Below the pieces are notes generated by a model. The model ran no database searches. It had not been told where the DNA came from and saw only the letters and a program-made list of their open reading frames with translations. From the NCBI GenBank assembly GCA_947175645.1, contig CAMWNP010000016.1, positions 1-60,952 on the forward strand: a stretch of DNA of 60,952 bases, given 5' to 3'. Within the stretch, counting starts at the first letter, position 1. Each line of letters starts with the position of its first letter. This DNA comes from an uncultured Porphyromonadaceae bacterium (lineage in GTDB: Bacteria > Bacteroidota > Bacteroidia > Bacteroidales > Muribaculaceae). Shown here one piece after another: positions 1-60,952 of the stretch. Made by a program: the position numbers and the translations under genes.

Positions 1-1573
1 CGTATCCTTTTGATCCTTTGATATAATTAACTTTTTTATCCCGAACTCGCGTTAATAATCTACAGCCGTGTCAGCACAGACGAACAACGGCAAGGAACAA
101 GTGTAGATGTTCAAGAAGAACGTCTGAAAGATTACTGTGCTTACAAAGGTTATAACATTATCAATATACCCGAATTCCAAGATTGCAAGGAAGACGAGAG
201 CGGTAAAACATTTGAGAAACGTCCTGTAATGCAAGCAATCTTACGCTATATCGAAAAGAATAGAGGTAAGGTTCAGAAATTGCTATTCTTAAGGTGGAAC
301 CGTTTCTCACGCGACTTATCACAAGCCTCAAATATGGTTGTAAAATTGGAGAAGTTGGGTGTTGAAGCCAATGCAATAGAGGAAGAGTTAAACTACGAGT
401 CATCGGGTTGGCCTACTCTTTTAGGTGTCTATCTTGGACTAGCTCAAAGTGACAATATAGCGAGGTCTAAGGCCACAAAAGATGGAATTAGAGGCACACT
501 GAAAAGCGGTAAGTGTTCCAATAAAGCCCCGAGAGGCTATAAGAATGTACGAGAATCTAAACACCGCTGTTATGTCGTTATCAATGAAGAAGCCGCTAAA
601 CCAATACGCACAGCATTTAACGAACTATCCAAAGGAGTCATAAGTGCCAACTATGCTCGTAAAAGATACTGCTCTCACATTCCCGAAAGTACATTCTTAG
701 ATATGTTACGCAACCCATTCTATATGGGTAAAATCCGTGTGCCAGCGTATAAGGACGAACCCGAAGAATTAGTCGAGGGGCAGCACGAAGCATTAATATC
801 TGAAGATGTGTTTTACAAGGTGCAGGACGTTCTTGACGGTAAGAAGAAATCTAAGCCGAAATTGGAAAAGGCAATCAATCCCGATCTATTCCTCAGACGG
901 TTTATTGTTTGCCCTAAATGTGGTCACGCATTTACTGGGTCACGGTCGAAAGGTAACGGTGGCTACTACACATATTATAACTGCTGTGAGAATGCAAAGC
1001 ACATGAGAGTTAGAGCCGAGGATGCAAACGAAGCATTTGCACGTTATGTAAGTTGTCTGAAACCGAATGAAGCGGTATTGCGTCTATATGAAGCCATATT
1101 ATTGGATGTACAAGGTGGAGCAAAGCGAGAAATCAGAAGCGAGATAGAATGTATTCAGAAGCAACTCAACGACAAACGCAAGCAGATTGAGGATGCCGAG
1201 GATTTGATGATTACCGATAGAACTCATTCTGAACGATACACACGTATTCTTGAACGATATGAAAAAGAGGCTCAAGAACTTGAAACTCGTATCACATTGC
1301 TTGAGACAGGGAACCGTGGTAACATAGAACCAAAATTGGACTATGCTATCTCACTGATAAACAACTTAGATAAGTATATTCGTGATGCCCCGATAGAGGT
1401 CAAGTTGAAGCTGATTGGTTCTATCTTTGACGGAAAAATTGAATTTGACGGAAAATCATATAGAACCAATTCCTACAATAAAGTGCTGGAGCTTATATAT
1501 GAGCAAACCAACGAGTTACGAGGGAAGGGAAATAGAAAAGAGGACTCTCGCAGTGAGAATCCTCAATTCAGTA
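1..1573. mobile_element. Right end of an integrated element at tRNA-Leu
   Basis: A large serine recombinase gene runs directly into the 3' end of an intact tRNA-Leu gene, the usual arrangement when an integrative element has inserted at a tRNA 3' end and restored it. The element would extend left, out of the window. The exact attachment core cannot be defined without the other junction or an empty site. That the DNA is an element is inferred from the recombinase and its position. Confidence 0.5.
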
Positions 1574-1620
1574 CCCGGAGCCGGGATCGAACCGGCACGG
1601 ATTGCTCCATCGGTGTTTGA
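31..1620 (+). CDS. Large serine recombinase/integrase, start codon unclear
   Basis: Site-specific recombinase that would cut and rejoin DNA through a serine-DNA intermediate. The frame is open from base 31. It encodes YSRVSTDEQ, with the catalytic Ser codon at 73-75, then the resolvase domain (through FLRWNRFSRD), a Recombinase domain, a zinc ribbon (CPKCGHAF then YYNCC) and a C-terminal coiled coil. This is the domain order of large serine integrases. No ATG, GTG or TTG precedes the catalytic domain in frame: stops lie at 19 and 28, and the first ATG is at 229, which would remove the active site. The start is therefore an unusual codon (ATA55 or ATC58 are candidates) or the 5' end is damaged. 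The last ~17 codons are read from tRNA-Leu sequence on the opposite strand. Confidence 0.8.
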   Translation, partial: LFYPELALIIYSRVSTDEQRQGTSVDVQEERLKDYCAYKGYNIINIPEFQDCKEDESGKTFEKRPVMQAILRYIEKNRGKVQKLLFLRWNRFSRDLSQASNMVVKLEKLGVEANAIEEELNYESSGWPTLLGVYLGLAQSDNIARSKATKDGIRGTLKSGKCSNKAPRGYKNVRESKHRCYVVINEEAAKPIRTAFNELSKGVISANYARKRYCSHIPESTFLDMLRNPFYMGKIRVPAYKDEPEELVEGQHEALISEDVFYKVQDVLDGKKKSKPKLEKAINPDLFLRRFIVCPKCGHAFTGSRSKGNGGYYTYYNCCENAKHMRVRAEDANEAFARYVSCLKPNEAVLRLYEAILLDVQGGAKREIRSEIECIQKQLNDKRKQIEDAEDLMITDRTHSERYTRILERYEKEAQELETRITLLETGNRGNIEPKLDYAISLINNLDKYIRDAPIEVKLKLIGSIFDGKIEFDGKSYRTNSYNKVLELIYEQTNELRGKGNRKEDSRSENPQFSTRSRDRTGTDCSIGV

Positions 1621-1653
1621 GACCGACGCGTCTACCGATTCCGCCATCCGGGC
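1572..1653 (-). tRNA. tRNA-Leu(CAA)
   Basis: An 82-nt class II tRNA. The acceptor stem GCCCGGA pairs with TCCGGGT (one G-U pair), the anticodon loop is CTCAAAC giving anticodon CAA, and the T arm carries GGTTCGATCC. CCA is not encoded. Its 3' end points at the recombinase gene and overlaps that gene's last codons, so it is the probable integration site. Confidence 0.95.
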
Positions 1654-1662
1654 TTTACGATG

Positions 1663-1693
1663 CAAAGGTAAGGAGTTTTTTCCGGTTTTCAAA
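1663..1693 (-). promoter_or_regulatory. Promoter of tRNA-Leu
   Basis: On the minus strand, TTTG (1690-1693), 19 bases, then TACCTTTG (1663-1670), which matches the Bacteroidetes sigma consensus TTTG-N19-21-TAnnTTTG. It lies about 10 bases upstream of the tRNA 5' end, so the tRNA remains expressible after integration. Confidence 0.75.
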
Positions 1694-1879
1694 ATTTTTG
1701 GGTTAATTTGATTATATTGAAGTTTATTATCAACAATTCTCAACAATTCTCATCCATTTTGCGGCATTATGAAGGAGTTTCTGCCGCTAAGTTCGTTTGA
1801 TTAAAATTTTTACTACACTGATATTCAATGAGCACAATTTATTTCGCCGAAAAAAAAACAAACAAGAACCAACTAAAAT

Positions 1880-1921
1880 AACAAAATATGAAGAGGCCGC
1901 CTAAACTTGTTAGACAGCCTC
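1880..1921 (-). terminator. Probable terminator after ferritin
   Basis: Reading minus, an imperfect hairpin with GAGGC/GCCTC at its base and CTAA/TTAG near the loop is followed by a T-rich tract. It lies about 40 bases after the ferritin stop. Apart from this and the tRNA-Leu promoter, nothing further is recognisable in the 1654-1963 gap. Confidence 0.5.
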
Positions 1922-1963
1922 GGGAATATAAATTGGGGAATAAATTCTGATGTTGGCAGATGA

Positions 1964-2485
1964 TTATTCTGCGGTTGTCAGTGGTGCGGGAGCGGAATAA
2001 GTGCGGGTGGCAAGTTCCTGGTCAAGCATGTAGATGCCTGTTCCGTCATTACCGATCATGGTGTATTTGTCAATGAGTTGCTGTGCGGTTTCTTCTTCTT
2101 CAACTTGTTCGGATATAAACCAGTTGAGGGTTTCGCGTGTGGCATAGTCGTGTTCTGCCTCAGCCATTGCGTAGATTTTGTTGATCAGCGAGGTTACCAC
2201 CTGTTCATGGGCGAGGGTAGCCTTGAATGCGTCCAGGGGAGTTTCCCACTCGGTTTCAACGGCAGCGATGGGTTTGAGCAGTACGCGTCCGCCACGCTGA
2301 TTCACGTAGTTCATGAAGATTTGCGCGTGATCCTGCTCTTCACGGAACTGGATTCTGAACCAGTTTGCTACGCCGGGTTTTCCTTTGGCTTCAAAGTTGT
2401 TTGCCATTGACAGATAGAGATATGCTGACCAGAATTCAGCATTGATCTGCTCATTGAGAGCGGCTTCAAGATTTTTGCTTAACAT
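1964..2485 (-). CDS. ftnA: Non-heme ferritin
   Basis: Iron-storage protein that oxidises Fe(II) and stores it as mineral in a 24-subunit cage in the cytosol. The 173 residues are one ferritin four-helix bundle. The ferroxidase ligands E17, E50 and H53 (EEQDH) fall at the same numbers as in E. coli FtnA, and further acidic residues follow (HEQVV, SEQVEEEE). It is the last gene of the minus-strand run, 30 bases after a lipoprotein gene. Rubrerythrin at 11.8 kb is another oxidative-stress gene nearby but is not co-transcribed. Confidence 0.95.
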   Translation of the reverse strand: MLSKNLEAALNEQINAEFWSAYLYLSMANNFEAKGKPGVANWFRIQFREEQDHAQIFMNYVNQRGGRVLLKPIAAVETEWETPLDAFKATLAHEQVVTSLINKIYAMAEAEHDYATRETLNWFISEQVEEEETAQQLIDKYTMIGNDGTGIYMLDQELATRTYSAPAPLTTAE

Positions 2486-2515
2486 ATTGATTATCAGTGT
2501 TATTTTTCGTTTTTG

Positions 2516-3121
2516 TTATTTTGTTACTTGTCTGCGCATGGTGAAATCTACATCGTTGATTTCGCATGACATCATGTTGTCATAGATTTTGATGTCATCA
2601 ATTTTTCTGATTGAGAGAAAATCGTTCTGTACGGTTTCTCTAATCTGATTGCGGACCATTTCAATTGCTGACGGCTTCAGAGTGGCCATGTCAGAGGTCT
2701 TTTCATTGAAGAGGTAGTTCGAGGAAAGGACTACGGCGCTTGAGTCAACCTGTATGTCGAATGTTCCGGGCTCTACTACCACGGCTATTTCATCATCGTC
2801 ATGTGCTGCCCATGTTCCGCGGATGGTGGCGATGCCGCTTGCGGTTATGCTCACCGGTTCAGCCACGGAGTCTGTCATGGGGAGTTGTGATGACACGGAA
2901 ACCATTGCCGTCATAATAAAGTCTCCGCCGGCTTCCGATGGGGTCTTGATAAAGTCCATCAGTCTTATCACGCCTGTTGACATTGTTCCGGTGTCAGTTA
3001 TTTTGTCAGGAGCGGAAGTCCATGAACCTTTTATATTTTTTGCAAGTGACTGTCTGCTGTCACATGAACTGAATCCCAAAATAATCAGAATGGCTGCCAA
3101 TGAGCCCAATATCTTTTTCAT
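2516..3121 (-). CDS. Uncharacterised lipoprotein
   Basis: A 201-residue protein with a lipoprotein signal: a Lys-rich start, a hydrophobic stretch and the lipobox LGFSSC, with Cys20 the probable lipidation site. The mature part is Ser/Thr/Asp-rich and contains NIKGSWTSAPDK. In many Bacteroidales lipoproteins a phrase like this opens a small lipocalin-like beta-barrel, so such a fold is possible but unproven. It probably sits on the periplasmic face of the inner or outer membrane. It lies between queE (62 bases upstream) and ferritin; no functional link is evident. Confidence 0.6.
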   Translation of the reverse strand: MKKILGSLAAILIILGFSSCDSRQSLAKNIKGSWTSAPDKITDTGTMSTGVIRLMDFIKTPSEAGGDFIMTAMVSVSSQLPMTDSVAEPVSITASGIATIRGTWAAHDDDEIAVVVEPGTFDIQVDSSAVVLSSNYLFNEKTSDMATLKPSAIEMVRNQIRETVQNDFLSIRKIDDIKIYDNMMSCEINDVDFTMRRQVTK

Positions 3122-3183
3122 ACGCTATGGATTACACATTAATATATAATAAAAACAATCCTGACTCATTTATTGTTCACGTT

Positions 3184-3747
3184 TCAAGGTATATTTATCA
3201 GGCGATGTGTCTGAAGGGAAAGGTTCCAGCGGGGGTGTGACAGTACGTAACTGACTGTCTGCGGTATGTTTGAGCCTGACATGGGCTGGAGATAAAAATG
3301 TTTCGCCTGAGGGAATAAATTTATGAATTTCTCCACATCCTCTCCTTCATAAACCACTTTCAGTTCATCAATACGCCCGAGCACCACCTCTCCACCTTTT
3401 TTGGGAGAGCAAGTGATCCAGTCAATGGTCTCCGGCAACAGGTTGGTTCCGTTTGTTTCAATATGCACCGTGTAGCCCTCGGTGTGGAGCAGTTCCACCA
3501 GATCTTCAAGATCCTGAAGTGAAGGTTCTCCACCGGTGATTACAGCATGCCTGGCGGGCCATGACAGGATTTTTTCCACAATGTCATGAGCCGTCATAAG
3601 AGAGAAGGCTGAGTGGTCAGTGTCGCAGAACGGACATCGCAGGTTGCATCCGCTGAGTCTTATGAATGTCATCGGGGTTCCTGTCCAGAATCCTTCACCC
3701 TGCAGTGAGTAGAATATTTCGTTGACCCGCAGGATATTATTTTTCAT
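3184..3747 (-). CDS. queE: 7-carboxy-7-deazaguanine synthase
   Basis: Radical SAM enzyme that converts 6-carboxytetrahydropterin to 7-carboxy-7-deazaguanine in the preQ0/queuosine pathway. From the ATG at 3747 the 187-residue protein has the cluster motif CNLRCPFC (C34, C38, C41, spacing CX3CX2C), an N-terminal QGEGFWTGTP motif and TGGEPSLQ for SAM binding. The ATG at 3747 is preferred over one at 3810 because it puts the QGEG motif at the usual distance and overlaps the queD stop by only 11 bases. Directly downstream of queD, whose product is its substrate. Confidence 0.93.
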   Translation of the reverse strand: MKNNILRVNEIFYSLQGEGFWTGTPMTFIRLSGCNLRCPFCDTDHSAFSLMTAHDIVEKILSWPARHAVITGGEPSLQDLEDLVELLHTEGYTVHIETNGTNLLPETIDWITCSPKKGGEVVLGRIDELKVVYEGEDVEKFINLFPQAKHFYLQPMSGSNIPQTVSYVLSHPRWNLSLQTHRLINIP

Positions 3748-4066
3748 AAGCAGCCATATTACCATCGCTTTCCTGCACCTCAACGCGGTAGCAGTTAGGG
3801 ATGTAGTCACATATCCATCCGGCTATATTCTCGGCGGTAGGGTTGAACGGGAACACCTCATTGAGATTGCGGTGGTCCATTGTCTCCATGATATGCTGTT
3901 TGATATGGGAGAAATCCGTTACCATGCCGTCCTCATTCAGAGTTTCGGCACGACAGAATACGGTTATAATCCAGTTGTGACCGTGCAGAGCGCTACACTT
4001 GCTCTCATAACTAAGGCTGAGAGAGTGTGAAGCGGATATTTCAAGTCGTTTCTTAACGTAGTACAT
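3737..4066 (-). CDS. queD: 6-carboxytetrahydropterin synthase
   Basis: Makes 6-carboxy-5,6,7,8-tetrahydropterin from dihydroneopterin triphosphate, the step before QueE. The 109 residues include zinc ligands H14, H28 and H30 (HGHNW), the catalytic-type Cys24, DHRNLNE, PTAENIA and the terminal VQESDGN carrying the catalytic Glu. The length is normal for the short QueD form. It starts 19 bases after the cca stop and overlaps queE, so the pair is probably translationally coupled. No queC or queF is visible in this window. Confidence 0.94.
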   Translation of the reverse strand: MYYVKKRLEISASHSLSLSYESKCSALHGHNWIITVFCRAETLNEDGMVTDFSHIKQHIMETMDHRNLNEVFPFNPTAENIAGWICDYIPNCYRVEVQESDGNMAAYEK

Positions 4067-4084
4067 TGTATAATTGATAAGAGA

Positions 4085-5533
4085 TTAACTTTCCCGGAAA
4101 GTGTCATCAACAGGTTCCAGTCCGAGTTCCTTTCCCTTCTGAAGCATCAGTGAGCGTGCCAGTCCGGGGTCGTTGGGGGTATCGCTGTCCAGCAGAGATT
4201 CACGCACGAACTGCTTTATCTCGCCAACGATTTTCCCCTGCGACAGTCCAAAAGTGCGCATGATGTCGTCGCCTGTTACCGGTGGCTGCCACTTGCGCAG
4301 ATTGTCACGCGCCACAAGGTCGGCAATTTTTTCACGTACCTTTATGTAGTTTTCCAGATAGCGTTTCACCTTGTCGGAGTTCTTGGATGTTATGTCGGCC
4401 TCACAAAGGGTCATAAGTGCGTCAAGATCCTCACCCGCATCCACCGCCAGACGTCGTACCGCTGAGTCGGTAACCGTTTCCTCAACCAACGCTATGGGAC
4501 GCATGTGGAGTTCAACCATCTTGGAAACAAATTTCATTTTCTCATCCATGGGGAATTTGAGAGCACGGAAAATGGACGGTATCATTTTCGCCCCTATGAA
4601 GTTATGATTGTGGAATGTCCACCCGGTTCCATCCACCCATCGCTTTGTGACCGGCTTTGCTATGTCATGAAACAGGGCGGCCCACCTGAGCCACACGTCA
4701 TTGCTTTTCTGTGCCACGGAGTCAAGCACCTGCATGGTGTGATAGAAATTGTCCTTGTGTCCGCGTCCGTGGTGGGTCTGCACTCCTTGCATAGCCTCCA
4801 ACTGCGGAAGTATGAGGGCAAGCAGACCGCTGTCAAGGAGAAGTGTCCAACCTATTGATGGCTTGGAAGATTCCATGATCTTGGTCAGTTCCACGTAGAT
4901 ACGCTCGCGTGATATGATTTCTATACGGTGTGCGTTACGCTTGATGGCCTCAAAGGTTTCATAACTTATGCTGAATTTTAATTGGGTGGCGAAGCGAATT
5001 GCCCTCATCATCCGTAGGGGGTCATCACTGAAAGTTATGTCGGGATCAAGCGGGGTGCGGATCACTTTTCTGTGAAGGTCCTCAAGTCCGCCGAACATGT
5101 CCACGAGGTCGCCGAAGCCGGCGCTGTTTAGTTTCAGTGCCATGGCGTTGATGGTGAAATCACGGCGGCTGATGTCATCCTCAAGGGTTCCGTCCTCCAC
5201 GATGGGATTACGGCTTTCCCGGTGATACGACTCTTTTCTCGCTCCCACAAATTCCAGTTCCTCCCCACGGCGTCCGTAGACCTGTGCGGTTCCGAAGTTC
5301 TTGAAAATGTTGACCTTACCCCTCGGTTTCATGCGAGACGCCACTTCTTTAGCCAGGTCGATGCCGCTTCCCACGGTGAGGAAGTCCACGTCCTTGGAGT
5401 GGCGGTCAAGGAACAGGTCGCGCACGTATCCTCCCACAACGTAACATTCGTTACCGAGGGAATCTGCCGCATCACCTACAAGGTGAAACAGAGGTGTGTC
5501 GATAATATTCCGGATCTCTTCTAAATTTCTCAT
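4085..5533 (-). CDS. cca: CCA tRNA nucleotidyltransferase with HD domain
   Basis: Class II nucleotidyltransferase of the CCA-adding/poly(A) polymerase family, 482 residues. The N-terminal head has GGYVRD (about residue 34) with the metal ligands DVD (D48, D50), then RRDFTINAMAL and RMMRAIRFATQL for nucleotide and RNA binding. An HD phosphohydrolase-type domain follows around residue 287 (LFHDIAKP). The adjoining tRNA genes fit the CCA-adding role, since none of the three tRNA genes in the window encodes CCA. Its ATG overlaps the stop of the upstream gene (ATGA), indicating translational coupling. Confidence 0.9.
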   Translation of the reverse strand: MRNLEEIRNIIDTPLFHLVGDAADSLGNECYVVGGYVRDLFLDRHSKDVDFLTVGSGIDLAKEVASRMKPRGKVNIFKNFGTAQVYGRRGEELEFVGARKESYHRESRNPIVEDGTLEDDISRRDFTINAMALKLNSAGFGDLVDMFGGLEDLHRKVIRTPLDPDITFSDDPLRMMRAIRFATQLKFSISYETFEAIKRNAHRIEIISRERIYVELTKIMESSKPSIGWTLLLDSGLLALILPQLEAMQGVQTHHGRGHKDNFYHTMQVLDSVAQKSNDVWLRWAALFHDIAKPVTKRWVDGTGWTFHNHNFIGAKMIPSIFRALKFPMDEKMKFVSKMVELHMRPIALVEETVTDSAVRRLAVDAGEDLDALMTLCEADITSKNSDKVKRYLENYIKVREKIADLVARDNLRKWQPPVTGDDIMRTFGLSQGKIVGEIKQFVRESLLDSDTPNDPGLARSLMLQKGKELGLEPVDDTFRES

Positions 5534-7317
5534 AGATTTTCTGAAGCACAGGTGATTCGTTCGGCTGAACCGGAGTCACGCACCACGTAAGTGTTTTCTA
5601 CGCCCACCGCACCAATTCCGGGGATGACGAACTTGGGTTCTATGGCAATGGTGTTGCCTGCCCGGAGTATATCGCGGCTGCGAGGGGCTATGACAGGAAG
5701 TTCATTAATTTCTATGCCTACTCCGTGTCCCACAAATCCGGCATGCTGGGTATGTCCCATGAAATAGTGTTCAAGGCCCTCCTCCCGGGCAATCTCTACA
5801 GCACGTTCAAACAGTTTTTTTGCCTCGGCGCCTGGAACAGCCATGGCGGAAAGTTCGGCGCATATCCGCTGAGAGCATCGGAGAGCACGCTCCGCTTTTT
5901 CCGGTACAGGCCCTATGGCATACATGCGGGTCATGTCAGTCATGTAGCCGTTGAAGTTCCCGTTGGCATCAACCATCACCGGCTCTCCTTTATGGATGAC
6001 AGAGCCATCCGCTCCCACGGGGAGTGAAGGGTGCTGACCCGCGCCGCCCATTGCGAAATCGTAGGGAGAAGGGGTGTCGCCGTTATCTCCCACAAGGATA
6101 TTCGCCATGAACAGTTCCATAGAGTTGCCATGAATACGGAAGTTTCCCAGACATCCTTTGCGTCGTAACATCGATTCGATTTCAATCTGGAGTTCCACAT
6201 CGGTCATCCCTTCCTTCATCACAGAAGGTATCATGGCGTAGACCTCAGTCTGTAACCGTCCACACTCTTTCATCAGTTCAACTTCCGCCGGAGTCTTCAC
6301 GGAACGTGCAGTCATCATGATTTTTGACATGTTGCGCATTTCGGCTTCAGGAAACAGTTTCCTCAGTCGTTGGATTTCGCTCCATGTCGCGGTGTCTGTT
6401 TCCAGTGCCAGCGATGACGGGGTAACGGAACTCATTGCCGGAATCTCTTCCGGTTTGCGGATATATCGGATTTTCTCACCTTGCAGTCCCACGGGCCTAC
6501 GTACGAAGTACCATGGACGTCCTTTAGCCGGGATGAGCGCGTAACCGCAGAACACACGTCCCGTGAGATAAAACAGGTTGGCATTGTCGGCCACAATTCC
6601 CCATTCCGCACCTTCCACGGTCATTGCTGTCTGTATGCGGTCCAAGCGTAGTTCGTAGTCTTCTTTCTGCCATATAACCAGCGGATTGTGGTGGAGAAGC
6701 ATGTCAGTGAGTTGAAGAAATGAGTCGGCGTAATAGTCGGCATCAGGCGCATAACCGAACCCGTAGGTGACATTAAGCATCTTCACCCCGGCCATGTGGG
6801 CACTGCGACAGTCTCCGGCAGTGTCTCCCACATACAGCGGGTTGCCGAGATTGTTACGCTCGGCAAGCAGGCGGATGTTATATGGCTTGTCCTTTCCGGT
6901 TTCACCGAAAGTGATGGTGTCCCTGAAATAGGGTTCAAGGCGGGTGAAGCGGAGAAAGTTTTTCAGTCCGTCCGCACCGCAGTTGCTGGCCATGTAAAGG
7001 GGATACTGACGGCTTAGTTCAGGAATCAGGCGGAACACGTCGGGGTAGAGTTTTCCACCGAGCCGGGGCATCAACAGGTGTTCATTCTCGGTGAGTTTTT
7101 GCAGATAATGCTCCATATCGATTTCCCACCCCTCGAACAGCCGGCTGATTATGACATCGATGGTCAGTCCCATCAGGTCAATTAGTTCCTCACGGGTTAC
7201 CAAACGGTCAATTCCCAGTTCCCGGGAGGTGACATTCCATATCTCACAGTATGAGTCGACAGCATCCCACAGGGTGCCGTCCATGTCAAATATCAGGCTG
7301 TCAAATTTTTCTTTCAT
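5530..7317 (-). CDS. HAD hydrolase fused to M24 aminopeptidase
   Basis: A 595-residue two-domain protein. Residues 1-215 are a HAD phosphatase of the phosphoglycolate phosphatase type: FDMDGTLWD (nucleophile D11, general acid D13), a motif II Ser/Asn (MASNCGA), KDKPYN and GDTAGDC. Residues ~220-595 are a creatinase/Xaa-Pro aminopeptidase-like M24 domain. It has ligand-type Asp in VDANGNFNGYMTDMTR, His in GHTQHAGFVGHGVG, and Glu in IEPKF and VENTY, so metal binding looks intact. Both halves appear catalytically complete and the frame is continuous, so this is a true fusion rather than neighbouring genes. The substrates are unknown; small phosphate ester plus Xaa-Pro peptide is a guess from family. 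Coupled to cca by a 4-base overlap. Confidence 0.85.
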   Translation of the reverse strand: MKEKFDSLIFDMDGTLWDAVDSYCEIWNVTSRELGIDRLVTREELIDLMGLTIDVIISRLFEGWEIDMEHYLQKLTENEHLLMPRLGGKLYPDVFRLIPELSRQYPLYMASNCGADGLKNFLRFTRLEPYFRDTITFGETGKDKPYNIRLLAERNNLGNPLYVGDTAGDCRSAHMAGVKMLNVTYGFGYAPDADYYADSFLQLTDMLLHHNPLVIWQKEDYELRLDRIQTAMTVEGAEWGIVADNANLFYLTGRVFCGYALIPAKGRPWYFVRRPVGLQGEKIRYIRKPEEIPAMSSVTPSSLALETDTATWSEIQRLRKLFPEAEMRNMSKIMMTARSVKTPAEVELMKECGRLQTEVYAMIPSVMKEGMTDVELQIEIESMLRRKGCLGNFRIHGNSMELFMANILVGDNGDTPSPYDFAMGGAGQHPSLPVGADGSVIHKGEPVMVDANGNFNGYMTDMTRMYAIGPVPEKAERALRCSQRICAELSAMAVPGAEAKKLFERAVEIAREEGLEHYFMGHTQHAGFVGHGVGIEINELPVIAPRSRDILRAGNTIAIEPKFVIPGIGAVGVENTYVVRDSGSAERITCASENL

Positions 7318-7338
7318 AATAGAATCCGGTGAGTAAGA

Positions 7339-7809
7339 TCAAAGGAATTCCACTCCGACAAGGTCTATCTCCCTGAGGGTGTCCATTCTCATGATGTGTC
7401 GCACCTTCAGGGGAGTGCCGATAAGATGCCTTACGTTTTCAACGGCTTTCACGCGGTGCTGGTAATGCAGGCCGAGACGTTGTCCCTGCCAGTTGCCGTA
7501 AGTGTCAGCAAGGGTCAGATTGACGGTATCGGCATGGTGATTTCCGTCGGGGTCAGTATATGATAGTTCAAGCCAGAGGTTTGCGAACGGATAGTTGTTG
7601 CTGTGACGGACGCAGATCCAGTAATCTCCGGAAGCGACGGAATCGGCATGGAGGGGGATGAAGGTCAGAGTGTCAGTGTAGGCCCATCCCTGATCCAGGC
7701 TGATGTTATGGTAACTGCTGTAACGGTTAGGATCGGTGTTACAAGCCAACATGACCGTCATAAGAATGGCGGTCATGATCAACGTGATATTTTTAAGGGA
7801 ATCAGTCAT
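7339..7809 (-). CDS. gldH: Gliding-motility-type lipoprotein GldH
   Basis: Lipoprotein of the GldH family, about 156 residues, with a signal peptide ending at the lipobox-like MLAC and the family phrases YHNISLDQGW and SNNYPFANLWLEL. GldH is associated with gliding and type IX secretion in Bacteroidetes; in non-gliding gut species its role is unclear. The ATG at 7809 is preferred over a GTG at 7818. It overlaps the end of ricT by 8 bases, the usual ricT-gldH pairing. Confidence 0.85.
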   Translation of the reverse strand: MTDSLKNITLIMTAILMTVMLACNTDPNRYSSYHNISLDQGWAYTDTLTFIPLHADSVASGDYWICVRHSNNYPFANLWLELSYTDPDGNHHADTVNLTLADTYGNWQGQRLGLHYQHRVKAVENVRHLIGTPLKVRHIMRMDTLREIDLVGVEFL

Positions 7810-9121
7810 TTTGTTCACTGTTTTCCTGGGAAGGAGCCTTACGGTTACGGTTTTTGTTGCGACGGCGCTGAGGATGGTTTCCCTGACGCTGAGAGTCAGC
7901 CTGCTGAGCCTGTTGTGGAGTCACACTGGCATCGGCGGGACGTGGCTGGCGCTGTTCCTCCTCCTTTGCAGGTGAGTTCTGGCGGTTGGCACCGTTTTTC
8001 TTCTTCTTTTTCTTCTTTTTGTCAAAACGGGTCAGACTGTCCTGACCAAGCAGATCGGCATATTCACCTTTCGGTTTCTCCGCTTTCTCGCCGTCAGGGA
8101 GAAGTTGCAGAGGTTTCTCGCCCTGCTTGTTCATGGCTATTATCTCGAACGCGCGTGCTGCCGTGATTGTCACCAGGTTCGCAGGTACGGATTTGTCGGT
8201 GGAGTATGTTATTTCGCGCTTGAAGATATCGGTCTTGAAGTGGAAATAGGTTGAGTCGGCGGTTTCCAGACGGATTTCCCTGGGAGGAAGACGCTTGACG
8301 CTTTCCACATACATGTCAGCCTCAAAGTTAAGGCAACACTTCAGTTTGGAGCATTGTCCTGCAAGTTTCTGAGGGTTCAGCGAAATATCCTGATAGCGTG
8401 CGGCACTGGTGGCAACGGAAACGAAGTTCGTCATCCAACTTGAGCAGCACAAGGGACGTCCGCATGGACCAATACCGCCTATTCTGCCGGCTTCCTGGCG
8501 AGCCCCTATCTGTTTCATTTCTATTCTTATCTTGAAGGTATCGGCCAGAACCTTTATCAGTTGACGGAAGTCGACACGCTCATCGGCTATGTAATAGAAG
8601 ATGGCTTTGTTGCCGTCGCCCTGATATTCCACGTCACCTATCTTCATGTTCAGTTTCAGATCCTCGGCTATCCGGCGCGAACGTATCATAGTGTCGTTTT
8701 CGCGTGCCTTGGCTTTCTCAAAAAGTTCCATGTCGGCGGGACGCGCCTTGCGGAAAACCCTCTTTATCTCGGCATCGGATTTTAAACCGGCCTTACGCAT
8801 TTGCAGGCGCACCAGAGTGCCGGTCATCGTCACCTGACCTATGTCATGTCCGGGAGATGCCTCCACGGCCACCCAGTCGCCTATCTCCAGCGGCAGGTCA
8901 GTGGAGTTTTTGTAGAACCCCTTGCGTGTGTTCTTGAACTGCACCTCCACGATGTTGTCATCGGCGAAGCCACCGGGAACATCGGAAAGCCAGTTGAAGC
9001 AGTGGAGTTTTCCTCGTTGTCCTGACCCGTCGCAACTGTCGCAGCGGCGGCAGTTTGGTTTCTCCTGCCCGGGTCCTGATTCATCGATAAAGTCAGCAGG
9101 AGTGGTTATGTCCGCTTCCAT
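7802..9121 (-). CDS. ricT: PSP1-domain protein, RicT/YaaT family
   Basis: Cytosolic protein of 439 residues. The PSP1 domain occupies the central part, with the Cys-rich GGIGPCGRPLCC and CSKLKCCLNFE that bind Fe-S clusters in the B. subtilis Ric complex. An N-terminal CRRCDSCDGSG is an additional Cys pair, and the C-terminal ~90 residues are a Lys/Gln/Pro-rich disordered tail with a run of lysines. In B. subtilis, YaaT promotes RNA maturation by RNase Y, and here the gene directly follows rny with a 1-base TAATG overlap. A shared role in RNA decay is a reasonable inference. Confidence 0.88.
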   Translation of the reverse strand: MEADITTPADFIDESGPGQEKPNCRRCDSCDGSGQRGKLHCFNWLSDVPGGFADDNIVEVQFKNTRKGFYKNSTDLPLEIGDWVAVEASPGHDIGQVTMTGTLVRLQMRKAGLKSDAEIKRVFRKARPADMELFEKAKARENDTMIRSRRIAEDLKLNMKIGDVEYQGDGNKAIFYYIADERVDFRQLIKVLADTFKIRIEMKQIGARQEAGRIGGIGPCGRPLCCSSWMTNFVSVATSAARYQDISLNPQKLAGQCSKLKCCLNFEADMYVESVKRLPPREIRLETADSTYFHFKTDIFKREITYSTDKSVPANLVTITAARAFEIIAMNKQGEKPLQLLPDGEKAEKPKGEYADLLGQDSLTRFDKKKKKKKKNGANRQNSPAKEEEQRQPRPADASVTPQQAQQADSQRQGNHPQRRRNKNRNRKAPSQENSEQND

Positions 9122-10653
9122 TATTTAGCAAAACTTACTGAGCGGGTTTCGCGGATGACGGTGATTTTCACCTGTCCCGGATAGGTCATCTCGTCCTGGA
9201 TACGCTTGGCGATTTCTGCCGACAGTTTTTCTGTCTCTACGTCATCGATCTTATCTGCACCTACAATCACGCGCAGTTCACGACCCGCCTGGATGGCATA
9301 GGTTTTGATGACGCCGGGGTAACTGAGTGCAAGTTGTTCCAGATCGTTGAGACGTTTGATGTATGCTTCTACGATTTCCCGACGTGCACCCGGACGTGCG
9401 CCTGAGATGGCGTCGCAAACCTGAACGATGGGTGCAAGAAGCGAGGTCTGCTCTATTTCATCGTGGTGAGCACCTATGGCATTGCATATCTCAGGTTTCT
9501 CTTTGTATTTTTCGGCGAGTTTCATGCCGAGAAGTGCGTGGGGAAGTTCGGGTTCTTCATCGGGAACCTTGCCGATGTCATGCAGGAGACCGGCGCGACG
9601 TGCTTTCTTGGGGTTCAGACCGAGTTCGGATGCCATTATCGCGCAGAGGTTGGCTGTTTCGCGTGAGTGCTGGAGCAGGTTCTGGCCGTAACTTGAGCGG
9701 TATTTCATCTTGCCCACCAGGCGGATAAGGTCAGGGTGCAGACCGTGAATACCCAGGTCAATGGCTGTGCGTTTTCCTGTTTCAACGATCTCTTCTTCGA
9801 TCTGACGACGTACTTTGGCTACAACTTCCTCGATTCGTGCAGGGTGGATGCGCCCGTCGGCAACCAGTTGATGAAGCGCAAGACGTGCGATTTCGCGGCG
9901 TACGGGATCAAAGCCTGAGAGCACAATGGCCTCGGGGGTGTCATCCACTATGATTTCAATTCCGGTTGCGGCTTCCAGGGCACGTATGTTGCGGCCTTCA
10001 CGACCGATGATGCGTCCTTTGATTTCATCCGAATCAATGTGGAAAATTGTGACGGAGTTCTCGATGGCGGTTTCCGTTGCCACACGCTGGATTGACTGGA
10101 CCACGATTTTTTTTGCTTCTTTGTTAGCGGTCATCTTGGCCTCATCCATGATGTCATTAATGTAAGACGCAGCGGCGGTTTTAGCCTCATCCTTGAGAGA
10201 TTCCACAAGTTTTTCCTTTGCTTCCTCACTGCTCAGACCGGATATGTATTCCAGTTGTGTGCGAGCGTTGCCTATTAGTTTTTCAAGTTCCTCGCGGCGC
10301 ATTTCGTTGGCAGCGATCTGCGATTCAAGATTGGAACGTACTCCATCAAGTTCATTGCGTGTACGCTGATTCTCGCTCTGCTGCTGATTCAACTGAGTTT
10401 CACGCTGGCGGATCTTCGCTTCTTGTGACTGAATCTTGGAGAGTCGCTGGTTGGCGGTTCTCTCGGCGTCGGATTTTATTTTCATTTCCTGTTCGCGCGC
10501 CTCGAGGAGTTTGTTTTTCATTATGACATCGGCCTCGCGCTGAGCATCCTCAATGATGATTTTCGCACGGCTCTTTGCCAGTGATTTCTGAACCAGGAAT
10601 GTTGCTGCCACTCCCACCGCCAGTGCTATTACGGAACAAATGATATACAGCAT
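9121..10653 (-). CDS. rny: Ribonuclease Y
   Basis: Membrane-anchored endoribonuclease that starts mRNA decay. From the ATG at 10653 the 510-residue protein has an N-terminal transmembrane helix ([17 protein letters not shown]), a long coiled coil (~25-190), a KH RNA-binding domain ([10 protein letters not shown], ~residue 215) and an HD nuclease domain (LLHDIGK, ~residue 359). The frame stays open upstream to 10965, but that part overlaps a structured RNA and looks non-coding. The ATG at 10653 gives the canonical RNase Y N-terminus. Directly upstream of ricT. Confidence 0.94.
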
Positions 10654-10674
10654 GTAGATTATAGTTTTATAAGT

Positions 10675-10753
10675 TAAAAGAAAAGCACCACGCCTCACAA
10701 CCGGAGTACAGCCTCCCTGAGAGGCCCCACTCTTGAAAAATGAGGTGAAGTGC
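10675..10753 (-). terminator. Terminator of the zapA-rny intergenic RNA
   Basis: Reading minus, GCACTTCACCTCA pairs imperfectly with TGAGGCGTGGTGC around an inner hairpin GCCTC-TCAGG-GAGGC, followed by TTTTCTTTT. It sits just before the rny start. This would end a short RNA or act as an attenuator for rny. Confidence 0.5.
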
Positions 10754-10779
10754 AGGATAAATTCACGAGGTTCTCCATG

Positions 10780-10980
10780 GCTTGCCGTGAGGGCTGCAAT
10801 GGAGATGTTTTTCCGGATACATACGGCCCGAGGTCCGTTAGCCGGGGGTACTCCTAAAGGGAGAAACCCGGGCCACCTCTGTGGCTCCCGACATTGTTTC
10901 CGGAGCGCTACGGCATCAAGATGCCGGAACGTAGAAGTCCGTTGCATCTGTAGCCTGAGGCTCACGATATTGTTTCATTT
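10780..10980 (-). ncRNA. Structured RNA between zapA and rny, possible 6S RNA
   Basis: Reading minus, GTGAG (10961-10965) pairs with CTCAC (10787-10791), closing an irregular rod of about 180 nt. GGCT/AGCC and GCAA/TTGC extend the closing stem, and a large unpaired middle follows. There is a side hairpin CGGCAT-CTTG-ATGCCG (10911-10926) and a strong apical stem GAGGT...ACCTC (10830-10879) that contains GCCCGGGT/ACCCCCGGC. The length, the single long hairpin with a central bubble and the neighbouring zapA (next to ssrS in E. coli) all fit 6S RNA, which traps RNA polymerase. I cannot confirm conserved 6S sequence motifs. The conserved signatures of RNase P RNA and tmRNA are absent. Confidence 0.5.
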
Positions 10981-10992
10981 CCACCCGGCTTG

Positions 10993-11068
10993 GATTATTT
11001 GCAGATGGCCCGTCATGTTATGTCCCGCAGGAATGGAGTCATAACTGTTTCCACCATCTGTGATAATC
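10993..11068 (-). promoter_or_regulatory. Long hairpin upstream of the structured RNA
   Basis: Three collinear stems: GATTAT/ATAATC, CAGATGG/CCATCTG and GTTATG/CATAAC, separated by small internal loops, over 76 bases. It lies 20 bases after the zapA stop, between zapA and the candidate RNA gene. It could be the 5' part of a longer RNA, an mRNA 3' end stabiliser for zapA, or a leader element. It has no T run, so it is not a classic terminator. Confidence 0.45.
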
Positions 11069-11087
11069 AAACGTTGACTAACCCGCT

Positions 11088-11408
11088 TCAGCGAGCCTCA
11101 TCATTGTTCGGCTGAGATTCAGCCGTGCCGAGTATCATTCGGTCGATTTCATGTTCAAAGTTCTCCAGCAACGACTCCAACTCCATGTCGTCGTTCATTC
11201 TGACCACATACACCTGGGCGAACCGCAGTGCAATCATAGCCAGAATATCCTTAGAACTCTTTTTTGGATAGTAGCGGCTCCATTTCACCCAAAGGTTATT
11301 CACCTGGTCACGCGCACCCATCCAACTTGCCTCATCCTCCGGAGTAGTCCGGATTGTGATCAGTTCCAGATCGGCTATCTTAAGATTCAACTCTTTTATT
11401 TCGCTCAT
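11088..11408 (-). CDS. zapA: Cell division protein ZapA
   Basis: FtsZ-associated protein that bundles FtsZ filaments at the division ring. The 106 residues show the ZapA pattern: an N-terminal beta segment (LNLKIADLELITIRTTPEDE), a helix with the family phrase KDILAMIALRFAQVYV, and a C-terminal helix. It lies 4 bases downstream of a coiled-coil gene in the same operon and upstream of the structured RNA and rny. Confidence 0.82.
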   Translation of the reverse strand: MSEIKELNLKIADLELITIRTTPEDEASWMGARDQVNNLWVKWSRYYPKKSSKDILAMIALRFAQVYVVRMNDDMELESLLENFEHEIDRMILGTAESQPNNDEAR

Positions 11409-11412
11409 GACA

Positions 11413-11706
11413 TCATTGTGTTAGTTCTTTAATGCACTTGTTGATGTCCCGCACTAAACCGGATAATACGGCACGGCTCTGCTCCACCTGCTCCCTGGTA
11501 GGGGCAAAAGTGCTGGCTATCTGCAAGTACTCCAGTTGGGCTTTCAGATTCTGGATTTCGCGGCGCTGCCGGTCAACAATCTCCTGCAGGTTCGCAGCCT
11601 GCCTGAGCGCATCATCTTTTTCCCTGCGGAGTATCGCCCCCTGCTCGAGCAAAAGATCAAGTTTGCTCTTCAAACGAAGCAGTCGTTGTTGCAGTTCTTC
11701 GGCCAT
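11413..11706 (-). CDS. Small coiled-coil protein upstream of zapA (ZapB-like?)
   Basis: A 97-residue cytosolic protein with heptad-like helix over residues ~1-65 (LLRLKSKLDLLLEQG, then DRQRREIQNLKAQLEYLQ) and a short C-terminal helix. E. coli ZapB is an ~80-residue coiled coil that binds ZapA. The shape and the 4-base spacing to zapA suggest an analogous partner, but low-complexity coiled coils cannot be assigned by sequence alone. Confidence 0.6.
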   Translation of the reverse strand: MAEELQQRLLRLKSKLDLLLEQGAILRREKDDALRQAANLQEIVDRQRREIQNLKAQLEYLQIASTFAPTREQVEQSRAVLSGLVRDINKCIKELTQ

Positions 11707-11721
11707 TTCTCCAATTTTTTA

Positions 11722-11729
11722 CAAAATTA
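11722..11729 (-). promoter_or_regulatory. Candidate -7 box for the zapA operon
   Basis: TAATTTTG on the minus strand, matching TAnnTTTG, 16 bases before the coiled-coil start codon. No clear TTTG lies at the right distance upstream, so support is moderate and the 5' leader would be very short. Confidence 0.4.
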
Positions 11730-11829
11730 ATGATTTATTTTTAATATTGCTATTTTGCAACGTTTTTTTTTGAACTTCCCGGAAAGTTTCATTGTTATAT
11801 ATGCAAACGAACATAAACAAAAAATTATT

Positions 11830-12411
11830 ATGGCAGATAAATCAATACGCGGTACTCAAACCGAACATAATCTTCTGGCAGCGTTCGCCGGTGAAAGCCA
11901 GGCACGCTCACGTTACGAACTTTTTGCACGCAAGGCAATCGAAGAGGGATATCATCAGATAGCGGCTGTGTTCGCCATGACCGCTGATCAGGAACTTGAA
12001 CACGCACGCCGTTTCTTTGAACAACTTGAAGGAGGTTCGGTTGAGATCAAGGCTGCTTACCCTGCAGGTGTGGTTGCCGACACCCGTACAAACCTTGCCG
12101 AGGCTGCGGCCGGAGAACGTGAGGAATGGAGCGATCTTTATCAGAACTTCGCACAGGTTGCAGAGGATGAAGGATTCCCCAAAATTGCCGCTTTGTTCCG
12201 TTTAGTAGGTAAAGTTGAGGTTGAGCATGAACAGCGTTATCTCAAACTTCTCGCCCGCATGGAGTCAGGCACAGTATTCTCTCAGGATGAGGAGACTGCA
12301 TGGATTTGCACCAAATGTGGCTACGTTCATTATGGCAAGTCAGCACCTCAGAAATGTCCTGTATGCGGTGCGGAACAGGGATGGTTTGAACGTAAACCTG
12401 ACAATTATTGA
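11830..12411 (+). CDS. rbr: Rubrerythrin
   Basis: Non-heme di-iron peroxidase that reduces hydrogen peroxide in anaerobes. It has 193 residues. The erythrin domain (1-~150) has ligands at E22 (AGESQARSRY), ExxH at 55-58 (ELEH) and a second ExxH in VEHEQRY. The C-terminal rubredoxin domain has two CxxC pairs (CTKCGY and CPVCGA). The start ATG at 11830 is chosen because the family begins near MADKSIRGTQTEHNL; the frame is open further up without family residues. Monocistronic, ended by a strong terminator. Confidence 0.95.
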   Translation: MADKSIRGTQTEHNLLAAFAGESQARSRYELFARKAIEEGYHQIAAVFAMTADQELEHARRFFEQLEGGSVEIKAAYPAGVVADTRTNLAEAAAGEREEWSDLYQNFAQVAEDEGFPKIAALFRLVGKVEVEHEQRYLKLLARMESGTVFSQDEETAWICTKCGYVHYGKSAPQKCPVCGAEQGWFERKPDNY

Positions 12412-12440
12412 TTCTCGATACAGTTATACTGATTCTTATG

Positions 12441-12466
12441 GAGGGACTTTGCGGTCCCTCTTTTTT
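12441..12466 (+). terminator. Terminator of rubrerythrin
   Basis: A perfect 7-bp stem GAGGGAC/GTCCCTC with a 6-base loop and six T residues, 29 bases after the stop. Confidence 0.9.
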
Positions 12467-12494
12467 AGTATGACAAGCCCGTCATACTAAAAAA
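12461..12494. terminator. Perfect 14-bp inverted repeat, bidirectional terminator
   Basis: TTTTTTAGTATGAC, a 6-base loop, then GTCATACTAAAAAA. The arms end in T6/A6, so each strand shows a stem followed by a T run. It sits between convergent rubrerythrin and the decarboxylase operon and shares its T run with the preceding terminator. Confidence 0.75.
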
Positions 12495-12528
12495 TACAGG
12501 CGGTGCGCCGGAGTGGTGCACCGCCTGT
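12487..12528 (-). terminator. Terminator of the decarboxylase operon
   Basis: A perfect 11-bp stem ACAGGCGGTGC/GCACCGCCTGT followed on the minus strand by ATTTTTT, 23 bases after the beta-subunit stop. Confidence 0.88.
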
Positions 12529-12550
12529 GTTATCTGAGGTCTGTTGCTTA

Positions 12551-13714
12551 TCAGGCGAGGAAGCCGAGGAGCACACCGGCAGCCACGGCTGAACCGATCA
12601 CACCTGCAACGTTCGGACCCATGGCGTGCATGAGCAGGTAGTTGGAGGGATCATATTCAAGACCGAGGTTGTTGGAGATACGTGCTGACATGGGCACGGC
12701 TGATACGCCGGCATTACCGATGAGCGGATTGATCTTCTTGGACTTGGGAAGGAAGATGTTGAAGATCTTCACGAAGCATACACCTGAAGCCGAAGCGATG
12801 ATGAACGCCATAAATCCGAGGAAGAAGATGAAGATGGTTTCCGGAGTAAGGAATGAAGTTGCCTGAGTGGAGGCACCCACGGTCATACCCAGAAGAATTG
12901 TCACGATATCAGTAAGTGCGTTGCTTGCGGTTTTTGCAAGACGTGTGGTAACACCACATTCACGCAGGAGGTTACCGAAGAACAGCATGCCGAGCAGTGG
13001 CAGACCGGAAGGCACAACGAAACAGGTCAGCATCATGCCCACTATGGGGAAGATGATCTTTTCGTTCTGCGATACGGCGCGGGCAGGTTTCATGCGTATC
13101 AGTCGCTCGTTTTTGGTGGTGAGCAGTCGCATGATCGGGGGCTGGATTACAGGCACGAGGGCCATATAAGAGTAAGCCGACACTGCGATGGCTCCCATCA
13201 GGTTGGGGGCGAGTTTCGATGAAAGGAAGATTGCAGTAGGACCGTCAGCACCACCGATGATTGCGATGGCACCGGCCTGGTCAGGTTCAAAACCTATTGC
13301 CAGTGCAACCATGTAGGCACCGAAGATACCGAACTGTGCGGCCGCGCCTATGAGCATGAGTTTGGGGTTTGCGATAAGAGCGGAGAAGTCAGTCATCGCA
13401 CCGATACCGAGGAAAATCAGAGGGGGATACCAACCGGCGCTCACACCGTTGTAGAGGATGTTGAGCACGGAGCCCTCCTCGTAGATGCCTATTTCCAGTC
13501 CTGCGTGGGTGTTGAAGGGGATGTTGCCGATGAGGATACCGAAGCCTATGGGCACCAGAAGCATGGGTTCGAAGTCCTTCTTTATGGCGAGCCAGATGAA
13601 GAACAGACCCACGGCAAGCATCACGAAGTGCTGCCACGTTGCGTTGTAGAAGCCGGTGAAGTGCCAGAACTGGGTTAGGTTTGACATTAAGAAATCACCA
13701 AAAGATAGTTCCAT
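12551..13714 (-). CDS. oadB: Na+-translocating decarboxylase beta subunit
   Basis: Integral membrane carboxyl-biotin decarboxylase that pumps sodium out while releasing CO2. It has 387 residues and about ten hydrophobic helices. Hallmark motifs are IIGGADGPTAIFLSSKLAP, around the conserved Asp of helix IV, and GNAGVSAVPMSAR near the C-terminus. With the biotin carrier, OadG-like subunit and CoA carboxyltransferase upstream it forms a methylmalonyl-CoA decarboxylase of the succinate-to-propionate route. A second Met at codon 10 (13687) is an alternative start. Last gene of its operon. Confidence 0.92.
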   Translation of the reverse strand: MELSFGDFLMSNLTQFWHFTGFYNATWQHFVMLAVGLFFIWLAIKKDFEPMLLVPIGFGILIGNIPFNTHAGLEIGIYEEGSVLNILYNGVSAGWYPPLIFLGIGAMTDFSALIANPKLMLIGAAAQFGIFGAYMVALAIGFEPDQAGAIAIIGGADGPTAIFLSSKLAPNLMGAIAVSAYSYMALVPVIQPPIMRLLTTKNERLIRMKPARAVSQNEKIIFPIVGMMLTCFVVPSGLPLLGMLFFGNLLRECGVTTRLAKTASNALTDIVTILLGMTVGASTQATSFLTPETIFIFFLGFMAFIIASASGVCFVKIFNIFLPKSKKINPLIGNAGVSAVPMSARISNNLGLEYDPSNYLLMHAMGPNVAGVIGSAVAAGVLLGFLA

Positions 13715-13735
13715 TTCAGTTTATTTTGGTGTTAG

Positions 13736-14170
13736 TTATTCAATAGTGATGAGGACTGCGCCTTCCAGAACTGATTCGCCCTGAGCGACGCTGATAGATG
13801 CCACTTTGCCGTCACGTCCGGCATGGATGGCGTTTTCCATTTTCATTGCCTCGAGCATTATTACGGTGTCAGCGGCCTTAACGGTGTCGCCAACTTTCAC
13901 GTTGATGCTGAGGATGACGCCGGGGAGCGGGGCCTTTACAGCGGTGCCACCGGCAGCGGGTGCGGCGGGTTTGCTGATTACCTTCGCTCCTGATTCGGTG
14001 CGGGGTGCTGCTGAAGGACGGGGTGCTTTCACTACCTTTACGGCGGGAGCCTTCTCCATTTCAACTTTGTAAGGCACGCCGTTTACTTCAACGGTCACGA
14101 TGTTGTCCTCGAGATCGCCTACGGAAACATTGTAGGAGTTACCGTTGATTTTATACTTATATTCTTTCAT
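13736..14170 (-). CDS. Biotin carboxyl carrier subunit of the decarboxylase
   Basis: A 144-residue carrier. An N-terminal beta region (1-40) is joined by an Ala/Pro/Lys-rich linker (~41-78) to a biotinyl domain with EAMKMEN, the biotinylated residue being K110. It shuttles the carboxyl group from the carboxyltransferase to the membrane subunit. It lies 21 bases upstream of the beta subunit and belongs to the gamma/carrier class (MmdC-like). Confidence 0.92.
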   Translation of the reverse strand: MKEYKYKINGNSYNVSVGDLEDNIVTVEVNGVPYKVEMEKAPAVKVVKAPRPSAAPRTESGAKVISKPAAPAAGGTAVKAPLPGVILSINVKVGDTVKAADTVIMLEAMKMENAIHAGRDGKVASISVAQGESVLEGAVLITIE

Positions 14171-14193
14171 ATTGATCAGAAATGTGAAATTTG

Positions 14194-15096
14194 TTATTTG
14201 GGAAGATGACGCATGCCGTAGATTTTTGAACTCCAGGGAGAGTAACTGCGACGTACTTTGTTGATTGTAAGGATGGTGGATTCCTGGTCGTGTGCGTCGA
14301 AGTGATCGCGCAGGGCCATGGCGATTGCCGCTATTTCCTCACCTGTGTCATGGCCGGTAGCGGCATGAGCATCGGTGTCTGCCACGGAAATGCCGTGAGC
14401 CTCCATCTTGTTGCGGCGTGCGATGCTTTCGCCTATTTTGCTTATGGCGAGGAAGCAAAGACAGAGAATGAGAAGGGCTGAGAACACAATGGACATAGCC
14501 ATTATAGTCATGGCAAATCCATTTTTGTCGCGCGCCTTGAACAAGGCAATCTTGTCGTTCTGATCACGGATGATGTTGTTGCTTGAAGGAGTGATGTAGT
14601 TGTCTCCTTCGTCATCGCGCATCTGCCATTCGCCTGCTCCGTCAACGGAACGGGCATACGACATGCCTCTACCGAGCGAAGCGGGAACGGTAACGGAGTC
14701 AATCAGTGTGATTCCGTTTGCGTCATACACGCCGATCCAGTTGTCCTTACCCTCTTCAAGAAGGAAATTGAGGTGGAATGTGCCGCGTGAAGGTTTGCCG
14801 TCAGCCCAGAAAATCACGTGCTGACGTTTGGGGATGCGTGTGTTCACATCGCCCAGAGGCACGGGATATTTCTTGGGGTTCTGGGGGTCGTTGGTGATGT
14901 AGACGCTGGAGATTTCCATGGGAGCGTGCAGTGAGTTGAAGAGTTCAATCCATGCGTGTCGCTGCCCGAAGTCATCCACGGCGTTTGAATCATTGACGAC
15001 CATCACCTCATTGATGCGGAGCGCTGAACGGCCTTGACCGTTGACTGCGGCGCAGCAGAAGAGGGCGATTATCAATAAGAAAATATTCTTTTTCAT
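14194..15096 (-). CDS. Lamin-tail domain fused to OadG-like decarboxylase subunit
   Basis: A 300-residue protein. A signal peptide (1-20, ending VNGQG) precedes a lamin-tail-type beta-sandwich (~25-165: LRINEVMVVND, HAWIELFN, PKRQHVIFWADG). A transmembrane helix at ~196-222 (MTIMAMSIVFSALLILCLCF) and a cytosolic tail with ISKIGESIARRN resemble OadG/MmdD, the small subunit that tethers the decarboxylase. Its position between carboxyltransferase and carrier supports that role. The exported lamin-tail part has no obvious function in a sodium pump. Confidence 0.8.
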   Translation of the reverse strand: MKKNIFLLIIALFCCAAVNGQGRSALRINEVMVVNDSNAVDDFGQRHAWIELFNSLHAPMEISSVYITNDPQNPKKYPVPLGDVNTRIPKRQHVIFWADGKPSRGTFHLNFLLEEGKDNWIGVYDANGITLIDSVTVPASLGRGMSYARSVDGAGEWQMRDDEGDNYITPSSNNIIRDQNDKIALFKARDKNGFAMTIMAMSIVFSALLILCLCFLAISKIGESIARRNKMEAHGISVADTDAHAATGHDTGEEIAAIAMALRDHFDAHDQESTILTINKVRRSYSPWSSKIYGMRHLPK

Positions 15097-15116
15097 GTCC
15101 GATGGTGGTGTGAGTA

Positions 15117-16670
15117 TTACAAGGGTATGTTACCGTGCTTCTTGGCGGGGTTGGTAACTTTCTTGGTAGCGAGTTGCTGAAGCGCACGGATAATGCGGAA
15201 ACGGGTGTTGCGGGGTTCGATAACGTCATCGATGTATCCGTAACGTGCCGCATTATAGGGGTTGCAGAACAGTTTGTTGTATTCTGCCTCTTTCTCAGCA
15301 AGCACAGCCTTGGGATCTTCGGCAGCCTTTGCTTCCTTTGCATAGAGCACTTCAACCGCGCCGGCTCCACCCATAACTGCGATTTCCGCTGTAGGCCATG
15401 CATAGTTCATGTCGCCGCGGAGTTGTTTGCAACTCATCACAATGTGGCTACCGCCGTAACTCTTGCGCAGTGTAACGGTTACTTTGGGCACTGTAGCCTC
15501 GCCGTAGGCATAAAGGAGTTTTGCTCCGTGGAGGATGACACCGTTGTATTCCTGACCTGTTCCGGGAAGGAATCCGGGAACGTCGACCAGTGTTACCAGA
15601 GGAATGTTGAAGGCGTCGCAGAAACGTACGAAACGCGCTGCCTTGCGTGAAGCGTTTGAGTCAAGTACGCCGGCAAGGTATTTGGGCTGGTTGGCAACGA
15701 TACCAACTGACTGACCGTTGAAACGTGCGAAACCAACTATGATGTTCTTGGCGTAGTCGCGCTGGATTTCAAGGAATTCACCATTGTCCACGATAGCACC
15801 GATAACCTCATACATGTCGTAGGGCTTGTTGGCTGAATCGGGGATGATCTCGTTCAGAGAGTCTTCCAGACGGTCGATGGGGTCAGTACACTCAACCAGG
15901 GGAGCCTCTTCGAGGTTGTTCTGGGGAATATAACTGAAGAGTTTGCGGATGATGCGGAGTGCTTCTTCTCCATCTTCAGCGGCGAAGTGAGCCACGCCGC
16001 TCTTCTGTGAGTGAACTTCTGCACCGCCGAGGGTGTCCTGTGACACATCTTCTCCGGTAACTGTTTTAACCACTTTCGGACCGGTGAGGAACATGTAAGA
16101 GATACCTTTTGCCATGATGGTGAAGTCAGTGAGCGCGGGAGAGTATACAGCACCGCCGGCACATGGTCCGAGGATGGCTGAGATCTGGGGAATAACGCCG
16201 GAGGCAAGGATGTTGCGCTGGAAAATTTCAGCATAACCTGCAAGAGCGTTGATACCTTCCTGGATACGTGCGCCACCTGAGTCGTTCAGACCGATTACGG
16301 GGGCACCCATCTTCATGGCCATATCCATGATTTTGCAGATTTTCAGCGCGAGCATTTCAGAAAGCGCACCGCCGAAAACGGTGAAATCCTGTGCGAAAAC
16401 GTATACCAGACGGCCGTCGATAGTACCGTAACCGGTAACTACACCGTCGCCGAGATATGATTTTTTGTCAATGCCGAAGTTGTAGCAACGATGGCGGACA
16501 AACATGTCGAGTTCTTCGAATGAACCTTCGTCAAGCAACTGGGCGATACGCTCGCGGGCGGTGTATTTGCCGCGCTCGTGCTGCTTGTCGATGGCTTTCT
16601 GACCACCGCCGAGTCGAGCCTCGTTACGGAGTTCAATAAGTTCTTTGACTTTTTCGAGTTGACTGCTCAT
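15117..16670 (-). CDS. mmdA: Methylmalonyl-CoA/propionyl-CoA carboxyltransferase subunit
   Basis: A 517-residue biotin-dependent CoA carboxyltransferase with two crotonase-like halves. The N-terminal half has [16 protein letters not shown] and [12 protein letters not shown] (the acyl-CoA oxyanion loop). The C-terminal half has [14 protein letters not shown] and [11 protein letters not shown]. It moves CO2 from (S)-methylmalonyl-CoA to biotin, giving propionyl-CoA. Followed by the LTD-OadG gene after 20 bases and preceded by the epimerase. Confidence 0.93.
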
Positions 16671-16701
16671 AATGAGTTGTTATTATAATAATGTGTATGA
16701 T

Positions 16702-17124
16702 TTATTTCTTTTTGGGGTCCTCGCAGAGTTCTACCAGAGTACCAACGGTTGATTTGGGGTGAAGGAAAGCGATGTTCAGACCTTCGGCGCCTTTACGGGG
16801 AGCCTTGTCAATGAGGCGGCAGCCTTTTTCTTCCGCTTCTGCCAGTGCGTTAGCCACACCGTCCTCAACTGCGAAAGCAACGTGCTGAATGCCACCGCGA
16901 CCGCCGTTGTTGGCGATGAATTTTGAGATGGCGCTGTCTTCTGAAGTACCTTCAAGAAGTTCAATCTTTGTCTGACCTACCTGGAAGAAGGCGGTGCGCA
17001 CTTTCTGGTCTGCTACTTCTTCGATAGCGAAGCATTTGAAACCGAGGATGTTTTCGTAGAAGGGAATAGCCTCCTCCAGTGAGGGAACTGCTATACCGAT
17101 GTGTTCAATATGAGAAATGTTCAT
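16702..17124 (-). CDS. mce: Methylmalonyl-CoA epimerase
   Basis: A VOC-fold enzyme of 140 residues converting (R)- and (S)-methylmalonyl-CoA. Two beta-alpha-beta-beta-beta units carry metal ligands in HIEHIGIAVPSLEEAI, GGIQHVAFAVED and VELCED. First gene of the propionate operon, preparing the isomer for the carboxyltransferase. Confidence 0.94.
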   Translation of the reverse strand: MNISHIEHIGIAVPSLEEAIPFYENILGFKCFAIEEVADQKVRTAFFQVGQTKIELLEGTSEDSAISKFIANNGGRGGIQHVAFAVEDGVANALAEAEEKGCRLIDKAPRKGAEGLNIAFLHPKSTVGTLVELCEDPKKK

Positions 17125-17183
17125 ATCAGTGATTAGTTATTTAAGGAATAATGATTGATAATTCACTCTGTTTTGTGCAGGTG

Positions 17184-17219
17184 CAAAATAGCCTTTTACA
17201 CTTTTACCCTGCAAAATTA
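17184..17219 (-). promoter_or_regulatory. Promoter region of the propionate operon
   Basis: Two overlapping candidates on the minus strand. One is TTTG (17212-17215), 21 bases, then TATTTTGC (one base short of consensus). The other is TAATTTTG (17212-17219), an exact TAnnTTTG without a good upstream TTTG. Either gives a 60-90 base leader for mce. Confidence 0.5.
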
Positions 17220-17284
17220 AGAAATAAATTGGTTTATTCGGTGTTTTTTTCTTTTTTTTCTTTCATCATCAACCTCATCAACTC

Positions 17285-18130
17285 TTAACACTCGCCCTTA
17301 ACACTCGCCGGGTTGTCAACATTTGAGAGATTTTTCCAGTAATCGATTTCTTTCCTGCATTTCATCTTTTCCGTATCAGACAGTTCCGGAGTCTCCTCCA
17401 GATATTCCTCATAGATTTTGGCGATGGCCTCAGCCCCCTTTTTATCGCCGTTCAGGAATGCTTCCTGAAAGAAATCAAATGACTTCTCAAATGACTTTTC
17501 GCAGCCCAGGCCATCGGCATATAACCACCCCATACGGTAAGAATAATCTTCAGGAGATAGTCGGGCGGCCACGGAAGTCCATTTGAACAGTTGCGCCCGC
17601 CATTCATCATCCTCAATATATAGCGGCATGATCAAATCCCAGTAGTAGTCACTCAACCTTCCGGCCGCCTCCGAATTATCTTCGGCTATCGATTCCAGAT
17701 ATTCAACCGCAATTTCCGGATCACCCCCCTGAGCGGAATCAAAATAGTAGTCACCGAGCCACAACACCGCGTATGGGCGCCAGACGCTTTCAATTCCGGC
17801 ACATCCTGCATAAAACCTTTCTGCATCATAATGATCATATTTCTGTCGCGGTCCCCCGTGTTCTTGATCAGGGGTCTCGGCATTGTCACACATGAAGCCT
17901 AACAGAAAGTAACCTAAAGGATCTCCTCCCTCGGTTGCTCTTTCTGCCAGTTCAAAGCATTTATCCAAGTCTGCGGGATATCCTATACCTTCATGATACA
18001 TTAATGCACGGAGTCCGTCACTCTCACTGCTCTGCGGAGCATTTTCAATCAGGCATTTGATTTGCGTTTCAACATCAGGATTATTCTCAAGATGTTTGTG
18101 AAGTTCAAGAAATTTGTCAGTTAATGTCAT
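17285..18130 (-). CDS. Sel1-repeat protein
   Basis: A 281-residue all-helical protein with Sel1/TPR-like repeats: ALMYHEGIGYPADLDKCFELAERATEGG, GYFLLGFMCDNAETPDQ, RMGWLYADGLGCEKSFEKSF and EAFLNGDKKGAEAIAKIYEEY (phrases shown apart). No signal peptide, so probably cytosolic. Such repeats are protein-binding scaffolds. Its ATG overlaps the stop of the acetyltransferase gene, and it is the last gene of a four-gene operon of unknown purpose. Confidence 0.7.
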   Translation of the reverse strand: MTLTDKFLELHKHLENNPDVETQIKCLIENAPQSSESDGLRALMYHEGIGYPADLDKCFELAERATEGGDPLGYFLLGFMCDNAETPDQEHGGPRQKYDHYDAERFYAGCAGIESVWRPYAVLWLGDYYFDSAQGGDPEIAVEYLESIAEDNSEAAGRLSDYYWDLIMPLYIEDDEWRAQLFKWTSVAARLSPEDYSYRMGWLYADGLGCEKSFEKSFDFFQEAFLNGDKKGAEAIAKIYEEYLEETPELSDTEKMKCRKEIDYWKNLSNVDNPASVKGEC

Positions 18131-19311
18131 TTCAGGACGGTGTATTTTATTATGTGACGGATAAGTCCATCGTATTTTTCTGATGTGGACACAATCTCAA
18201 ATCCAAGGTTTCTGAAATTTATCAGACTATGTGCATTGTCAGGAGACACCGTGGCGACAATCTGTTTAATTTCATTCTCTTCTGCCATCTTTATACATTC
18301 CTTGAGCAAAATTGTCTGTAATCCATAACCTCTCCACTCCGGTGAGACCATAACGGCATCGAACGTGAAGGAATGTTCCGGATCACAACCGATTTCATTT
18401 GCAAGATTGCGATGACCAATTCTGTTGACAACTGTTACGGCAACTCCCACCAAAGTGTTCTTATAGAAAACCCCCGTCACTTTATCCAGGTGAAGTGATT
18501 CCAAAAGTTCCTCCCGCGACAGGGGATAATAAAGGTTTTCGTCAGGAAGCATGCTGACACATTCATCCTGCAGATCCAGTATTTCGCCTAAATTGTTGAA
18601 TGATAAATCTTTAATTGTAAACTCCTTATCTCTTGCTGTCACGTTGTGAGAAACGCAACTGCCTGACTGTAAACAATCATGCATGTATGTTTTGTTTTTG
18701 AGATAATCTTCACTGAACATGAACTTATGCAAAGGTATCCGATCTTTCCAGTCCGTCCCTCCGGACTTTTTCCTATATCGTATCCAGGCCTGATATAATT
18801 TGAATATCTGAACATAAGATGAAGATGTGGGAAGCAGGTAGTTCTCTTGAATATAAGGATTGTGGACAAAGATGAAGAACCGGTAGCCAAAAAGGTCGTC
18901 AAGGTCCTCGATATCGGCTATCTCGTTCCTGTAAAGAAGATAAAGATTTTCAAAGAACGTGCAGTATTGGGCGATTTCCACACTTTTTACTTTTGACCAT
19001 AATGAGTCACATTTCTTACGGTCAAGTTCATTTTCCTCCAGCAGTTCATAGACCTTCATCAATCTGTCGCTGTCATGGAAATAGTTGTTAAGATTGATAA
19101 GCATATCGCTGCAAGTGACATGCTGACCATTCTTAAGTTCTATTGCGATGAAGATTGTGCCGAGCAAAGTCACAGCCAAAGAAAAAATCCCCACCGAGGC
19201 TTCTTCTCCGGTCTTGAACCACATTATCACGCACAAACATAATAATAGAAGGATAATACAGGACAGGATGATGATGGTGGCTAATCCCGAACGGCGTCTT
19301 AAGTTATTCAT
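18127..19311 (-). CDS. Membrane-anchored GNAT-family acetyltransferase
   Basis: A 394-residue protein. Two N-terminal transmembrane helices (ATIIILSCIILLLLCLCVI and IFSLAVTLLGTIFIAIEL) are followed by a helical segment (~60-215) and a GNAT domain (~235-390) with VSPEWRGYGLQTIL as the acetyl-CoA loop and NFRNLGF. The catalytic part should face the cytosol. The substrate is unknown. The ATG at 19311 is preferred to a GTG at 19329. Just after the stop of the upstream gene (TGAAATG) and overlapping the Sel1 gene by 4 bases. Confidence 0.7.
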   Translation of the reverse strand: MNNLRRRSGLATIIILSCIILLLLCLCVIMWFKTGEEASVGIFSLAVTLLGTIFIAIELKNGQHVTCSDMLINLNNYFHDSDRLMKVYELLEENELDRKKCDSLWSKVKSVEIAQYCTFFENLYLLYRNEIADIEDLDDLFGYRFFIFVHNPYIQENYLLPTSSSYVQIFKLYQAWIRYRKKSGGTDWKDRIPLHKFMFSEDYLKNKTYMHDCLQSGSCVSHNVTARDKEFTIKDLSFNNLGEILDLQDECVSMLPDENLYYPLSREELLESLHLDKVTGVFYKNTLVGVAVTVVNRIGHRNLANEIGCDPEHSFTFDAVMVSPEWRGYGLQTILLKECIKMAEENEIKQIVATVSPDNAHSLINFRNLGFEIVSTSEKYDGLIRHIIKYTVLK

Positions 19312-19312
19312 T

Positions 19313-20116
19313 TCAGTCAAATAATACACGAGGATTCATTTGTTTGGGGGAACGCCATTCAATATTATAGCGTTCCTTGAGGTACTCACGTTTGGCGGAC
19401 CAATAGGAATGGCAGAACCCCATTTTTCGCGGTACGTCAGCGAACCGTTCGCTGAGATAGTCCTCCACGTCATAGTAAATTTCTTCCCACTTGAGGGTGT
19501 ATTCGACCGGATCGCATCTGAGTCTTCCTAAAGTCGGATTATGACAGATATCCGATAGTTCCTCAGACGAAAACATTGAGGTGATGGCAGCATCCATATC
19601 AGCAGCCTGCTTCTCATTTGCGGGAATATTATCTTGCCCGTCATGGATATCCCGGAGAAGCAACCGGAGTTTGAGAAGTTGTTCTGCGTATTCCTTTAAA
19701 TCGGCGTTCAGGTTGTTGTTCTTAAAAGCAATAGCAAGGAAGGTTAAAAGGAGTCGGTAATACTCATGATGATATACCGAATACTCGAGCGAATCAAGAA
19801 AGCGGGGAACTGTTTCTTCGATCACTTCCCAAGGGATGTCTGATTCCCGCAGCACTTTCCTAACCTCGAAGGATAACTGTCCAAGCGGACGAAACACCTT
19901 GATGGATACATAGGCCTCTGCAAGGAGCGTGTATAGTTCCAGCAGTTCTTCCCCATGCGTGGCTATGGATTGCTCTTCTCCTATTTCGGAAATCTGCATT
20001 TTGAGATGTTCAATATCCATATTGCTTCCGGACGACTTTTTTGTTCTGCGGTGGAGGGGCTGCAACGTATCAGATATGATCGACCTTATCTGAAGAATCA
20101 GTTCCTTAATTTTCAT
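19313..20116 (-). CDS. Uncharacterised helical protein
   Basis: A 267-residue, mostly helical, soluble protein with no signal peptide. Residues 1-100 are acidic helices. The C-terminal part has a WEEIYYDVEDYLSERFADVP segment and ends IEWRSPKQMNPRVLFD, an ending that looks conserved rather than random. I do not recognise the family. It lies in the four-gene operon, 125 bases downstream of a polytopic membrane protein and with its stop touching the acetyltransferase start. Confidence 0.5.
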   Translation of the reverse strand: MKIKELILQIRSIISDTLQPLHRRTKKSSGSNMDIEHLKMQISEIGEEQSIATHGEELLELYTLLAEAYVSIKVFRPLGQLSFEVRKVLRESDIPWEVIEETVPRFLDSLEYSVYHHEYYRLLLTFLAIAFKNNNLNADLKEYAEQLLKLRLLLRDIHDGQDNIPANEKQAADMDAAITSMFSSEELSDICHNPTLGRLRCDPVEYTLKWEEIYYDVEDYLSERFADVPRKMGFCHSYWSAKREYLKERYNIEWRSPKQMNPRVLFD

Positions 20117-20241
20117 TTTTCAATCTTTACCGAGGCTCCTGTTCCGGAAATACCATCAGGTCAACTCTGTGCAGGCGTATCTCCGCAGAAGGGTGCTTTT
20201 TCCCGTTATCCTTATTGAAAGAAGAATTTATAAATTAGATA

Positions 20242-21450
20242 TCAGTCATCAAGTTTATAGAATTTCCCATCATTGTGACTTTTCGCAGTTCCGTCGACAT
20301 ATCGTGAGCCGGTGTGTACCCGTCCTGATTGATCAACGAATGTAACTTTTTGCGGACCTTTGACAACTCCGATAAGGAAAGAGAGGATGAATGATATAGC
20401 AACCAAGAATATTGCCCCTACTATGGCAACGAACAGCAGGATCAGTCCAAGCGACATAACCATCACTATCAGACCAATGCTGTCAGCAACGTAGAAAAGG
20501 GGGAATATTATTCCGGGGATTAGTCTGCCTTTGGAGAATTGATAGATTGCTCCTGCAATAGCAGCGCAGACAATGCCCGCAGCCATCACATAATAGATTG
20601 TGGCAGACACCTCGAATATGATGAGGATTATGAGCATTATGCCGAATATAAATGGAAGATATGCCGCCTTTACAATCCATTTGGGCGTCTCTCCACCATC
20701 ATAATAGTCTTTTTTCAACAAGTGTATGGTAAGACTGCTTCTTACGGTGAAACTGCTGCTCCAGAGGTCATAGAATAAATAGGCCTGAGATGCACTTACA
20801 ACAGTGAGAATCAGGAAATTCAGCAACACTTTACCCCAGCCGCCGACAATATCCGATATAAGGAACCAGAAGGCATGAGGTTCGTAACTGAGAAAATACA
20901 TTATCTCTGCTGCCGACATCACGGCCAGGGACAGACCCACAAGTGACAATCCAATGATGCCGCATCCTCTGATGTTGGCGAGGATACGGAATACAACCGC
21001 ACAGCCTATCGCTATCAGCGCCAGATATATCCATTGTATGGGATCAGTGGTGACATTCATTGCCCATTCCATTGCCGGAACAATTTTTTGATCCTTAAAA
21101 CTTCCCTGCTTGACGGCGTTGTCGTTAAGATAGACCAAAGTATCAGATGGTTCTAAACGAATCGGATGGATATTGTTGACATAGATATAGGCTCTGGTTC
21201 CCTTATGATCAATAGGAATTCTCAGTGTTCGCTCTCCCTTGTGCTCTTCAAGATATGTGACTGTTTCCGGAGTTGCAAACACAGTGTCTCCTTTAGCCAC
21301 TTTGTCAGGAAGAGTCTCTTTAACACTTCCGCTTTCGTTCAGAATGTATAGCGGAGCCTCTTTCAATGTGACGTAAGCCTTGTTGACGGCAGAGAAACCT
21401 GTCGTTGCAAAAAGAAGAGCCACCAAAAGCAAAAATATTTGTTTTTTCAT
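20242..21450 (-). CDS. Uncharacterised polytopic membrane protein with SH3-like N-terminus
   Basis: A 402-residue protein from the ATG at 21450. It has a signal peptide (LLLVALLFATTGFSA), an exported ~100-residue beta region resembling a bacterial SH3 fold (KAYVTLKEAPLYILNESG, KGDTVFATPETV), then about six transmembrane helices and a short soluble C-terminus (VKGPQKVTFVDQSGRVH). An earlier in-frame start at 21519 adds residues without signal-peptide character. First gene of the four-gene operon. Family not recognised. Confidence 0.6.
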   Translation of the reverse strand: MKKQIFLLLVALLFATTGFSAVNKAYVTLKEAPLYILNESGSVKETLPDKVAKGDTVFATPETVTYLEEHKGERTLRIPIDHKGTRAYIYVNNIHPIRLEPSDTLVYLNDNAVKQGSFKDQKIVPAMEWAMNVTTDPIQWIYLALIAIGCAVVFRILANIRGCGIIGLSLVGLSLAVMSAAEIMYFLSYEPHAFWFLISDIVGGWGKVLLNFLILTVVSASQAYLFYDLWSSSFTVRSSLTIHLLKKDYYDGGETPKWIVKAAYLPFIFGIMLIILIIFEVSATIYYVMAAGIVCAAIAGAIYQFSKGRLIPGIIFPLFYVADSIGLIVMVMSLGLILLFVAIVGAIFLVAISFILSFLIGVVKGPQKVTFVDQSGRVHTGSRYVDGTAKSHNDGKFYKLDD

Positions 21451-21589
21451 GTTTTTAGAGCCGCTGATTCCGGGCGGACAAAGTTTGTTTAAATAAAGCG
21501 CAGGAATCATGCGCGGCAAACGTTATGATTATATAAGGTACTCCCTCATTCCGGCATCAGTATATGCCACTGGTCAGAGGTGGTCGTTG

Positions 21590-21597
21590 CAAAGTTA
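21590..21597 (-). promoter_or_regulatory. -7 box of the four-gene operon
   Basis: TAACTTTG on the minus strand, an exact TAnnTTTG. The implied leader is about 130 nt, long enough for regulation. The TTTG element is not at standard spacing. Confidence 0.5.
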
Positions 21598-21730
21598 CAA
21601 AAAATATTTATAACTCTGATAATCAAAGGATAAATTAAGAACAGGGTATTGATAACAGACTGTGATTTATTGATTTAATTAACTTAATTTTGGATTTATG
21701 TAAGTAATTATGCAAAATGAATGGAATAAA

Positions 21731-21762
21731 CTTGCATATCTTATGTTTATTGTATAAATTTG
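21731..21762 (+). promoter_or_regulatory. Promoter of the large secreted protein
   Basis: CTTG (21731-21734), 20 bases, TAAATTTG (21755-21762). Transcription would start about 70 bases before the ATG at 21839. Confidence 0.65.
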
Positions 21763-21838
21763 CAACCACTTTTATCTACAGAATATCAAATTAACATACC
21801 AATAGTTACATATTTTTATTTTTTTACATTTCACAGTC

Positions 21839-24800
21839 ATGAAAAAAATTGTTTCAGTCTTGCTTCTGTGGATTCTGGGCTTTACCCTCACACAAGCAGA
21901 AACACAGCAGGGGCAACGTCGCATGGCCGATTCTGAAACTTCACCTGAAGTCAGCCGAATCGTAGCAAAAGCCGACAATCGCTCTGCCGCCGCGGCACTG
22001 ACCGCACGTTCAGTTGCCGCTCCCGGTTCCTCTCTTATCACCTCTCCCGCTTCTCCCTCGTTGAAGCATGGAATCACCTCTCGCTTATCCGCGCATCAAC
22101 CACGCAAGGTTTCATCCACGCTCGATGTTTACGGAACCGTGATCTTCGCTGACTCATGGACATCATCCGATGCTCCTTACGGGGTATATAAAATTCCCGT
22201 TGCAAACGGTGCTGTATCCGACAAACTGTTCGGTGTGAACAAAAATCCAATTTTCAGTTTCTTCGACGGAGAACAGAGCGTCTACACCCTCTATGAACTC
22301 GCATACGGAACATGGGTGATGGGCTATGACCTCTATGTCTATGATACTGAGTCAAAAAAGAATGTCAATATCATTGAATTCGACGATCTTCCCATCAAGG
22401 CCACTGACGTAGCATACGACCCTACCTCAGGTAAAGTCTACGGATTATTCTCCGGCGAATACTATGGATCGGATTACCGTTACTGGGGTTACCTCGACAT
22501 CAAAACCAAGAAAGTCATTTCAATAGTCAACTACGACTTCTCGCTCCGCGGTGTTGCCATCGACAAGTTCGGCCAGGCTTACGGTATTGACCTTGAGGGT
22601 GCACTGTATAAGATTGAGAAGGAAACGGGTGCATACACCAAAATAGGTGGCAGCGGATGCCCCGGTCTCAAATATATGAGTTCCGCAGCCTATAACGATA
22701 AGGACAACAACATAATGCTGACCTACAGCAACGACAACGGCGGCGGTATGGTGTCAATCGATCCTGCTACCGGTAATGCCACCGAAGTTTCCGTATTCGC
22801 CGACGGCGATGAGGTCATAGGTCTTTATATCCCGTTCCAGGCTCCTGACAAGGCTCCCGCCACTCCTTCATTCAGCGTTGCTTGTGCCGAAGGTTCGATG
22901 CAGGCCGATTTCACAGTGGGTATGCCTGAAACTCTGTTTGACGGAACTTCAGCCGCAGGTCAGGGGATGGGCTACAGAATCTATGCAAACGGATCAGAAA
23001 TACTCTCCGGAAACAGCGTAGCCGGTGCTACGGTCAAAGTTTCCAAGACACTCACCGCAAGCGGAATCACTAATTTCGTTGCCGTTGCAACCAATGCGGA
23101 AGGTGAATCAAATCAGGCGAAAGCATCATGCTACGTGGGTAAAGGTACTCCCGCCGCCACCGGCAAGGCTCTTCTCTCCTACGAAAACGGTTCGCTGATC
23201 CTCACCTGGGAAGCCGTGACTGAATCCTCTGACGGAGGATATATCAATCCAGCCGATGTCCGCTACGATGTCGTAGACAGCGAAAACAACGTTGTGGCAT
23301 CAGACCTCGCCGTGACAACCTGGAGCAAACCACAGGCAATCCCCTCTACAATGACCGGCTACTCCTTCGGAGTAATAGCCAAGTATGACGGCAAGACTTC
23401 CAAAGCCATCATGTCAAACAGCATCTTCCTCGGTCACTACACCGCTCCCGCCACCGTCTCTTTCCTTTCTGCAGGAACGTTCGAGCAGCATAAGGTCATA
23501 GACGCCAATGCCGACGGTTCGACTTGGGTGGCTGACACAAGCAAGGGTGCCACATATAAGTATAACAAGAATAACGATGGCGACGACTGGCTGATTTCTC
23601 CCGCTTTCTATCTTGAGGCAGGCAAAGCCTACGATTTCCAGGCGCTCGCTCACGCTTACGGTGACAAATATCCTGAAAAGATTGAGATATGCATGGGAAC
23701 GGCTCCTGCTGCCGAGGCCATGACAACCACTCTTGTAGAAACAACCACACTCGGTGGTGCGTCACAAGCCCTCACTGCCAATGTGGCTCCCACCGTTTCC
23801 GGTGAATATTACTTCGGTTTCCACGCTGTCAGCGATGCATATCAGTGGAGCCTTTATCTCACCCAGTACAGTATTTCCGAACCGTTCGGTGCAACTGCAC
23901 CTGATTGTGTGACCGATCTTACCCTCACACCTGATATCACAGGAGATCTCAATGTTGCAATCTCATTTAAGGCACCGGCAAAAACAGTTGTTGGAGCCAA
24001 CTACACAGGCGGGATGAAAGTGAACATCCTCCGCGACGGCGAGGCTGTGGCCACCATTGACGCAACTGCAGGTGCAACAGCCACATACACTGATAAAGTG
24101 ACCGAAGCAGGTGAACACACTTATACTGTCATCACCGCAAACCTCGCCGGTGATACCGGACGTTCCGCTTCCGCCAATGTATTCGTAGGTCCGAACGTGC
24201 CCAATGCTCCCGTTGATGTCAAAGCCGTTGAAAATGCCCAGAATCTCGGTGAACTCACCCTTACGTGGAAAGATCCTGAAACTGACATTGCGGGAAATCC
24301 CCTCCTTCCGTCAAATCTGAAATATAACGTTTACTTCTATGACACGGCAAAAGAAGGTTTCACCCTGCTCAACGCCGAACCTATTTCAGAACGTACTTAT
24401 ACCTTCCGCGCCCAGTCAGCCGATGCTCCCCAGGCTTTTGCACAGGTGCTTATAGAAACAATCAACCGCGGGGTGGTCGCTCAGGAGTATGCCGGTCCCG
24501 GAATGGTTGCCGTAGGTCCCGGCTACACTCTCCCCGTTGCCATGACCTGTCTTGAGGATGCAAAGAAATATAACCTTGGAATGGATGACTGGGACGGATG
24601 TGAATTCGGTATGAAAACCGACGGTGAAATGTCGTCCGTGACATCTCAGGACGGTGACGGTCAGTTCTTCTACGGAGAACGTGTGGGAAGCAGCGCAACC
24701 CTCGGTATGGGAAAAGGTGTGGGCGACTTCATATTCGGAAAAGTCGATCTCAAAGGAGCGAAGAATCCGGTGTTCTCACTCTACACATGGAAGATTACTG

Positions 24801-26428
24801 AAACCGACAAGACTCGTCTTGAAATTATAGTTCTCTGCGAAGGTGAGCGTAAAACCGTCACCGACATTGAATACGCTGACGACACCCACAACCTCTGGAC
24901 CAAAAAGGTTGTTGACCTTGCAGAATACAAGGATAAGGCAATCCAACTTATCATCCGCTACTATTCTGACGGACTCGTATATTGCTTCTTCGACAACATG
25001 AAGTTCATGGATATGCCTGACTACGACATCAACGCCGTATCCGTAACCGCTCCTAAAACAGTCACCGGAGGCGAACCGTTCGAGGTAACTGCCAAAGTGG
25101 AAAATGTTGGACGTCTGGCCGTTGCGGACTTTGACGTTGAACTTCTTGCCAACGGTAAAGTTGTAGCAACCAAAAAGGTTGAGTCACTTGCTGCCGGCGA
25201 AACTGCCGATGTGATTTTCGAACAGGTTATAACCATGGCTCAGGACAAGGTTGTAGAATACACCGCCCACGTGGTAAGTTCAGCCGACCTTGACGATAGC
25301 AACGACGTAACTCCCAAGGCCGCCAAAGTGACCCGCGAGGAAAGTACTCTGCCTGCGGTAACAAACTTCACCGGCAAGAAAACTGCAGAAGGGAATCTCC
25401 TCACATGGGATGCTGTCACCCCCGAAGATCTTCCCTATGATCCCACTGTGGAATCATTTGAAAATGCCGATCCCTTCACCAAAGCATATCCGGAATGGAC
25501 ATTCGTTGACCGTGACGGCAAACCTTGTGGAGGAACAGGCAACATCGCCATTCCTAACCATGAATATGGAGTGGATCCTGAGTCATTCATAGTGATAGAC
25601 GGAACATACAGCGGTTTTGCAAACTCATCTTATGCAAAAGAGTACACCGCCGCTGACGGTAAACAATACTTAGGCTCGCTCTGGACCAAAGGGGACGCTG
25701 ACGGAACAATCGCCACCTCCGATGACTGGGCTATCTCACCCCTGCTCAAGGGATGTGCGCAGACCGTAACGTTCTTCGCAAAGAATGCTTCAATCAACTA
25801 TAGTGAATTCCTCCAGATCTGGTATGCCACTTCAGATACCACTGATCCTGATGAATTCACAATGGTCAAGGATTTCAATAACAACGGATACAACTACCGG
25901 ATCATCCGCACCGACGGCTGGGGCGAGTTCTCCGTTGATCTTCCCGAAGGAGCGGTACGCATGGCTTTCCGATGCGTGTCAAACGATGGTATGATGCTCA
26001 TGCTGGACAATGTTTCATACCTTGCTGCCGACGCAACTGTAGGCCTGGAACACAAAGGCTACAACATCTACTGCGATGGTGCAAAACTCAATGAGTCACC
26101 CCTCACCGCCAATACATTTACCCACACTGACACCACCGCTGACCACACCTACCATGTGACAGCAGTCTACAACCGTGGTGAGTCAGAGGCAAGCGAACCT
26201 GTATTCATCGCAGTCTCAGGTGTAGACGAAATCTTCGCCAACGGTCTTGACATTGAGGTCGAAGGGAAGCAGATCATCATCACCGGAGCAACCGACAACA
26301 ATGTCCGGGTAATAGCCGCCGACGGTAAGACTGTATTTACCGCACAGGGTGACTGCCGCACCACTGTTGTCCCCGGTTTCTATCTTGTAGCCGTAGGTGA
26401 AACCGTAGTCAAGGTAGTGGTGAAATAA
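21839..26428 (+). CDS. Giant secreted multi-domain surface protein, T9SS-type C-terminus
   Basis: A 1529-residue secreted protein. Domains seen: signal peptide (1-20); a ~250-residue propeller-like region (VAYDPTSGKVYGLFSG, GVAIDKFGQAYGID); Fn3-like repeats; a choice-of-anchor J-type sandwich (~540-690) starting TFEQHKVID; more Fn3; a CARDB-like domain (~1060-1170, VSVTAPKTVTGGEPFEVTAK); a second anchor-J domain (~1195-1400) with DDWAISPLL; Fn3. It ends in a ~70-residue T9SS type A-like sorting domain (VRVIAADGKTVF, GFYLVAVGETVVKVVV). It is probably secreted and anchored through the type IX system, with an adhesive or peptidase-associated role. Monocistronic. Confidence 0.85.
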   Translation: MKKIVSVLLLWILGFTLTQAETQQGQRRMADSETSPEVSRIVAKADNRSAAAALTARSVAAPGSSLITSPASPSLKHGITSRLSAHQPRKVSSTLDVYGTVIFADSWTSSDAPYGVYKIPVANGAVSDKLFGVNKNPIFSFFDGEQSVYTLYELAYGTWVMGYDLYVYDTESKKNVNIIEFDDLPIKATDVAYDPTSGKVYGLFSGEYYGSDYRYWGYLDIKTKKVISIVNYDFSLRGVAIDKFGQAYGIDLEGALYKIEKETGAYTKIGGSGCPGLKYMSSAAYNDKDNNIMLTYSNDNGGGMVSIDPATGNATEVSVFADGDEVIGLYIPFQAPDKAPATPSFSVACAEGSMQADFTVGMPETLFDGTSAAGQGMGYRIYANGSEILSGNSVAGATVKVSKTLTASGITNFVAVATNAEGESNQAKASCYVGKGTPAATGKALLSYENGSLILTWEAVTESSDGGYINPADVRYDVVDSENNVVASDLAVTTWSKPQAIPSTMTGYSFGVIAKYDGKTSKAIMSNSIFLGHYTAPATVSFLSAGTFEQHKVIDANADGSTWVADTSKGATYKYNKNNDGDDWLISPAFYLEAGKAYDFQALAHAYGDKYPEKIEICMGTAPAAEAMTTTLVETTTLGGASQALTANVAPTVSGEYYFGFHAVSDAYQWSLYLTQYSISEPFGATAPDCVTDLTLTPDITGDLNVAISFKAPAKTVVGANYTGGMKVNILRDGEAVATIDATAGATATYTDKVTEAGEHTYTVITANLAGDTGRSASANVFVGPNVPNAPVDVKAVENAQNLGELTLTWKDPETDIAGNPLLPSNLKYNVYFYDTAKEGFTLLNAEPISERTYTFRAQSADAPQAFAQVLIETINRGVVAQEYAGPGMVAVGPGYTLPVAMTCLEDAKKYNLGMDDWDGCEFGMKTDGEMSSVTSQDGDGQFFYGERVGSSATLGMGKGVGDFIFGKVDLKGAKNPVFSLYTWKITETDKTRLEIIVLCEGERKTVTDIEYADDTHNLWTKKVVDLAEYKDKAIQLIIRYYSDGLVYCFFDNMKFMDMPDYDINAVSVTAPKTVTGGEPFEVTAKVENVGRLAVADFDVELLANGKVVATKKVESLAAGETADVIFEQVITMAQDKVVEYTAHVVSSADLDDSNDVTPKAAKVTREESTLPAVTNFTGKKTAEGNLLTWDAVTPEDLPYDPTVESFENADPFTKAYPEWTFVDRDGKPCGGTGNIAIPNHEYGVDPESFIVIDGTYSGFANSSYAKEYTAADGKQYLGSLWTKGDADGTIATSDDWAISPLLKGCAQTVTFFAKNASINYSEFLQIWYATSDTTDPDEFTMVKDFNNNGYNYRIIRTDGWGEFSVDLPEGAVRMAFRCVSNDGMMLMLDNVSYLAADATVGLEHKGYNIYCDGAKLNESPLTANTFTHTDTTADHTYHVTAVYNRGESEASEPVFIAVSGVDEIFANGLDIEVEGKQIIITGATDNNVRVIAADGKTVFTAQGDCRTTVVPGFYLVAVGETVVKVVVK

Positions 26429-26453
26429 TCACCCCCCTGAATAATACTCCATC

Positions 26454-26494
26454 AACAGGCTGCGCCAACATACGGTGCAGCCTGTTTTGTTTTT
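26454..26494 (+). terminator. Terminator of the large secreted protein
   Basis: A 10-bp stem AACAGGCTGC/GCAGCCTGTT with a 13-base loop and TTGTTTTT, 26 bases after the stop. Confidence 0.85.
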
Positions 26495-26522
26495 CAGCAA
26501 CAATAATAACACCGGATTCGGG

Positions 26523-26537
26523 CGGGGAACCGGGTCT
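26523..26537. repeat. Possible remnant of the IS5-type terminal repeat
   Basis: GGGGAACCGGGTC followed by TTA matches the outer end of the inverted repeats at 28653 and 34029. No partner end or internal sequence is present, so this is a fragment or chance similarity. Confidence 0.3.
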
Positions 26538-26596
26538 TAGTACAAAGCCTGGTCAAGCCCCCGCCAAAAATAAAAAATGAAAAACTTTAAAAAAAA

Positions 26597-26628
26597 TTTG
26601 CACAGATGAAAAAATGTCCGTAACTTTG
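26597..26628 (+). promoter_or_regulatory. Promoter of tRNA-Val
   Basis: TTTG (26597-26600), exactly 20 bases, TAACTTTG (26621-26628). Full consensus match, about 27 bases before the tRNA. Confidence 0.88.
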
Positions 26629-26655
26629 CATCGCAAATGACCAAGGAACACACAC

Positions 26656-26730
26656 GGGCGTTTAGCTCAGCTGGTTCAGAGCATCTGCCTTACAAGCAGA
26701 GGGTCGGCGGTTCGAATCCGTCAACGCCCA
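26656..26730 (+). tRNA. tRNA-Val(TAC)
   Basis: A 75-nt tRNA. The acceptor GGGCGTT/AACGCCC is fully paired, the anticodon loop is CTTACAA giving TAC, the T arm is GGTTCGAATCC and the discriminator is A. CCA is not encoded. Confidence 0.95.
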
Positions 26731-26748
26731 CGGAAGTTGATAACAAAA

Positions 26749-26786
26749 GACAACCTGTCGTTAATGGCGGCAGGTTGTCCTTTTTT
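26749..26786 (+). terminator. Terminator of tRNA-Val
   Basis: A long stem GACAACCTGTCG/CGGCAGGTTGTC with one mismatch and a 7-base loop, followed by six T residues, 18 bases after the tRNA. Confidence 0.88.
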
Positions 26787-26865
26787 ATTCCGGTCTTAAT
26801 TCTTGAAGGTCAGGCGGGCGCATGGCAACCACAGTGTGTGTCGGTACCATACACGGATGTATCGG

Positions 26866-27399
26866 TCATGAGACGGGATGGTGTCCGCCAAGTCGTTTGA
26901 AAAGGGGGCTTTTTTGTAGTTGGCGGCGGGTGACGTGGTAATGGGTCATACCGTAGCGATAACTGTAGACACGGAACCCTAAGCCACTCATGAATCTGAT
27001 GGCGGCACGGTTGTTAGCCGATGAACTGACTACGTGCGCACCTCTGTCGAGCAGTCGTGTGATAAGGAGTATGAGCCCGCGGTAGATGTGCATGCAATCT
27101 CCCGGCGAGCGGGCCCATGCGCCGCCATGTAGTCCAATAACCCCACGCCTGGCATCGATGAGCATCATTGTCAGGAAGCCGTAGGTCTTGCCTGAGGGGA
27201 TGTTACGCAAAATCCTTACAGCAACTGTGTCGGGACAATCCGATACGAACTGTCTGAACTCACCCTCGGTTGAGTACTCTGAGAAGATTTTATTCCATTC
27301 GGTTTGTTTAAACCGACTGACAACGGTATCCCCGTCAGTGTACTCTGACCATTGGAGTGGGCCGGTTTCAAGTGATGGTTGCAGGTATTTCTTGATCAC
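26866..27399 (-). CDS. Probable GNAT-like acetyltransferase
   Basis: A 177-residue protein. The central part reads VAVRILRNIPSGKTYGFLTMMLID, GLHGGAWARSPGDCMHIYRGLILLITRLLD and ANNRAAIRFMSGLGFRVYSYRYG (shown apart), the beta-strand, helix and NNRAAIRFMSGLGF pattern typical of GNAT enzymes. The usual Q/RxxGxG loop is poorly matched, so catalytic competence is uncertain. It starts with GTG immediately after the stop of the upstream coiled-coil gene (TAAGTG), so the two are coupled. Confidence 0.6.
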   Translation of the reverse strand: MIKKYLQPSLETGPLQWSEYTDGDTVVSRFKQTEWNKIFSEYSTEGEFRQFVSDCPDTVAVRILRNIPSGKTYGFLTMMLIDARRGVIGLHGGAWARSPGDCMHIYRGLILLITRLLDRGAHVVSSSANNRAAIRFMSGLGFRVYSYRYGMTHYHVTRRQLQKSPLFKRLGGHHPVS

Positions 27400-27633
27400 T
27401 TATTTTCCCTTTTTTTTCTCTTTTTCTCGGGCATCTGCCAATTGTTTCTTCCAACGTTCTACTTCGCGTTGAAGACGTTTTACATCATCAGCCTTATCTT
27501 CACGAAGTTTCTTTTTTACTTTAGGGTCAGTCGCACGACTGATTTTGTCGTCATAGCCCCGTTTTTTTTGTTCAAGATTTCTCTTGGCCTGTTCAAGGCC
27601 TGCTTTACACTGGTCTACATTAGATGATCCCAT
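27400..27633 (-). CDS. Small highly charged coiled-coil protein
   Basis: A 77-residue protein, over a third Lys/Arg/Glu/Asp, forming one long helix (QAKRNLEQKKRGYDDKI, then DKADDVKRLQREVERWKKQL). The ATG at 27633 is preferred: the frame is open to 27816 but that part overlaps the GIY-YIG gene and is unlike the rest. Middle gene of a three-gene cluster. Function unknown; nucleic-acid or protein binding are possible. Confidence 0.55.
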   Translation of the reverse strand: MGSSNVDQCKAGLEQAKRNLEQKKRGYDDKISRATDPKVKKKLREDKADDVKRLQREVERWKKQLADAREKEKKKGK

Positions 27634-27664
27634 ATCAATAAAATTTTTGAGGTGAATAAATTGG

Positions 27665-28207
27665 TCATTTTTTGTGGATTTTACGCAGGTACTTAAGTAC
27701 CTTTTTGATTTCTTTTGGGGTCGACCGGGCCGACCGGATGTTGAGCGGATAGTAGTAATCAGCGCGTGACAACTCACTTGCCTCGATCTGCTCGGCTGTG
27801 GGCAGACTATCAACATTTAGATACTCGATAAGGCAGTGGGTGTCCATGAAGTCATTGACCATATCCTGATTAGCACTCAGGTCGGTGGCTGTCAGTGCTC
27901 CGAGGGCCTGTCTAAGTGTAGAGATGGTCCCGGCCTTGATGGCGCTCGCAGTGTGGGTTTGTGCTATGTGCCATTCAAGTCTTGCTCTGAGGTTTTTGCT
28001 GATGCCGAAGTAGATGGCCAGATATTGTCGGCCCTCAATCTCACGGGTCTGTAGCCGTGAGAGTCCGGCAACAGGGAGCGGAGATAGTAACGGGAGTGCT
28101 GCCGAAAGGTCACACCACCACCGGTAAATGCCGGGGGTGGTGTCAATACGGACCGGTGCGTTGTCACTAAGTAATGCTCTAAGGTCTTTAGCGCTATGGA
28201 TATTCAT
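27665..28207 (-). CDS. GIY-YIG-domain protein
   Basis: A 180-residue protein with a GIY-YIG nuclease-like core: PGIYRWWC, then LAIYFGISKNLRARLEWH with the conserved Arg. The two tyrosine strands are separated by an unusually long insert (~40 residues). Start at 28207 chosen because the upstream extension to 28258 has no family features. Comparable proteins are DNA endonucleases or repair factors; the family is often found in mobile or defence contexts. Heads a cluster with the charged coiled coil and the acetyltransferase-like gene. Confidence 0.65.
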   Translation of the reverse strand: MNIHSAKDLRALLSDNAPVRIDTTPGIYRWWCDLSAALPLLSPLPVAGLSRLQTREIEGRQYLAIYFGISKNLRARLEWHIAQTHTASAIKAGTISTLRQALGALTATDLSANQDMVNDFMDTHCLIEYLNVDSLPTAEQIEASELSRADYYYPLNIRSARSTPKEIKKVLKYLRKIHKK

Positions 28208-28342
28208 AATGGTTAACGTGGGTTCGATATAAGGAATCAGAACAAAGATTGCCCACAACGGAACGCCGGTTCAGTGGTGACACGCCCTCTTATTATGTAA
28301 CATCCTTGATAGTTTTATTCTTTTTTCTTCGCTGTTTTCTTA

Positions 28343-28653
28343 GACCCGGTTCCCCAATATTTGTTAATGCTGAGGTAAGGTAACTTTTTGCCACAGTACA
28401 CAATTACAAGTGCCAAAATTCGGTTATATGAATTTAATCATTTGCAACATGTCAGGATAAATTGGGATATAAATCCTTACATATCATTATTCTTACTTAT
28501 CCGTGGCATGAGTTACCATTGGCAAGGCCAATCGTCATGCATCCGCGTCCGCTTGTTTCGGTCACAATGCAACCGCATTGCTCTCTCACTGCGCGAACAG
28601 ATCTGCATAACGCTTGACCGCCTCAGTATTAACAAATATCGGGAAACCGGGTC
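28343..28653. mobile_element. Non-autonomous IS5/IS1031-type element (MITE-like), copy A
   Basis: A 311-bp element with ~34-bp terminal inverted repeats starting GACCCGGTTCC (left 28343-28376, right 28620-28653), flanked by a TTA duplication (28340-28342 and 28654-28656). Bases ~28419-28471 match the start of the IS at the window end and ~28472-28653 match its other end, so the transposase has been deleted. The right-hand TTA is the reverse of the TAA stop of the GH57 gene. Confidence 0.88.
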
Positions 28654-30036
28654 TTAGTTTTGGGTTGTTTTGTCGCGGATTTTTTTTTCCTTGACCGGCT
28701 TCTTGATTGTTTCGCGTGTGGCATGTTCCTCGTTGATATGTTCGAGGTTGAGCCTCATTGACCCAAGTTCTTTGTTGAGGGTTTCAATCTCGCGTGCCTG
28801 GTTGCGGATGGTTGTCAGCAGGGAGTTGAGTTCTTCGTTTTCTATAGACTGAGGGAACTGTTCTTCTACGCGCACCATGAAGTCAGAAAGGATATTCATG
28901 TAGTTGGTGAATGCCTGATAAGGTGTTTCATAAGGGGAGAAGTGAGAGTGTACTTCGCCGTCGTTCTTATGTTTTGTCGACATGTAGAAGAGGTGGTCAG
29001 AGGCCTGCAGATACCAGTAATCCTGTTTCAGGCGTCGGTCGTCACACAGGCGTACGCGTTCGGCTACGGAGTATAGTTTGCTGAAAGCCTCGTTCTGGAG
29101 TTTGTTTCCGAGCCATGCAGAGGTGTCGCGTGCTTCGTCGGCCCATGAAATGGGGTGAAGGACAGAGATGGTGTCGACAGGTTTAAGTTTTGCCACGGCT
29201 TCGGATGGAGTGATGAAGTTGATACCGCTTTCATGGGCGAATCGGGGCAGCGCTTCAAGGAACTGGAAGATGCCGCTTTCACGTGGTTGCATTCCACCGA
29301 AGGTCTCGAGGTTCATGAATAGGTTGACAATCTGTTCATCGGCGGGTGTGGAGGCAATCCATCCTATGTATTTGTCAGCGGTGAGGGGGTATTCGCTCCA
29401 CTCCGGATTTGAGAAGCGGAAAGCGATGTCGTCGCTGAGTTTGTCGTTCTTGAAGAGTATCTTCAGTTTCGGGGCTGAGGCAGCGGAGTAAACGTAGTTG
29501 GGTGATTTCCATCCGAGGATGTGTTTTGCCCCTTCGGTGATTACCCCTTTGTAGCCCATAGCAAGGATCTGCGGGGCGATTTCGTCATCGTAGATCAACT
29601 CCGTGTTACGGAACACTTTGGGTTTCTGTCCGAAGAGTTCGCGGATTTTTTCGCCATGAACCTTAACCTGTTCTGCAAACTCTTCAGGGTCGGCGAGTGA
29701 TGCCAGTGAGTGGGCGTAGGTTTCTGCAATAAATTCAACGGAACCGGTTTTGGCGAGTTTCTTGAGGAGATCGAGGAATTCGGGAGTGTGCTGCTCAATC
29801 TGTTCAAGTGCGGAACCGGAGACGGAAATGGCGCAACGGAATTTGCCTTCTGACTGTTCGATCATGCGTAGGAGCGACTCTGCAGCCGGAATGTAACTGT
29901 TCTGAGCGATACGGGTTATGATGTCATCGTTAGCGAAGTCATCATAGTAATAGTGGTCGTTACCGATATCAAAGAAGCGGTAGCGTTTGAGTCGGAACGG
30001 CTGGTGTATCTGGAAGTAAAAACAAATTGCTTTCAT
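28654..30036 (-). CDS. GH57 alpha-amylase/glucan-branching-type hydrolase
   Basis: A 460-residue cytosolic GH57 glycoside hydrolase acting on alpha-glucans. The N-terminus FYFQIHQPFRL is family region 1. The catalytic nucleophile is Glu ~145 in FRNTELIYDD. The polysaccharide-deacetylase-like barrel is followed by a helical bundle (~300-460), the last part a coiled coil rich in Lys/Glu. Third gene of the glycogen operon (GH133, GT4, GH57). Its TAA stop lies inside the target duplication of MITE copy A, so the product is unchanged but any original downstream sequence is now 314 bases away. Confidence 0.9.
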   Translation of the reverse strand: MKAICFYFQIHQPFRLKRYRFFDIGNDHYYYDDFANDDIITRIAQNSYIPAAESLLRMIEQSEGKFRCAISVSGSALEQIEQHTPEFLDLLKKLAKTGSVEFIAETYAHSLASLADPEEFAEQVKVHGEKIRELFGQKPKVFRNTELIYDDEIAPQILAMGYKGVITEGAKHILGWKSPNYVYSAASAPKLKILFKNDKLSDDIAFRFSNPEWSEYPLTADKYIGWIASTPADEQIVNLFMNLETFGGMQPRESGIFQFLEALPRFAHESGINFITPSEAVAKLKPVDTISVLHPISWADEARDTSAWLGNKLQNEAFSKLYSVAERVRLCDDRRLKQDYWYLQASDHLFYMSTKHKNDGEVHSHFSPYETPYQAFTNYMNILSDFMVRVEEQFPQSIENEELNSLLTTIRNQAREIETLNKELGSMRLNLEHINEEHATRETIKKPVKEKKIRDKTTQN

Positions 30037-30048
30037 GAGTTGTGTGGG

Positions 30049-31311
30049 TTAGTTTTGACCTAAGATGTCTTTGTAGATTTTGATTACTTTTGCTCCTGCT
30101 TTGTCCCATGTAATCCGGTTGACTTCCTTGAGACCGTCTTCGCGGAGTTGCTTGTACATTGCCGGATAGGTTATTATGGAGTATATTGCGTCAGCCATAG
30201 CGTCGATGTCCCAGTAGTCGGTTTTGATGACGTTGTCAAGTATTTCGGCACATCCTGATTGTTTTGAAATAATCGACGGGACACCCATCTGCATAGCCTC
30301 AAGGGGAGATATTCCGAAGGGCTCTGAGACTGAGGGCATTATGTAGACGTCAGAGGCCTTGAGCATTTCGTAGACCTGTTTCCCCTTCTGGAAGCCGGGG
30401 AAGTGGAACCGGTCGGCGATGCCGCGTTCGGCGGCGAGAGAGATCATTTTGTCCATCATGTCGCCTGACCCTGCCATCACGAATCGTACGTTGGGGGTGA
30501 GTTTGAGGACTCTTGCAGCCGCTTCCACGAAGTATTCCGGACCTTTCTGCATTGTTATTCGGCCGAGGAATGTGACTATTTTGTCTTTTGGTTTTTCCAC
30601 TTGGATATCAAGGAGTTCCTGACTGAGTGGAATCACGGCGTTGTGTACGGTGGTGACTTTAGCGGGGTCTATGCCATATTTTTCAATTACAGTTCTGCGA
30701 GTGAGTTCGGAAACCGTAATGATGTGGTCGGCATGTATCATGCCGTCGCGTTCGATGTTGAACACGGTGGGATTGACGTTTCCGCGGCTTCGGTCATAGT
30801 CAGTGGCGTGAACGTGTATCACAAGAGGTTTTCCGGTTACTTGCTTGGCATGTATTCCGGCGGGGTATGTCAGCCAGTCGTGGGAGTGGATTATGTCAAA
30901 GTCTATGGTTCGCGCTACCACTCCTGCCATGATTGAGTAGTTGTTGATTTCCTCGAGGAGGTTGTCGGGGTACCGGCCTGAGAATTCAATACACCCTAAG
31001 TCGTTGAGGCGCATGTAGTTGAAGTCAGCGTAGATGTGGTCACGCAGGCGGAAGTAAAGGTCGGGATTCATTAGATTTCCTATGCGGCTTTCCACGTAGT
31101 CCCAACTGACATCACGCCATGCCACCGGAACCTGTGAGGCTCCTATGATGTGGGCGAAACTTTTGTCTTCGTCGCCGTAGGGCTTGGGAATAACGAATGT
31201 TATGTCCATGTCGCCACATTCCCACATCCCTTTGGTCAAGCCGTAACTTGCGGTGCCTAATCCCCCGAGGATGTGTGGCGGGAATTCCCAGCCGAACATT
31301 AATGCTTTCAT
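30049..31311 (-). CDS. GT4 glycosyltransferase, glycogen-synthase-like
   Basis: A 420-residue GT-B glycosyltransferase. The N-terminal KALMFGWEFPPHILGGLGTAS is the donor-loop signature of glycogen/starch synthase-like enzymes; HSHDWLTYPAGI and HVHATDYDRSRGN follow. The C-terminal GT1/GT4 half has FLGRITMQKGPEYFVEAA and the retaining-GT signature PSVSEPFGISPLEAMQMG. Probably extends alpha-1,4-glucan from a nucleotide sugar, in line with its position between debranching enzyme and GH57 hydrolase (spacings 12 and 18 bases). Confidence 0.88.
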   Translation of the reverse strand: MKALMFGWEFPPHILGGLGTASYGLTKGMWECGDMDITFVIPKPYGDEDKSFAHIIGASQVPVAWRDVSWDYVESRIGNLMNPDLYFRLRDHIYADFNYMRLNDLGCIEFSGRYPDNLLEEINNYSIMAGVVARTIDFDIIHSHDWLTYPAGIHAKQVTGKPLVIHVHATDYDRSRGNVNPTVFNIERDGMIHADHIITVSELTRRTVIEKYGIDPAKVTTVHNAVIPLSQELLDIQVEKPKDKIVTFLGRITMQKGPEYFVEAAARVLKLTPNVRFVMAGSGDMMDKMISLAAERGIADRFHFPGFQKGKQVYEMLKASDVYIMPSVSEPFGISPLEAMQMGVPSIISKQSGCAEILDNVIKTDYWDIDAMADAIYSIITYPAMYKQLREDGLKEVNRITWDKAGAKVIKIYKDILGQN

Positions 31312-31329
31312 AATAAGTGTTTTAAGGGA

Positions 31330-33276
31330 TTAGATGTTAAGTTTTTTTAGTGTTCGGAGTGTTCGCAGAACTTCTGCTACGTTGGTAGCGTGAGAAATGG
31401 CGCCACGCCCGTTGAAAGGTGGATTGCCATCGTAGAGTTGTGAGAGTGAGCCTATGCACCCCTGCGACATTTCGTCTTCGAAACCTATGAGCATGCGGTC
31501 GATGTAACTTACACCTGAGAACCCGAATACGCGCAGGTAGGCATCGGCATAGAACCCAATGAGCCATGGGCGGGCCGGGCCTTGATGCAGGGCGAGTTCT
31601 CGTTCTTCAGGGGATCCGAGATAGAATGGCCTGTAGCCGTAACTTTTGGGTGAAAGGGTACGCAACCCTTTGGGTGTGAGGAGTTCACGTGTGGCTACGT
31701 CGAGCACGCCTTTACGCTGACGTCGGTCGAGGGGTGAGTAGTCAAGGCCTATGGCGATGACCATGTTTGGACGAACTTCGGGTGATGCGAACTGCTGGTC
31801 TACGTAGTCATAAAGATAGCCGTAGTCGTTGAGGAACATGTCAATGAAGGGTTGCTTCATCTTTTCGGCTATCGAACGGTATTGTTCTGCCTTGGATGCG
31901 TATTGTTCAGATTCGGAGAGCATCTCTGCCGCGAACATAAGGGCGTTATACCACAGTGCATTGAATTCAACGAGGTAACCTGTTCTGGGAATCACGGGAC
32001 GGTCATTGAGGTGGGAGTTCATCCATGAAACGGCATGTGTGGTTCCGTTGGTTGTCAGCAGACCGTCGGGGTGCATGCGAAGGTTGTTGTGACCGTCGTT
32101 GATGATGAAATCAAGCATTTCGGTAAGATCCTTGGCGTAGAGATTTCGTGTGGCCTCCATTCCTTCGTTTTTGGCATATAACTGGATTGCGCGTGCGGCC
32201 CATAGGGGAATGTCGGGGTGTTCTATGCCGAGGATTTTCTTTGAGGGAATGCCTGTTTCGAAATATTCATGCAGGGCTTTGAGTGCGGTTGCCATAATCT
32301 TCTCAAAGTCTTCCTTGTGATTGATAGCCAGGGTGTTGCCCGGGAGCGACATGAATGTGTTTCGGGCGAGAATCACACCCCAGGGATATCCTGAGAGCAT
32401 GTACATTTCGTTTCCTTCAGTGAGATAGAACTGCTTTGCGGCATTCTTCAGGCAGTTGAAGAAAGATGTGCGCTTGGTGCGTGTGGCAATCTCCGTTTCG
32501 TAGAGTTTGCCCAGATTACGCGGTGAAATTTCATCAACTCCTGCCGAGAAAATTATAGATTCCCCTTTCTTTATGTTGGTCTTGAAGTAGCCCGGTACGT
32601 AAAGGTCCTCGGAGTATGGCACACCTCTCTCAAGATCCTTGACATACTCTATGCCGTTGTACCAGTTCGGTTCGTTCACCCACTCCACCTTGCGGCTGAA
32701 TTGCATGTAGAGAGTAGGGAACCCGTTGTAGAGGCAGCATGAAATGCCGTTGGTGACAGGAGTCATTGTTCCGTCAATGTCGTTGTTCTGGATGCATAGC
32801 GCGTTGCTGTCACGGAATGCAAGGAATGGACGGAAGCATAGGGTTGTGGGTGAGTGTGCGTCAACCAGGGTGTATCGGATCAGGATCCTGTTTTCCTTAG
32901 TGATGAAGATTTTTTCTTTTGTGAGGATAACTCCCCCAACACGGTAGGTTGTGCGGGGAACATCGTCACAGTCAAATTCCCGGATGTATTTATGTCCGTT
33001 AGGTGAATACACTCCCCCTTTGTAGCGGTGCAGCCCCAGGTTGAAGGGCGCGCCGTGCTGAATCACGGTTTCGTCAAGTGATGATAGCAGGACGTGGGGT
33101 CGGTAGGTATCCTGTCCGGGAAGCGGAATCACGAGCAGTCCGTGCTGTTTGCGTGTGTTGCAGTCAACGATGGATGTGCAGTGGTATGCACCGGCCCTGT
33201 TTGTCCGCAGCATCTCCTTTGGCAACGACTGTTCAAGATTTATCATCAGTTTTTTGTCAAACTTTAGATAACTCAT
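31330..33276 (-). CDS. Glycogen debranching enzyme (GH133-type amylo-alpha-1,6-glucosidase)
   Basis: A 648-residue enzyme with an N-terminal beta domain (EMLRTNRAGAYHCTSIVDCNTRKQHGLLV phrases, residues ~18-46) and a C-terminal (alpha/alpha)6 barrel (~290-645) containing ILARNTFMSLPGNTLA, MHPDGLLTTNGTTHAVSWM and ALHQGPARPWLIGFY. It hydrolyses alpha-1,6 branch stubs of glycogen. First gene of the glycogen operon. Start at 33276 is the only convincing ATG. Confidence 0.9.
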   Translation of the reverse strand: MSYLKFDKKLMINLEQSLPKEMLRTNRAGAYHCTSIVDCNTRKQHGLLVIPLPGQDTYRPHVLLSSLDETVIQHGAPFNLGLHRYKGGVYSPNGHKYIREFDCDDVPRTTYRVGGVILTKEKIFITKENRILIRYTLVDAHSPTTLCFRPFLAFRDSNALCIQNNDIDGTMTPVTNGISCCLYNGFPTLYMQFSRKVEWVNEPNWYNGIEYVKDLERGVPYSEDLYVPGYFKTNIKKGESIIFSAGVDEISPRNLGKLYETEIATRTKRTSFFNCLKNAAKQFYLTEGNEMYMLSGYPWGVILARNTFMSLPGNTLAINHKEDFEKIMATALKALHEYFETGIPSKKILGIEHPDIPLWAARAIQLYAKNEGMEATRNLYAKDLTEMLDFIINDGHNNLRMHPDGLLTTNGTTHAVSWMNSHLNDRPVIPRTGYLVEFNALWYNALMFAAEMLSESEQYASKAEQYRSIAEKMKQPFIDMFLNDYGYLYDYVDQQFASPEVRPNMVIAIGLDYSPLDRRQRKGVLDVATRELLTPKGLRTLSPKSYGYRPFYLGSPEERELALHQGPARPWLIGFYADAYLRVFGFSGVSYIDRMLIGFEDEMSQGCIGSLSQLYDGNPPFNGRGAISHATNVAEVLRTLRTLKKLNI

Positions 33277-33365
33277 TATAGTGGTCTGATAATACTGTTT
33301 TGATACGTTTTATGTTGTATAACATGCGTATAAATCATAGTGGCTACGCATTGTTTTTTCCTGTT

Positions 33366-33373
33366 CAAATGTA
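33366..33373 (-). promoter_or_regulatory. -7 box of the glycogen operon
   Basis: TACATTTG on the minus strand, an exact TAnnTTTG, giving a leader of about 80 nt. No TTTG at canonical spacing. Confidence 0.45.
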
Positions 33374-33476
33374 ACAAAAAAAGTAATAGGAGATGTTTCT
33401 TTTTTTATCAAAATTATGTGAAATCACCCATGTTTAACAAATTTTAATAGTTTCATGAGTTTTCGTGGGAAAACAG

Positions 33477-33513
33477 TGAAAAAAGCAAGGGATATTCTCT
33501 CGAACATCCCTTG
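33477..33513 (-). terminator. Terminator of tRNA-Arg
   Basis: Minus strand: 8-bp stem CAAGGGAT/ATCCCTTG, 12-base loop, then CTTTTTTC, directly after the tRNA. Confidence 0.85.
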
Positions 33514-33516
33514 ATG

Positions 33517-33590
33517 TGACTCCTACAGGATTCAAACCTGTAACCTTCTGATCCGTAGTCAGATGCTCTATTCAGTTGAGCTAAGGAGCC
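33517..33590 (-). tRNA. tRNA-Arg(ACG)
   Basis: A 74-nt tRNA. Acceptor GGCTCCT/AGGAGTC, anticodon loop CTACGGA giving ACG (A34 probably deaminated to inosine), T arm GGTTTGAATCC, discriminator A, no encoded CCA. Confidence 0.95.
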
Positions 33591-33613
33591 GAACCTTTTT
33601 GGGTTTGCGTCTG

Positions 33614-33645
33614 CAAAGTTAGTTTTTTTTTGCGGGATAACCAAA
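33614..33645 (-). promoter_or_regulatory. Promoter of tRNA-Arg
   Basis: Minus strand: TTTG (33642-33645), exactly 20 bases, TAACTTTG (33614-33621), about 24 bases before the tRNA. Confidence 0.88.
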
Positions 33646-33737
33646 TTTTTTGGTGATTTTTTAATTGTCGGAATTTTACTCTCTTCATTTTTACTCCCGG
33701 CAGCCCTTTAACCTTATATAACTACGCACGGCTCTAA

Positions 33738-34029
33738 GACCCGGTTCCACAATATATGTTAATGCTGAGGACACAAATCGCCGAGAGATTTTGGGCTTGT
33801 GATGAAGGAGCGTAGCCGTGGTTACGTGACTGAAGAACAAGGCAAAAAGCGCCGGTGAGATGCGGCGGTAAGGTAACTTTTTGCCACGTTACCATTGGCA
33901 CGGCCAATCGTCATGCATCTGCGTCCGCTTGTTTCGGTCACAATGCAACCGCATTGCTCTCTCACTGCGCGAACACATCTGCATAACGCTTGACCGCCTC
34001 AGTATTAACAAATATTGGGGAACCGGGTC
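33738..34029. mobile_element. Non-autonomous IS5/IS1031-type element (MITE-like), copy B
   Basis: A 292-bp element with the same ~34-bp inverted ends (GACCCGGTTCC...) and a TAA duplication (33735-33737 and 34030-34032). The right ~135 bp match copies A and C. The left interior (33772-33890) differs from copy A and carries unrelated-looking repeat sequence before the shared AAGGTAACTTTTTGCCAC. No coding capacity. Confidence 0.88.
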
Positions 34030-34078
34030 TAATAGCGAGTTTTGAATTAAATTCGCCTTGACTGGTAAAAAACGGTGA

Positions 34079-34239
34079 CGGTGTGTCATAATAAGCCATC
34101 TGCGTCGTTGCTTTCGGAAGCGGCTTCGGTCACATATTTAGGTATGCTCCCATCGTCCTCATCCTCAGCGCCTTGCATCTGACCTGTTCTGACACACCTT
34201 AGGAGGCTGTGCCAAATTTTTTTTTTTTGACACACCCTC
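34079..34239. repeat. Gene-terminal repeat, copy 1
   Basis: A 161-bp member of a four-copy family. From the right end it reads GAGGGTGTG-type hairpin (imperfect here, ~34202-34239), then a conserved ~110 bp block, ending in TTATTATGACACACCG at the left. The hairpin lies 33 bases after the stop of the small gene at 34273-34503. Confidence 0.85.
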
Positions 34240-34272
34240 ACTGTTCTTGTTAGGGGGAAATGTATTTCAATT

Positions 34273-34503
34273 TTATTGCTGATTCCCGGCGTAGGACAGG
34301 ATTTCGGGGCTTTGAACATCTACGCCATATTCCCTGGCGCGGGCGAGTATTGCCGTTGCAAGTTTGTGGCGGAGGTTCTCGGGACAGTAGCGGAAATATG
34401 CTTCGGCGGCGCGAACGTGGGCGGCGTCGGGCATGGGGTATTCACGTCTTTCAGGTAGTCCGAACATTGAGTCCGGGAGTTCTTTGCGTTCTTCAGTTGT
34501 CAT
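34273..34503 (-). CDS. Small DUF6582-like protein
   Basis: A 76-residue cytosolic protein: ELPDSMFGLPERREYPMPD, then AAHVRAAEAYFRYCPE and a helical C-terminus. The pattern of a short FxLP..R.YP..D..H...A segment followed by a helix resembles the small domain I know as DUF6582, found in phage-related and stand-alone proteins. The ATG at 34503 is preferred because upstream codons do not fit. Function unknown; followed by gene-terminal repeat copy 1. Confidence 0.55.
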   Translation of the reverse strand: MTTEERKELPDSMFGLPERREYPMPDAAHVRAAEAYFRYCPENLRHKLATAILARAREYGVDVQSPEILSYAGNQQ

Positions 34504-34608
34504 AGTTGTAAGATTTTTAAATCCGGTTTTCTGAAACCTGACAGATAAAAGTTTACAATATAACGATTTGACGCAAGATAATGTTGACAAATATTCAGGC
34601 TCCCGGTG

Positions 34609-35943
34609 TCATAGCCGGCGCAGGACCATGACTACAAGGATGGTTGTGACTATTGTTGCCAGGAAATCGCTTATGGGAAAAGATACCCAGACACCGTCGA
34701 GGCCATAAATCGAGGGGAGAATCAGCAGGAGGGGGATGAGGAACAGAACCTGTCTTGTCAACCCGAGGAATATACTCAAGGCTGCTTTTCCGAGCGACTG
34801 GAAGAGAGTGGTGCTGACAACCTGGAAGCCTACCATCCAGAAACAGATCATGGAGAGAGTCAGGGCGTTGCGGGATACGTTTATCAGGGTTTCATCCTTA
34901 GTGAACAGCCAGGCGATCCACTGCGGAATTGTCAGTCCGGCGATACATCCGAGAGTACAGACCGCTGTACCTGCCCCTACGGCAAGCCAGAATACTTTTT
35001 TTGCTCGTTGAGGCTGACCTGCACCGAAGTTGTATCCGGCTATAGGTTGCATACCCTGGCATATTCCCACAACCACGGATACCAGCATGCCGGTAATGGT
35101 TGAGAAAATTCCGGCTGCGGCCACCGCATTGTCACCACCTTCGCGCAAGAGAGTGTTGTTTATGACAATATTTATGAAGCATCCGGCTATGTTGACGATG
35201 CTTGGGGCGGCTCCGAGTGATACCATAGAGAAAACTTCATTCCATCTGAGCCTGAATGTGCCGGAGGTAAAGTGTAATGTGCTGGACTTTTTCATGAAGT
35301 GAATCAGAACGAACCACATTCCAATGAAAAGACCTATGTCAGATGCAATGGCTGCTCCTTTTATCCCCATTTTCAGGACAAAGATGAATATAGGGTCAAG
35401 AACCACATTGCATCCGGCTCCTATCAGCATTGTAATCATTGCCAGACGCGGGTAGCCTGATGATCGCATCACGTTGTTCAGACTGTACATGACGTTCATC
35501 ATCATGAGTCCCGGAAGGAAATAAGTGAGAAATTCTCGTGCGTAGGGCATGGTTGCTTCGCTTGCACCGAAGGCGCGGAGGATGTCATCCATGAAAATGG
35601 TGAACACAGTCAGGTAGATTGAAGCGTTGACTATCGTCAGTACAAGCGTATTGCCGAGAATTATCTCCGCTCCCCGCTGATTTTTGTTTCCCAGCAGGAT
35701 GGATGTACGCGCCGATGCACCAACCCCGACGAGAACACCTACAGCGGTGGATATATTCATCACCGGGAAGGTTATGGTCAGTCCGGCGATGGCGTCAGGC
35801 CCGACCGCATGGCCAATGAACATGCGGTCAACTATATTATATAATGAGACAACGAGCATTCCCACTATGGCGGGGAGTGAGTATTGCCATAGCAGCCGCC
35901 CGGGGCTTTGTGTGGTCAGTGCGGTTAGTTTAGTGGATGACAT
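34609..35943 (-). CDS. MATE-family multidrug exporter
   Basis: A 444-residue inner-membrane protein with 12 predicted helices in two MatE halves. Typical phrases are SLYNIVDRMFIGHAVGPDAIAGL near the N-terminus and GICQGMQPIAGYNFGAGQ at the start of the second half. Expected to export cationic drugs or metabolites using Na+ or H+. Stands alone between two gene-terminal repeats. Confidence 0.92.
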   Translation of the reverse strand: MSSTKLTALTTQSPGRLLWQYSLPAIVGMLVVSLYNIVDRMFIGHAVGPDAIAGLTITFPVMNISTAVGVLVGVGASARTSILLGNKNQRGAEIILGNTLVLTIVNASIYLTVFTIFMDDILRAFGASEATMPYAREFLTYFLPGLMMMNVMYSLNNVMRSSGYPRLAMITMLIGAGCNVVLDPIFIFVLKMGIKGAAIASDIGLFIGMWFVLIHFMKKSSTLHFTSGTFRLRWNEVFSMVSLGAAPSIVNIAGCFINIVINNTLLREGGDNAVAAAGIFSTITGMLVSVVVGICQGMQPIAGYNFGAGQPQRAKKVFWLAVGAGTAVCTLGCIAGLTIPQWIAWLFTKDETLINVSRNALTLSMICFWMVGFQVVSTTLFQSLGKAALSIFLGLTRQVLFLIPLLLILPSIYGLDGVWVSFPISDFLATIVTTILVVMVLRRL

Positions 35944-36008
35944 TATTCCGGAATGAGATTGGTTTGCCGGGGGGTGAGGGTAATGAATATTTTATTTAAT
36001 CAAATCGA

Positions 36009-36169
36009 CGGTGTGCAATAATAAGCCATCTGCGTCGTTGCTTTCGGAAGCGGCTTCGGTCACATACTTAGGTATGCTCACATCAGCCTCATCCTCAGCG
36101 CCTTGCCTCCGGCATATTCTGACAAACCTTAAGAGGGTGTGCCAAAATTTTTGTTTTTGACACACCCTC
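36009..36169. repeat. Gene-terminal repeat, copy 2
   Basis: A 161-bp copy. The hairpin is perfect here: GAGGGTGTG/CACACCCTC (36133-36169) around an A/T-rich loop, 28 bases after the TPR gene stop. The conserved block follows, with the far end at 36009 lying 65 bases upstream of the MATE gene. Confidence 0.88.
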
Positions 36170-36197
36170 GTGGATTTTATCTGATTAACCTATTGGA

Positions 36198-36899
36198 TTA
36201 TTCTGATTTTGCACTTGCTGCTGCTGACTGGATTTTTGCGCGTTCAACATATTTCTTTATGTCGATTCCGTAGTTTTCAGCGAACGCGGGATAGTTTTTC
36301 TGAATTTCTTCGTATGTTTCTGCCTCAGCCTTGAAGTTACCCTGCGCACGGTAAACACGAGCGAGTTTGCTCATGAAGAAAGGTGTGTAGTAGGGGTTTT
36401 TATCAGATTTTGAGATGGCATCCTTGAAAGCCGAAACTGCTTTGTCGAGTTGATCGAGGTTAGCGTAGCAGTCACCTTTGAGAGAGAATGCCGCAGCACC
36501 AATAACAGATTCTGATGCGCTGAATTTGTCAAGATAGTCAAGGGCACTCTGATAGTCTTCCTTGTCATAGAGCATGATCGCTGACTGGAGAGCCGCGCGG
36601 TTTTTGGCATCGCCGCTCATGTCGTTGGCAATGTTCATGTACTGGGCAAGCGCTACGGAGTCATTCCCGATTGCAAGTTGCACATCGGCTTTGCCTATTG
36701 CTTCGTTGCTTTTTTCAACTGCGGGATTGTGGATCAGATAAACGTAACCGATGATGAGTGCTACGATAATGGTTATTGCAACTGTGATCCAAACGATGAT
36801 CTTCTGGTTTTTCTGTACTTTTTCGGCAACATCAACCATGTGTTCGTTGAGTTGGTCGATGCTGGTTTCTGTTTCCTGTGTTTGAGGTTTTTTAGCCAT
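36198..36899 (-). CDS. Membrane-anchored tetratricopeptide-repeat protein
   Basis: A 233-residue protein. A short cytosolic N-terminus, one transmembrane helix (~37-58, IIVWITVAITIIVALIIGYV) and 4-5 TPR-like helix pairs (ALDYLDKFSASESVIGAAAFSL, LDKAVSAFKDAISKSDKNPYY) facing the periplasm. The architecture resembles YfgM, a periplasmic chaperone-associated factor; the assignment is by shape only. Monocistronic with its own promoter and repeat copy 2 behind it. Confidence 0.75.
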   Translation of the reverse strand: MAKKPQTQETETSIDQLNEHMVDVAEKVQKNQKIIVWITVAITIIVALIIGYVYLIHNPAVEKSNEAIGKADVQLAIGNDSVALAQYMNIANDMSGDAKNRAALQSAIMLYDKEDYQSALDYLDKFSASESVIGAAAFSLKGDCYANLDQLDKAVSAFKDAISKSDKNPYYTPFFMSKLARVYRAQGNFKAEAETYEEIQKNYPAFAENYGIDIKKYVERAKIQSAAASAKSE

Positions 36900-36937
36900 T
36901 TTATGTGATATTTTTTATTTGCTGAGTTTTGGATTTG

Positions 36938-36968
36938 CAAATTTACGATTTTATTTGGAAATATCAAA
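36938..36968 (-). promoter_or_regulatory. Promoter of the TPR gene
   Basis: Minus strand: TTTG (36965-36968), 19 bases, TAAATTTG (36938-36945). Leader of about 30 nt. Confidence 0.8.
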
Positions 36969-37115
36969 TTATTAGTTCATAATTTGTTAAATCAACCGCG
37001 GGGGAAATTCCCTTGCAGAAATCGGTTCTTCAGCATTTGTATCGACAGTAGTCAGTGGGTCATAACCGTCGGAAGCATCATTCGCCGATGGGAGTATCGG
37101 AATCAGGAGTCGTGA

Positions 37116-37763
37116 TTACTGATTGTTTTCCAGCCACTTAGTGCGCGTTGCGTCTGGCAGGTGCTTCACCGTGAAGTCGGAGAATACCACATTGAAGCCG
37201 TCCCCGTCGGGGCAGGCTGCCATCATGCCAACCTTTACCGGACGGTTCGCCTCCATCCAGGCATTGCGCATCATGGTGTATTCCTTGTCGTCGAAAGAAT
37301 AGAAAATCTCTATTGCGTCAAGGCGTCGTACGGCCTTGATCCAGATGTATTCAACCGGGCGGTCGAGGGTGATCACGCTCCAGTCAGAAGTGTGGTGGGT
37401 CACCACGGTACTCAGATTATACTTGCCATCGACAAATTCAATCCCTGTCTTGATGTAGTTCTCGTGGTCGATGCGTATCATCATTCCGGCCTGGTCGAAG
37501 CGCTCCTTGTAGTTGCCGGAAACCTTCACCTTTGCCTCAAACTCTCCGCCATATTCGGCATAATAGAATGGAGCGTCATCAACGGTGAAACCGTAGTGGG
37601 AGATGCGCCAGTAGTCGCTCTTCGGTGTTACGGACATGGAAAGCCTGCCGTTCTCAATCGACCAATCCGCCGGTTCGTTGAACCAGTTCATTTTTTCCAG
37701 TGTCTGAGCCGAAGCAAATTCCGCGCATATAGCGGCAGCAAATATCAGAATGAGTTTTTTCAT
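37116..37763 (-). CDS. DUF1349-type secreted beta-sandwich protein
   Basis: A 215-residue exported protein: signal peptide (1-19, ending FASAQ) then one concanavalin A-like sandwich of the DUF1349 family (WFNEPADWSIENGRLSMSV, FDQAGMMIRIDHENYIKTGIEF, RLDAIEIFYSFDDKEY). Relatives include the yeast protein called regulation of enolase 1 and are thought to bind carbohydrate. Probably periplasmic. Monocistronic. Confidence 0.82.
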   Translation of the reverse strand: MKKLILIFAAAICAEFASAQTLEKMNWFNEPADWSIENGRLSMSVTPKSDYWRISHYGFTVDDAPFYYAEYGGEFEAKVKVSGNYKERFDQAGMMIRIDHENYIKTGIEFVDGKYNLSTVVTHHTSDWSVITLDRPVEYIWIKAVRRLDAIEIFYSFDDKEYTMMRNAWMEANRPVKVGMMAACPDGDGFNVVFSDFTVKHLPDATRTKWLENNQ

Positions 37764-37800
37764 CTTGAAAGGTGTGTTGGGGTGATTAATGTTAACTTTG

Positions 37801-37808
37801 CAAAGTTA
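37801..37808 (-). promoter_or_regulatory. -7 box of the DUF1349 gene
   Basis: TAACTTTG on the minus strand. It forms half of a perfect 16-bp palindrome TAACTTTGCAAAGTTA (37793-37808), so an identical box faces the other way. Confidence 0.5.
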
Positions 37809-37963
37809 GATTATTCCACATCCATAAACAATGGTTATTTGTAACCAAAATGATCATGATCCGGAAAGACCTTGAATATCTTCTGACGGTTGTTTATTAT
37901 CCGTTAACGCTCTGTTGTCAACTTTTATTTATTGAAAAGCGTTAGATTTTAACTTAATTATAG

Positions 37964-37971
37964 TAACTTTG
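37964..37971 (+). promoter_or_regulatory. -7 box of the DEAD-box helicase gene
   Basis: TAACTTTG, 20 bases before the ATG at 37991; the leader would be only about a dozen bases. The upstream TTTG element is not clear. Confidence 0.5.
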
Positions 37972-37990
37972 TCTAATCAAATAACAGATT

Positions 37991-39745
37991 ATGAAAACAT
38001 TTGAAGAACTCGGAGTGAGTGAACCGCTTCTGAAGGCGGTGGAAGATATGGGATTTGAACAGCCTATGCCTGTTCAGGAAAAGGTTATACCGCATCTGCT
38101 GAATAATGACACTGATATTGTTGCTCTGGCACAAACCGGCACCGGTAAGACCGCTGCTTTCGGTTTGCCTGTTCTGCAGCGTATCAATCCTGAACTTCAT
38201 CAGCCCCAGGCACTTATTCTTTCTCCCACGCGCGAACTTTGTCTGCAGATTGCCGGAGATCTTGCCGATTTCTCAAAATATATGCCTGACGTTGAGGTGC
38301 TCCCCGTTTATGGCGGGTCAAGCATTGAAAGCCAGATAAGGGCATTGAAGAAAGGGGTGCAGATAATCGTTGCTACTCCGGGCCGACTCATTGACCTTAT
38401 CAACAGAGGTGTCGCTAAACTTGACGATGTCCACACGGTGATTCTTGATGAGGCCGATGAAATGCTCAATATGGGTTTCCTCGACTCAATCAACGATATT
38501 CTGGATCATGTTCCCGCTGACCGCAAGATGCTTATGTTCTCGGCCACAATGCCCAAGGAAATTTCAAAGATAGCCCAGCGCTACATGAACAATCCCACCG
38601 AGATTGTGGTGGGAACACGTAATGAAGGCGCTTCCACGGTAAAACATGTCTATTATATGGTTCACGCCCGTGATAAGATGCTGGCGCTGAAGCGTATCTG
38701 CGACAATACCCCCAATATTTACGCTATTGTGTTCTGCCGTACACGTAAGGAAACACAGGAAATCGCCGACAATCTTATCAGTGAGGGCTACAATGCCGAT
38801 GCCCTGCACGGTGATCTTTCTCAGCAGCAGCGTGACCTCACCATGAAGAAATTCCGTGATCGGGTGATAACAATACTTGTGGCTACTGACGTTGCTGCAC
38901 GTGGCCTTGATGTCGATGACCTTACACACGTAATCAATTACGGACTTCCTGAAGATACAGCAGTTTACACCCACCGCTCAGGTCGTACCGGACGCGCAGG
39001 AAAGGCAGGTGTGTCGGTAGCCATCATCCATCAGCGTGAGAAAGGACGCATGAGGGAGATAGAGCGTATAATCGGTAAGAAATTCGAGCGTAAGGATGTG
39101 CCTACTCCTGAACATATCATTGAAAAGCAGTTGTATTATCTGGCCGACCGTCTGGAGCGCGTTGAAGTCAACGAGCAGGAGATGGAGAAATATACCACGG
39201 GAGTAGTCAAGAAACTCGGATGGCTCTCTGCCGAAGATCTCATAAAGCGCGTGCTATCCCTTGAATTCAACCGTCTGCTGAACTATTACAAGGATGCCCC
39301 CACCATTGACTTCATTGATGAAAAACCCACCAAGAAAGATAAGGAGTTCCACAAGCCTGCCGACGAAAAGGAGAAAGACCGCCGTACGGCTGAAAAGGGT
39401 ATGGAACGGATCTACATCAACCTCGGAAAGTCCGACGGATTTTATGCCGGTAACCTGATTGACATGCTCAATCATCTGGTTAAGGGATCTCGCGTGGATG
39501 TAGGGCGGATCGACCTCATGCCAGGCTATTCCCTCTTCGATGTCAGAAAGAAGGATGCCTCACGAGTCGTTACCGGGCTGACCGGTGCGGAATTCGTGGG
39601 TAAAAGAGTCTATTGTGAGGTTGCTCAGGAAGATAAGGATTATAACCGTGCATCGGCACGGAAATCGCGTGAGGCCGCATCCGGTGATGCAGATGCCGAG
39701 GGCTTCAGGCGCCGTAAGTCAAAAAACGTAAAACGCAGAAGATAA
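37991..39745 (+). CDS. deaD: DEAD-box RNA helicase, DeaD/CsdA type
   Basis: A 584-residue ATP-dependent RNA helicase for ribosome assembly and RNA remodelling. RecA domain 1: AQTGTGKTAAFGLP (Walker A), PTRELCLQ, TPGRLID, DEADEML, SATMP. RecA domain 2: VFCRTRKE, VATDVAARGLDVDDL, HRSGRTGRAG. A DbpA-type RNA-binding domain (~465-540, MERIYINLGKSDGF) is followed by a basic tail ending RRRKSKNVKRRR. First of a run with DUF3256, xseA and xseB. Confidence 0.95.
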   Translation: MKTFEELGVSEPLLKAVEDMGFEQPMPVQEKVIPHLLNNDTDIVALAQTGTGKTAAFGLPVLQRINPELHQPQALILSPTRELCLQIAGDLADFSKYMPDVEVLPVYGGSSIESQIRALKKGVQIIVATPGRLIDLINRGVAKLDDVHTVILDEADEMLNMGFLDSINDILDHVPADRKMLMFSATMPKEISKIAQRYMNNPTEIVVGTRNEGASTVKHVYYMVHARDKMLALKRICDNTPNIYAIVFCRTRKETQEIADNLISEGYNADALHGDLSQQQRDLTMKKFRDRVITILVATDVAARGLDVDDLTHVINYGLPEDTAVYTHRSGRTGRAGKAGVSVAIIHQREKGRMREIERIIGKKFERKDVPTPEHIIEKQLYYLADRLERVEVNEQEMEKYTTGVVKKLGWLSAEDLIKRVLSLEFNRLLNYYKDAPTIDFIDEKPTKKDKEFHKPADEKEKDRRTAEKGMERIYINLGKSDGFYAGNLIDMLNHLVKGSRVDVGRIDLMPGYSLFDVRKKDASRVVTGLTGAEFVGKRVYCEVAQEDKDYNRASARKSREAASGDADAEGFRRRKSKNVKRRR

Positions 39746-39748
39746 CGA

Positions 39749-40396
39749 ATGAAAAAATTTCTACAGTTACTGCCGCTGCTACTGCTCCTTCCGTTAACCG
39801 CATGGGGGCAACTGACCGCAGAACAGGCATTCATTGATGCACCTTCGCAGTTGTTTCCCGGTATAAGGAGAATCACCCGCATGGACATGGTCGATTACTT
39901 CAAGAGCGGGTCGGACCGTGGCAGCACAAACCGCTTCGGAGGACTCTCGCGTGTGCTTTCCCTGACACCTGAAAGCATTGTGGTGGAAGTGGCGGAAAGC
40001 AATATTGTGGAAAAGCAGATTGCTCTTGACTGCATGGCAAAGGGTGATACAGCCATCATCTTCATAACCAATATAGCCACTCCTGCACCGGATGGCGCAG
40101 TGAAGGTGTACAATTCCCGCTGGGAGCCGTTTGCCGGAACCACCTTTGTGGAGCCCACACTCAAAGACTGGGTGAAGAAAGGGGCTTCGAAACAGCAGAT
40201 GCAGGAGGTGATGGGCTCCGTGCCGTTTGCCATGGCACGCTATAGTTTTGACCCTCAGACCCGTCTCCTCGTCCTTACTCCTTCGTTTACGGAATTCGTT
40301 CCTGAGGATGTAATGGCTAAAGTGAAGGATTCGCTCTGTTCGTCAATCAGTTACAAGTGGAACGGCAAACGTTTCGTACTCTATCAGAAATCATGA
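39749..40396 (+). CDS. DUF3256-family exported protein
   Basis: A 215-residue protein with a clear signal peptide (KFLQLLPLLLLLPLTAWG) and a single globular domain of the DUF3256 type (EQAFIDAPSQLFPGI, RMDMVDYFKSGS). The family is known from Bacteroidales only as a neighbour of xseA; no function is established. Starts 3 bases after deaD and overlaps the xseA ATG (ATGA). Confidence 0.78.
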   Translation: MKKFLQLLPLLLLLPLTAWGQLTAEQAFIDAPSQLFPGIRRITRMDMVDYFKSGSDRGSTNRFGGLSRVLSLTPESIVVEVAESNIVEKQIALDCMAKGDTAIIFITNIATPAPDGAVKVYNSRWEPFAGTTFVEPTLKDWVKKGASKQQMQEVMGSVPFAMARYSFDPQTRLLVLTPSFTEFVPEDVMAKVKDSLCSSISYKWNGKRFVLYQKS

Positions 40397-41691
40397 CAGA
40401 CCCTGCCGGCTCACTGACCTTGCTGGAGTATAACTCCATGATCTCCGACCTCCTTGACCGCGATGAACTGCGTGACGTGTGGGTGACGGCGGAGACTGTT
40501 GATGTAAGCCGGCGTAATCACTGTTATCTGGAACTGATTCAGAAAGATGACCTGGGGCGGACCGTAGCACGGGCGCGGGCGGCGATATGGGCGAACCAGT
40601 TCTACCGACTGGATGCAAAGTTTACGCATGCCACCGGCCGACCGTTCGGGAGCGGAATGAAGGTGATGGTGAAACTGTCAGCGACTTATCACCCGCAATA
40701 CGGACTGTCGCTGGTCATTACAGACATTAATCCTGAGTTCACTCTCGGCGACAAACTGCGTCGCCGGCAGGAAATGATTGAGCGTCTGACGCGTGAGGGT
40801 ATCATTGATATGAACCGCGAACTGGAAATACCCACTGTGGTTCAGCGTATTGCGATCATCTCATCACCCACTGCCGCAGGCTACGGCGATTTCATGCATC
40901 AGTTGGAGAACAACAGCAGCGGTCTGCGCTTCGTGACACGCTGCTTCAACGCACCAATGCAGGGCGATGCCGCTCCGGGCGGCATAATAAATGCCCTTGA
41001 TGCAATAGCCGCTGAAGAGGATCAGTGGGATGCGGTGGTGATAATCCGCGGCGGTGGGGCCACAGATGATCTCTCGTGCTTCGAAGACTATGACCTTGCG
41101 GCGAACATAGCGCAGTTTCCGTTGCCGGTAATCATAGGCATCGGTCACGAACGTGACATAACTCTTCTGGACTATGTTGCCGCCATGCGGGTGAAGACCC
41201 CCACGGCAGCCGCTGAATGGATTATTGAACGCGCTGACTTCATGCTCGCCACAGTGACAAATCTGGGTATCCGCATACGTACGGCAGTGGCGGACTCACT
41301 CCAACTGGCCGCATCGCGTCTGGACCGCCGGGCAGCCGAACTCCCACTTGTGACACGCGGTGTACTGCTGGCCTGTGACCGCCATCTTGAAAAGATAGCC
41401 ATGGCATTGCCTGCAGAGGGGAAAGCCTCGGTTGAGCGTGAGACCACTAATCTTCAGTCAGCCATGCGCATGTTGCGTCTGTCAATGGATAATATCATCA
41501 ACGCAGAGCGTGACCGTCTGCGCTCACAGAAGCAACTGGTTGACGCATATTCTCCGTCATCGGTATTGCGCCGCGGTTACTCTTTCACTACCTGCGGCAG
41601 CAGTCTTGTAACCTCATCAAAAGAACTCAATCCGGGCGATGTCATCACCACTCACCTGGCGTCCGGGAAAATTAAATCCGTTGTAAAATGA
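40393..41691 (+). CDS. xseA: Exodeoxyribonuclease VII large subunit
   Basis: A 432-residue subunit of the single-strand-specific exonuclease. An N-terminal OB fold (VWVTAETVDVSRRNHCYLEL) precedes the catalytic domain (RIAIISSPTAAGYGDF, VVIIRGGGATDDLSCFEDY, GIGHERDITLLDYVA, KTPTAAAEW) and a coiled coil ending with RGYSFTT. The ATG at 40393 overlapping the upstream stop is preferred over 40357, which would lie deep inside DUF3256. Coupled to xseB by another ATGA overlap. Confidence 0.94.
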   Translation: MTDPAGSLTLLEYNSMISDLLDRDELRDVWVTAETVDVSRRNHCYLELIQKDDLGRTVARARAAIWANQFYRLDAKFTHATGRPFGSGMKVMVKLSATYHPQYGLSLVITDINPEFTLGDKLRRRQEMIERLTREGIIDMNRELEIPTVVQRIAIISSPTAAGYGDFMHQLENNSSGLRFVTRCFNAPMQGDAAPGGIINALDAIAAEEDQWDAVVIIRGGGATDDLSCFEDYDLAANIAQFPLPVIIGIGHERDITLLDYVAAMRVKTPTAAAEWIIERADFMLATVTNLGIRIRTAVADSLQLAASRLDRRAAELPLVTRGVLLACDRHLEKIAMALPAEGKASVERETTNLQSAMRMLRLSMDNIINAERDRLRSQKQLVDAYSPSSVLRRGYSFTTCGSSLVTSSKELNPGDVITTHLASGKIKSVVK

Positions 41692-41891
41692 AATCCGTTA
41701 AAGAACTATCCTACACCGAGGCAGTCGCCGAACTCGAATCAATCCTTGAACGACTGAAAGGACAGAATGTGGAAATAGACAAACTCGCTGCCGAAGCAAA
41801 GCGTGCCACAGAACTCATCCGCGAGTGCCGGAGCCGGCTGACCGGTGTTGCCAAGGAACTTGATGATATCCTGGAGGATAACCAAGCCTGA
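41688..41891 (+). CDS. xseB: Exodeoxyribonuclease VII small subunit
   Basis: A 67-residue helical protein with the family pattern ELSYTEAVAELESILERLK and ...EAKRATELIRECRSRL. Multiple copies bind the XseA coiled coil. Overlaps xseA by 4 bases. An imperfect hairpin with a T run at ~41882-41916 may end the operon. Confidence 0.92.
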   Translation: MKSVKELSYTEAVAELESILERLKGQNVEIDKLAAEAKRATELIRECRSRLTGVAKELDDILEDNQA

Positions 41892-41957
41892 CAACTTATT
41901 TGGCATGGTTTTTGTTATTATTGGAAAAGAAAGTATAACATTTAAATTGATAGAAAA

Positions 41958-42524
41958 ATGGAAAAGATTCAACCCGGAAAATATGTGGAATTGGGTTATG
42001 ACCTGTATCAGGTTAATCCCGATGGAACTGAAACCCTTGTACATCAGACAGATGTGGCTGACCCCGAGAAGATTATCTTCGGTGTTACCCGCGGTATGAT
42101 CCGTCCGCTTGAAGAGGCTATCGACGGTCTGGAAAAGGATGGTGAGTTTGATGTTAAGGTGAAGGCAGCCGAAGCGTTCGGAGAATATGATAAAGAACAG
42201 ATTGCAGAACTTGAACGTGACATATTTGTTGTTGACGGAAAGTTTGACGAGGAGGTTATCAAGGTTGGCGCTGTGGTGCCTATGATGACTGCCGATGGTT
42301 TCCGTATCAACGGTCTGGTGAAGGAGGTTACCCCCACACACGTTGTTATGGATTTCAATCATCCTCTTGCCGGCAAGGATGTTCGTTTCAAAGGTAAAAT
42401 TCTTGCCGTCAGGGATGCAACACCGGAGGAACTGAAACCGGAAGGTGGCTGTGGCTGCGGTTGTGACCATGATCACTGCGGCTCTGACGATGGCTGCGGT
42501 TGTGGCGACGGCTGCTGCAAATAA
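41958..42524 (+). CDS. slyD: SlyD-type FKBP peptidyl-prolyl isomerase
   Basis: A 188-residue cytosolic proline isomerase/chaperone. The FKBP core (GKYVELGYDLYQVNPDG, FGVTRGMIRPLEEAIDGL) is interrupted by the IF chaperone flap (~75-135), then NHPLAGKDVRFKGKILAVR. The last ~25 residues are a Cys/His/Asp/Gly-rich tail with eight Cys and two His, expected to bind nickel or zinc as in E. coli SlyD. Followed after 22 bases by gene-terminal repeat copy 4. Confidence 0.93.
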   Translation: MEKIQPGKYVELGYDLYQVNPDGTETLVHQTDVADPEKIIFGVTRGMIRPLEEAIDGLEKDGEFDVKVKAAEAFGEYDKEQIAELERDIFVVDGKFDEEVIKVGAVVPMMTADGFRINGLVKEVTPTHVVMDFNHPLAGKDVRFKGKILAVRDATPEELKPEGGCGCGCDHDHCGSDDGCGCGDGCCK

Positions 42525-42546
42525 ATACAGTTAACAATATAAAGAG

Positions 42547-42702
42547 GAGGCTGTGTTCAAAATTCAAAATTTTGGCACAGCCTCTTAAGGTGTGTTAGAA
42601 TCGGTTAAGCGCTGAGGATGAGGGCGATAGAAGCATACATAAGTATGTGACTGAGTCCGAATTCCGAAAGCAACAACACAGATGGCCTATTATGACACAC
42701 CG
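42547..42702. repeat. Gene-terminal repeat, copy 4 (inverted)
   Basis: A 156-bp copy in the opposite orientation to the other three, matching the opposite strand of the gene before it (slyD). Hairpin GAGGCTGTG/CACAGCCTC (42547-42584), with compensated stem changes relative to the GAGGGTGTG copies. Then the conserved block, ending TATTATGACACACCG. It fills the gap between convergent slyD and the esterase. Confidence 0.86.
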
Positions 42703-42726
42703 CCTTTGTTTTTCGCAGTTGCGGGG

Positions 42727-43569
42727 TTACTCGTTGCCTTCGTTGTTAAATGCTTCGTTGAAGAAGAGTAGGTGATAGAGAAGCGAGTTGCGCCAGTAGG
42801 GCCATGAGTGCTTCCCCGGGCGCACAATGTAGTCATGATCTATCCCGTACTTATCCATTTCCTGATGTAGGTTATTGTTGACTTCGGCGAAAAAGTCATC
42901 TTTACCGCAGTCAAAGAGAATGTTCTGCTTGCCGTTCTCCAGCGTTGGAACAAGGTTGATAACGGTGTGCTGTTCCCAGACTTCGGGGTTCTCCTCCTTT
43001 TTCCCCAGGCGTTTGGCCATTTTCCAGTTCTTCGGAAAGGGTCGTATGTCAACCCCGCCGCTCATGCTTGCCACATTTTTAAATATGTCGGGGTGACGCA
43101 GACCAAGCCATAGCGCACCGTGACCACCCATGCTCAGGCCGGATATGGCCCGTTTTGAAGGTGAAGGAATGGTGGGATAGTTGGCATCAATGTAGGGGAT
43201 GAGATCTTTCACGAAGAATGATTCCATCTGCATGGACGGGTCTATGGGAGAATCCCAGTACCAGGAGTCACGTCCGTCAGGCATGACGATAATCATGTTG
43301 TAGTGGTTCGCGGTTTCCTTCAGGCGCGGCACACGCTCTATAAAGTTCTTGTAGTCACCGCTGTAGCCGTTCAGAAGATATACGGTTGGAAACTTCGCAT
43401 CGGGATTGGTAAGAGCGGAGTCGGGAAGGTATACGGTTACCTTCATGGGTGTTGAGAGGAGTTTGGTGGCCACAACGGCAGTGTCGACATTGGCGGAGAA
43501 TTTGCCGGCGCCCGTCATTGCTATGAAACACAGCATGACGAGAGTCAGTGACATAGTGATTCTTTTCAT
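42727..43569 (-). CDS. Exported esterase, alpha/beta hydrolase (esterase D/XynZ type)
   Basis: A 280-residue hydrolase. A signal peptide (1-~22) precedes a putative-esterase domain: TVYLLNGYSGDYKNF, MPDGRDSWYWDSP (oxyanion region), nucleophile elbow GLSMGGHGALWLG, and catalytic-type His in PGKHSWPYW. Relatives release acyl groups such as feruloyl or acetyl esters from plant glycans; the substrate here is unknown. Starts 12 bases after the PLP enzyme gene in the tsaB operon, an odd pairing. Confidence 0.82.
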   Translation of the reverse strand: MKRITMSLTLVMLCFIAMTGAGKFSANVDTAVVATKLLSTPMKVTVYLPDSALTNPDAKFPTVYLLNGYSGDYKNFIERVPRLKETANHYNMIIVMPDGRDSWYWDSPIDPSMQMESFFVKDLIPYIDANYPTIPSPSKRAISGLSMGGHGALWLGLRHPDIFKNVASMSGGVDIRPFPKNWKMAKRLGKKEENPEVWEQHTVINLVPTLENGKQNILFDCGKDDFFAEVNNNLHQEMDKYGIDHDYIVRPGKHSWPYWRNSLLYHLLFFNEAFNNEGNE

Positions 43570-43581
43570 GATATTGGACTC

Positions 43582-44754
43582 TTATTGAAGTGCTTGTTTG
43601 ATATCTTCAAAGATGTCGTCTACATCTTCCAGCCCTACTGACAGGCGGATTGTAGTTTCCTTGACATCCATGGCTTTACGCTGATCCGGGGTGAACGGAC
43701 CGAATATGGTTGATGCCGGATGTATGGCTAAAGTCTTATTGTCGAACAGGTTAGTGGCGCGCTTTACGAGTTTGAGCGCATTAAGGAAGTCGTAGCATGC
43801 CTGTTCGCTTTCAAGGTCGATGGTCATCATGGCACCTGCCGAACCACCGAACTGACTTACCATGCGGGTGTGGAAGGGATTGTCTGTAAATCCCACGAAG
43901 TTGACCTCCTTGATCTGAGGGAGGGTGCGGAGTAGATTGGCCAGGCGGACAGTATTTGCCGACTGCAGGGCGTAGCGGGCCTCCAGATTCTCCAGTCCTA
44001 AGGTCTGCATATAGGCTACATGCGGGGTCATGTATGCGCCGAAATTCATGAGAGTGTCGCGGCGAAGACGCTCGTCGAAATCCTTGATCGTGCCGTAGTC
44101 AATTATCAGACCTCCGATGGTGGTGGCGCCCCCGGATATATATTTGGTGCTGGAGACAACTTCTATGTCAACCCCCAGAGCATGGGCGTCAAACTGCGTG
44201 AAAGGAATGGCAGTTGTGTCAGCCACCAGTGGAGTATTGTGTTTATGCGCTATCCGGGCGAGCATTGCAACATCCGCCACTTCGAGTTGGGGATTGGTGA
44301 TGATTTCAAAGAACAGGGCGCAGGTGTTGTCGTCGACGGCTTTCTCTACCTGCTCCTCATCAAGAAGATCCACTGCTCGACATTCCACTCCGAAGCGCGT
44401 CATTGTCTTTGACAGCAGGGCGAACGTGTTTCCGAACAGGTGGCGTGAGGTAACGATGTTTCTGCCTGCGGAAGCAAGTGTCAGGATTACGTTGCTGATT
44501 GCCGCCATACCGGAGTTTACGGCCACTACATCACGCGCTCCGGTTAAGGCTTTCACCCTGTTCTCCAGATGGATAACCGTGGGATTAGTGATTCTTGAAT
44601 AGTCCGGTTCGTTGATTCGTCCGCAGAACGCATCGGCCATCACGGATGCGTTGTCAAACTCGTAGGCGTCAGTGTGGTACACAGGCATTGCGATGGCCCC
44701 GTAGGCATCGCGGTGGGGGAAGGGCGACTGTATGGCAATGGTTGATTTTTTCAT
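43582..44754 (-). CDS. Cys/Met-metabolism PLP enzyme (transsulfuration family)
   Basis: A 390-residue fold-type I PLP enzyme. DYSRITNPTVIHLENRV and NSGMAAISNVILTLAS bind the cofactor phosphate, VADTTAIP carries the PLP-nitrogen Asp, and SSTKYISGGATTIGG contains the Schiff-base Lys. Candidates are O-acetylhomoserine sulfhydrylase, cystathionine gamma-synthase/lyase or methionine gamma-lyase, which sequence inspection cannot separate. Its ATG overlaps the tsaB stop (TAATG). Confidence 0.85.
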   Translation of the reverse strand: MKKSTIAIQSPFPHRDAYGAIAMPVYHTDAYEFDNASVMADAFCGRINEPDYSRITNPTVIHLENRVKALTGARDVVAVNSGMAAISNVILTLASAGRNIVTSRHLFGNTFALLSKTMTRFGVECRAVDLLDEEQVEKAVDDNTCALFFEIITNPQLEVADVAMLARIAHKHNTPLVADTTAIPFTQFDAHALGVDIEVVSSTKYISGGATTIGGLIIDYGTIKDFDERLRRDTLMNFGAYMTPHVAYMQTLGLENLEARYALQSANTVRLANLLRTLPQIKEVNFVGFTDNPFHTRMVSQFGGSAGAMMTIDLESEQACYDFLNALKLVKRATNLFDNKTLAIHPASTIFGPFTPDQRKAMDVKETTIRLSVGLEDVDDIFEDIKQALQ

Positions 44755-45458
44755 TATGATAGTTTTTTCAGTAGCGGATTGGTTGATTTGACAGCCTGAT
44801 ATTCCTTGAGATATTCCGGAACGCTATAAGCCAGATCAAGGAAGTCACGGCGTGAATAAGCGAGTTCTGACAGCGGTGTCATGTCCGACGCCAAAGGAAC
44901 TATGTCGCTGATGAAACGTGCGTTGGGGCTTGTGATCAGTGATTTCGCTTTATCTGAGCCGTTGCCGAAGAACAACACGGTGCCTTGATTGAGCCATCCG
45001 GCGTAACTTTCAGGACTAAGTATCATGGGGGAGGGTGGAAGCAGAGGAGTCAGGGCAAGGTCATAGACGGCTGTGTAGACCTCCATCCGGCGCGCATCGA
45101 TCATGGGAGCATACATCGCATCGGGCTCTACTTCCGGGAGAAACATCACGTGGGTCGCCATGATTTTCAGGGTGGAAATCCCAATCAATGGAATATTCAG
45201 GGCATAGGCGAGACCCTTCGCTTCAGAAAGCCCGATGCGGAGACCGGTGTAACTTCCCGGTCCTATGCTGACGGCTACTGCTTCAATCTCCATCTCATGG
45301 TCATGTGCATAGTCAAGGCAATCCTTGATGAAGCCGCTGAGGCAGGTGGCATGATTCTGTCCGGAAAAACTCTCACGGTGAACCAGCACCATTCCCTCGG
45401 CTGAGAGCGCTGCCGAGCAGACTGATGTTGAGGTTTCTATATTGATGATGACAGCCAT
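44754..45458 (-). CDS. tsaB: tRNA threonylcarbamoyladenosine protein TsaB
   Basis: A 234-residue ASKHA-fold protein that partners TsaD in t6A37 synthesis. The N-terminal INIETSTSVCSAALS and SIGPGSYTGLRIGLSEAKGLAYAL are the family signatures. The ATG at 45458 is chosen since the core begins right there; the longer frame to 45518 adds a non-conserved stretch. First gene of a three-gene operon. Confidence 0.92.
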   Translation of the reverse strand: MAVIINIETSTSVCSAALSAEGMVLVHRESFSGQNHATCLSGFIKDCLDYAHDHEMEIEAVAVSIGPGSYTGLRIGLSEAKGLAYALNIPLIGISTLKIMATHVMFLPEVEPDAMYAPMIDARRMEVYTAVYDLALTPLLPPSPMILSPESYAGWLNQGTVLFFGNGSDKAKSLITSPNARFISDIVPLASDMTPLSELAYSRRDFLDLAYSVPEYLKEYQAVKSTNPLLKKLS

Positions 45459-45528
45459 TATCTTAGGAATGAAAAGGTCGGTTATAACAGTGGAGATAAT
45501 AATGATGTGAGTCCACAAAATTTTTCTG

Positions 45529-45536
45529 CAAATTTA
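45529..45536 (-). promoter_or_regulatory. -7 box of the tsaB operon
   Basis: TAAATTTG on the minus strand, about 70 bases before the tsaB ATG and 22 bases from the plus-strand box for yicC. Confidence 0.55.
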
Positions 45537-45558
45537 CGGAAAATTCCCGCTAATTTTT

Positions 45559-45566
45559 TAAATTTG
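45559..45566 (+). promoter_or_regulatory. -7 box of yicC
   Basis: TAAATTTG, 23 bases before the yicC start. With the minus-strand box at 45529-45536 it forms a back-to-back divergent promoter pair in which the two upstream regions overlap. Confidence 0.55.
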
Positions 45567-45589
45567 CAAAAAAATAAATTCACCTGACG

Positions 45590-46465
45590 ATGTTATTATC
45601 CATGACAGGCTTCGGCAAGGCGGTTGTCGAAGCGCCAACCAAGAAATTCACAGTTGAGATCAAGTCGCTCAATTCAAAGCAACTTGATCTTTCGGCGCGT
45701 ATTCCCCAGGCATATCGTGACAAAGAACTTGACATCCGTGGCTTCATAGCCTCGCAACTGGAGCGGGGCAAGGTTGACCTGTCGGTTTACGTAGAGTCGG
45801 TGGCGGGAGAGGATCTGGCCACTCTGAATCTGGAGGCTCTGGCGCAGTACAAGACGCAGATTGAGCAGATGTCGCAGAAACTTATGCTTCCGTTGCCCGC
45901 GGATTGGTATGCCACCCTGCTGCGTATGCCCGACGTGATGAAATCCGACACCGTGGTGCAGCCCGATGATCAGGAGATCAAGGCGTTGATGACGGCAGTG
46001 CATGATGCGGTTGCCGAACTCATGCAGTTCCGCCGCAAGGAGGGGCGTAAACTCGAGGAATTCTTCGCCGTGCGCCTTCAGCGTATAAGTGAATTGCTTG
46101 ATCAGGTTCCACGTTACGAAAATGAGCGCATTGTGAAGATACGCTCACGGATTGAGGAACAATTAGGAAAGATCAACAAGGTTGAGTATGACCGTGCGCG
46201 TCTGGAACAAGAGATGATATATTACATCGAGAAACTGGATATCAACGAGGAAAAACAACGGTTGAGCCAGCATATCGAATATTTCCACGAGACCATGGAA
46301 AGCGGACGCGGTCAGGGTAAGAAACTCGGTTTCATCGCACAGGAAATGGGTAGGGAAATCAACACTCTGGGTTCAAAATCCAATCACGCCGAAATGCAGA
46401 TTCTGGTTGTGAAGATGAAGGATGAACTCGAGCAGATCAAGGAACAGGTCCTGAACGTGATGTAA
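45590..46465 (+). CDS. yicC: YicC-family endoribonuclease
   Basis: A 291-residue YicC/YloC protein: LSMTGFGKAVVEAPTKKFTV at the N-terminus, SLNSKQLDLSARIP, and the C-terminal DUF1732 region KLGFIAQEMGREINTLGSKS. Members cut RNA and affect small-RNA turnover in E. coli. Upstream of gmk, the arrangement seen in many phyla. Confidence 0.92.
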   Translation: MLLSMTGFGKAVVEAPTKKFTVEIKSLNSKQLDLSARIPQAYRDKELDIRGFIASQLERGKVDLSVYVESVAGEDLATLNLEALAQYKTQIEQMSQKLMLPLPADWYATLLRMPDVMKSDTVVQPDDQEIKALMTAVHDAVAELMQFRRKEGRKLEEFFAVRLQRISELLDQVPRYENERIVKIRSRIEEQLGKINKVEYDRARLEQEMIYYIEKLDINEEKQRLSQHIEYFHETMESGRGQGKKLGFIAQEMGREINTLGSKSNHAEMQILVVKMKDELEQIKEQVLNVM

Positions 46466-46537
46466 GAAGCAGTTCCCGGGAATTCGGACAAATAGGATTT
46501 GTGCGAGTCGCCCTCCCCCGTCATCAAACTAAATCAA

Positions 46538-47107
46538 ATGGAAGGTAAAGTAATAATTATATCAGCACCCTCGGGGTGTGGCAAGAGTACTATAATCAAC
46601 GCCATTCAGGAGCGGGGAAACGTCAGCATGGAGTTCTCCGTATCAGCCACCAACCGCGCTCCCCGGCCCGGTGAAAAGGATGGCGTGAACTATCATTTTT
46701 TAACGACTGAAGAGTTCAATGACCTGATAGCGCGTAACGCGTTCGTTGAATATGAGGAGGTCTATCCGGGCCGTTACTACGGGACTCTCCGTTCAGAAGT
46801 GGAGAACCGCTGTGCCGCCGGACACAACGTCATACTTGACATAGATGTCAGGGGTGGGGTGAACGTGTCAAGAATTTTCGGCGATAAGGCGGTATCAATT
46901 TTCATAATGCCTCCCAGTGTGGAGGAACTGCGCCGGCGCCTGGAAAAGCGTGGCACGGATTCATCCGAGGTCATTGACCAGCGTGTGGGCAAGGCTGAAT
47001 TCGAGATATCGTTCGCTCCGCAGTATGACCACCGTGTGGTGAATGACAATCTGGAGAAAGCGATTGAGCAGACTGAGAAAATCATATCGGACTTCATAAG
47101 CCATTAG
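46538..47107 (+). CDS. gmk: Guanylate kinase
   Basis: A 189-residue kinase phosphorylating GMP to GDP. P-loop ISAPSGCGKST, GMP-binding SATNRAPRPGEKDGVNYHF, DIDVRGG. The ATG at 46538 puts the P-loop at its usual place; the frame extends to 46499 with unrelated residues. Confidence 0.95.
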   Translation: MEGKVIIISAPSGCGKSTIINAIQERGNVSMEFSVSATNRAPRPGEKDGVNYHFLTTEEFNDLIARNAFVEYEEVYPGRYYGTLRSEVENRCAAGHNVILDIDVRGGVNVSRIFGDKAVSIFIMPPSVEELRRRLEKRGTDSSEVIDQRVGKAEFEISFAPQYDHRVVNDNLEKAIEQTEKIISDFISH

Positions 47108-47119
47108 CCCGTCCGGAAG

Positions 47120-47731
47120 ATGGAAGATGGGAAAAAGATAGGAATTTTCGGGGGCTCGTTCAACCCTGTTCACCGGGGACACCTGATGCTCGCGCAATGG
47201 CTTCTCCACGAAATGGATTTCGATGAAATCTGGTTTGTGGTGTCTCCTTCCAATCCACTGAAACATCAGGCTGACATGGCAAACGAGGAACAACGCCTGG
47301 CAATGGTCAGGCTGGCACTGGCGGGACATCCCCGGCTACGCGAGTGTGACATAGAATTCTCCATGCCCCGTCCGTCCTACACCATCAACACGTTGCGTGA
47401 ACTTTCACTCCGGTATCCGGGTTATAATTTCACACTGATAATTGGTGCCGACAACTGGCAGGTGATCGACCTGTGGCGGTCTGCCGATGAGATTATCAGG
47501 GACTACGGGATAATAGTGTATCCCAGAAAAGGGAGCGACATCAACCACGATAATCTTCCGGAGGGGGTTAAGTTGAGCAATGCACCCGTGATAGAAATCT
47601 CATCATCAATGATACGCGAAGTCATTCCCCGGTGGGGTGTGCCTGACTATTTCCTGACACCTGAAGTCAGTGACTACATCATAAACAATAAACTCTATAA
47701 TTATGGAAACACCCTCGATCATCAACACTAA
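47120..47731 (+). CDS. nadD: Nicotinate-nucleotide adenylyltransferase
   Basis: A 203-residue nucleotidyltransferase making NaAD from NaMN and ATP. GIFGGSFNPVHRGHL holds the HxGH-type site (HRGH), IIGADNW contacts the base and ISSSMIRE is the second signature. 12 bases after gmk; its 3' end overlaps DUF5063 by 29 bases. Confidence 0.94.
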   Translation: MEDGKKIGIFGGSFNPVHRGHLMLAQWLLHEMDFDEIWFVVSPSNPLKHQADMANEEQRLAMVRLALAGHPRLRECDIEFSMPRPSYTINTLRELSLRYPGYNFTLIIGADNWQVIDLWRSADEIIRDYGIIVYPRKGSDINHDNLPEGVKLSNAPVIEISSSMIREVIPRWGVPDYFLTPEVSDYIINNKLYNYGNTLDHQH

Positions 47732-48227
47732 CTCAATAGCCTTCATAGGCTTGTGCAACGAATATTGCACCACTCTGGAAAATGCCCGCGAATCAACCCG
47801 TGAGGAACTGGTGGAGCGGATGCTGAACCTGTTGCCACGCATGTATATAGCCGCCACTGACCTGAAGGTGAACATGATTGAGCCTGAGGAACCTTACATC
47901 GAAGGTTCGCTTGACGAGGATTATTACGAGGCGATACGTCGCAATGTCGAAAACCTGCTCGGTCCGGACGATATATATCTGGAGGTATTCGAGGAAGATA
48001 TGAAATACTCCGATACCCCGGTTTCGGCATCGATTTCCGAGGGACTCGCCGACATATTCCAGGTGACTTTCAATTTTATCAGCATGGTGAAGGACGCTCC
48101 TGACGAGATTGTCGGTCTGGGACTGATAGCCATCCGTGATGATTTCCGCGACTACTGGGGTGCCACACTCTGCAACGTGCTCCGCGCACTACACCATCTC
48201 CGCTACAGGTTCGGAGAAACGGAGTAA
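47703..48227 (+). CDS. DUF5063-family protein
   Basis: A 174-residue helical cytosolic protein of the DUF5063 type (FIGLCNEYCTTLENA, LLPRMYIAATDL, DDFRDYWGATLCNVLRALHHLRY). No signal peptide; function unknown. The family is common in Bacteroidetes near nadD, and the 29-base overlap with nadD indicates coupling. Confidence 0.75.
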   Translation: METPSIINTNSIAFIGLCNEYCTTLENARESTREELVERMLNLLPRMYIAATDLKVNMIEPEEPYIEGSLDEDYYEAIRRNVENLLGPDDIYLEVFEEDMKYSDTPVSASISEGLADIFQVTFNFISMVKDAPDEIVGLGLIAIRDDFRDYWGATLCNVLRALHHLRYRFGETE

Positions 48228-48272
48228 TCTCAAAAACTGAACATAAACACGTTATCACACATAAATACCCTA

Positions 48273-49721
48273 ATGAAAAAACTTGCTTTAACATTGAGCC
48301 TCGGGGTGGCACTGGCCGCACAGGCTGCCTCTCCGAAACTTGAAATCTACAGTGGGGAAAGAGACACGGTCTATTCCCCCTCACACTATGTAATTGCTGT
48401 AACCGACCCGGGCTGCAGCGCAACCATTAACGGTGAGGAAACCCATGTTTACAAGACCGGTTCTTTCGGACAGAAACTTACACTGAAACCGGGAAAGAAC
48501 CTCATCACCGTGAAGGTGGCTGACGGAAAGAAGAAAGCCGAGAAGAAGTTCAGCGTATTCTATGACACTGACCGTAAACCGGTAGCAGAACAGATACTTC
48601 CGGAAATCACCCGTCCGCTCATGCATCCGCTTGACATCACCACTCTGCCGGGCGCATACCTGCAGAACGGAAACGGGGGTGACCGCCTGGGAGGCTCAAA
48701 AATGGGTTTCCTGGTTGAGGATATTCCCATGACCGCCGTAGGTGAAACCGATGGCCTCTACAAGGTGCAACTATCCGACACACGCTATGCCTATCTCCCC
48801 AAGGAATATGCCAAAGAGGGTGGGGAAGGACGTTCTACCGTTAATTCCGGCTCATGGAGCATCATGAACATCGGTAATGCCGACCGCGTAACCGTTGCAT
48901 TGCCACGTCGTGTCCCTTACTATTACGTGACGGAACTTGACCCCTCTACTTTGAAAGTCTACCTTTTTGGTGTGACCAACAACTCAAACTGGATCACCCA
49001 GCGTAATCAGCCCGGAATGATTGATTATGTTGACTTCGCGCAGGATGAAAGCGACGTTCTGACCGTCATCATCCGTATGAAGGAGAGATATCAGTGGGGC
49101 TTCTCGGTAAACTATCAGGACAACAATATAGTCATTGACGTTCGTCACAGACCTGAATCCCTCGCACTCAAGGATCTTACCATAGGACTGGATGCCGGTC
49201 ACGGCGAGAAATATCTCGGCGCGGTTTCTCCATCAGGTCTGACTGAGAAAGAGGTGAACCTTGACATCGTAAAAAAAATAGCCGCCATGCTTGAGAGCGA
49301 AGGCGCGAAGGTAGTGCTCAGCCGTCCGGGTGACGACAATGTAAGTATGACCGAACGCAAGCGTATTTTCCGCGAGGCGGGAGTTGACCTGATGGTGTCA
49401 GTTCACAACAATGCATCGGGCGATCCTCTCGGTCCTATGGGAACCAGCGTCTATTACAAGCATCTCAGCAACCGTCCGCTGGCTAAAGCGCTCCACTCCT
49501 CCATGCTTTCACTGGGTGTGGCGGACTTCGGTCTGACCGGCAACTTCAATTTCTCGCTGAACGGTCCTACCGATTACCCCAACGCACTTGTCGAGGGGCT
49601 GTTCATGTCATCGCTTCCGGAGGAAGAAATGCTTGCCGATCCTGACTTCCGCACCAAAATGGCCGAGAAAGTTGTGGAAGGTATCAAGAACTATCTGAAG
49701 GAGGTGGAAAAATCACTCTGA
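48273..49721 (+). CDS. N-acetylmuramoyl-L-alanine amidase
   Basis: A 482-residue exported peptidoglycan amidase. A signal peptide ([18 protein letters not shown]) precedes ~250 residues of beta-rich N-terminal domains (one SH3-like around [16 protein letters not shown]) and an Amidase_3 domain (~305-480). Zinc and catalytic residues appear in [23 protein letters not shown] and ALVEGLF. It cleaves the amide between MurNAc and L-Ala during cell separation or turnover. Its TGA overlaps the thyA ATG (TGATG). Confidence 0.9.
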
Positions 49722-50515
49722 TGAAACAGTATCTTGACCTGTTACGACACATAATGGAGAACGGTACGGACAAAAGCGACCGAACCGGCACCGGCACACG
49801 CAGTGTGTTCGGCTATCAGATGCGTTTCAACCTTGAGGACGGGTTCCCGCTGCTGACCACCAAGAAACTCCATCTGAAATCCATAATCCATGAACTGCTC
49901 TGGTTCCTCAACGGTGACACCAACGTGAAGTATCTTCAGGAAAACGGGGTAAGGATATGGAACGAATGGGCCGATGAAAACGGTGACCTCGGGCATATCT
50001 ACGGCTATCAGTGGCGTTCATGGCCCGACTATGACGGAGGGTTCATTGACCAGATATCGCAGGCGGTGGATGATATAAAGAATAATCCTGACTCCCGCCG
50101 GATAATTGTCAGCGCATGGAATGTAGCAGACCTGCCAAATATGAAACTCCCTCCTTGTCACGCTTTCTTCCAGTTTTATGTGGCCGATGGCAAACTGTCG
50201 CTCCAGTTATATCAACGCTCGGCCGATTCATTTCTGGGGGTTCCGTTCAACATCGCATCATACGCTCTTCTGCTGCTTATGATGGCCCAGGTGACAGGTC
50301 TCAAGCCGGGAGAGTTTGTCCACACAACAGGTGATACACATATATATAATAATCACTTTGAACAGGTTGCCGAACAACTTACCCGCACACCACGTAAACT
50401 CCCGCGCATGAAACTCAACCCTGAGGTCAAGTCAATCTTCGATTTTAAATATGAAGATTTCACACTGGAGGATTACGATCCGCTTCCGCACATTGCGGCT
50501 AAGGTTTCGGTGTGA
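49721..50515 (+). CDS. thyA: Thymidylate synthase
   Basis: A 264-residue enzyme, the same length as E. coli ThyA, methylating dUMP to d[18 protein letters not shown], nucleophile Cys146 in [30 protein letters not shown] and the terminal KVSV are all present. folA does not follow it here; a sodium symporter does. Confidence 0.97.
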
Positions 50516-50551
50516 CAACAGCATTAATAAACCAATCATACATATTATAAT

Positions 50552-52027
50552 ATGCCATCAAATGCAATAATTACCATCCTGACCATAGCGGGCTACTTCC
50601 TGTTGTTGTTAGGAATATCATATTTCGCCTCACGTAAGAGCGACAACTCCACATTCTTCACCGGAAACCGGAAGACTCCATGGCCCTTAGTGGCCTTCGC
50701 AATGATCGGTGCAGCCATATCCGGCGTAACCTTTGTTTCCGTGCCCGGTATGGTTGTAGCCAAAGGATATGCCTATCTTCAGATGGTGCTCGGATTCATT
50801 GTGGGTTACTTCCTGATTGCAGCCGTGCTTGTCCCAATCTTCTATAAGCGAAACCTAATATCCATCTACGGCTATCTCGAGGAGCGTTTCGGAGCATTCA
50901 CCTACCGCACCGGAGCGTGGTTCTTCTTCATCAGCAAGATGCTCGGGGCCTCGGTCCGTTTCCTGGTGGTATGTGTGGTTCTCCAACTGGCCGTGTTCGG
51001 ACCGCTTCATCTGCCGTTTGAACTTAATGTGATAGTCACCATAGCCCTTATATGGCTTTATACGGTGCAGGGAGGTGTGAAAACCCTTATCTGGACAGAC
51101 ACCCTGAAGAGTTTCTGCCTCATAATGTCAGTGGTGCTCTGCATCTACTTCATTTCGCAGAATCTTCACTTCTCGTTCGCCGACATGTACAAACATGTCA
51201 CAGAACACCCCACGGCTCAGATGTTCTTCTTCGATGATCCAAAGGCCGAGACCTACTTCTGGAAGCAGTTCATTGCCGGGGTGTTCATGGCCATTGCCAC
51301 CAATGGTCTGGACCAGGATATGATGCAGCGCAACCTTGCATGTAAAGACTCGCGCGAAAGCCAGAAGAATATGATTGTCAGCGGAATACTGCAATTTTTC
51401 GTGGTAGCGCTCTTCCTAATTCTGGGTACCATGCTGGTAATCTTCCTTGACACAAAGGGTATTGCACGACCTGAAAAAACCGACGGAATATTCCAGATGG
51501 TTGCTTTCCATGACGAGATGCCGCTGGTAGTGGGAATACTGTTTATCCTCGGGCTTATTGCCGCGGCTTACTCAGCAGCCGGCTCCGCACTGACCTCACT
51601 GACCACCTCATTCACCGTAGACCTGCTCGGGGCACACAAAAAGCATGCTGATGACAAACTGGCCCGCGTGCGCAAGCGTGTTCATGTGGCTATGTCTGTG
51701 GTTATGGGTTTGGTTATCATAGGATTCTACTACTTGAGTAACGAAGATGCCATAAGTGCTGTTTATACACTCGCTTCCTACACCTACGGACCCATTCTCG
51801 GTCTGTTCGTTTTCGGTCTTTTCTTCAAGAAACCTGTACATGACAAACTTGTTCCCGTGGTATGTATCCTTGCGCCCGCAATCTCATGGATTATCCAGTG
51901 GTGGCTTAACCATGCTTTTGGCTACAAAACCAGTTTCGAACTATTGCTTATCAATGCCGGAGTGACCGCTCTGGGTCTGATGCTCCTGACAATAGGAAAG
52001 AAGCAGCCCTCGGCAAAAGAAGCGTAA
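50552..52027 (+). CDS. Sodium:solute symporter (SSS family)
   Basis: A 491-residue inner-membrane protein with about 13 helices. SSS-type features include FFTGNRKTPWPLVAFAMIGAAISG at helix 2, GYLEERFGAFTYRTGAWFFF, QDMMQRNLACKDSRESQKN and AAAYSAAGSALTSLTTSF, a helix region that carries Na2-site Ser/Thr. The substrate is not predictable; sugars, sialic acids or amino acids occur in relatives. 36 bases after thyA and 9 before the WYL regulator. Confidence 0.9.
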   Translation: MPSNAIITILTIAGYFLLLLGISYFASRKSDNSTFFTGNRKTPWPLVAFAMIGAAISGVTFVSVPGMVVAKGYAYLQMVLGFIVGYFLIAAVLVPIFYKRNLISIYGYLEERFGAFTYRTGAWFFFISKMLGASVRFLVVCVVLQLAVFGPLHLPFELNVIVTIALIWLYTVQGGVKTLIWTDTLKSFCLIMSVVLCIYFISQNLHFSFADMYKHVTEHPTAQMFFFDDPKAETYFWKQFIAGVFMAIATNGLDQDMMQRNLACKDSRESQKNMIVSGILQFFVVALFLILGTMLVIFLDTKGIARPEKTDGIFQMVAFHDEMPLVVGILFILGLIAAAYSAAGSALTSLTTSFTVDLLGAHKKHADDKLARVRKRVHVAMSVVMGLVIIGFYYLSNEDAISAVYTLASYTYGPILGLFVFGLFFKKPVHDKLVPVVCILAPAISWIIQWWLNHAFGYKTSFELLLINAGVTALGLMLLTIGKKQPSAKEA

Positions 52028-52036
52028 AAAAAGGAT

Positions 52037-52924
52037 ATGTCACAGTTGAACAGTGCTCTGTGGCTGATGGATACCATCAGAAAATACGGGCGTATAACAT
52101 TGGCAGAAATAAGTCGCAGATGGCTCGACTCTCCGGTTTCGGAGGGTCGGCCGCTTCCGCGACGTTCGTTTCACAATTATCGTACCGCTGCGGAAAAACT
52201 GTTCAATGTAACCATTGACTGCGATTCATCAACCTATGAATATTTCATCCGGTCTGACCGCGACAGCGGCAGTAAGGTGGGCGACTGGCTCCTGAACTCA
52301 TCCGCTATCAACAGTGTGCTGAGCGATGCGCAGGAAGTATCCTCGAGAATACTTTTTGAGGATGTGCCATCTGCCCGTGAGTATCTTCATCAGGTGGTGG
52401 ATGCCTTAAAGGCTGACCGTCAGATAAGATTCTCATATCATTCCTACAGCAGATTCGAGCCTACACCGGATGTTATCATCGAGCCTTACTTCCTGAAGAT
52501 TTTCCGCCAGAGATGGTATGTTACGGGAAGAAATATTCGTGAGCGCGCCATAAAGACATACGCTCTTGACCGCATGACTGACGTGAAACTGCTTGATTCT
52601 CAGTTCCGGTTGCCTGACAATTTCAATGCGGAAGTGTTCTGCATCAACACCTTTGGAGTAATCTTCAATAACTCAAAAATCGTTGAGGTCACACTGCGGG
52701 CCGATGAACGTCAGGCCAAGTATATGCGCGCTCTTCCACTGCACCACACCCAGAAGGAAATAGTCAGTAACGGTTTCTCCCTGTTCAAATATGAACTCAG
52801 ACTGACACCTGACTTTGTCAGCGAAATTCTTTCCTATGGCCCGCGCGTCACCGTCATCGCTCCCGATGATCTTAAGATAATGGTGAAAACCCAACTTAAG
52901 GAAGCCTTGCGCAACTACGAATAA
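52037..52924 (+). CDS. WYL-domain transcriptional regulator
   Basis: A 295-residue regulator. The N-terminal helical part (1-~100, LMDTIRKYGRITLAEISRRW) is a winged-helix candidate. The WYL domain (~125-205) has IRFSYHSYSR, EPYFLKIFRQRWYVTGRN and TYALDRMTDVKLLD. A C-terminal WCX-type extension follows. WYL domains bind ligands or nucleic acid and often control stress or defence genes. Immediately downstream of a symporter, which it could regulate (inference). Confidence 0.85.
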   Translation: MSQLNSALWLMDTIRKYGRITLAEISRRWLDSPVSEGRPLPRRSFHNYRTAAEKLFNVTIDCDSSTYEYFIRSDRDSGSKVGDWLLNSSAINSVLSDAQEVSSRILFEDVPSAREYLHQVVDALKADRQIRFSYHSYSRFEPTPDVIIEPYFLKIFRQRWYVTGRNIRERAIKTYALDRMTDVKLLDSQFRLPDNFNAEVFCINTFGVIFNNSKIVEVTLRADERQAKYMRALPLHHTQKEIVSNGFSLFKYELRLTPDFVSEILSYGPRVTVIAPDDLKIMVKTQLKEALRNYE

Positions 52925-52965
52925 TCACGCGGGAAAGTGTGGACTCCCCGCAGATTCAGACAAGA

Positions 52966-53125
52966 CGGTGTGTCATATTAAGCCATCTGCGTCGTTGCTT
53001 TCGGAAGCGGCTTAGGTCACATACTTAGGCATGCTCCCATCAGCCTCATCCTCAGCGCCTTGCATCTGACCTATTCTGACAAACCTAAAAAGGGTATGAC
53101 AAAATTTTTTGCCACACCCTTTTTT
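52966..53125. repeat. Gene-terminal repeat, copy 3
   Basis: A 160-bp copy. The hairpin here is AAAAAGGGTATG/CCACACCCTTTTT-like with one mismatch (53090-53125), 29 bases after the dcp stop, then the conserved block, ending CGGTGTGTCATATTAAG at 52966. It separates convergent WYL and M3 peptidase genes. Confidence 0.86.
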
Positions 53126-53154
53126 AAGTTATCAGGTAATATGCCTGATGTCAA

Positions 53155-55278
53155 TTATTTGATCAGACCGCGGTTGCGAAGGAGCGCATCCGGACTGGGT
53201 TTGTGTCCGCGGAAACGTTCGTAGAGAACCATGGGATCTTCGCTGTCACCCGCTTCAAGTACGTTTTTCTTGAAAGATGCTGCGGTTTCGGGGTCAAAGA
53301 TACCCTTTTCCTTGAATAGTTCAAATCCATCGCAGTCCAGAACCTCTGCCCACAGGTAAGTGTAGTAGCCTGAGGCATAGCCGTCAGAGCCGAAGATATG
53401 CTTGAAGTACGGTGAGCGGTAGCGGTACTGAACCTGTTCCGGTTTGTTGAGTTTGTTGGCTACCTTAGCCTCGAACGCCATCACGTCAATGGTGTCGTTG
53501 GGGTTGTTGAGTTTACCATACTGGAGGTCAAGCAGTGCTGCTCCAACAAGTTCTGTAGTTGTGAATCCCTGGTTGTGGGTTGATGCGGCTTCAAGTTTGG
53601 CAATCATCTCGTCAGGAATAACTTCACCTGTTTTGTAATGCTTGGCATAGACCTTAAGAAGTTCTGGTTCCATTGCCCAGTGTTCGTGGATCTGAGAAGG
53701 GAGTTCAACGAAATCACGGTCAACATTTGTACCGCTTTGTGAGCGCAGGGCCACCTGTGTCAGCATACCGTGCAGACCATGACCGAACTCATGGAACATT
53801 GTCTCCACTTCGTCAAGGGTGAGCAATGCGGGGGTGTCACCTACAGGTTTTGAGAAATTTCCTACATTATATATAATAGGACGTGAGGATTTGCCGTCCC
53901 CGTCTTTCCATTCACCCTTGAACTCGCTCATCCAGGCACCCTGGCGTTTTGAAGCGCGGGGGAAGTAGTCGGTCATGAACACGGCCACGTGGTTGCCTTC
54001 GGCATCTTTGACGTCATAGACTTTAACTTCGGGATTGTATTTGGGGGCATCAGGCATTTCGGTGAATGTGACACCATAGAGTTTCTGTGCCATAGTGAAG
54101 ATACCGTTGCGGACGGAATCCAGCGGGAAGTATTCGCGTACTTTGCTTTCTTCAAGGTCATACTTTTTCTGACGAACCTTTTCAGCGTAGTAATAGTAAT
54201 CGTAAGGGGCGATGGTGAATGTGTTTCCTTCCTCGTTGGCGAGAGACTGCATTTCAGCAACTTCTTCGTTTACGCGGGCGATTGCCGGAGTCCATATTTT
54301 CATCAGGAGGTTCTCGGCGCTCTCAATTTTGCCTGCCATAACGTTCTCGGTCATGTATGAACCATAGTTCTCATAGCCCAGCAAAGAGGCTTTTTTTGCG
54401 CGTGCCTGGAGTATTTTGTTGATTACCGGGGCATTGTCATATTTTCCTGATGATGCCAGAGAGGTGTAGCCTTCGTACATCTGGCGGCGCAGGTCACGTG
54501 AATCGGCATACTGAAGAACCGGCAGACGGCTGGGAGCATGCAGGGTGAATACCCATTTCCCTTCCATGCCGCGTGCTTTGGCCTCTTCGGCAGCCACGGC
54601 GATGTTTGACTCGGGCAGACCCGCCAGTTCTGATTCATTTTCTACAACAATGGCGAATTCATTTGTTGCATCAAGCAGATTCTTGTTGAACTTCTGGTAG
54701 AGACCGGTGAGTTCGGTGTTGAGAGCCTTAAGTTGTTCTTTGTCCGCGTCAGAGAGAAGGGCTCCGTTGCGTACGAATGATTTGTAGTAGGAGTTTACGG
54801 CGCGTTTTTCTTCAGGAGCCAACTGAAGAGAGTCGGCGTTGTCATGAAGATATTTGATGCGCTCGAAAAGACGGGGATTCATTGAAATCTCATCATTGTG
54901 GGCTGAGAGCGCAGGCTCGAATTCCTCGGCTACGGCTACTAATTCATCCGATGAATCGCTCTCCGTGAGGGCGAAGAAAACATGAGTCACCTTGTCAAGA
55001 ATCTCACTTGACTCCTCCAGTGCAAGAATTGTGTTGTCAAAAGTGATTTCTTCCTGTGACAGAATAGAGTCAATGGCAGCGTTCTGCTGCTCGATACCTG
55101 CCTGAAGGGCCGGCATGTAGTGCTCTGTTTTGATTTTGTCGAACGGAGGAATCTCATAGGGTGTGTCATAAGCGGAAAGGAACGGATTTTCCTCGGTTTT
55201 CTTACCGTCACACCCGGTTGTCAGGAGCGCTGCTCCAAGCGAACATACTGCCGCCATAATTAAAAATTTCTGTTTCAT
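53155..55278 (-). CDS. dcp: M3-family peptidyl-dipeptidase, lipoprotein
   Basis: A 707-residue zinc peptidase. A lipoprotein signal with TTGC lipobox (Cys23) leads into a helical M3 fold. The active site FHEFGHGLHGML (~residue 490) is HExxH-type HEFGH, with the distal Glu expected in the following helix (TTELVGAALLD region). Dcp enzymes remove C-terminal dipeptides, here probably in the periplasm. Monocistronic, followed by repeat copy 3. Confidence 0.92.
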   Translation of the reverse strand: MKQKFLIMAAVCSLGAALLTTGCDGKKTEENPFLSAYDTPYEIPPFDKIKTEHYMPALQAGIEQQNAAIDSILSQEEITFDNTILALEESSEILDKVTHVFFALTESDSSDELVAVAEEFEPALSAHNDEISMNPRLFERIKYLHDNADSLQLAPEEKRAVNSYYKSFVRNGALLSDADKEQLKALNTELTGLYQKFNKNLLDATNEFAIVVENESELAGLPESNIAVAAEEAKARGMEGKWVFTLHAPSRLPVLQYADSRDLRRQMYEGYTSLASSGKYDNAPVINKILQARAKKASLLGYENYGSYMTENVMAGKIESAENLLMKIWTPAIARVNEEVAEMQSLANEEGNTFTIAPYDYYYYAEKVRQKKYDLEESKVREYFPLDSVRNGIFTMAQKLYGVTFTEMPDAPKYNPEVKVYDVKDAEGNHVAVFMTDYFPRASKRQGAWMSEFKGEWKDGDGKSSRPIIYNVGNFSKPVGDTPALLTLDEVETMFHEFGHGLHGMLTQVALRSQSGTNVDRDFVELPSQIHEHWAMEPELLKVYAKHYKTGEVIPDEMIAKLEAASTHNQGFTTTELVGAALLDLQYGKLNNPNDTIDVMAFEAKVANKLNKPEQVQYRYRSPYFKHIFGSDGYASGYYTYLWAEVLDCDGFELFKEKGIFDPETAASFKKNVLEAGDSEDPMVLYERFRGHKPSPDALLRNRGLIK

Positions 55279-55312
55279 TTGTCAATTATATGATTTATTT
55301 TGCTTATCTTTG
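55278..55312 (+). promoter_or_regulatory. Promoter of a small transcription unit
   Basis: TATCTTTG (55305-55312), an exact TAnnTTTG, with TTTG at 55278-55281 (23-base spacing, longer than usual). It faces away from dcp into the 55.3-55.6 kb interval. Confidence 0.5.
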
Positions 55313-55415
55313 CAGCCTTAATTCATCTGAACCTTTTCCTGAGCGGTTTGTTATTATGACATAACCGCACCAAAAAGGGATGTATATTTTTAAGTTTAAC
55401 TAAAATTCGTTAGTT

Positions 55416-55487
55416 ATGAAAAAGTTAATCAAACGTGCAGTTGAATGGTATTTCACCACCTGCTCATCAATTTACACGAATGATTGA
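55416..55487 (+). CDS. 23-residue peptide ORF
   Basis: ATG at 55416, TGA at 55485. The peptide begins MKKLIKRAVEWYF and ends SSIYTND: a basic amphipathic helix then a polar tail with one Cys. It is the only ATG-initiated frame of note within a transcript with its own promoter and terminator. The size and composition fit a membrane-associated small protein or a leader peptide. Not recognised. Confidence 0.4.
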   Translation: MKKLIKRAVEWYFTTCSSIYTND

Positions 55488-55532
55488 ATGTAGACTCGGT
55501 CTATATTAGAAAAATTAAGTGGAACATTTAAC

Positions 55533-55562
55533 GCTATCCGGAATGAGGATAGCATTTTTTTT
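55533..55562 (+). terminator. Terminator of the small transcript
   Basis: A perfect 7-bp stem GCTATCC/GGATAGC with a 7-base loop followed by eight T residues. Only plus-strand transcripts gain a T run, so it does not serve the minus-strand gene beside it. Confidence 0.85.
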
Positions 55563-55571
55563 GTCCTCCGG

Positions 55572-56279
55572 TCAGTTCACCGTGAAATTCTTCGACTTGA
55601 GACAGGTGTTGCCATACCACACCTCAAGCCGGTAATTGCCCGGTTCCCAGGTGCCGGGATCGCTCCATCCCCAACCGGTCAGTTCCATAGATTGATTAGG
55701 ACCGCTTTCTATGGTCACATCCATTGACTGGCTGAATCCTGCAGGAGATGATGAACCCGTGCGGATGGAGCCGTCAGGCTGAAACCATTTGGTCTTGAGG
55801 GTACGTGAGCCGTCGACTATCCCGTAGTATTTCACTTTGGGGCGAAGATATTCGGCGCTGGATGAATACAGTGTGGTTCCGTAGTCAGTAATCAGTTCGT
55901 TGTTCTGATGCACGTTACCGATTTCAATATCGTTGATGATAAGGGGGAACGAAGAACCTATCCGTTCGGTGAGCGACTGCAGCGCCTCCTCGGTTTCCTG
56001 TCTGTCTGACTCGGCCTGCTTGTAGGCGAACTCGAGGTTAGAGACCTGGTCTGAAAGAGCATCGTTCTGCTCCGACAGTTCTGCTGCTCCTATACCCATC
56101 AGCAGGATTAAGATCATGCTTACTAAAAAAAGAAACCCGAGAATTCCTATAGTTATCCAGTATCCGGCAGTGGATTTATGCTTTTCAACGATGCGGTCCA
56201 CATAAACAACCTGCGTTTCCTGTACCGGTGGTTGCACAGGATCAAATTGGCTGGTTCCTCCTATTTCGAACTCCGACAT
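55572..56279 (-). CDS. Membrane-anchored coiled-coil protein with beta C-terminus
   Basis: A 235-residue protein. A cytosolic N-terminus rich in Pro/Gln/Val (~1-35), one transmembrane helix (YWITIGILGFLFLVSMILILL, shown in part), a coiled coil (~68-105) and a C-terminal beta domain (~110-235, LIINDIEIGNVHQNNELI, WEPGNYRLEVWYGN). The beta part resembles small Ig-like domains, but I do not recognise the family. The ATG at 56279 is chosen; the frame extends to 56336 with unconvincing residues. Confidence 0.65.
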   Translation of the reverse strand: MSEFEIGGTSQFDPVQPPVQETQVVYVDRIVEKHKSTAGYWITIGILGFLFLVSMILILLMGIGAAELSEQNDALSDQVSNLEFAYKQAESDRQETEEALQSLTERIGSSFPLIINDIEIGNVHQNNELITDYGTTLYSSSAEYLRPKVKYYGIVDGSRTLKTKWFQPDGSIRTGSSSPAGFSQSMDVTIESGPNQSMELTGWGWSDPGTWEPGNYRLEVWYGNTCLKSKNFTVN

Positions 56280-56356
56280 GGTAGATGAAAAATTAAAATT
56301 AGAAACGAAAAAAAAGTGTAGTTGCTTGATGCACAAGCCTTTTTAAATATTTTTCA

Positions 56357-56364
56357 CAAAGATA
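56357..56364 (-). promoter_or_regulatory. -7 box of the coiled-coil membrane protein gene
   Basis: TATCTTTG on the minus strand, 78 bases before the ATG at 56279. Confidence 0.5.
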
Positions 56365-56389
56365 GCATATTTTTTTTGAATATCCGATG

Positions 56390-56397
56390 TAACTTTG
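56390..56397 (+). promoter_or_regulatory. -7 box of the M16 protease gene
   Basis: TAACTTTG, 94 bases before the ATG at 56491. It forms a divergent pair with the minus-strand box at 56357-56364. Confidence 0.55.
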
Positions 56398-56490
56398 TGC
56401 TAAAATTTGCGTCAAACAAATCAAAAGGGTAAGTTTAGCACCCTTGACCGTAATAAGGCAGAAATAATTACATTTTAACTATTATAAATC

Positions 56491-59319
56491 ATGAACAAAT
56501 TATTCTCACGTGTGCTTATGCTCGTTGCCATGGTGATGATTCTCGGATCATCAGCCGCACTCGCACAGCAGATGCCACCCATCCCCGTTGATGATCAGGT
56601 CCGCATCGGACAACTGCCCAATGGCTTGACCTATTACATCCGTCACAATGAGAACCCCAAAGGACAGGCTGATTTCTACATCGCCCAGAAAGTGGGTTCA
56701 ATCCTTGAAGAGGAAAACCAGCGTGGTCTTGCTCACTTCCTTGAACACATGTGTTTCAACGGAACTACCAATTTCCCGGGTAATCAGTTACGTGACTGGC
56801 TTGAGTCAATAGGTGTGAAGTTCGGCTATAACCTCAATGCCTATACTTCAGTTGATGAAACAGTGTATAATATCTCAAACGTTCCCGTTTCACGCGAGTC
56901 AGTTCAGGACTCATGTCTGCTTATCCTTCACGACTGGGCCAATGACCTTACTCTCGACCCTGTTGAAATCGATAAAGAACGTGGAGTGATACATGAGGAA
57001 TGGCGTCGCTCAATGGTTGGCCAGATGCGCATCCTGGAGAAACTTCTTCCCGTGATTTATCCCGACAGCCGTTACGGGAACCGTCTTCCCATAGGTATAA
57101 TGGAAGTTGTGGACAACTTCCCTCCCCAGGCAATCCGTGATTATTATGAGACATGGTATCGTCCTGATCAGCAGGGTGTGGTAGTTGTCGGCGACATTGA
57201 TGTTGACCGCATCGAGGCTAAAATCAAGGAGATGTTCTCTGATATAGAGATGCCGGAAAATGCAAAGCCCCGCGAGTATTTTGCGGTGGAGGACACTCCC
57301 GGAACCATTTATGCAATCGGTTACGACAAAGAGCAGAGCAATGCCATTGCCGAACTGATGTTCAAATATGATGCCACTCCCGATTCTGTTAAAACAACTC
57401 TGCCTTATTTGGTTCAGCAATATGTTTTTGACATGATCGTGTCCATGCTTGACAACCGCCTGAATGAAATTTCACAGAAACCCGATGCTCCTTTCGCTGT
57501 AGCCGGAATCAACAACGGTAATTTCCTGATGGCCAAAACCAAAGATGCATTGACTCTGGTTGCAATAGCAAAAGGTAATGACATTCGTCCTGCAATGGAA
57601 GGTGCCTATCGTGAACTTCTCCGTGCCGTTCGTGGCGGTTTCACCGTTTCAGAATATGAACGCGCACGCAACGAATATCTTTCACAGTTGGAAAAATCTT
57701 TCAACAACCGTGACAACCGTGAATCTGAAAAATATGTACGTGAGTACGTCCGTCACTTCATTGATAACGAACCTATCCCCGGATTGGAGAACGAGTTCCA
57801 GATCATGCAGGCCTATGCTCCCATGATTCCCCTGGAAGCAATTAATCAAGTCCTGCATGAGATTGTGAAAGAAGATAACCGCGTGTTCCTGGCTTTACTT
57901 CCAGAAAAGGATGAGTTCTACATTCCCACGGAAGATGACATGAAAGCCGTCTTTGCTGGTGTAGAAGCGGAAACCATTGAACCTTATGTCGATGCAATCA
58001 AGTCAGAGCCCCTTATTCCGGAACTCCCCGCTCCCGGTAAGATTGTCAGTGAGTCCAAGGATGAACGTTTCGACGCCACCGTCCTCACTCTTTCCAACGG
58101 TGTTAAGGTAATTGTCAAACCCACCACATTCAAGAACGACGAGATTGTGTTCGATGCCATTGCGAAAGGTGGTTACGCTGACTTCAGCGACGACCTCGCC
58201 GCTTCAATGATTTTCTGGCCCTACGTGCTCCAGTCAGGTGGTCTCGGCGACTACAACAACATTGACATGCAGAAATATCTGTCAGGAAAACAGGTTGTTG
58301 TCAATCCCTCTTACGACAACTACGAACGAAGCATCTCCGGTAACACCACCGTCAAGGATCTTCCCACCGCAATGGAACTCCTCTACATGAACTTCACTGC
58401 GTTCAACATCACCCCCGAAGAGTTCGACGCTACCCAGAAACAATTTGCAGGTCTGCTCCAGAACCAGGAGTCATCACCCCAGTACATCTTCGGCAAAGAT
58501 TTCATGGAGTCTACATTCAAGAGCCCGCGTCGCCGTGCTATCAGCACTGAAACTATCGCCGCTGCCAACCGCGATCAGATCATTGAACTCTCTAAGAAGA
58601 TGACCGCCAATGCCGCAGACTACACTTTCGTATTTGTTGGAAACATTGACATGGACACCTTCCGTCCTCTGGTTGAACAATACATCGCCACTCTCCCCGT
58701 TGATGCTGCCGCTTCTCTGACCAACACTAAGGTTAATCCCGATCTGCTGCCCGTTGCAGGCAAAATCAACTCAGAGTTCTCAACCAAAATGGAAACTCCC
58801 CAGACGTGGACTTCTATCATGGTAACCGCCAACATCCCTTACACTGACAAGAACCGCAGAGTGGCTTACATAGCCGGTCAGATTCTTGGCAACCACCTTC
58901 TTGACAAGGTTCGTGAAGAAATGGGCGCTACTTACTCTATTGGTGCTCAGGCCGGTGTTTCACGTACCAATTCAGGTGCCAACACTCAGATTGTCTCTCA
59001 GTTCCCCATGAAACCTGAAATGCGTCAGGAAGTCCTTGATTACATAGCAGGTGCATTCCAGGCAATGACCACTGATGTAACCGCCGAAGAGGTTGCTACT
59101 CAGGTTGAATATCTGGTGAAGAACTCCAAGGAAGCGCTTGAAAAGAACAACGCATGGCGCAATGCCATCGCCGGATACGCAGTTTGCGGTGTTGACACTT
59201 GGAACGGTGACATCGAACTCCTTCAGTCAATCACCAAGGAAGATGTCATGAACTTCATGAAAGAAGTTCTCGGCCAGGGCAACTATCATGTTGTCACTCT
59301 TGATCCCGTGGCTGAATAA
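56491..59319 (+). CDS. M16-family zinc metalloprotease (PqqL-like)
   Basis: A 942-residue exported pitrilysin-type protease: signal peptide (1-25, ending AALAQ), then four M16 domains. The inverted zinc motif HFLEH (~residue 82-86, AHFLEHMCFNGT) is intact, with the distal Glu expected in IHEEWRRS. The C-terminal half (from ~530, TLSNGVKVIVKPT) is the inactive partner half. It likely degrades peptides in the periplasm. Monocistronic; ended by the hairpin at 59360. Confidence 0.94.
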   Translation: MNKLFSRVLMLVAMVMILGSSAALAQQMPPIPVDDQVRIGQLPNGLTYYIRHNENPKGQADFYIAQKVGSILEEENQRGLAHFLEHMCFNGTTNFPGNQLRDWLESIGVKFGYNLNAYTSVDETVYNISNVPVSRESVQDSCLLILHDWANDLTLDPVEIDKERGVIHEEWRRSMVGQMRILEKLLPVIYPDSRYGNRLPIGIMEVVDNFPPQAIRDYYETWYRPDQQGVVVVGDIDVDRIEAKIKEMFSDIEMPENAKPREYFAVEDTPGTIYAIGYDKEQSNAIAELMFKYDATPDSVKTTLPYLVQQYVFDMIVSMLDNRLNEISQKPDAPFAVAGINNGNFLMAKTKDALTLVAIAKGNDIRPAMEGAYRELLRAVRGGFTVSEYERARNEYLSQLEKSFNNRDNRESEKYVREYVRHFIDNEPIPGLENEFQIMQAYAPMIPLEAINQVLHEIVKEDNRVFLALLPEKDEFYIPTEDDMKAVFAGVEAETIEPYVDAIKSEPLIPELPAPGKIVSESKDERFDATVLTLSNGVKVIVKPTTFKNDEIVFDAIAKGGYADFSDDLAASMIFWPYVLQSGGLGDYNNIDMQKYLSGKQVVVNPSYDNYERSISGNTTVKDLPTAMELLYMNFTAFNITPEEFDATQKQFAGLLQNQESSPQYIFGKDFMESTFKSPRRRAISTETIAAANRDQIIELSKKMTANAADYTFVFVGNIDMDTFRPLVEQYIATLPVDAAASLTNTKVNPDLLPVAGKINSEFSTKMETPQTWTSIMVTANIPYTDKNRRVAYIAGQILGNHLLDKVREEMGATYSIGAQAGVSRTNSGANTQIVSQFPMKPEMRQEVLDYIAGAFQAMTTDVTAEEVATQVEYLVKNSKEALEKNNAWRNAIAGYAVCGVDTWNGDIELLQSITKEDVMNFMKEVLGQGNYHVVTLDPVAE

Positions 59320-59359
59320 TCCACGCTGAAATCCCATAGCGGAGCAACATATCTCCGTC

Positions 59360-59398
59360 ACAAAAAGTGTGTTACCCACCCGGTGACACACTTTTTGT
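59360..59398. terminator. Terminator of the M16 protease gene
   Basis: Long stem ACAAAAAGTGTG...CACACTTTTTGT with an added TACC/GGTG portion and a short loop. The arms end in A/T runs, so it can work in both directions. 40 bases after the stop. Confidence 0.85.
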
Positions 59399-59481
59399 CA
59401 TAATCGGATAACGCACAAATAATGTGGACTCTTACGGTCAACACCATTAATCAGATTGTACAGGAGTTTCTTGCACAGATT

Positions 59482-59513
59482 TTTGTGATATTGTGAAAGA
59501 GTCGCTATCTTTG
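59482..59513 (+). promoter_or_regulatory. Promoter upstream of the 59.7-kb gene
   Basis: TTTG (59482-59485), exactly 20 bases, TATCTTTG (59506-59513): full consensus. Transcription near 59520 leaves a 225-nt leader before the gene at 59746. Confidence 0.85.
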
Positions 59514-59538
59514 TAGGGTTACTTTAAATCTATTGAAA

Positions 59539-59685
59539 ATGCTGAAGAAGGTGATAATCTCTCATTGTTCTCGGTTCACATGTGCCGGGCAACGGAGTGA
59601 TTTTCTGATAAGGATGGATTTTTATTATCCGGATGCGAATGTTGACCACCGTTGTGTAAAAGAATTTACTGGTGCAGGTCATTAA
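59539..59685 (+). CDS. Possible 48-residue leader ORF
   Basis: ATG about 20 bases after the predicted transcription start, TAA at 59683. The peptide starts MLKKVIISHCSRFTCAG and ends FTGAGH; three Cys and three His in 48 residues. It lies wholly within the 5' leader of the next gene. It may be a regulatory uORF, a small protein or chance; nothing recognised. Confidence 0.25.
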   Translation: MLKKVIISHCSRFTCAGQRSDFLIRMDFYYPDANVDHRCVKEFTGAGH

Positions 59686-59745
59686 CAATCCTTTCCGGTG
59701 CCGTACCTGAAACCAATTTAACATTAAAGATCAAAATATAATAAA

Positions 59746-60342
59746 ATGAAAAATAAAAGAATAGGAGTTGTTTTAGCGGCAGCCATTATTGTGGCTCTGT
59801 TCGCAGGAGGTGGAATATATTACCACTACCTCGGTGTAAAGGAAAAGGAAAGAATGGAGGAAGCCGCACGGCTTGCGGAGATGGAGCGTCAGCGCCAGTT
59901 CACTCCTGAAAATCTCGATCTTGCAGTGATGCGGGGCGACCGGATGCTTTTCTTCCAGCAAAATAACTGGAAGAAGAAAATTGAGGATGGCGATCAGAAA
60001 ATTGGTGTCGTTATTATTCAGGGCGACCAGAGGTTTATTCTCGAACCGGACAACCTTGAGGACTATCCCGGTATAACCTGGTACGAGGCGATGGACAGAT
60101 ATGCCGACCGCTTGCCTACCAAAGAACAGGCGCAGGCAATTGAAGTGCAGTATAAGGATATCGATAAAGCGATGCTGAAGTATTTCGGCTCATCAATATC
60201 GACAGGAGACAATCTGGTATACTGGACCCGAACTGAGAGCACCCCCGTCAGGGCCTGGGATTTAGAAGGCTTCAAATGCCGTGTGTCAAATGAAATCAAA
60301 GATTTCTATGGCCGGGCACGTGGCGTGGCTCCACTTCCGTAA
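59746..60342 (+). CDS. Membrane-anchored protein with DUF1566-like end
   Basis: A 198-residue protein: one N-terminal transmembrane helix (GVVLAAAIIVALFAGGGIYY), a short charged coiled coil (EKERMEEAARLAEMERQRQF), then a ~140-residue exported domain ending VYWTRTESTPVRAWDLEGF. The WTRTES..RAW phrase resembles the C-terminus of DUF1566/Lcl-type domains. Otherwise unrecognised. Ends 25 bases before the IS5-type element. Confidence 0.6.
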   Translation: MKNKRIGVVLAAAIIVALFAGGGIYYHYLGVKEKERMEEAARLAEMERQRQFTPENLDLAVMRGDRMLFFQQNNWKKKIEDGDQKIGVVIIQGDQRFILEPDNLEDYPGITWYEAMDRYADRLPTKEQAQAIEVQYKDIDKAMLKYFGSSISTGDNLVYWTRTESTPVRAWDLEGFKCRVSNEIKDFYGRARGVAPLP

Positions 60343-60367
60343 TATGCCGTAGTCCACGGACTGATCA

Positions 60368-60952
60368 GACCCGGTTCCTCAATATTTGTTAATACTGAGG
60401 CGGTCAAGCGTTATGCAGATGTGTTCGCGCAGTGAGAGAGCAATGCGGTTGCATTGTGACCGAAACAAGCGGACGCAGATACCTGACGATTGGCCGTGCC
60501 AATGGTAACTCATGCCATGGATAAGTAAGAATAATGATATGTAAGGATTTCGGGGTGGAGTTAGATTATACAAACCGCAACATAAACATTGTGCATGCTG
60601 TCATTGCAATCCCTTTTGAAGTGTGAAGAAATGGTTTGTAGTATCTGTTTAATCGCCTGAAGGATTCAAGCCACGAAAATGTTCGTTCCAAATCCGGTTG
60701 AAAGCCATTTATGGTAAAATTCATATACCGTACGCCACCGGGGAAAGTCATTGGGCAGTAGTCGCCATTGACACCCTGTTTTGATCAGGAAAGACAAGGC
60801 ATTGAGAATCTCAAATATATCTGTCTTTGACTTAGTTTTGAAAATTTCAGGAAACTTATCTGAAATAAAGTTGCGCTGCGTAAGTGTCAAGTCGGTATTA
60901 TATCCCAATTTATCCTAACATGTTATAAATGATTAAAATCATATAACCGAAT
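60368..60952. mobile_element. IS5/IS1031-type insertion element, internally deleted, partial (copy C)
   Basis: One ~34-bp terminal repeat (60368-60401, starting GACCCGGTTCC) preceded by TCA, a TNA-type target. It shares ~180 bp with copies A and B inside the end and then holds a shortened transposase gene on the minus strand. The sequence to 60952 matches the left interior of copy A (28419-28471), so the other end lies roughly 75 bases beyond the window. Confidence 0.85.
60566..60908 (-). pseudogene. Truncated IS5-family transposase
   Basis: The first part (from a TTG at 60908, GYNTDLTLTQRNFISDKF, IKTGCQWRLLPNDFPRWRTVY) is the DUF4096 N-terminus of IS5-type transposases. The sequence then jumps, with a frame change near 60690-60705, to the family C-terminus (LERTFSWLESFRRLNRYY) ending at 60566. 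The central part carrying the DDE catalytic residues is missing, roughly 110 or more residues. Not functional. Confidence 0.82.

What the first reader, a model, noticed from the sequence alone, without database searches (positions are those of the whole stretch)
34079..34239. Dispersed 160-bp repeat, each copy attached to the 3' end of a gene (copy 1)
Four copies (34079, 36009, 42547, 52966) share one architecture: stop codon, 22-33 bases, a terminator-like hairpin, a conserved ~110-bp block, and an end TTATTATGACACACCG that is the inverse of the GTGTGTCA near the hairpin. Orientation always follows the adjacent gene, including the inverted copy after slyD. A mobile element that carries or becomes a terminator would explain this.
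Basis: seen in the sequence. Interest (0 to 1): 0.7.

Follow-up and report, generated by a model that had tools for sequence, protein, structure and literature searches.

The report
Jumping repeat that replaces gene terminators
A short jumping DNA repeat in a gut bacterium sits just behind dozens of genes, apparently in place of the hairpin that marked the gene's end, and brings a hairpin of its own; a similar insertion habit is known from one staphylococcal transposon.

Summary
Real and genome-wide. The four copies belong to a ~163-bp family: a ~37-bp hairpin plus a ~120-bp imperfect palindrome. Of 55 copies or remnants examined in this genome, 48 carry the hairpin; 36 of those 48 lie 11-50 nt (median 26.5) behind a co-oriented stop codon. 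Orientation mostly follows the gene, not always: in tandem gaps 16 follow, 2 oppose.

The fold is supported by covariation in 51 copies and is stronger on the gene strand. The hairpin and both outer ends match IS1182-family insertion sequences found in two genomes of the same bacterial family. In a sister species, 11 of 12 corresponding gene ends without the element have a strong hairpin of their own, mostly at a similar distance (controls 82 of 200). A T-tract abuts the element's far end in 23 of 40 copies.

Best reading: a non-autonomous IS1182-type element that replaces terminator hairpins, as reported for IS1272, and supplies its own. Not shown: termination, or transposition. No IS1182 transposase was found in this genome, and the element's hairpin usually lacks a T-tract of its own (6 of 48).

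The parts
34203..34239 (-). copy 1, hairpin (left end); 33 nt behind the stop of the small ORF 34273-34503 (DUF6582-like, below Pfam cut-off)
34077..34202 (-). copy 1, body: imperfect palindrome ending TTATTATGACACACCGTC
36133..36169 (-). copy 2, hairpin; 28 nt behind the stop of the TPR-protein gene 36198-36899
36007..36132 (-). copy 2, body; folded alone the gene-sense strand of the whole copy has z = -5.94, the other strand z = -3.06
42547..42584 (+). copy 3, hairpin; 22 nt behind the stop of the slyD-like gene 41958-42524 (NCBIfam peptidylprolyl isomerase match below cut-off)
42585..42704 (+). copy 3, body with a 7-base deletion; convergent esterase-like gene 42727-43569 follows
53091..53120 (-). 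copy 4, hairpin (diverged, still paired); 34 nt behind the stop of the M3 peptidase gene 53155-55278
52964..53090 (-). copy 4, body; at the corresponding gene end of the sister species G008 a body copy sits behind a differently spelled hairpin

Best explanation
The repeat is a non-autonomous mobile element (MITE) whose two outer ends are those of IS1182-family insertion sequences. It is inserted where a gene's terminator hairpin stands and takes that hairpin's place, leaving the upstream A-rich and downstream T-rich flanks, without an obvious target duplication. It brings a strong hairpin that then stands at the usual terminator distance behind the stop codon, and its body folds into a second long hairpin that ends at the host's T-tract. 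The swap therefore probably leaves the gene with a working terminator. Later the body can be lost by internal deletion while the hairpin is kept. Shown by sequence: the family, its fold, its position, its shared ends with IS1182 elements, and host hairpins at corresponding empty sites. Inferred: replacement as the mode of insertion (as reported for IS1272), mobilisation by an IS1182 transposase, and termination.
For: (1) Ends: IS1182-family elements in two genomes of the same family (L260, L261; NF033551 475 and 462 bits, cut-off 270) carry a hairpin at both ends. Their left end GAGGCTGTGTCAAAAT is letter for letter that of the C-type copies here; their right end shares 14 of the first 18 bases with the element's right end in L260 (my count). 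(2) Position: 36 of 48 hairpin-bearing copies are 11-50 nt behind a co-oriented stop, median 26.5; strong host hairpins at sampled sister-species gene ends start at median 22. Convergent gaps hold 21 of 48 copies against 13% of 484 gaps in the sister species. (3) Empty sites: 11 of 12 corresponding gene ends in G008 without the element have a hairpin below -12 kcal/mol, controls 82 of 200, Fisher p = 0.0006. Cleanest case L048: flanks match up to the feet of a 31-base host hairpin. (4) T-tract at the far end in 23 of 40, against 3 of 40 twenty bases further out. (5) Fold: 93.4% of cells paired, 19 of 56 pairs changed on both sides, 76 such cells against 21.5 in shuffles; 42 of 47 hairpins and 38 of 44 bodies fold better on the gene strand. 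(6) Literature: IS1272, an IS1182-family member, replaces stem-loops without target duplication (PMC5678879, abstract and passages) and hits terminators (PMC4923244, passages).
Against: No IS1182 transposase was found in this genome (0 matches). The body has no detected similarity to an IS1182 interior, so its origin is open. A T-tract follows the element's own hairpin in 6 of 48 copies only and the terminator scan flagged none of the four copies. IS1272 inserts in both orientations (PMC4923244), so the 16:2 bias needs selection or some asymmetry. Two of the 12 empty sites (L005, slyD) are the two sides of one host hairpin, L015's hairpin belongs to another repeat and L079's starts at +2, so the clean number is smaller. 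Flank matching over 16 of the 18 sites is weak: right p = 0.008, left p = 0.057, and L048 carries much of it. Complementarity of a copy's own flanks is no better than mismatched (p = 0.41). Intergenic DNA of the two species is too diverged to prove replacement at most sites.
Confidence: 0.7

Rival explanations
1. The element inserts anywhere in intergenic DNA and only insertions behind genes, hairpin first, survive selection; host terminators decay afterwards because they are redundant.
For: Orientation bias 16:2 in tandem gaps and near absence from divergent gaps (1 of 48) look like a selective filter; IS1272 itself shows no orientation bias (PMC4923244, passages).
Against: It does not predict that empty sites are enriched for strong hairpins (11 of 12 against 82 of 200), nor the T-tract touching the far end (23 of 40 against 3 of 40), nor the flank match up to both feet of the host hairpin at L048.
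Confidence: 0.17
2. A structured 3'-UTR RNA (mRNA stability element or source of a small RNA) spread by duplication, with termination a side effect.
For: Strong covariation in hairpin and body and better folding on the transcribed strand.
Against: No Rfam family matched the window except three tRNAs at gathering scores; the body is readily deleted while the hairpin stays in the sister species; ends shared with insertion sequences. It is not exclusive of the best explanation.
Confidence: 0.07
3. Compensatory changes come from quasi-palindrome correction (template switching between the arms), so the covariation says little about selection.
For: The copy L079_6433 has a 5' arm that is a copy of the element's far end in inverse; at the copy-4 site the two species have wholly different but still paired arms.
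Against: It does not explain why G-U rather than A-C mismatches are found on the gene strand (49 against 17 in the two folds), though shared ancestry of the copies inflates that count.
Confidence: 0.25
4. A REP/REPIN family moved by a RAYT (Y1) transposase.
For: The genome has one Y1_Tnp gene, C12:65251-65592.
Against: No copy of the element lies in the 3.3 kb around it; it has a different repeat of its own, GGCGTCC/GGACGCC.
Confidence: 0.02

Closest known systems
IS1272 / TnSha1 (IS1182 family, staphylococci; PMC5678879, PMC4923244)
   Same: IS1182-family ends, target is a stem-loop, often a gene terminator; target hairpin lost; no target duplication.
   Different: Those are autonomous or transposase-carrying elements in Firmicutes, inserting in both orientations; here a ~163-bp element without a gene, dozens of copies, hairpin-first orientation.
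IS1182-derived MITEs of Methanosarcina acetivorans (ISMac2 group, 160 and 169 bp, 14 and 7 copies; PMC3852290, table seen in passages)
   Same: Same size class, gene-less, IS1182 family as partner.
   Different: One of those two is listed with 4-bp direct repeats; no link to gene ends or terminators was stated in the passages I saw.
SPRITE (pneumococcal rho-independent terminator-like element; named in PMC10969869, passages)
   Same: Dispersed small repeat that resembles a terminator.
   Different: No IS1182 ends stated in the passage; sequence not compared here.
BrickBuilt and other MITEs of Porphyromonas gingivalis (PMC4596501, passages)
   Same: Gene-less intergenic elements with terminal inverted repeats in the same bacterial order (recalled).
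   Different: Larger, with a minisatellite; in the case described there it did not disrupt the host terminator.
REP/REPIN with RAYT
   Same: Dispersed palindromes between genes.
   Different: The genome's RAYT is flanked by another repeat.

Membership tests
MITE | short, gene-less, multi-copy, with unrelated flanks | tested here: met
   ~163 bp; 55 copies or remnants examined; aligned copies with sharp borders
MITE | terminal inverted repeats | tested here: met
   left GAGGGTGTGTCAAAA, right (inverse) GRCGGTGTGTCATAA, 12-13 of 15 identical by my count
MITE | autonomous partner with the same ends in the genome | tested here: not met
   no IS1182 transposase in G000; a partner-type end occurs in the same genus (G003, L256, L257) and whole elements in the family (L260, L261)
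IS1182 family (as a derivative) | ends like those of IS1182-family elements | tested here: met
IS1182 family (as a derivative) | IS1182 transposase or remnant inside | tested here: not met
   no gene in the element; no interior similarity seen to L260/L261
Stem-loop-replacing transposition (IS1272 type) | target is an inverted repeat that is lost on insertion | tested here: inconclusive
   11 of 12 empty sister-species sites have a strong hairpin; exact junction clear at L048, weak elsewhere
Stem-loop-replacing transposition (IS1272 type) | no target-site duplication | tested here: inconclusive
   no consistent direct repeat seen by eye in the flanks; not tested statistically
Intrinsic terminator | stable hairpin on the transcribed strand | tested here: met
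   mean -22.6 against -18.5 kcal/mol for the other strand, 42 of 47 better
Intrinsic terminator | T-tract right after the hairpin | tested here: not met
   6 of 48 after the left hairpin; 23 of 40 after the body's end; none of the four copies flagged
Intrinsic terminator | transcripts end there | not testable with these tools
   needs Term-seq or a reporter
REP/REPIN-RAYT | repeat flanks the RAYT gene | tested here: not met

The most novel reading that the evidence does not exclude
Terminator swapping as a mobile-element strategy: the element finds host terminators by their hairpin shape, deletes the hairpin, and supplies its own folded end next to the host's T-tract, so that each insertion is nearly harmless and dozens of host terminators in one genome are now transposon-derived. 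Afterwards the body is shed and the hairpin stays as the gene's terminator.
Probability: 0.45. Interest if true: 0.75.

Novelty: new variant of a known kind. Interest (0 to 1): 0.6.

Why it matters
If right, it is a clear case of selfish DNA whose target is a shape (a gene's terminator hairpin) and which repairs the function it destroys. It would extend stem-loop-replacing insertion, so far described for IS1272 in staphylococci in the papers I saw, to a gene-less element in gut Bacteroidales, and would explain why a dispersed repeat sits at the 3' end of dozens of unrelated genes. It also offers many natural before/after pairs of terminators for testing termination in Bacteroidota.

Tried and rejected
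RAYT/REPIN origin: the single Y1_Tnp locus carries another repeat. Insertion into the loop of a host stem with both arms kept: own-flank complementarity no better than mismatched flanks, p = 0.41, 40 copies, three further copies dropped for want of an end anchor. Known RNA family: window scan gave three tRNAs only. Phage or plasmid origin: a core pattern and a hairpin pattern gave 0 viral contigs each, and the IS-end query no plasmid match. Autonomous partner in G000: none by NF033551 or PF13751. Internal sequence of the G243 element: only its end was found, at 9 places, the interior is missing from that assembly and no IS1182 transposase was found there, so its assignment rests on end similarity to L260/L261. 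Literature: ten searches; among their listings and the passages I read, no gene-less IS1182 element replacing terminators was described. The library holds open-licence papers only.

Full report
OBSERVATION. The four copies exist at the stated places and align over their whole length, mean column identity 82% with flanks included. Reading from the gene, each copy is: stop codon, 22-34 nt, a hairpin of 30-38 bases, TTAAGG or a variant, a ~120-base body, and the end TTATTATGACACACCG or a variant. A BLAST with copy 1 gave 41 places in the own genome (3.17 Mb, 139 contigs), a floor because 40 of 88 candidates were scored. A pattern for the core gave 29 + 17 matches, reversed control 0 + 0. After a profile search of all stretches held, 57 rows remained; I dropped one duplicate and one lone diverged hairpin, leaving 55 copies or remnants: 48 with the hairpin, 7 without (four bodies alone, three half copies). 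Two further hairpins, C7:52123 and C23:84, were seen later and are not in the counts. Among 34 full copies the median identity is 89% and the best pair 99.4%.

POSITION. Genes were called with a small hexamer script trained on long ORFs of the window. Of 48 hairpin-bearing copies, 36 have the hairpin 11-50 nt behind a co-oriented stop, median 26.5. By gap type 21 are convergent, 16 tandem same, 2 tandem opposite (L063_2175, L077_3001), 1 divergent (L078), and 8 have one neighbour not called; 16 of 18 gives p = 0.0013. In the sister species G008 13% of 484 gaps of at least 40 nt are convergent and 17% divergent. Among convergent copies the hairpin side is the nearer one in 12 of 21 with one tie, so the hairpin side is favoured only weakly there; medians are 27 and 73 nt. 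Strong hairpins at 82 of 200 sampled G008 gene ends start at median 22 nt.

STRUCTURE. The alignment of 51 copies (37 of this genome, 7 of G008, 7 of four other genomes) supports a left hairpin and one long imperfect hairpin for the body: 93.4% of cells paired (slid controls 35-43%), 19 of 56 pairs changed on both sides (shuffles 9.2; slid controls 13-15), 76 such cells (shuffles 21.5; slid 15-20), no shuffle of 500 reaching any of the five measures. RNAalifold alone proposed 28 pairs, 16 with double changes. The copies are related, so these counts are not independent events. The gene strand folds better in 42 of 47 hairpins and 38 of 44 bodies; that could partly be inherited from a founder. 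Copy 1 folded alone is not remarkable on the other strand (z = -1.19), copy 2 has z = -5.94 on the gene strand and -3.06 on the other.

ENDS AND RELATIVES. The outer ends are inverted repeats of each other. The same hairpin occurs in other genomes of the family: 20 of 298 match an exact hairpin pattern, and 38 of 298, in 12 of 30 genera, match copy 2 by BLAST, with only two candidates scored per genome. In the genus 3 of 9 genomes match, this one included: G008 with 28 matches and G005 with one. Contig lengths tie G008 to CAMWVE01 and G253 to JAAVFQ01, metagenome assemblies labelled Porphyromonadaceae and Bacteroidales; that the family is Muribaculaceae is my recall. In G243 nine different flanks run into one repeat that begins with this hairpin. 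Its end sequence led to other genomes, two of which, L260 and L261, hold a complete IS1182-family transposase. Those elements, 78% alike over 1.87 kb, have a hairpin at both ends. Their left end GAGGCTGTGTCAAAAT equals the left end of the C-type copies here, and the L260 right end shares 14 of the first 18 bases with this element's right end (my count). An IS1182-type end also occurs twice in G003, of the same genus. In this genome no IS1182 transposase was found. The body is not explained: body-only elements occur in several family genomes, and I saw no link to the IS1182 interior. Six of the nine G243 insertions are 5-49 nt behind a co-oriented stop, one of them with a weak gene score, and the IS in L260 begins about 27 nt behind a stop.

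EMPTY SITES. I held about half of G008 (1,190,675 bases). Of 55 sites 34 had a match on at least one side; 18 passed the filter (co-oriented left gene within 60 nt, alignment reaching its end). Six of the 18 have an element-type feature in G008, judged by eye: hairpin alone or with remnants (L003, copy 2, L065, L073), a body with another hairpin (copy 4), and an inverted copy (L155). Of the other 12, 11 have a hairpin below -12 kcal/mol within 80 nt, against 82 of 200 control ends (Fisher p = 0.0006). L005 and slyD share one G008 hairpin, L015's belongs to another repeat, L079's starts at +2, and L014 has none in that range. Distances agree in the clean cases, e.g. 25 and 22 nt (slyD), 27 and 26 (L048), 27 and 24 (L009). 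At L048 both flanks match up to the feet of a 31-base host hairpin; at L018 the T-rich TTTCGTTTTT behind the host hairpin is found directly behind the element. Over 16 of the 18 sites (copy 4 and L155 left out) flanks match their own partner better than others on the right (p = 0.008) and not quite on the left (p = 0.057).

FLANKS. In 40 copies with anchored ends, positions +2 to +14 are 50% T against 28% further out, and A is frequent at -8 to -10. A T-tract (5 of 8) abuts the far end in 23 of 40, 3 of 40 twenty bases further out; it follows the left hairpin in 6 of 48. T content after the far end (0.54) exceeds that after strong host hairpins (0.35), but there the fold often includes the T-tract in the stem. 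The terminator scan of 34000-53500 found 22 sites (shuffles 17.9) and none in the four copies.

MECHANISM. IS1272, of the IS1182 family, was reported to replace target inverted repeats of 21-85 bp without target duplication (PMC5678879, abstract and passages); TnSha1/IS1272 inserts in hairpins, several of them terminators confirmed by RNA-seq, in either orientation (PMC4923244, passages). A survey lists IS1182 among families over-represented between convergent genes (PMC9208149, passages). The same mode explains the place, the host hairpins at empty sites, the retained T-tract and the lack of an evident duplication here. The orientation bias is then best put down to selection after insertion. 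In the sister species many copies have lost most of the body and kept the hairpin, which fits a hairpin kept for function.

VERDICT. Not a categorically new kind: IS1182-derived MITEs are known (PMC3852290, passages), and so is stem-loop replacement. The combination, a gene-less element that apparently swaps dozens of host terminators for its own, is a new variant as far as my ten searches and the passages read show.

Noticed in passing
G000 C12:65251-65592 (L105): One RAYT-type Y1 transposase gene with its own palindromic repeat GGCGTCC/GGACGCC, unrelated to this element.
   Followed up: partly
L159, L068, L070, L071 (contig ends C2, C13, C17, C120): Another insertion sequence, ends GGTAACCATCCGAAACTA / TAGTTTCGGATGCTTACC, appears to sit in the centre of the body's palindrome in several copies, at nearly the same position.
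   Followed up: partly
L079 6433-6596: In this copy the hairpin's 5' arm reads as the inverse of the element's far end, which suggests copying between inverted arms.
   Followed up: no
L078 3035-3324 (C14): A tandem arrangement: a full copy followed directly by a second body without a hairpin.
   Followed up: no
L154 2882-2993 (C3:116382-116493): A body-only element with both ends CGGTGTGTCATAATAA as perfect 16-base inverted repeats.
   Followed up: no
window 42547-42704 and L005 1501-1661, against G008 C3 around 13.4-13.6 kb: In G008 the slyD-like gene and the gene of L005 are convergent around one hairpin; here they are apart and each has its own element, so a rearrangement broke at this site.
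   Followed up: partly
window 52964-53120 and L112: Shared element site in two species with wholly different but still paired hairpin arms next to a well conserved body.
   Followed up: partly
L256, L257 (G003): IS1182-type ends at two contig ends in a species of the same genus; the elements' interiors lie beyond the contigs.
   Followed up: no
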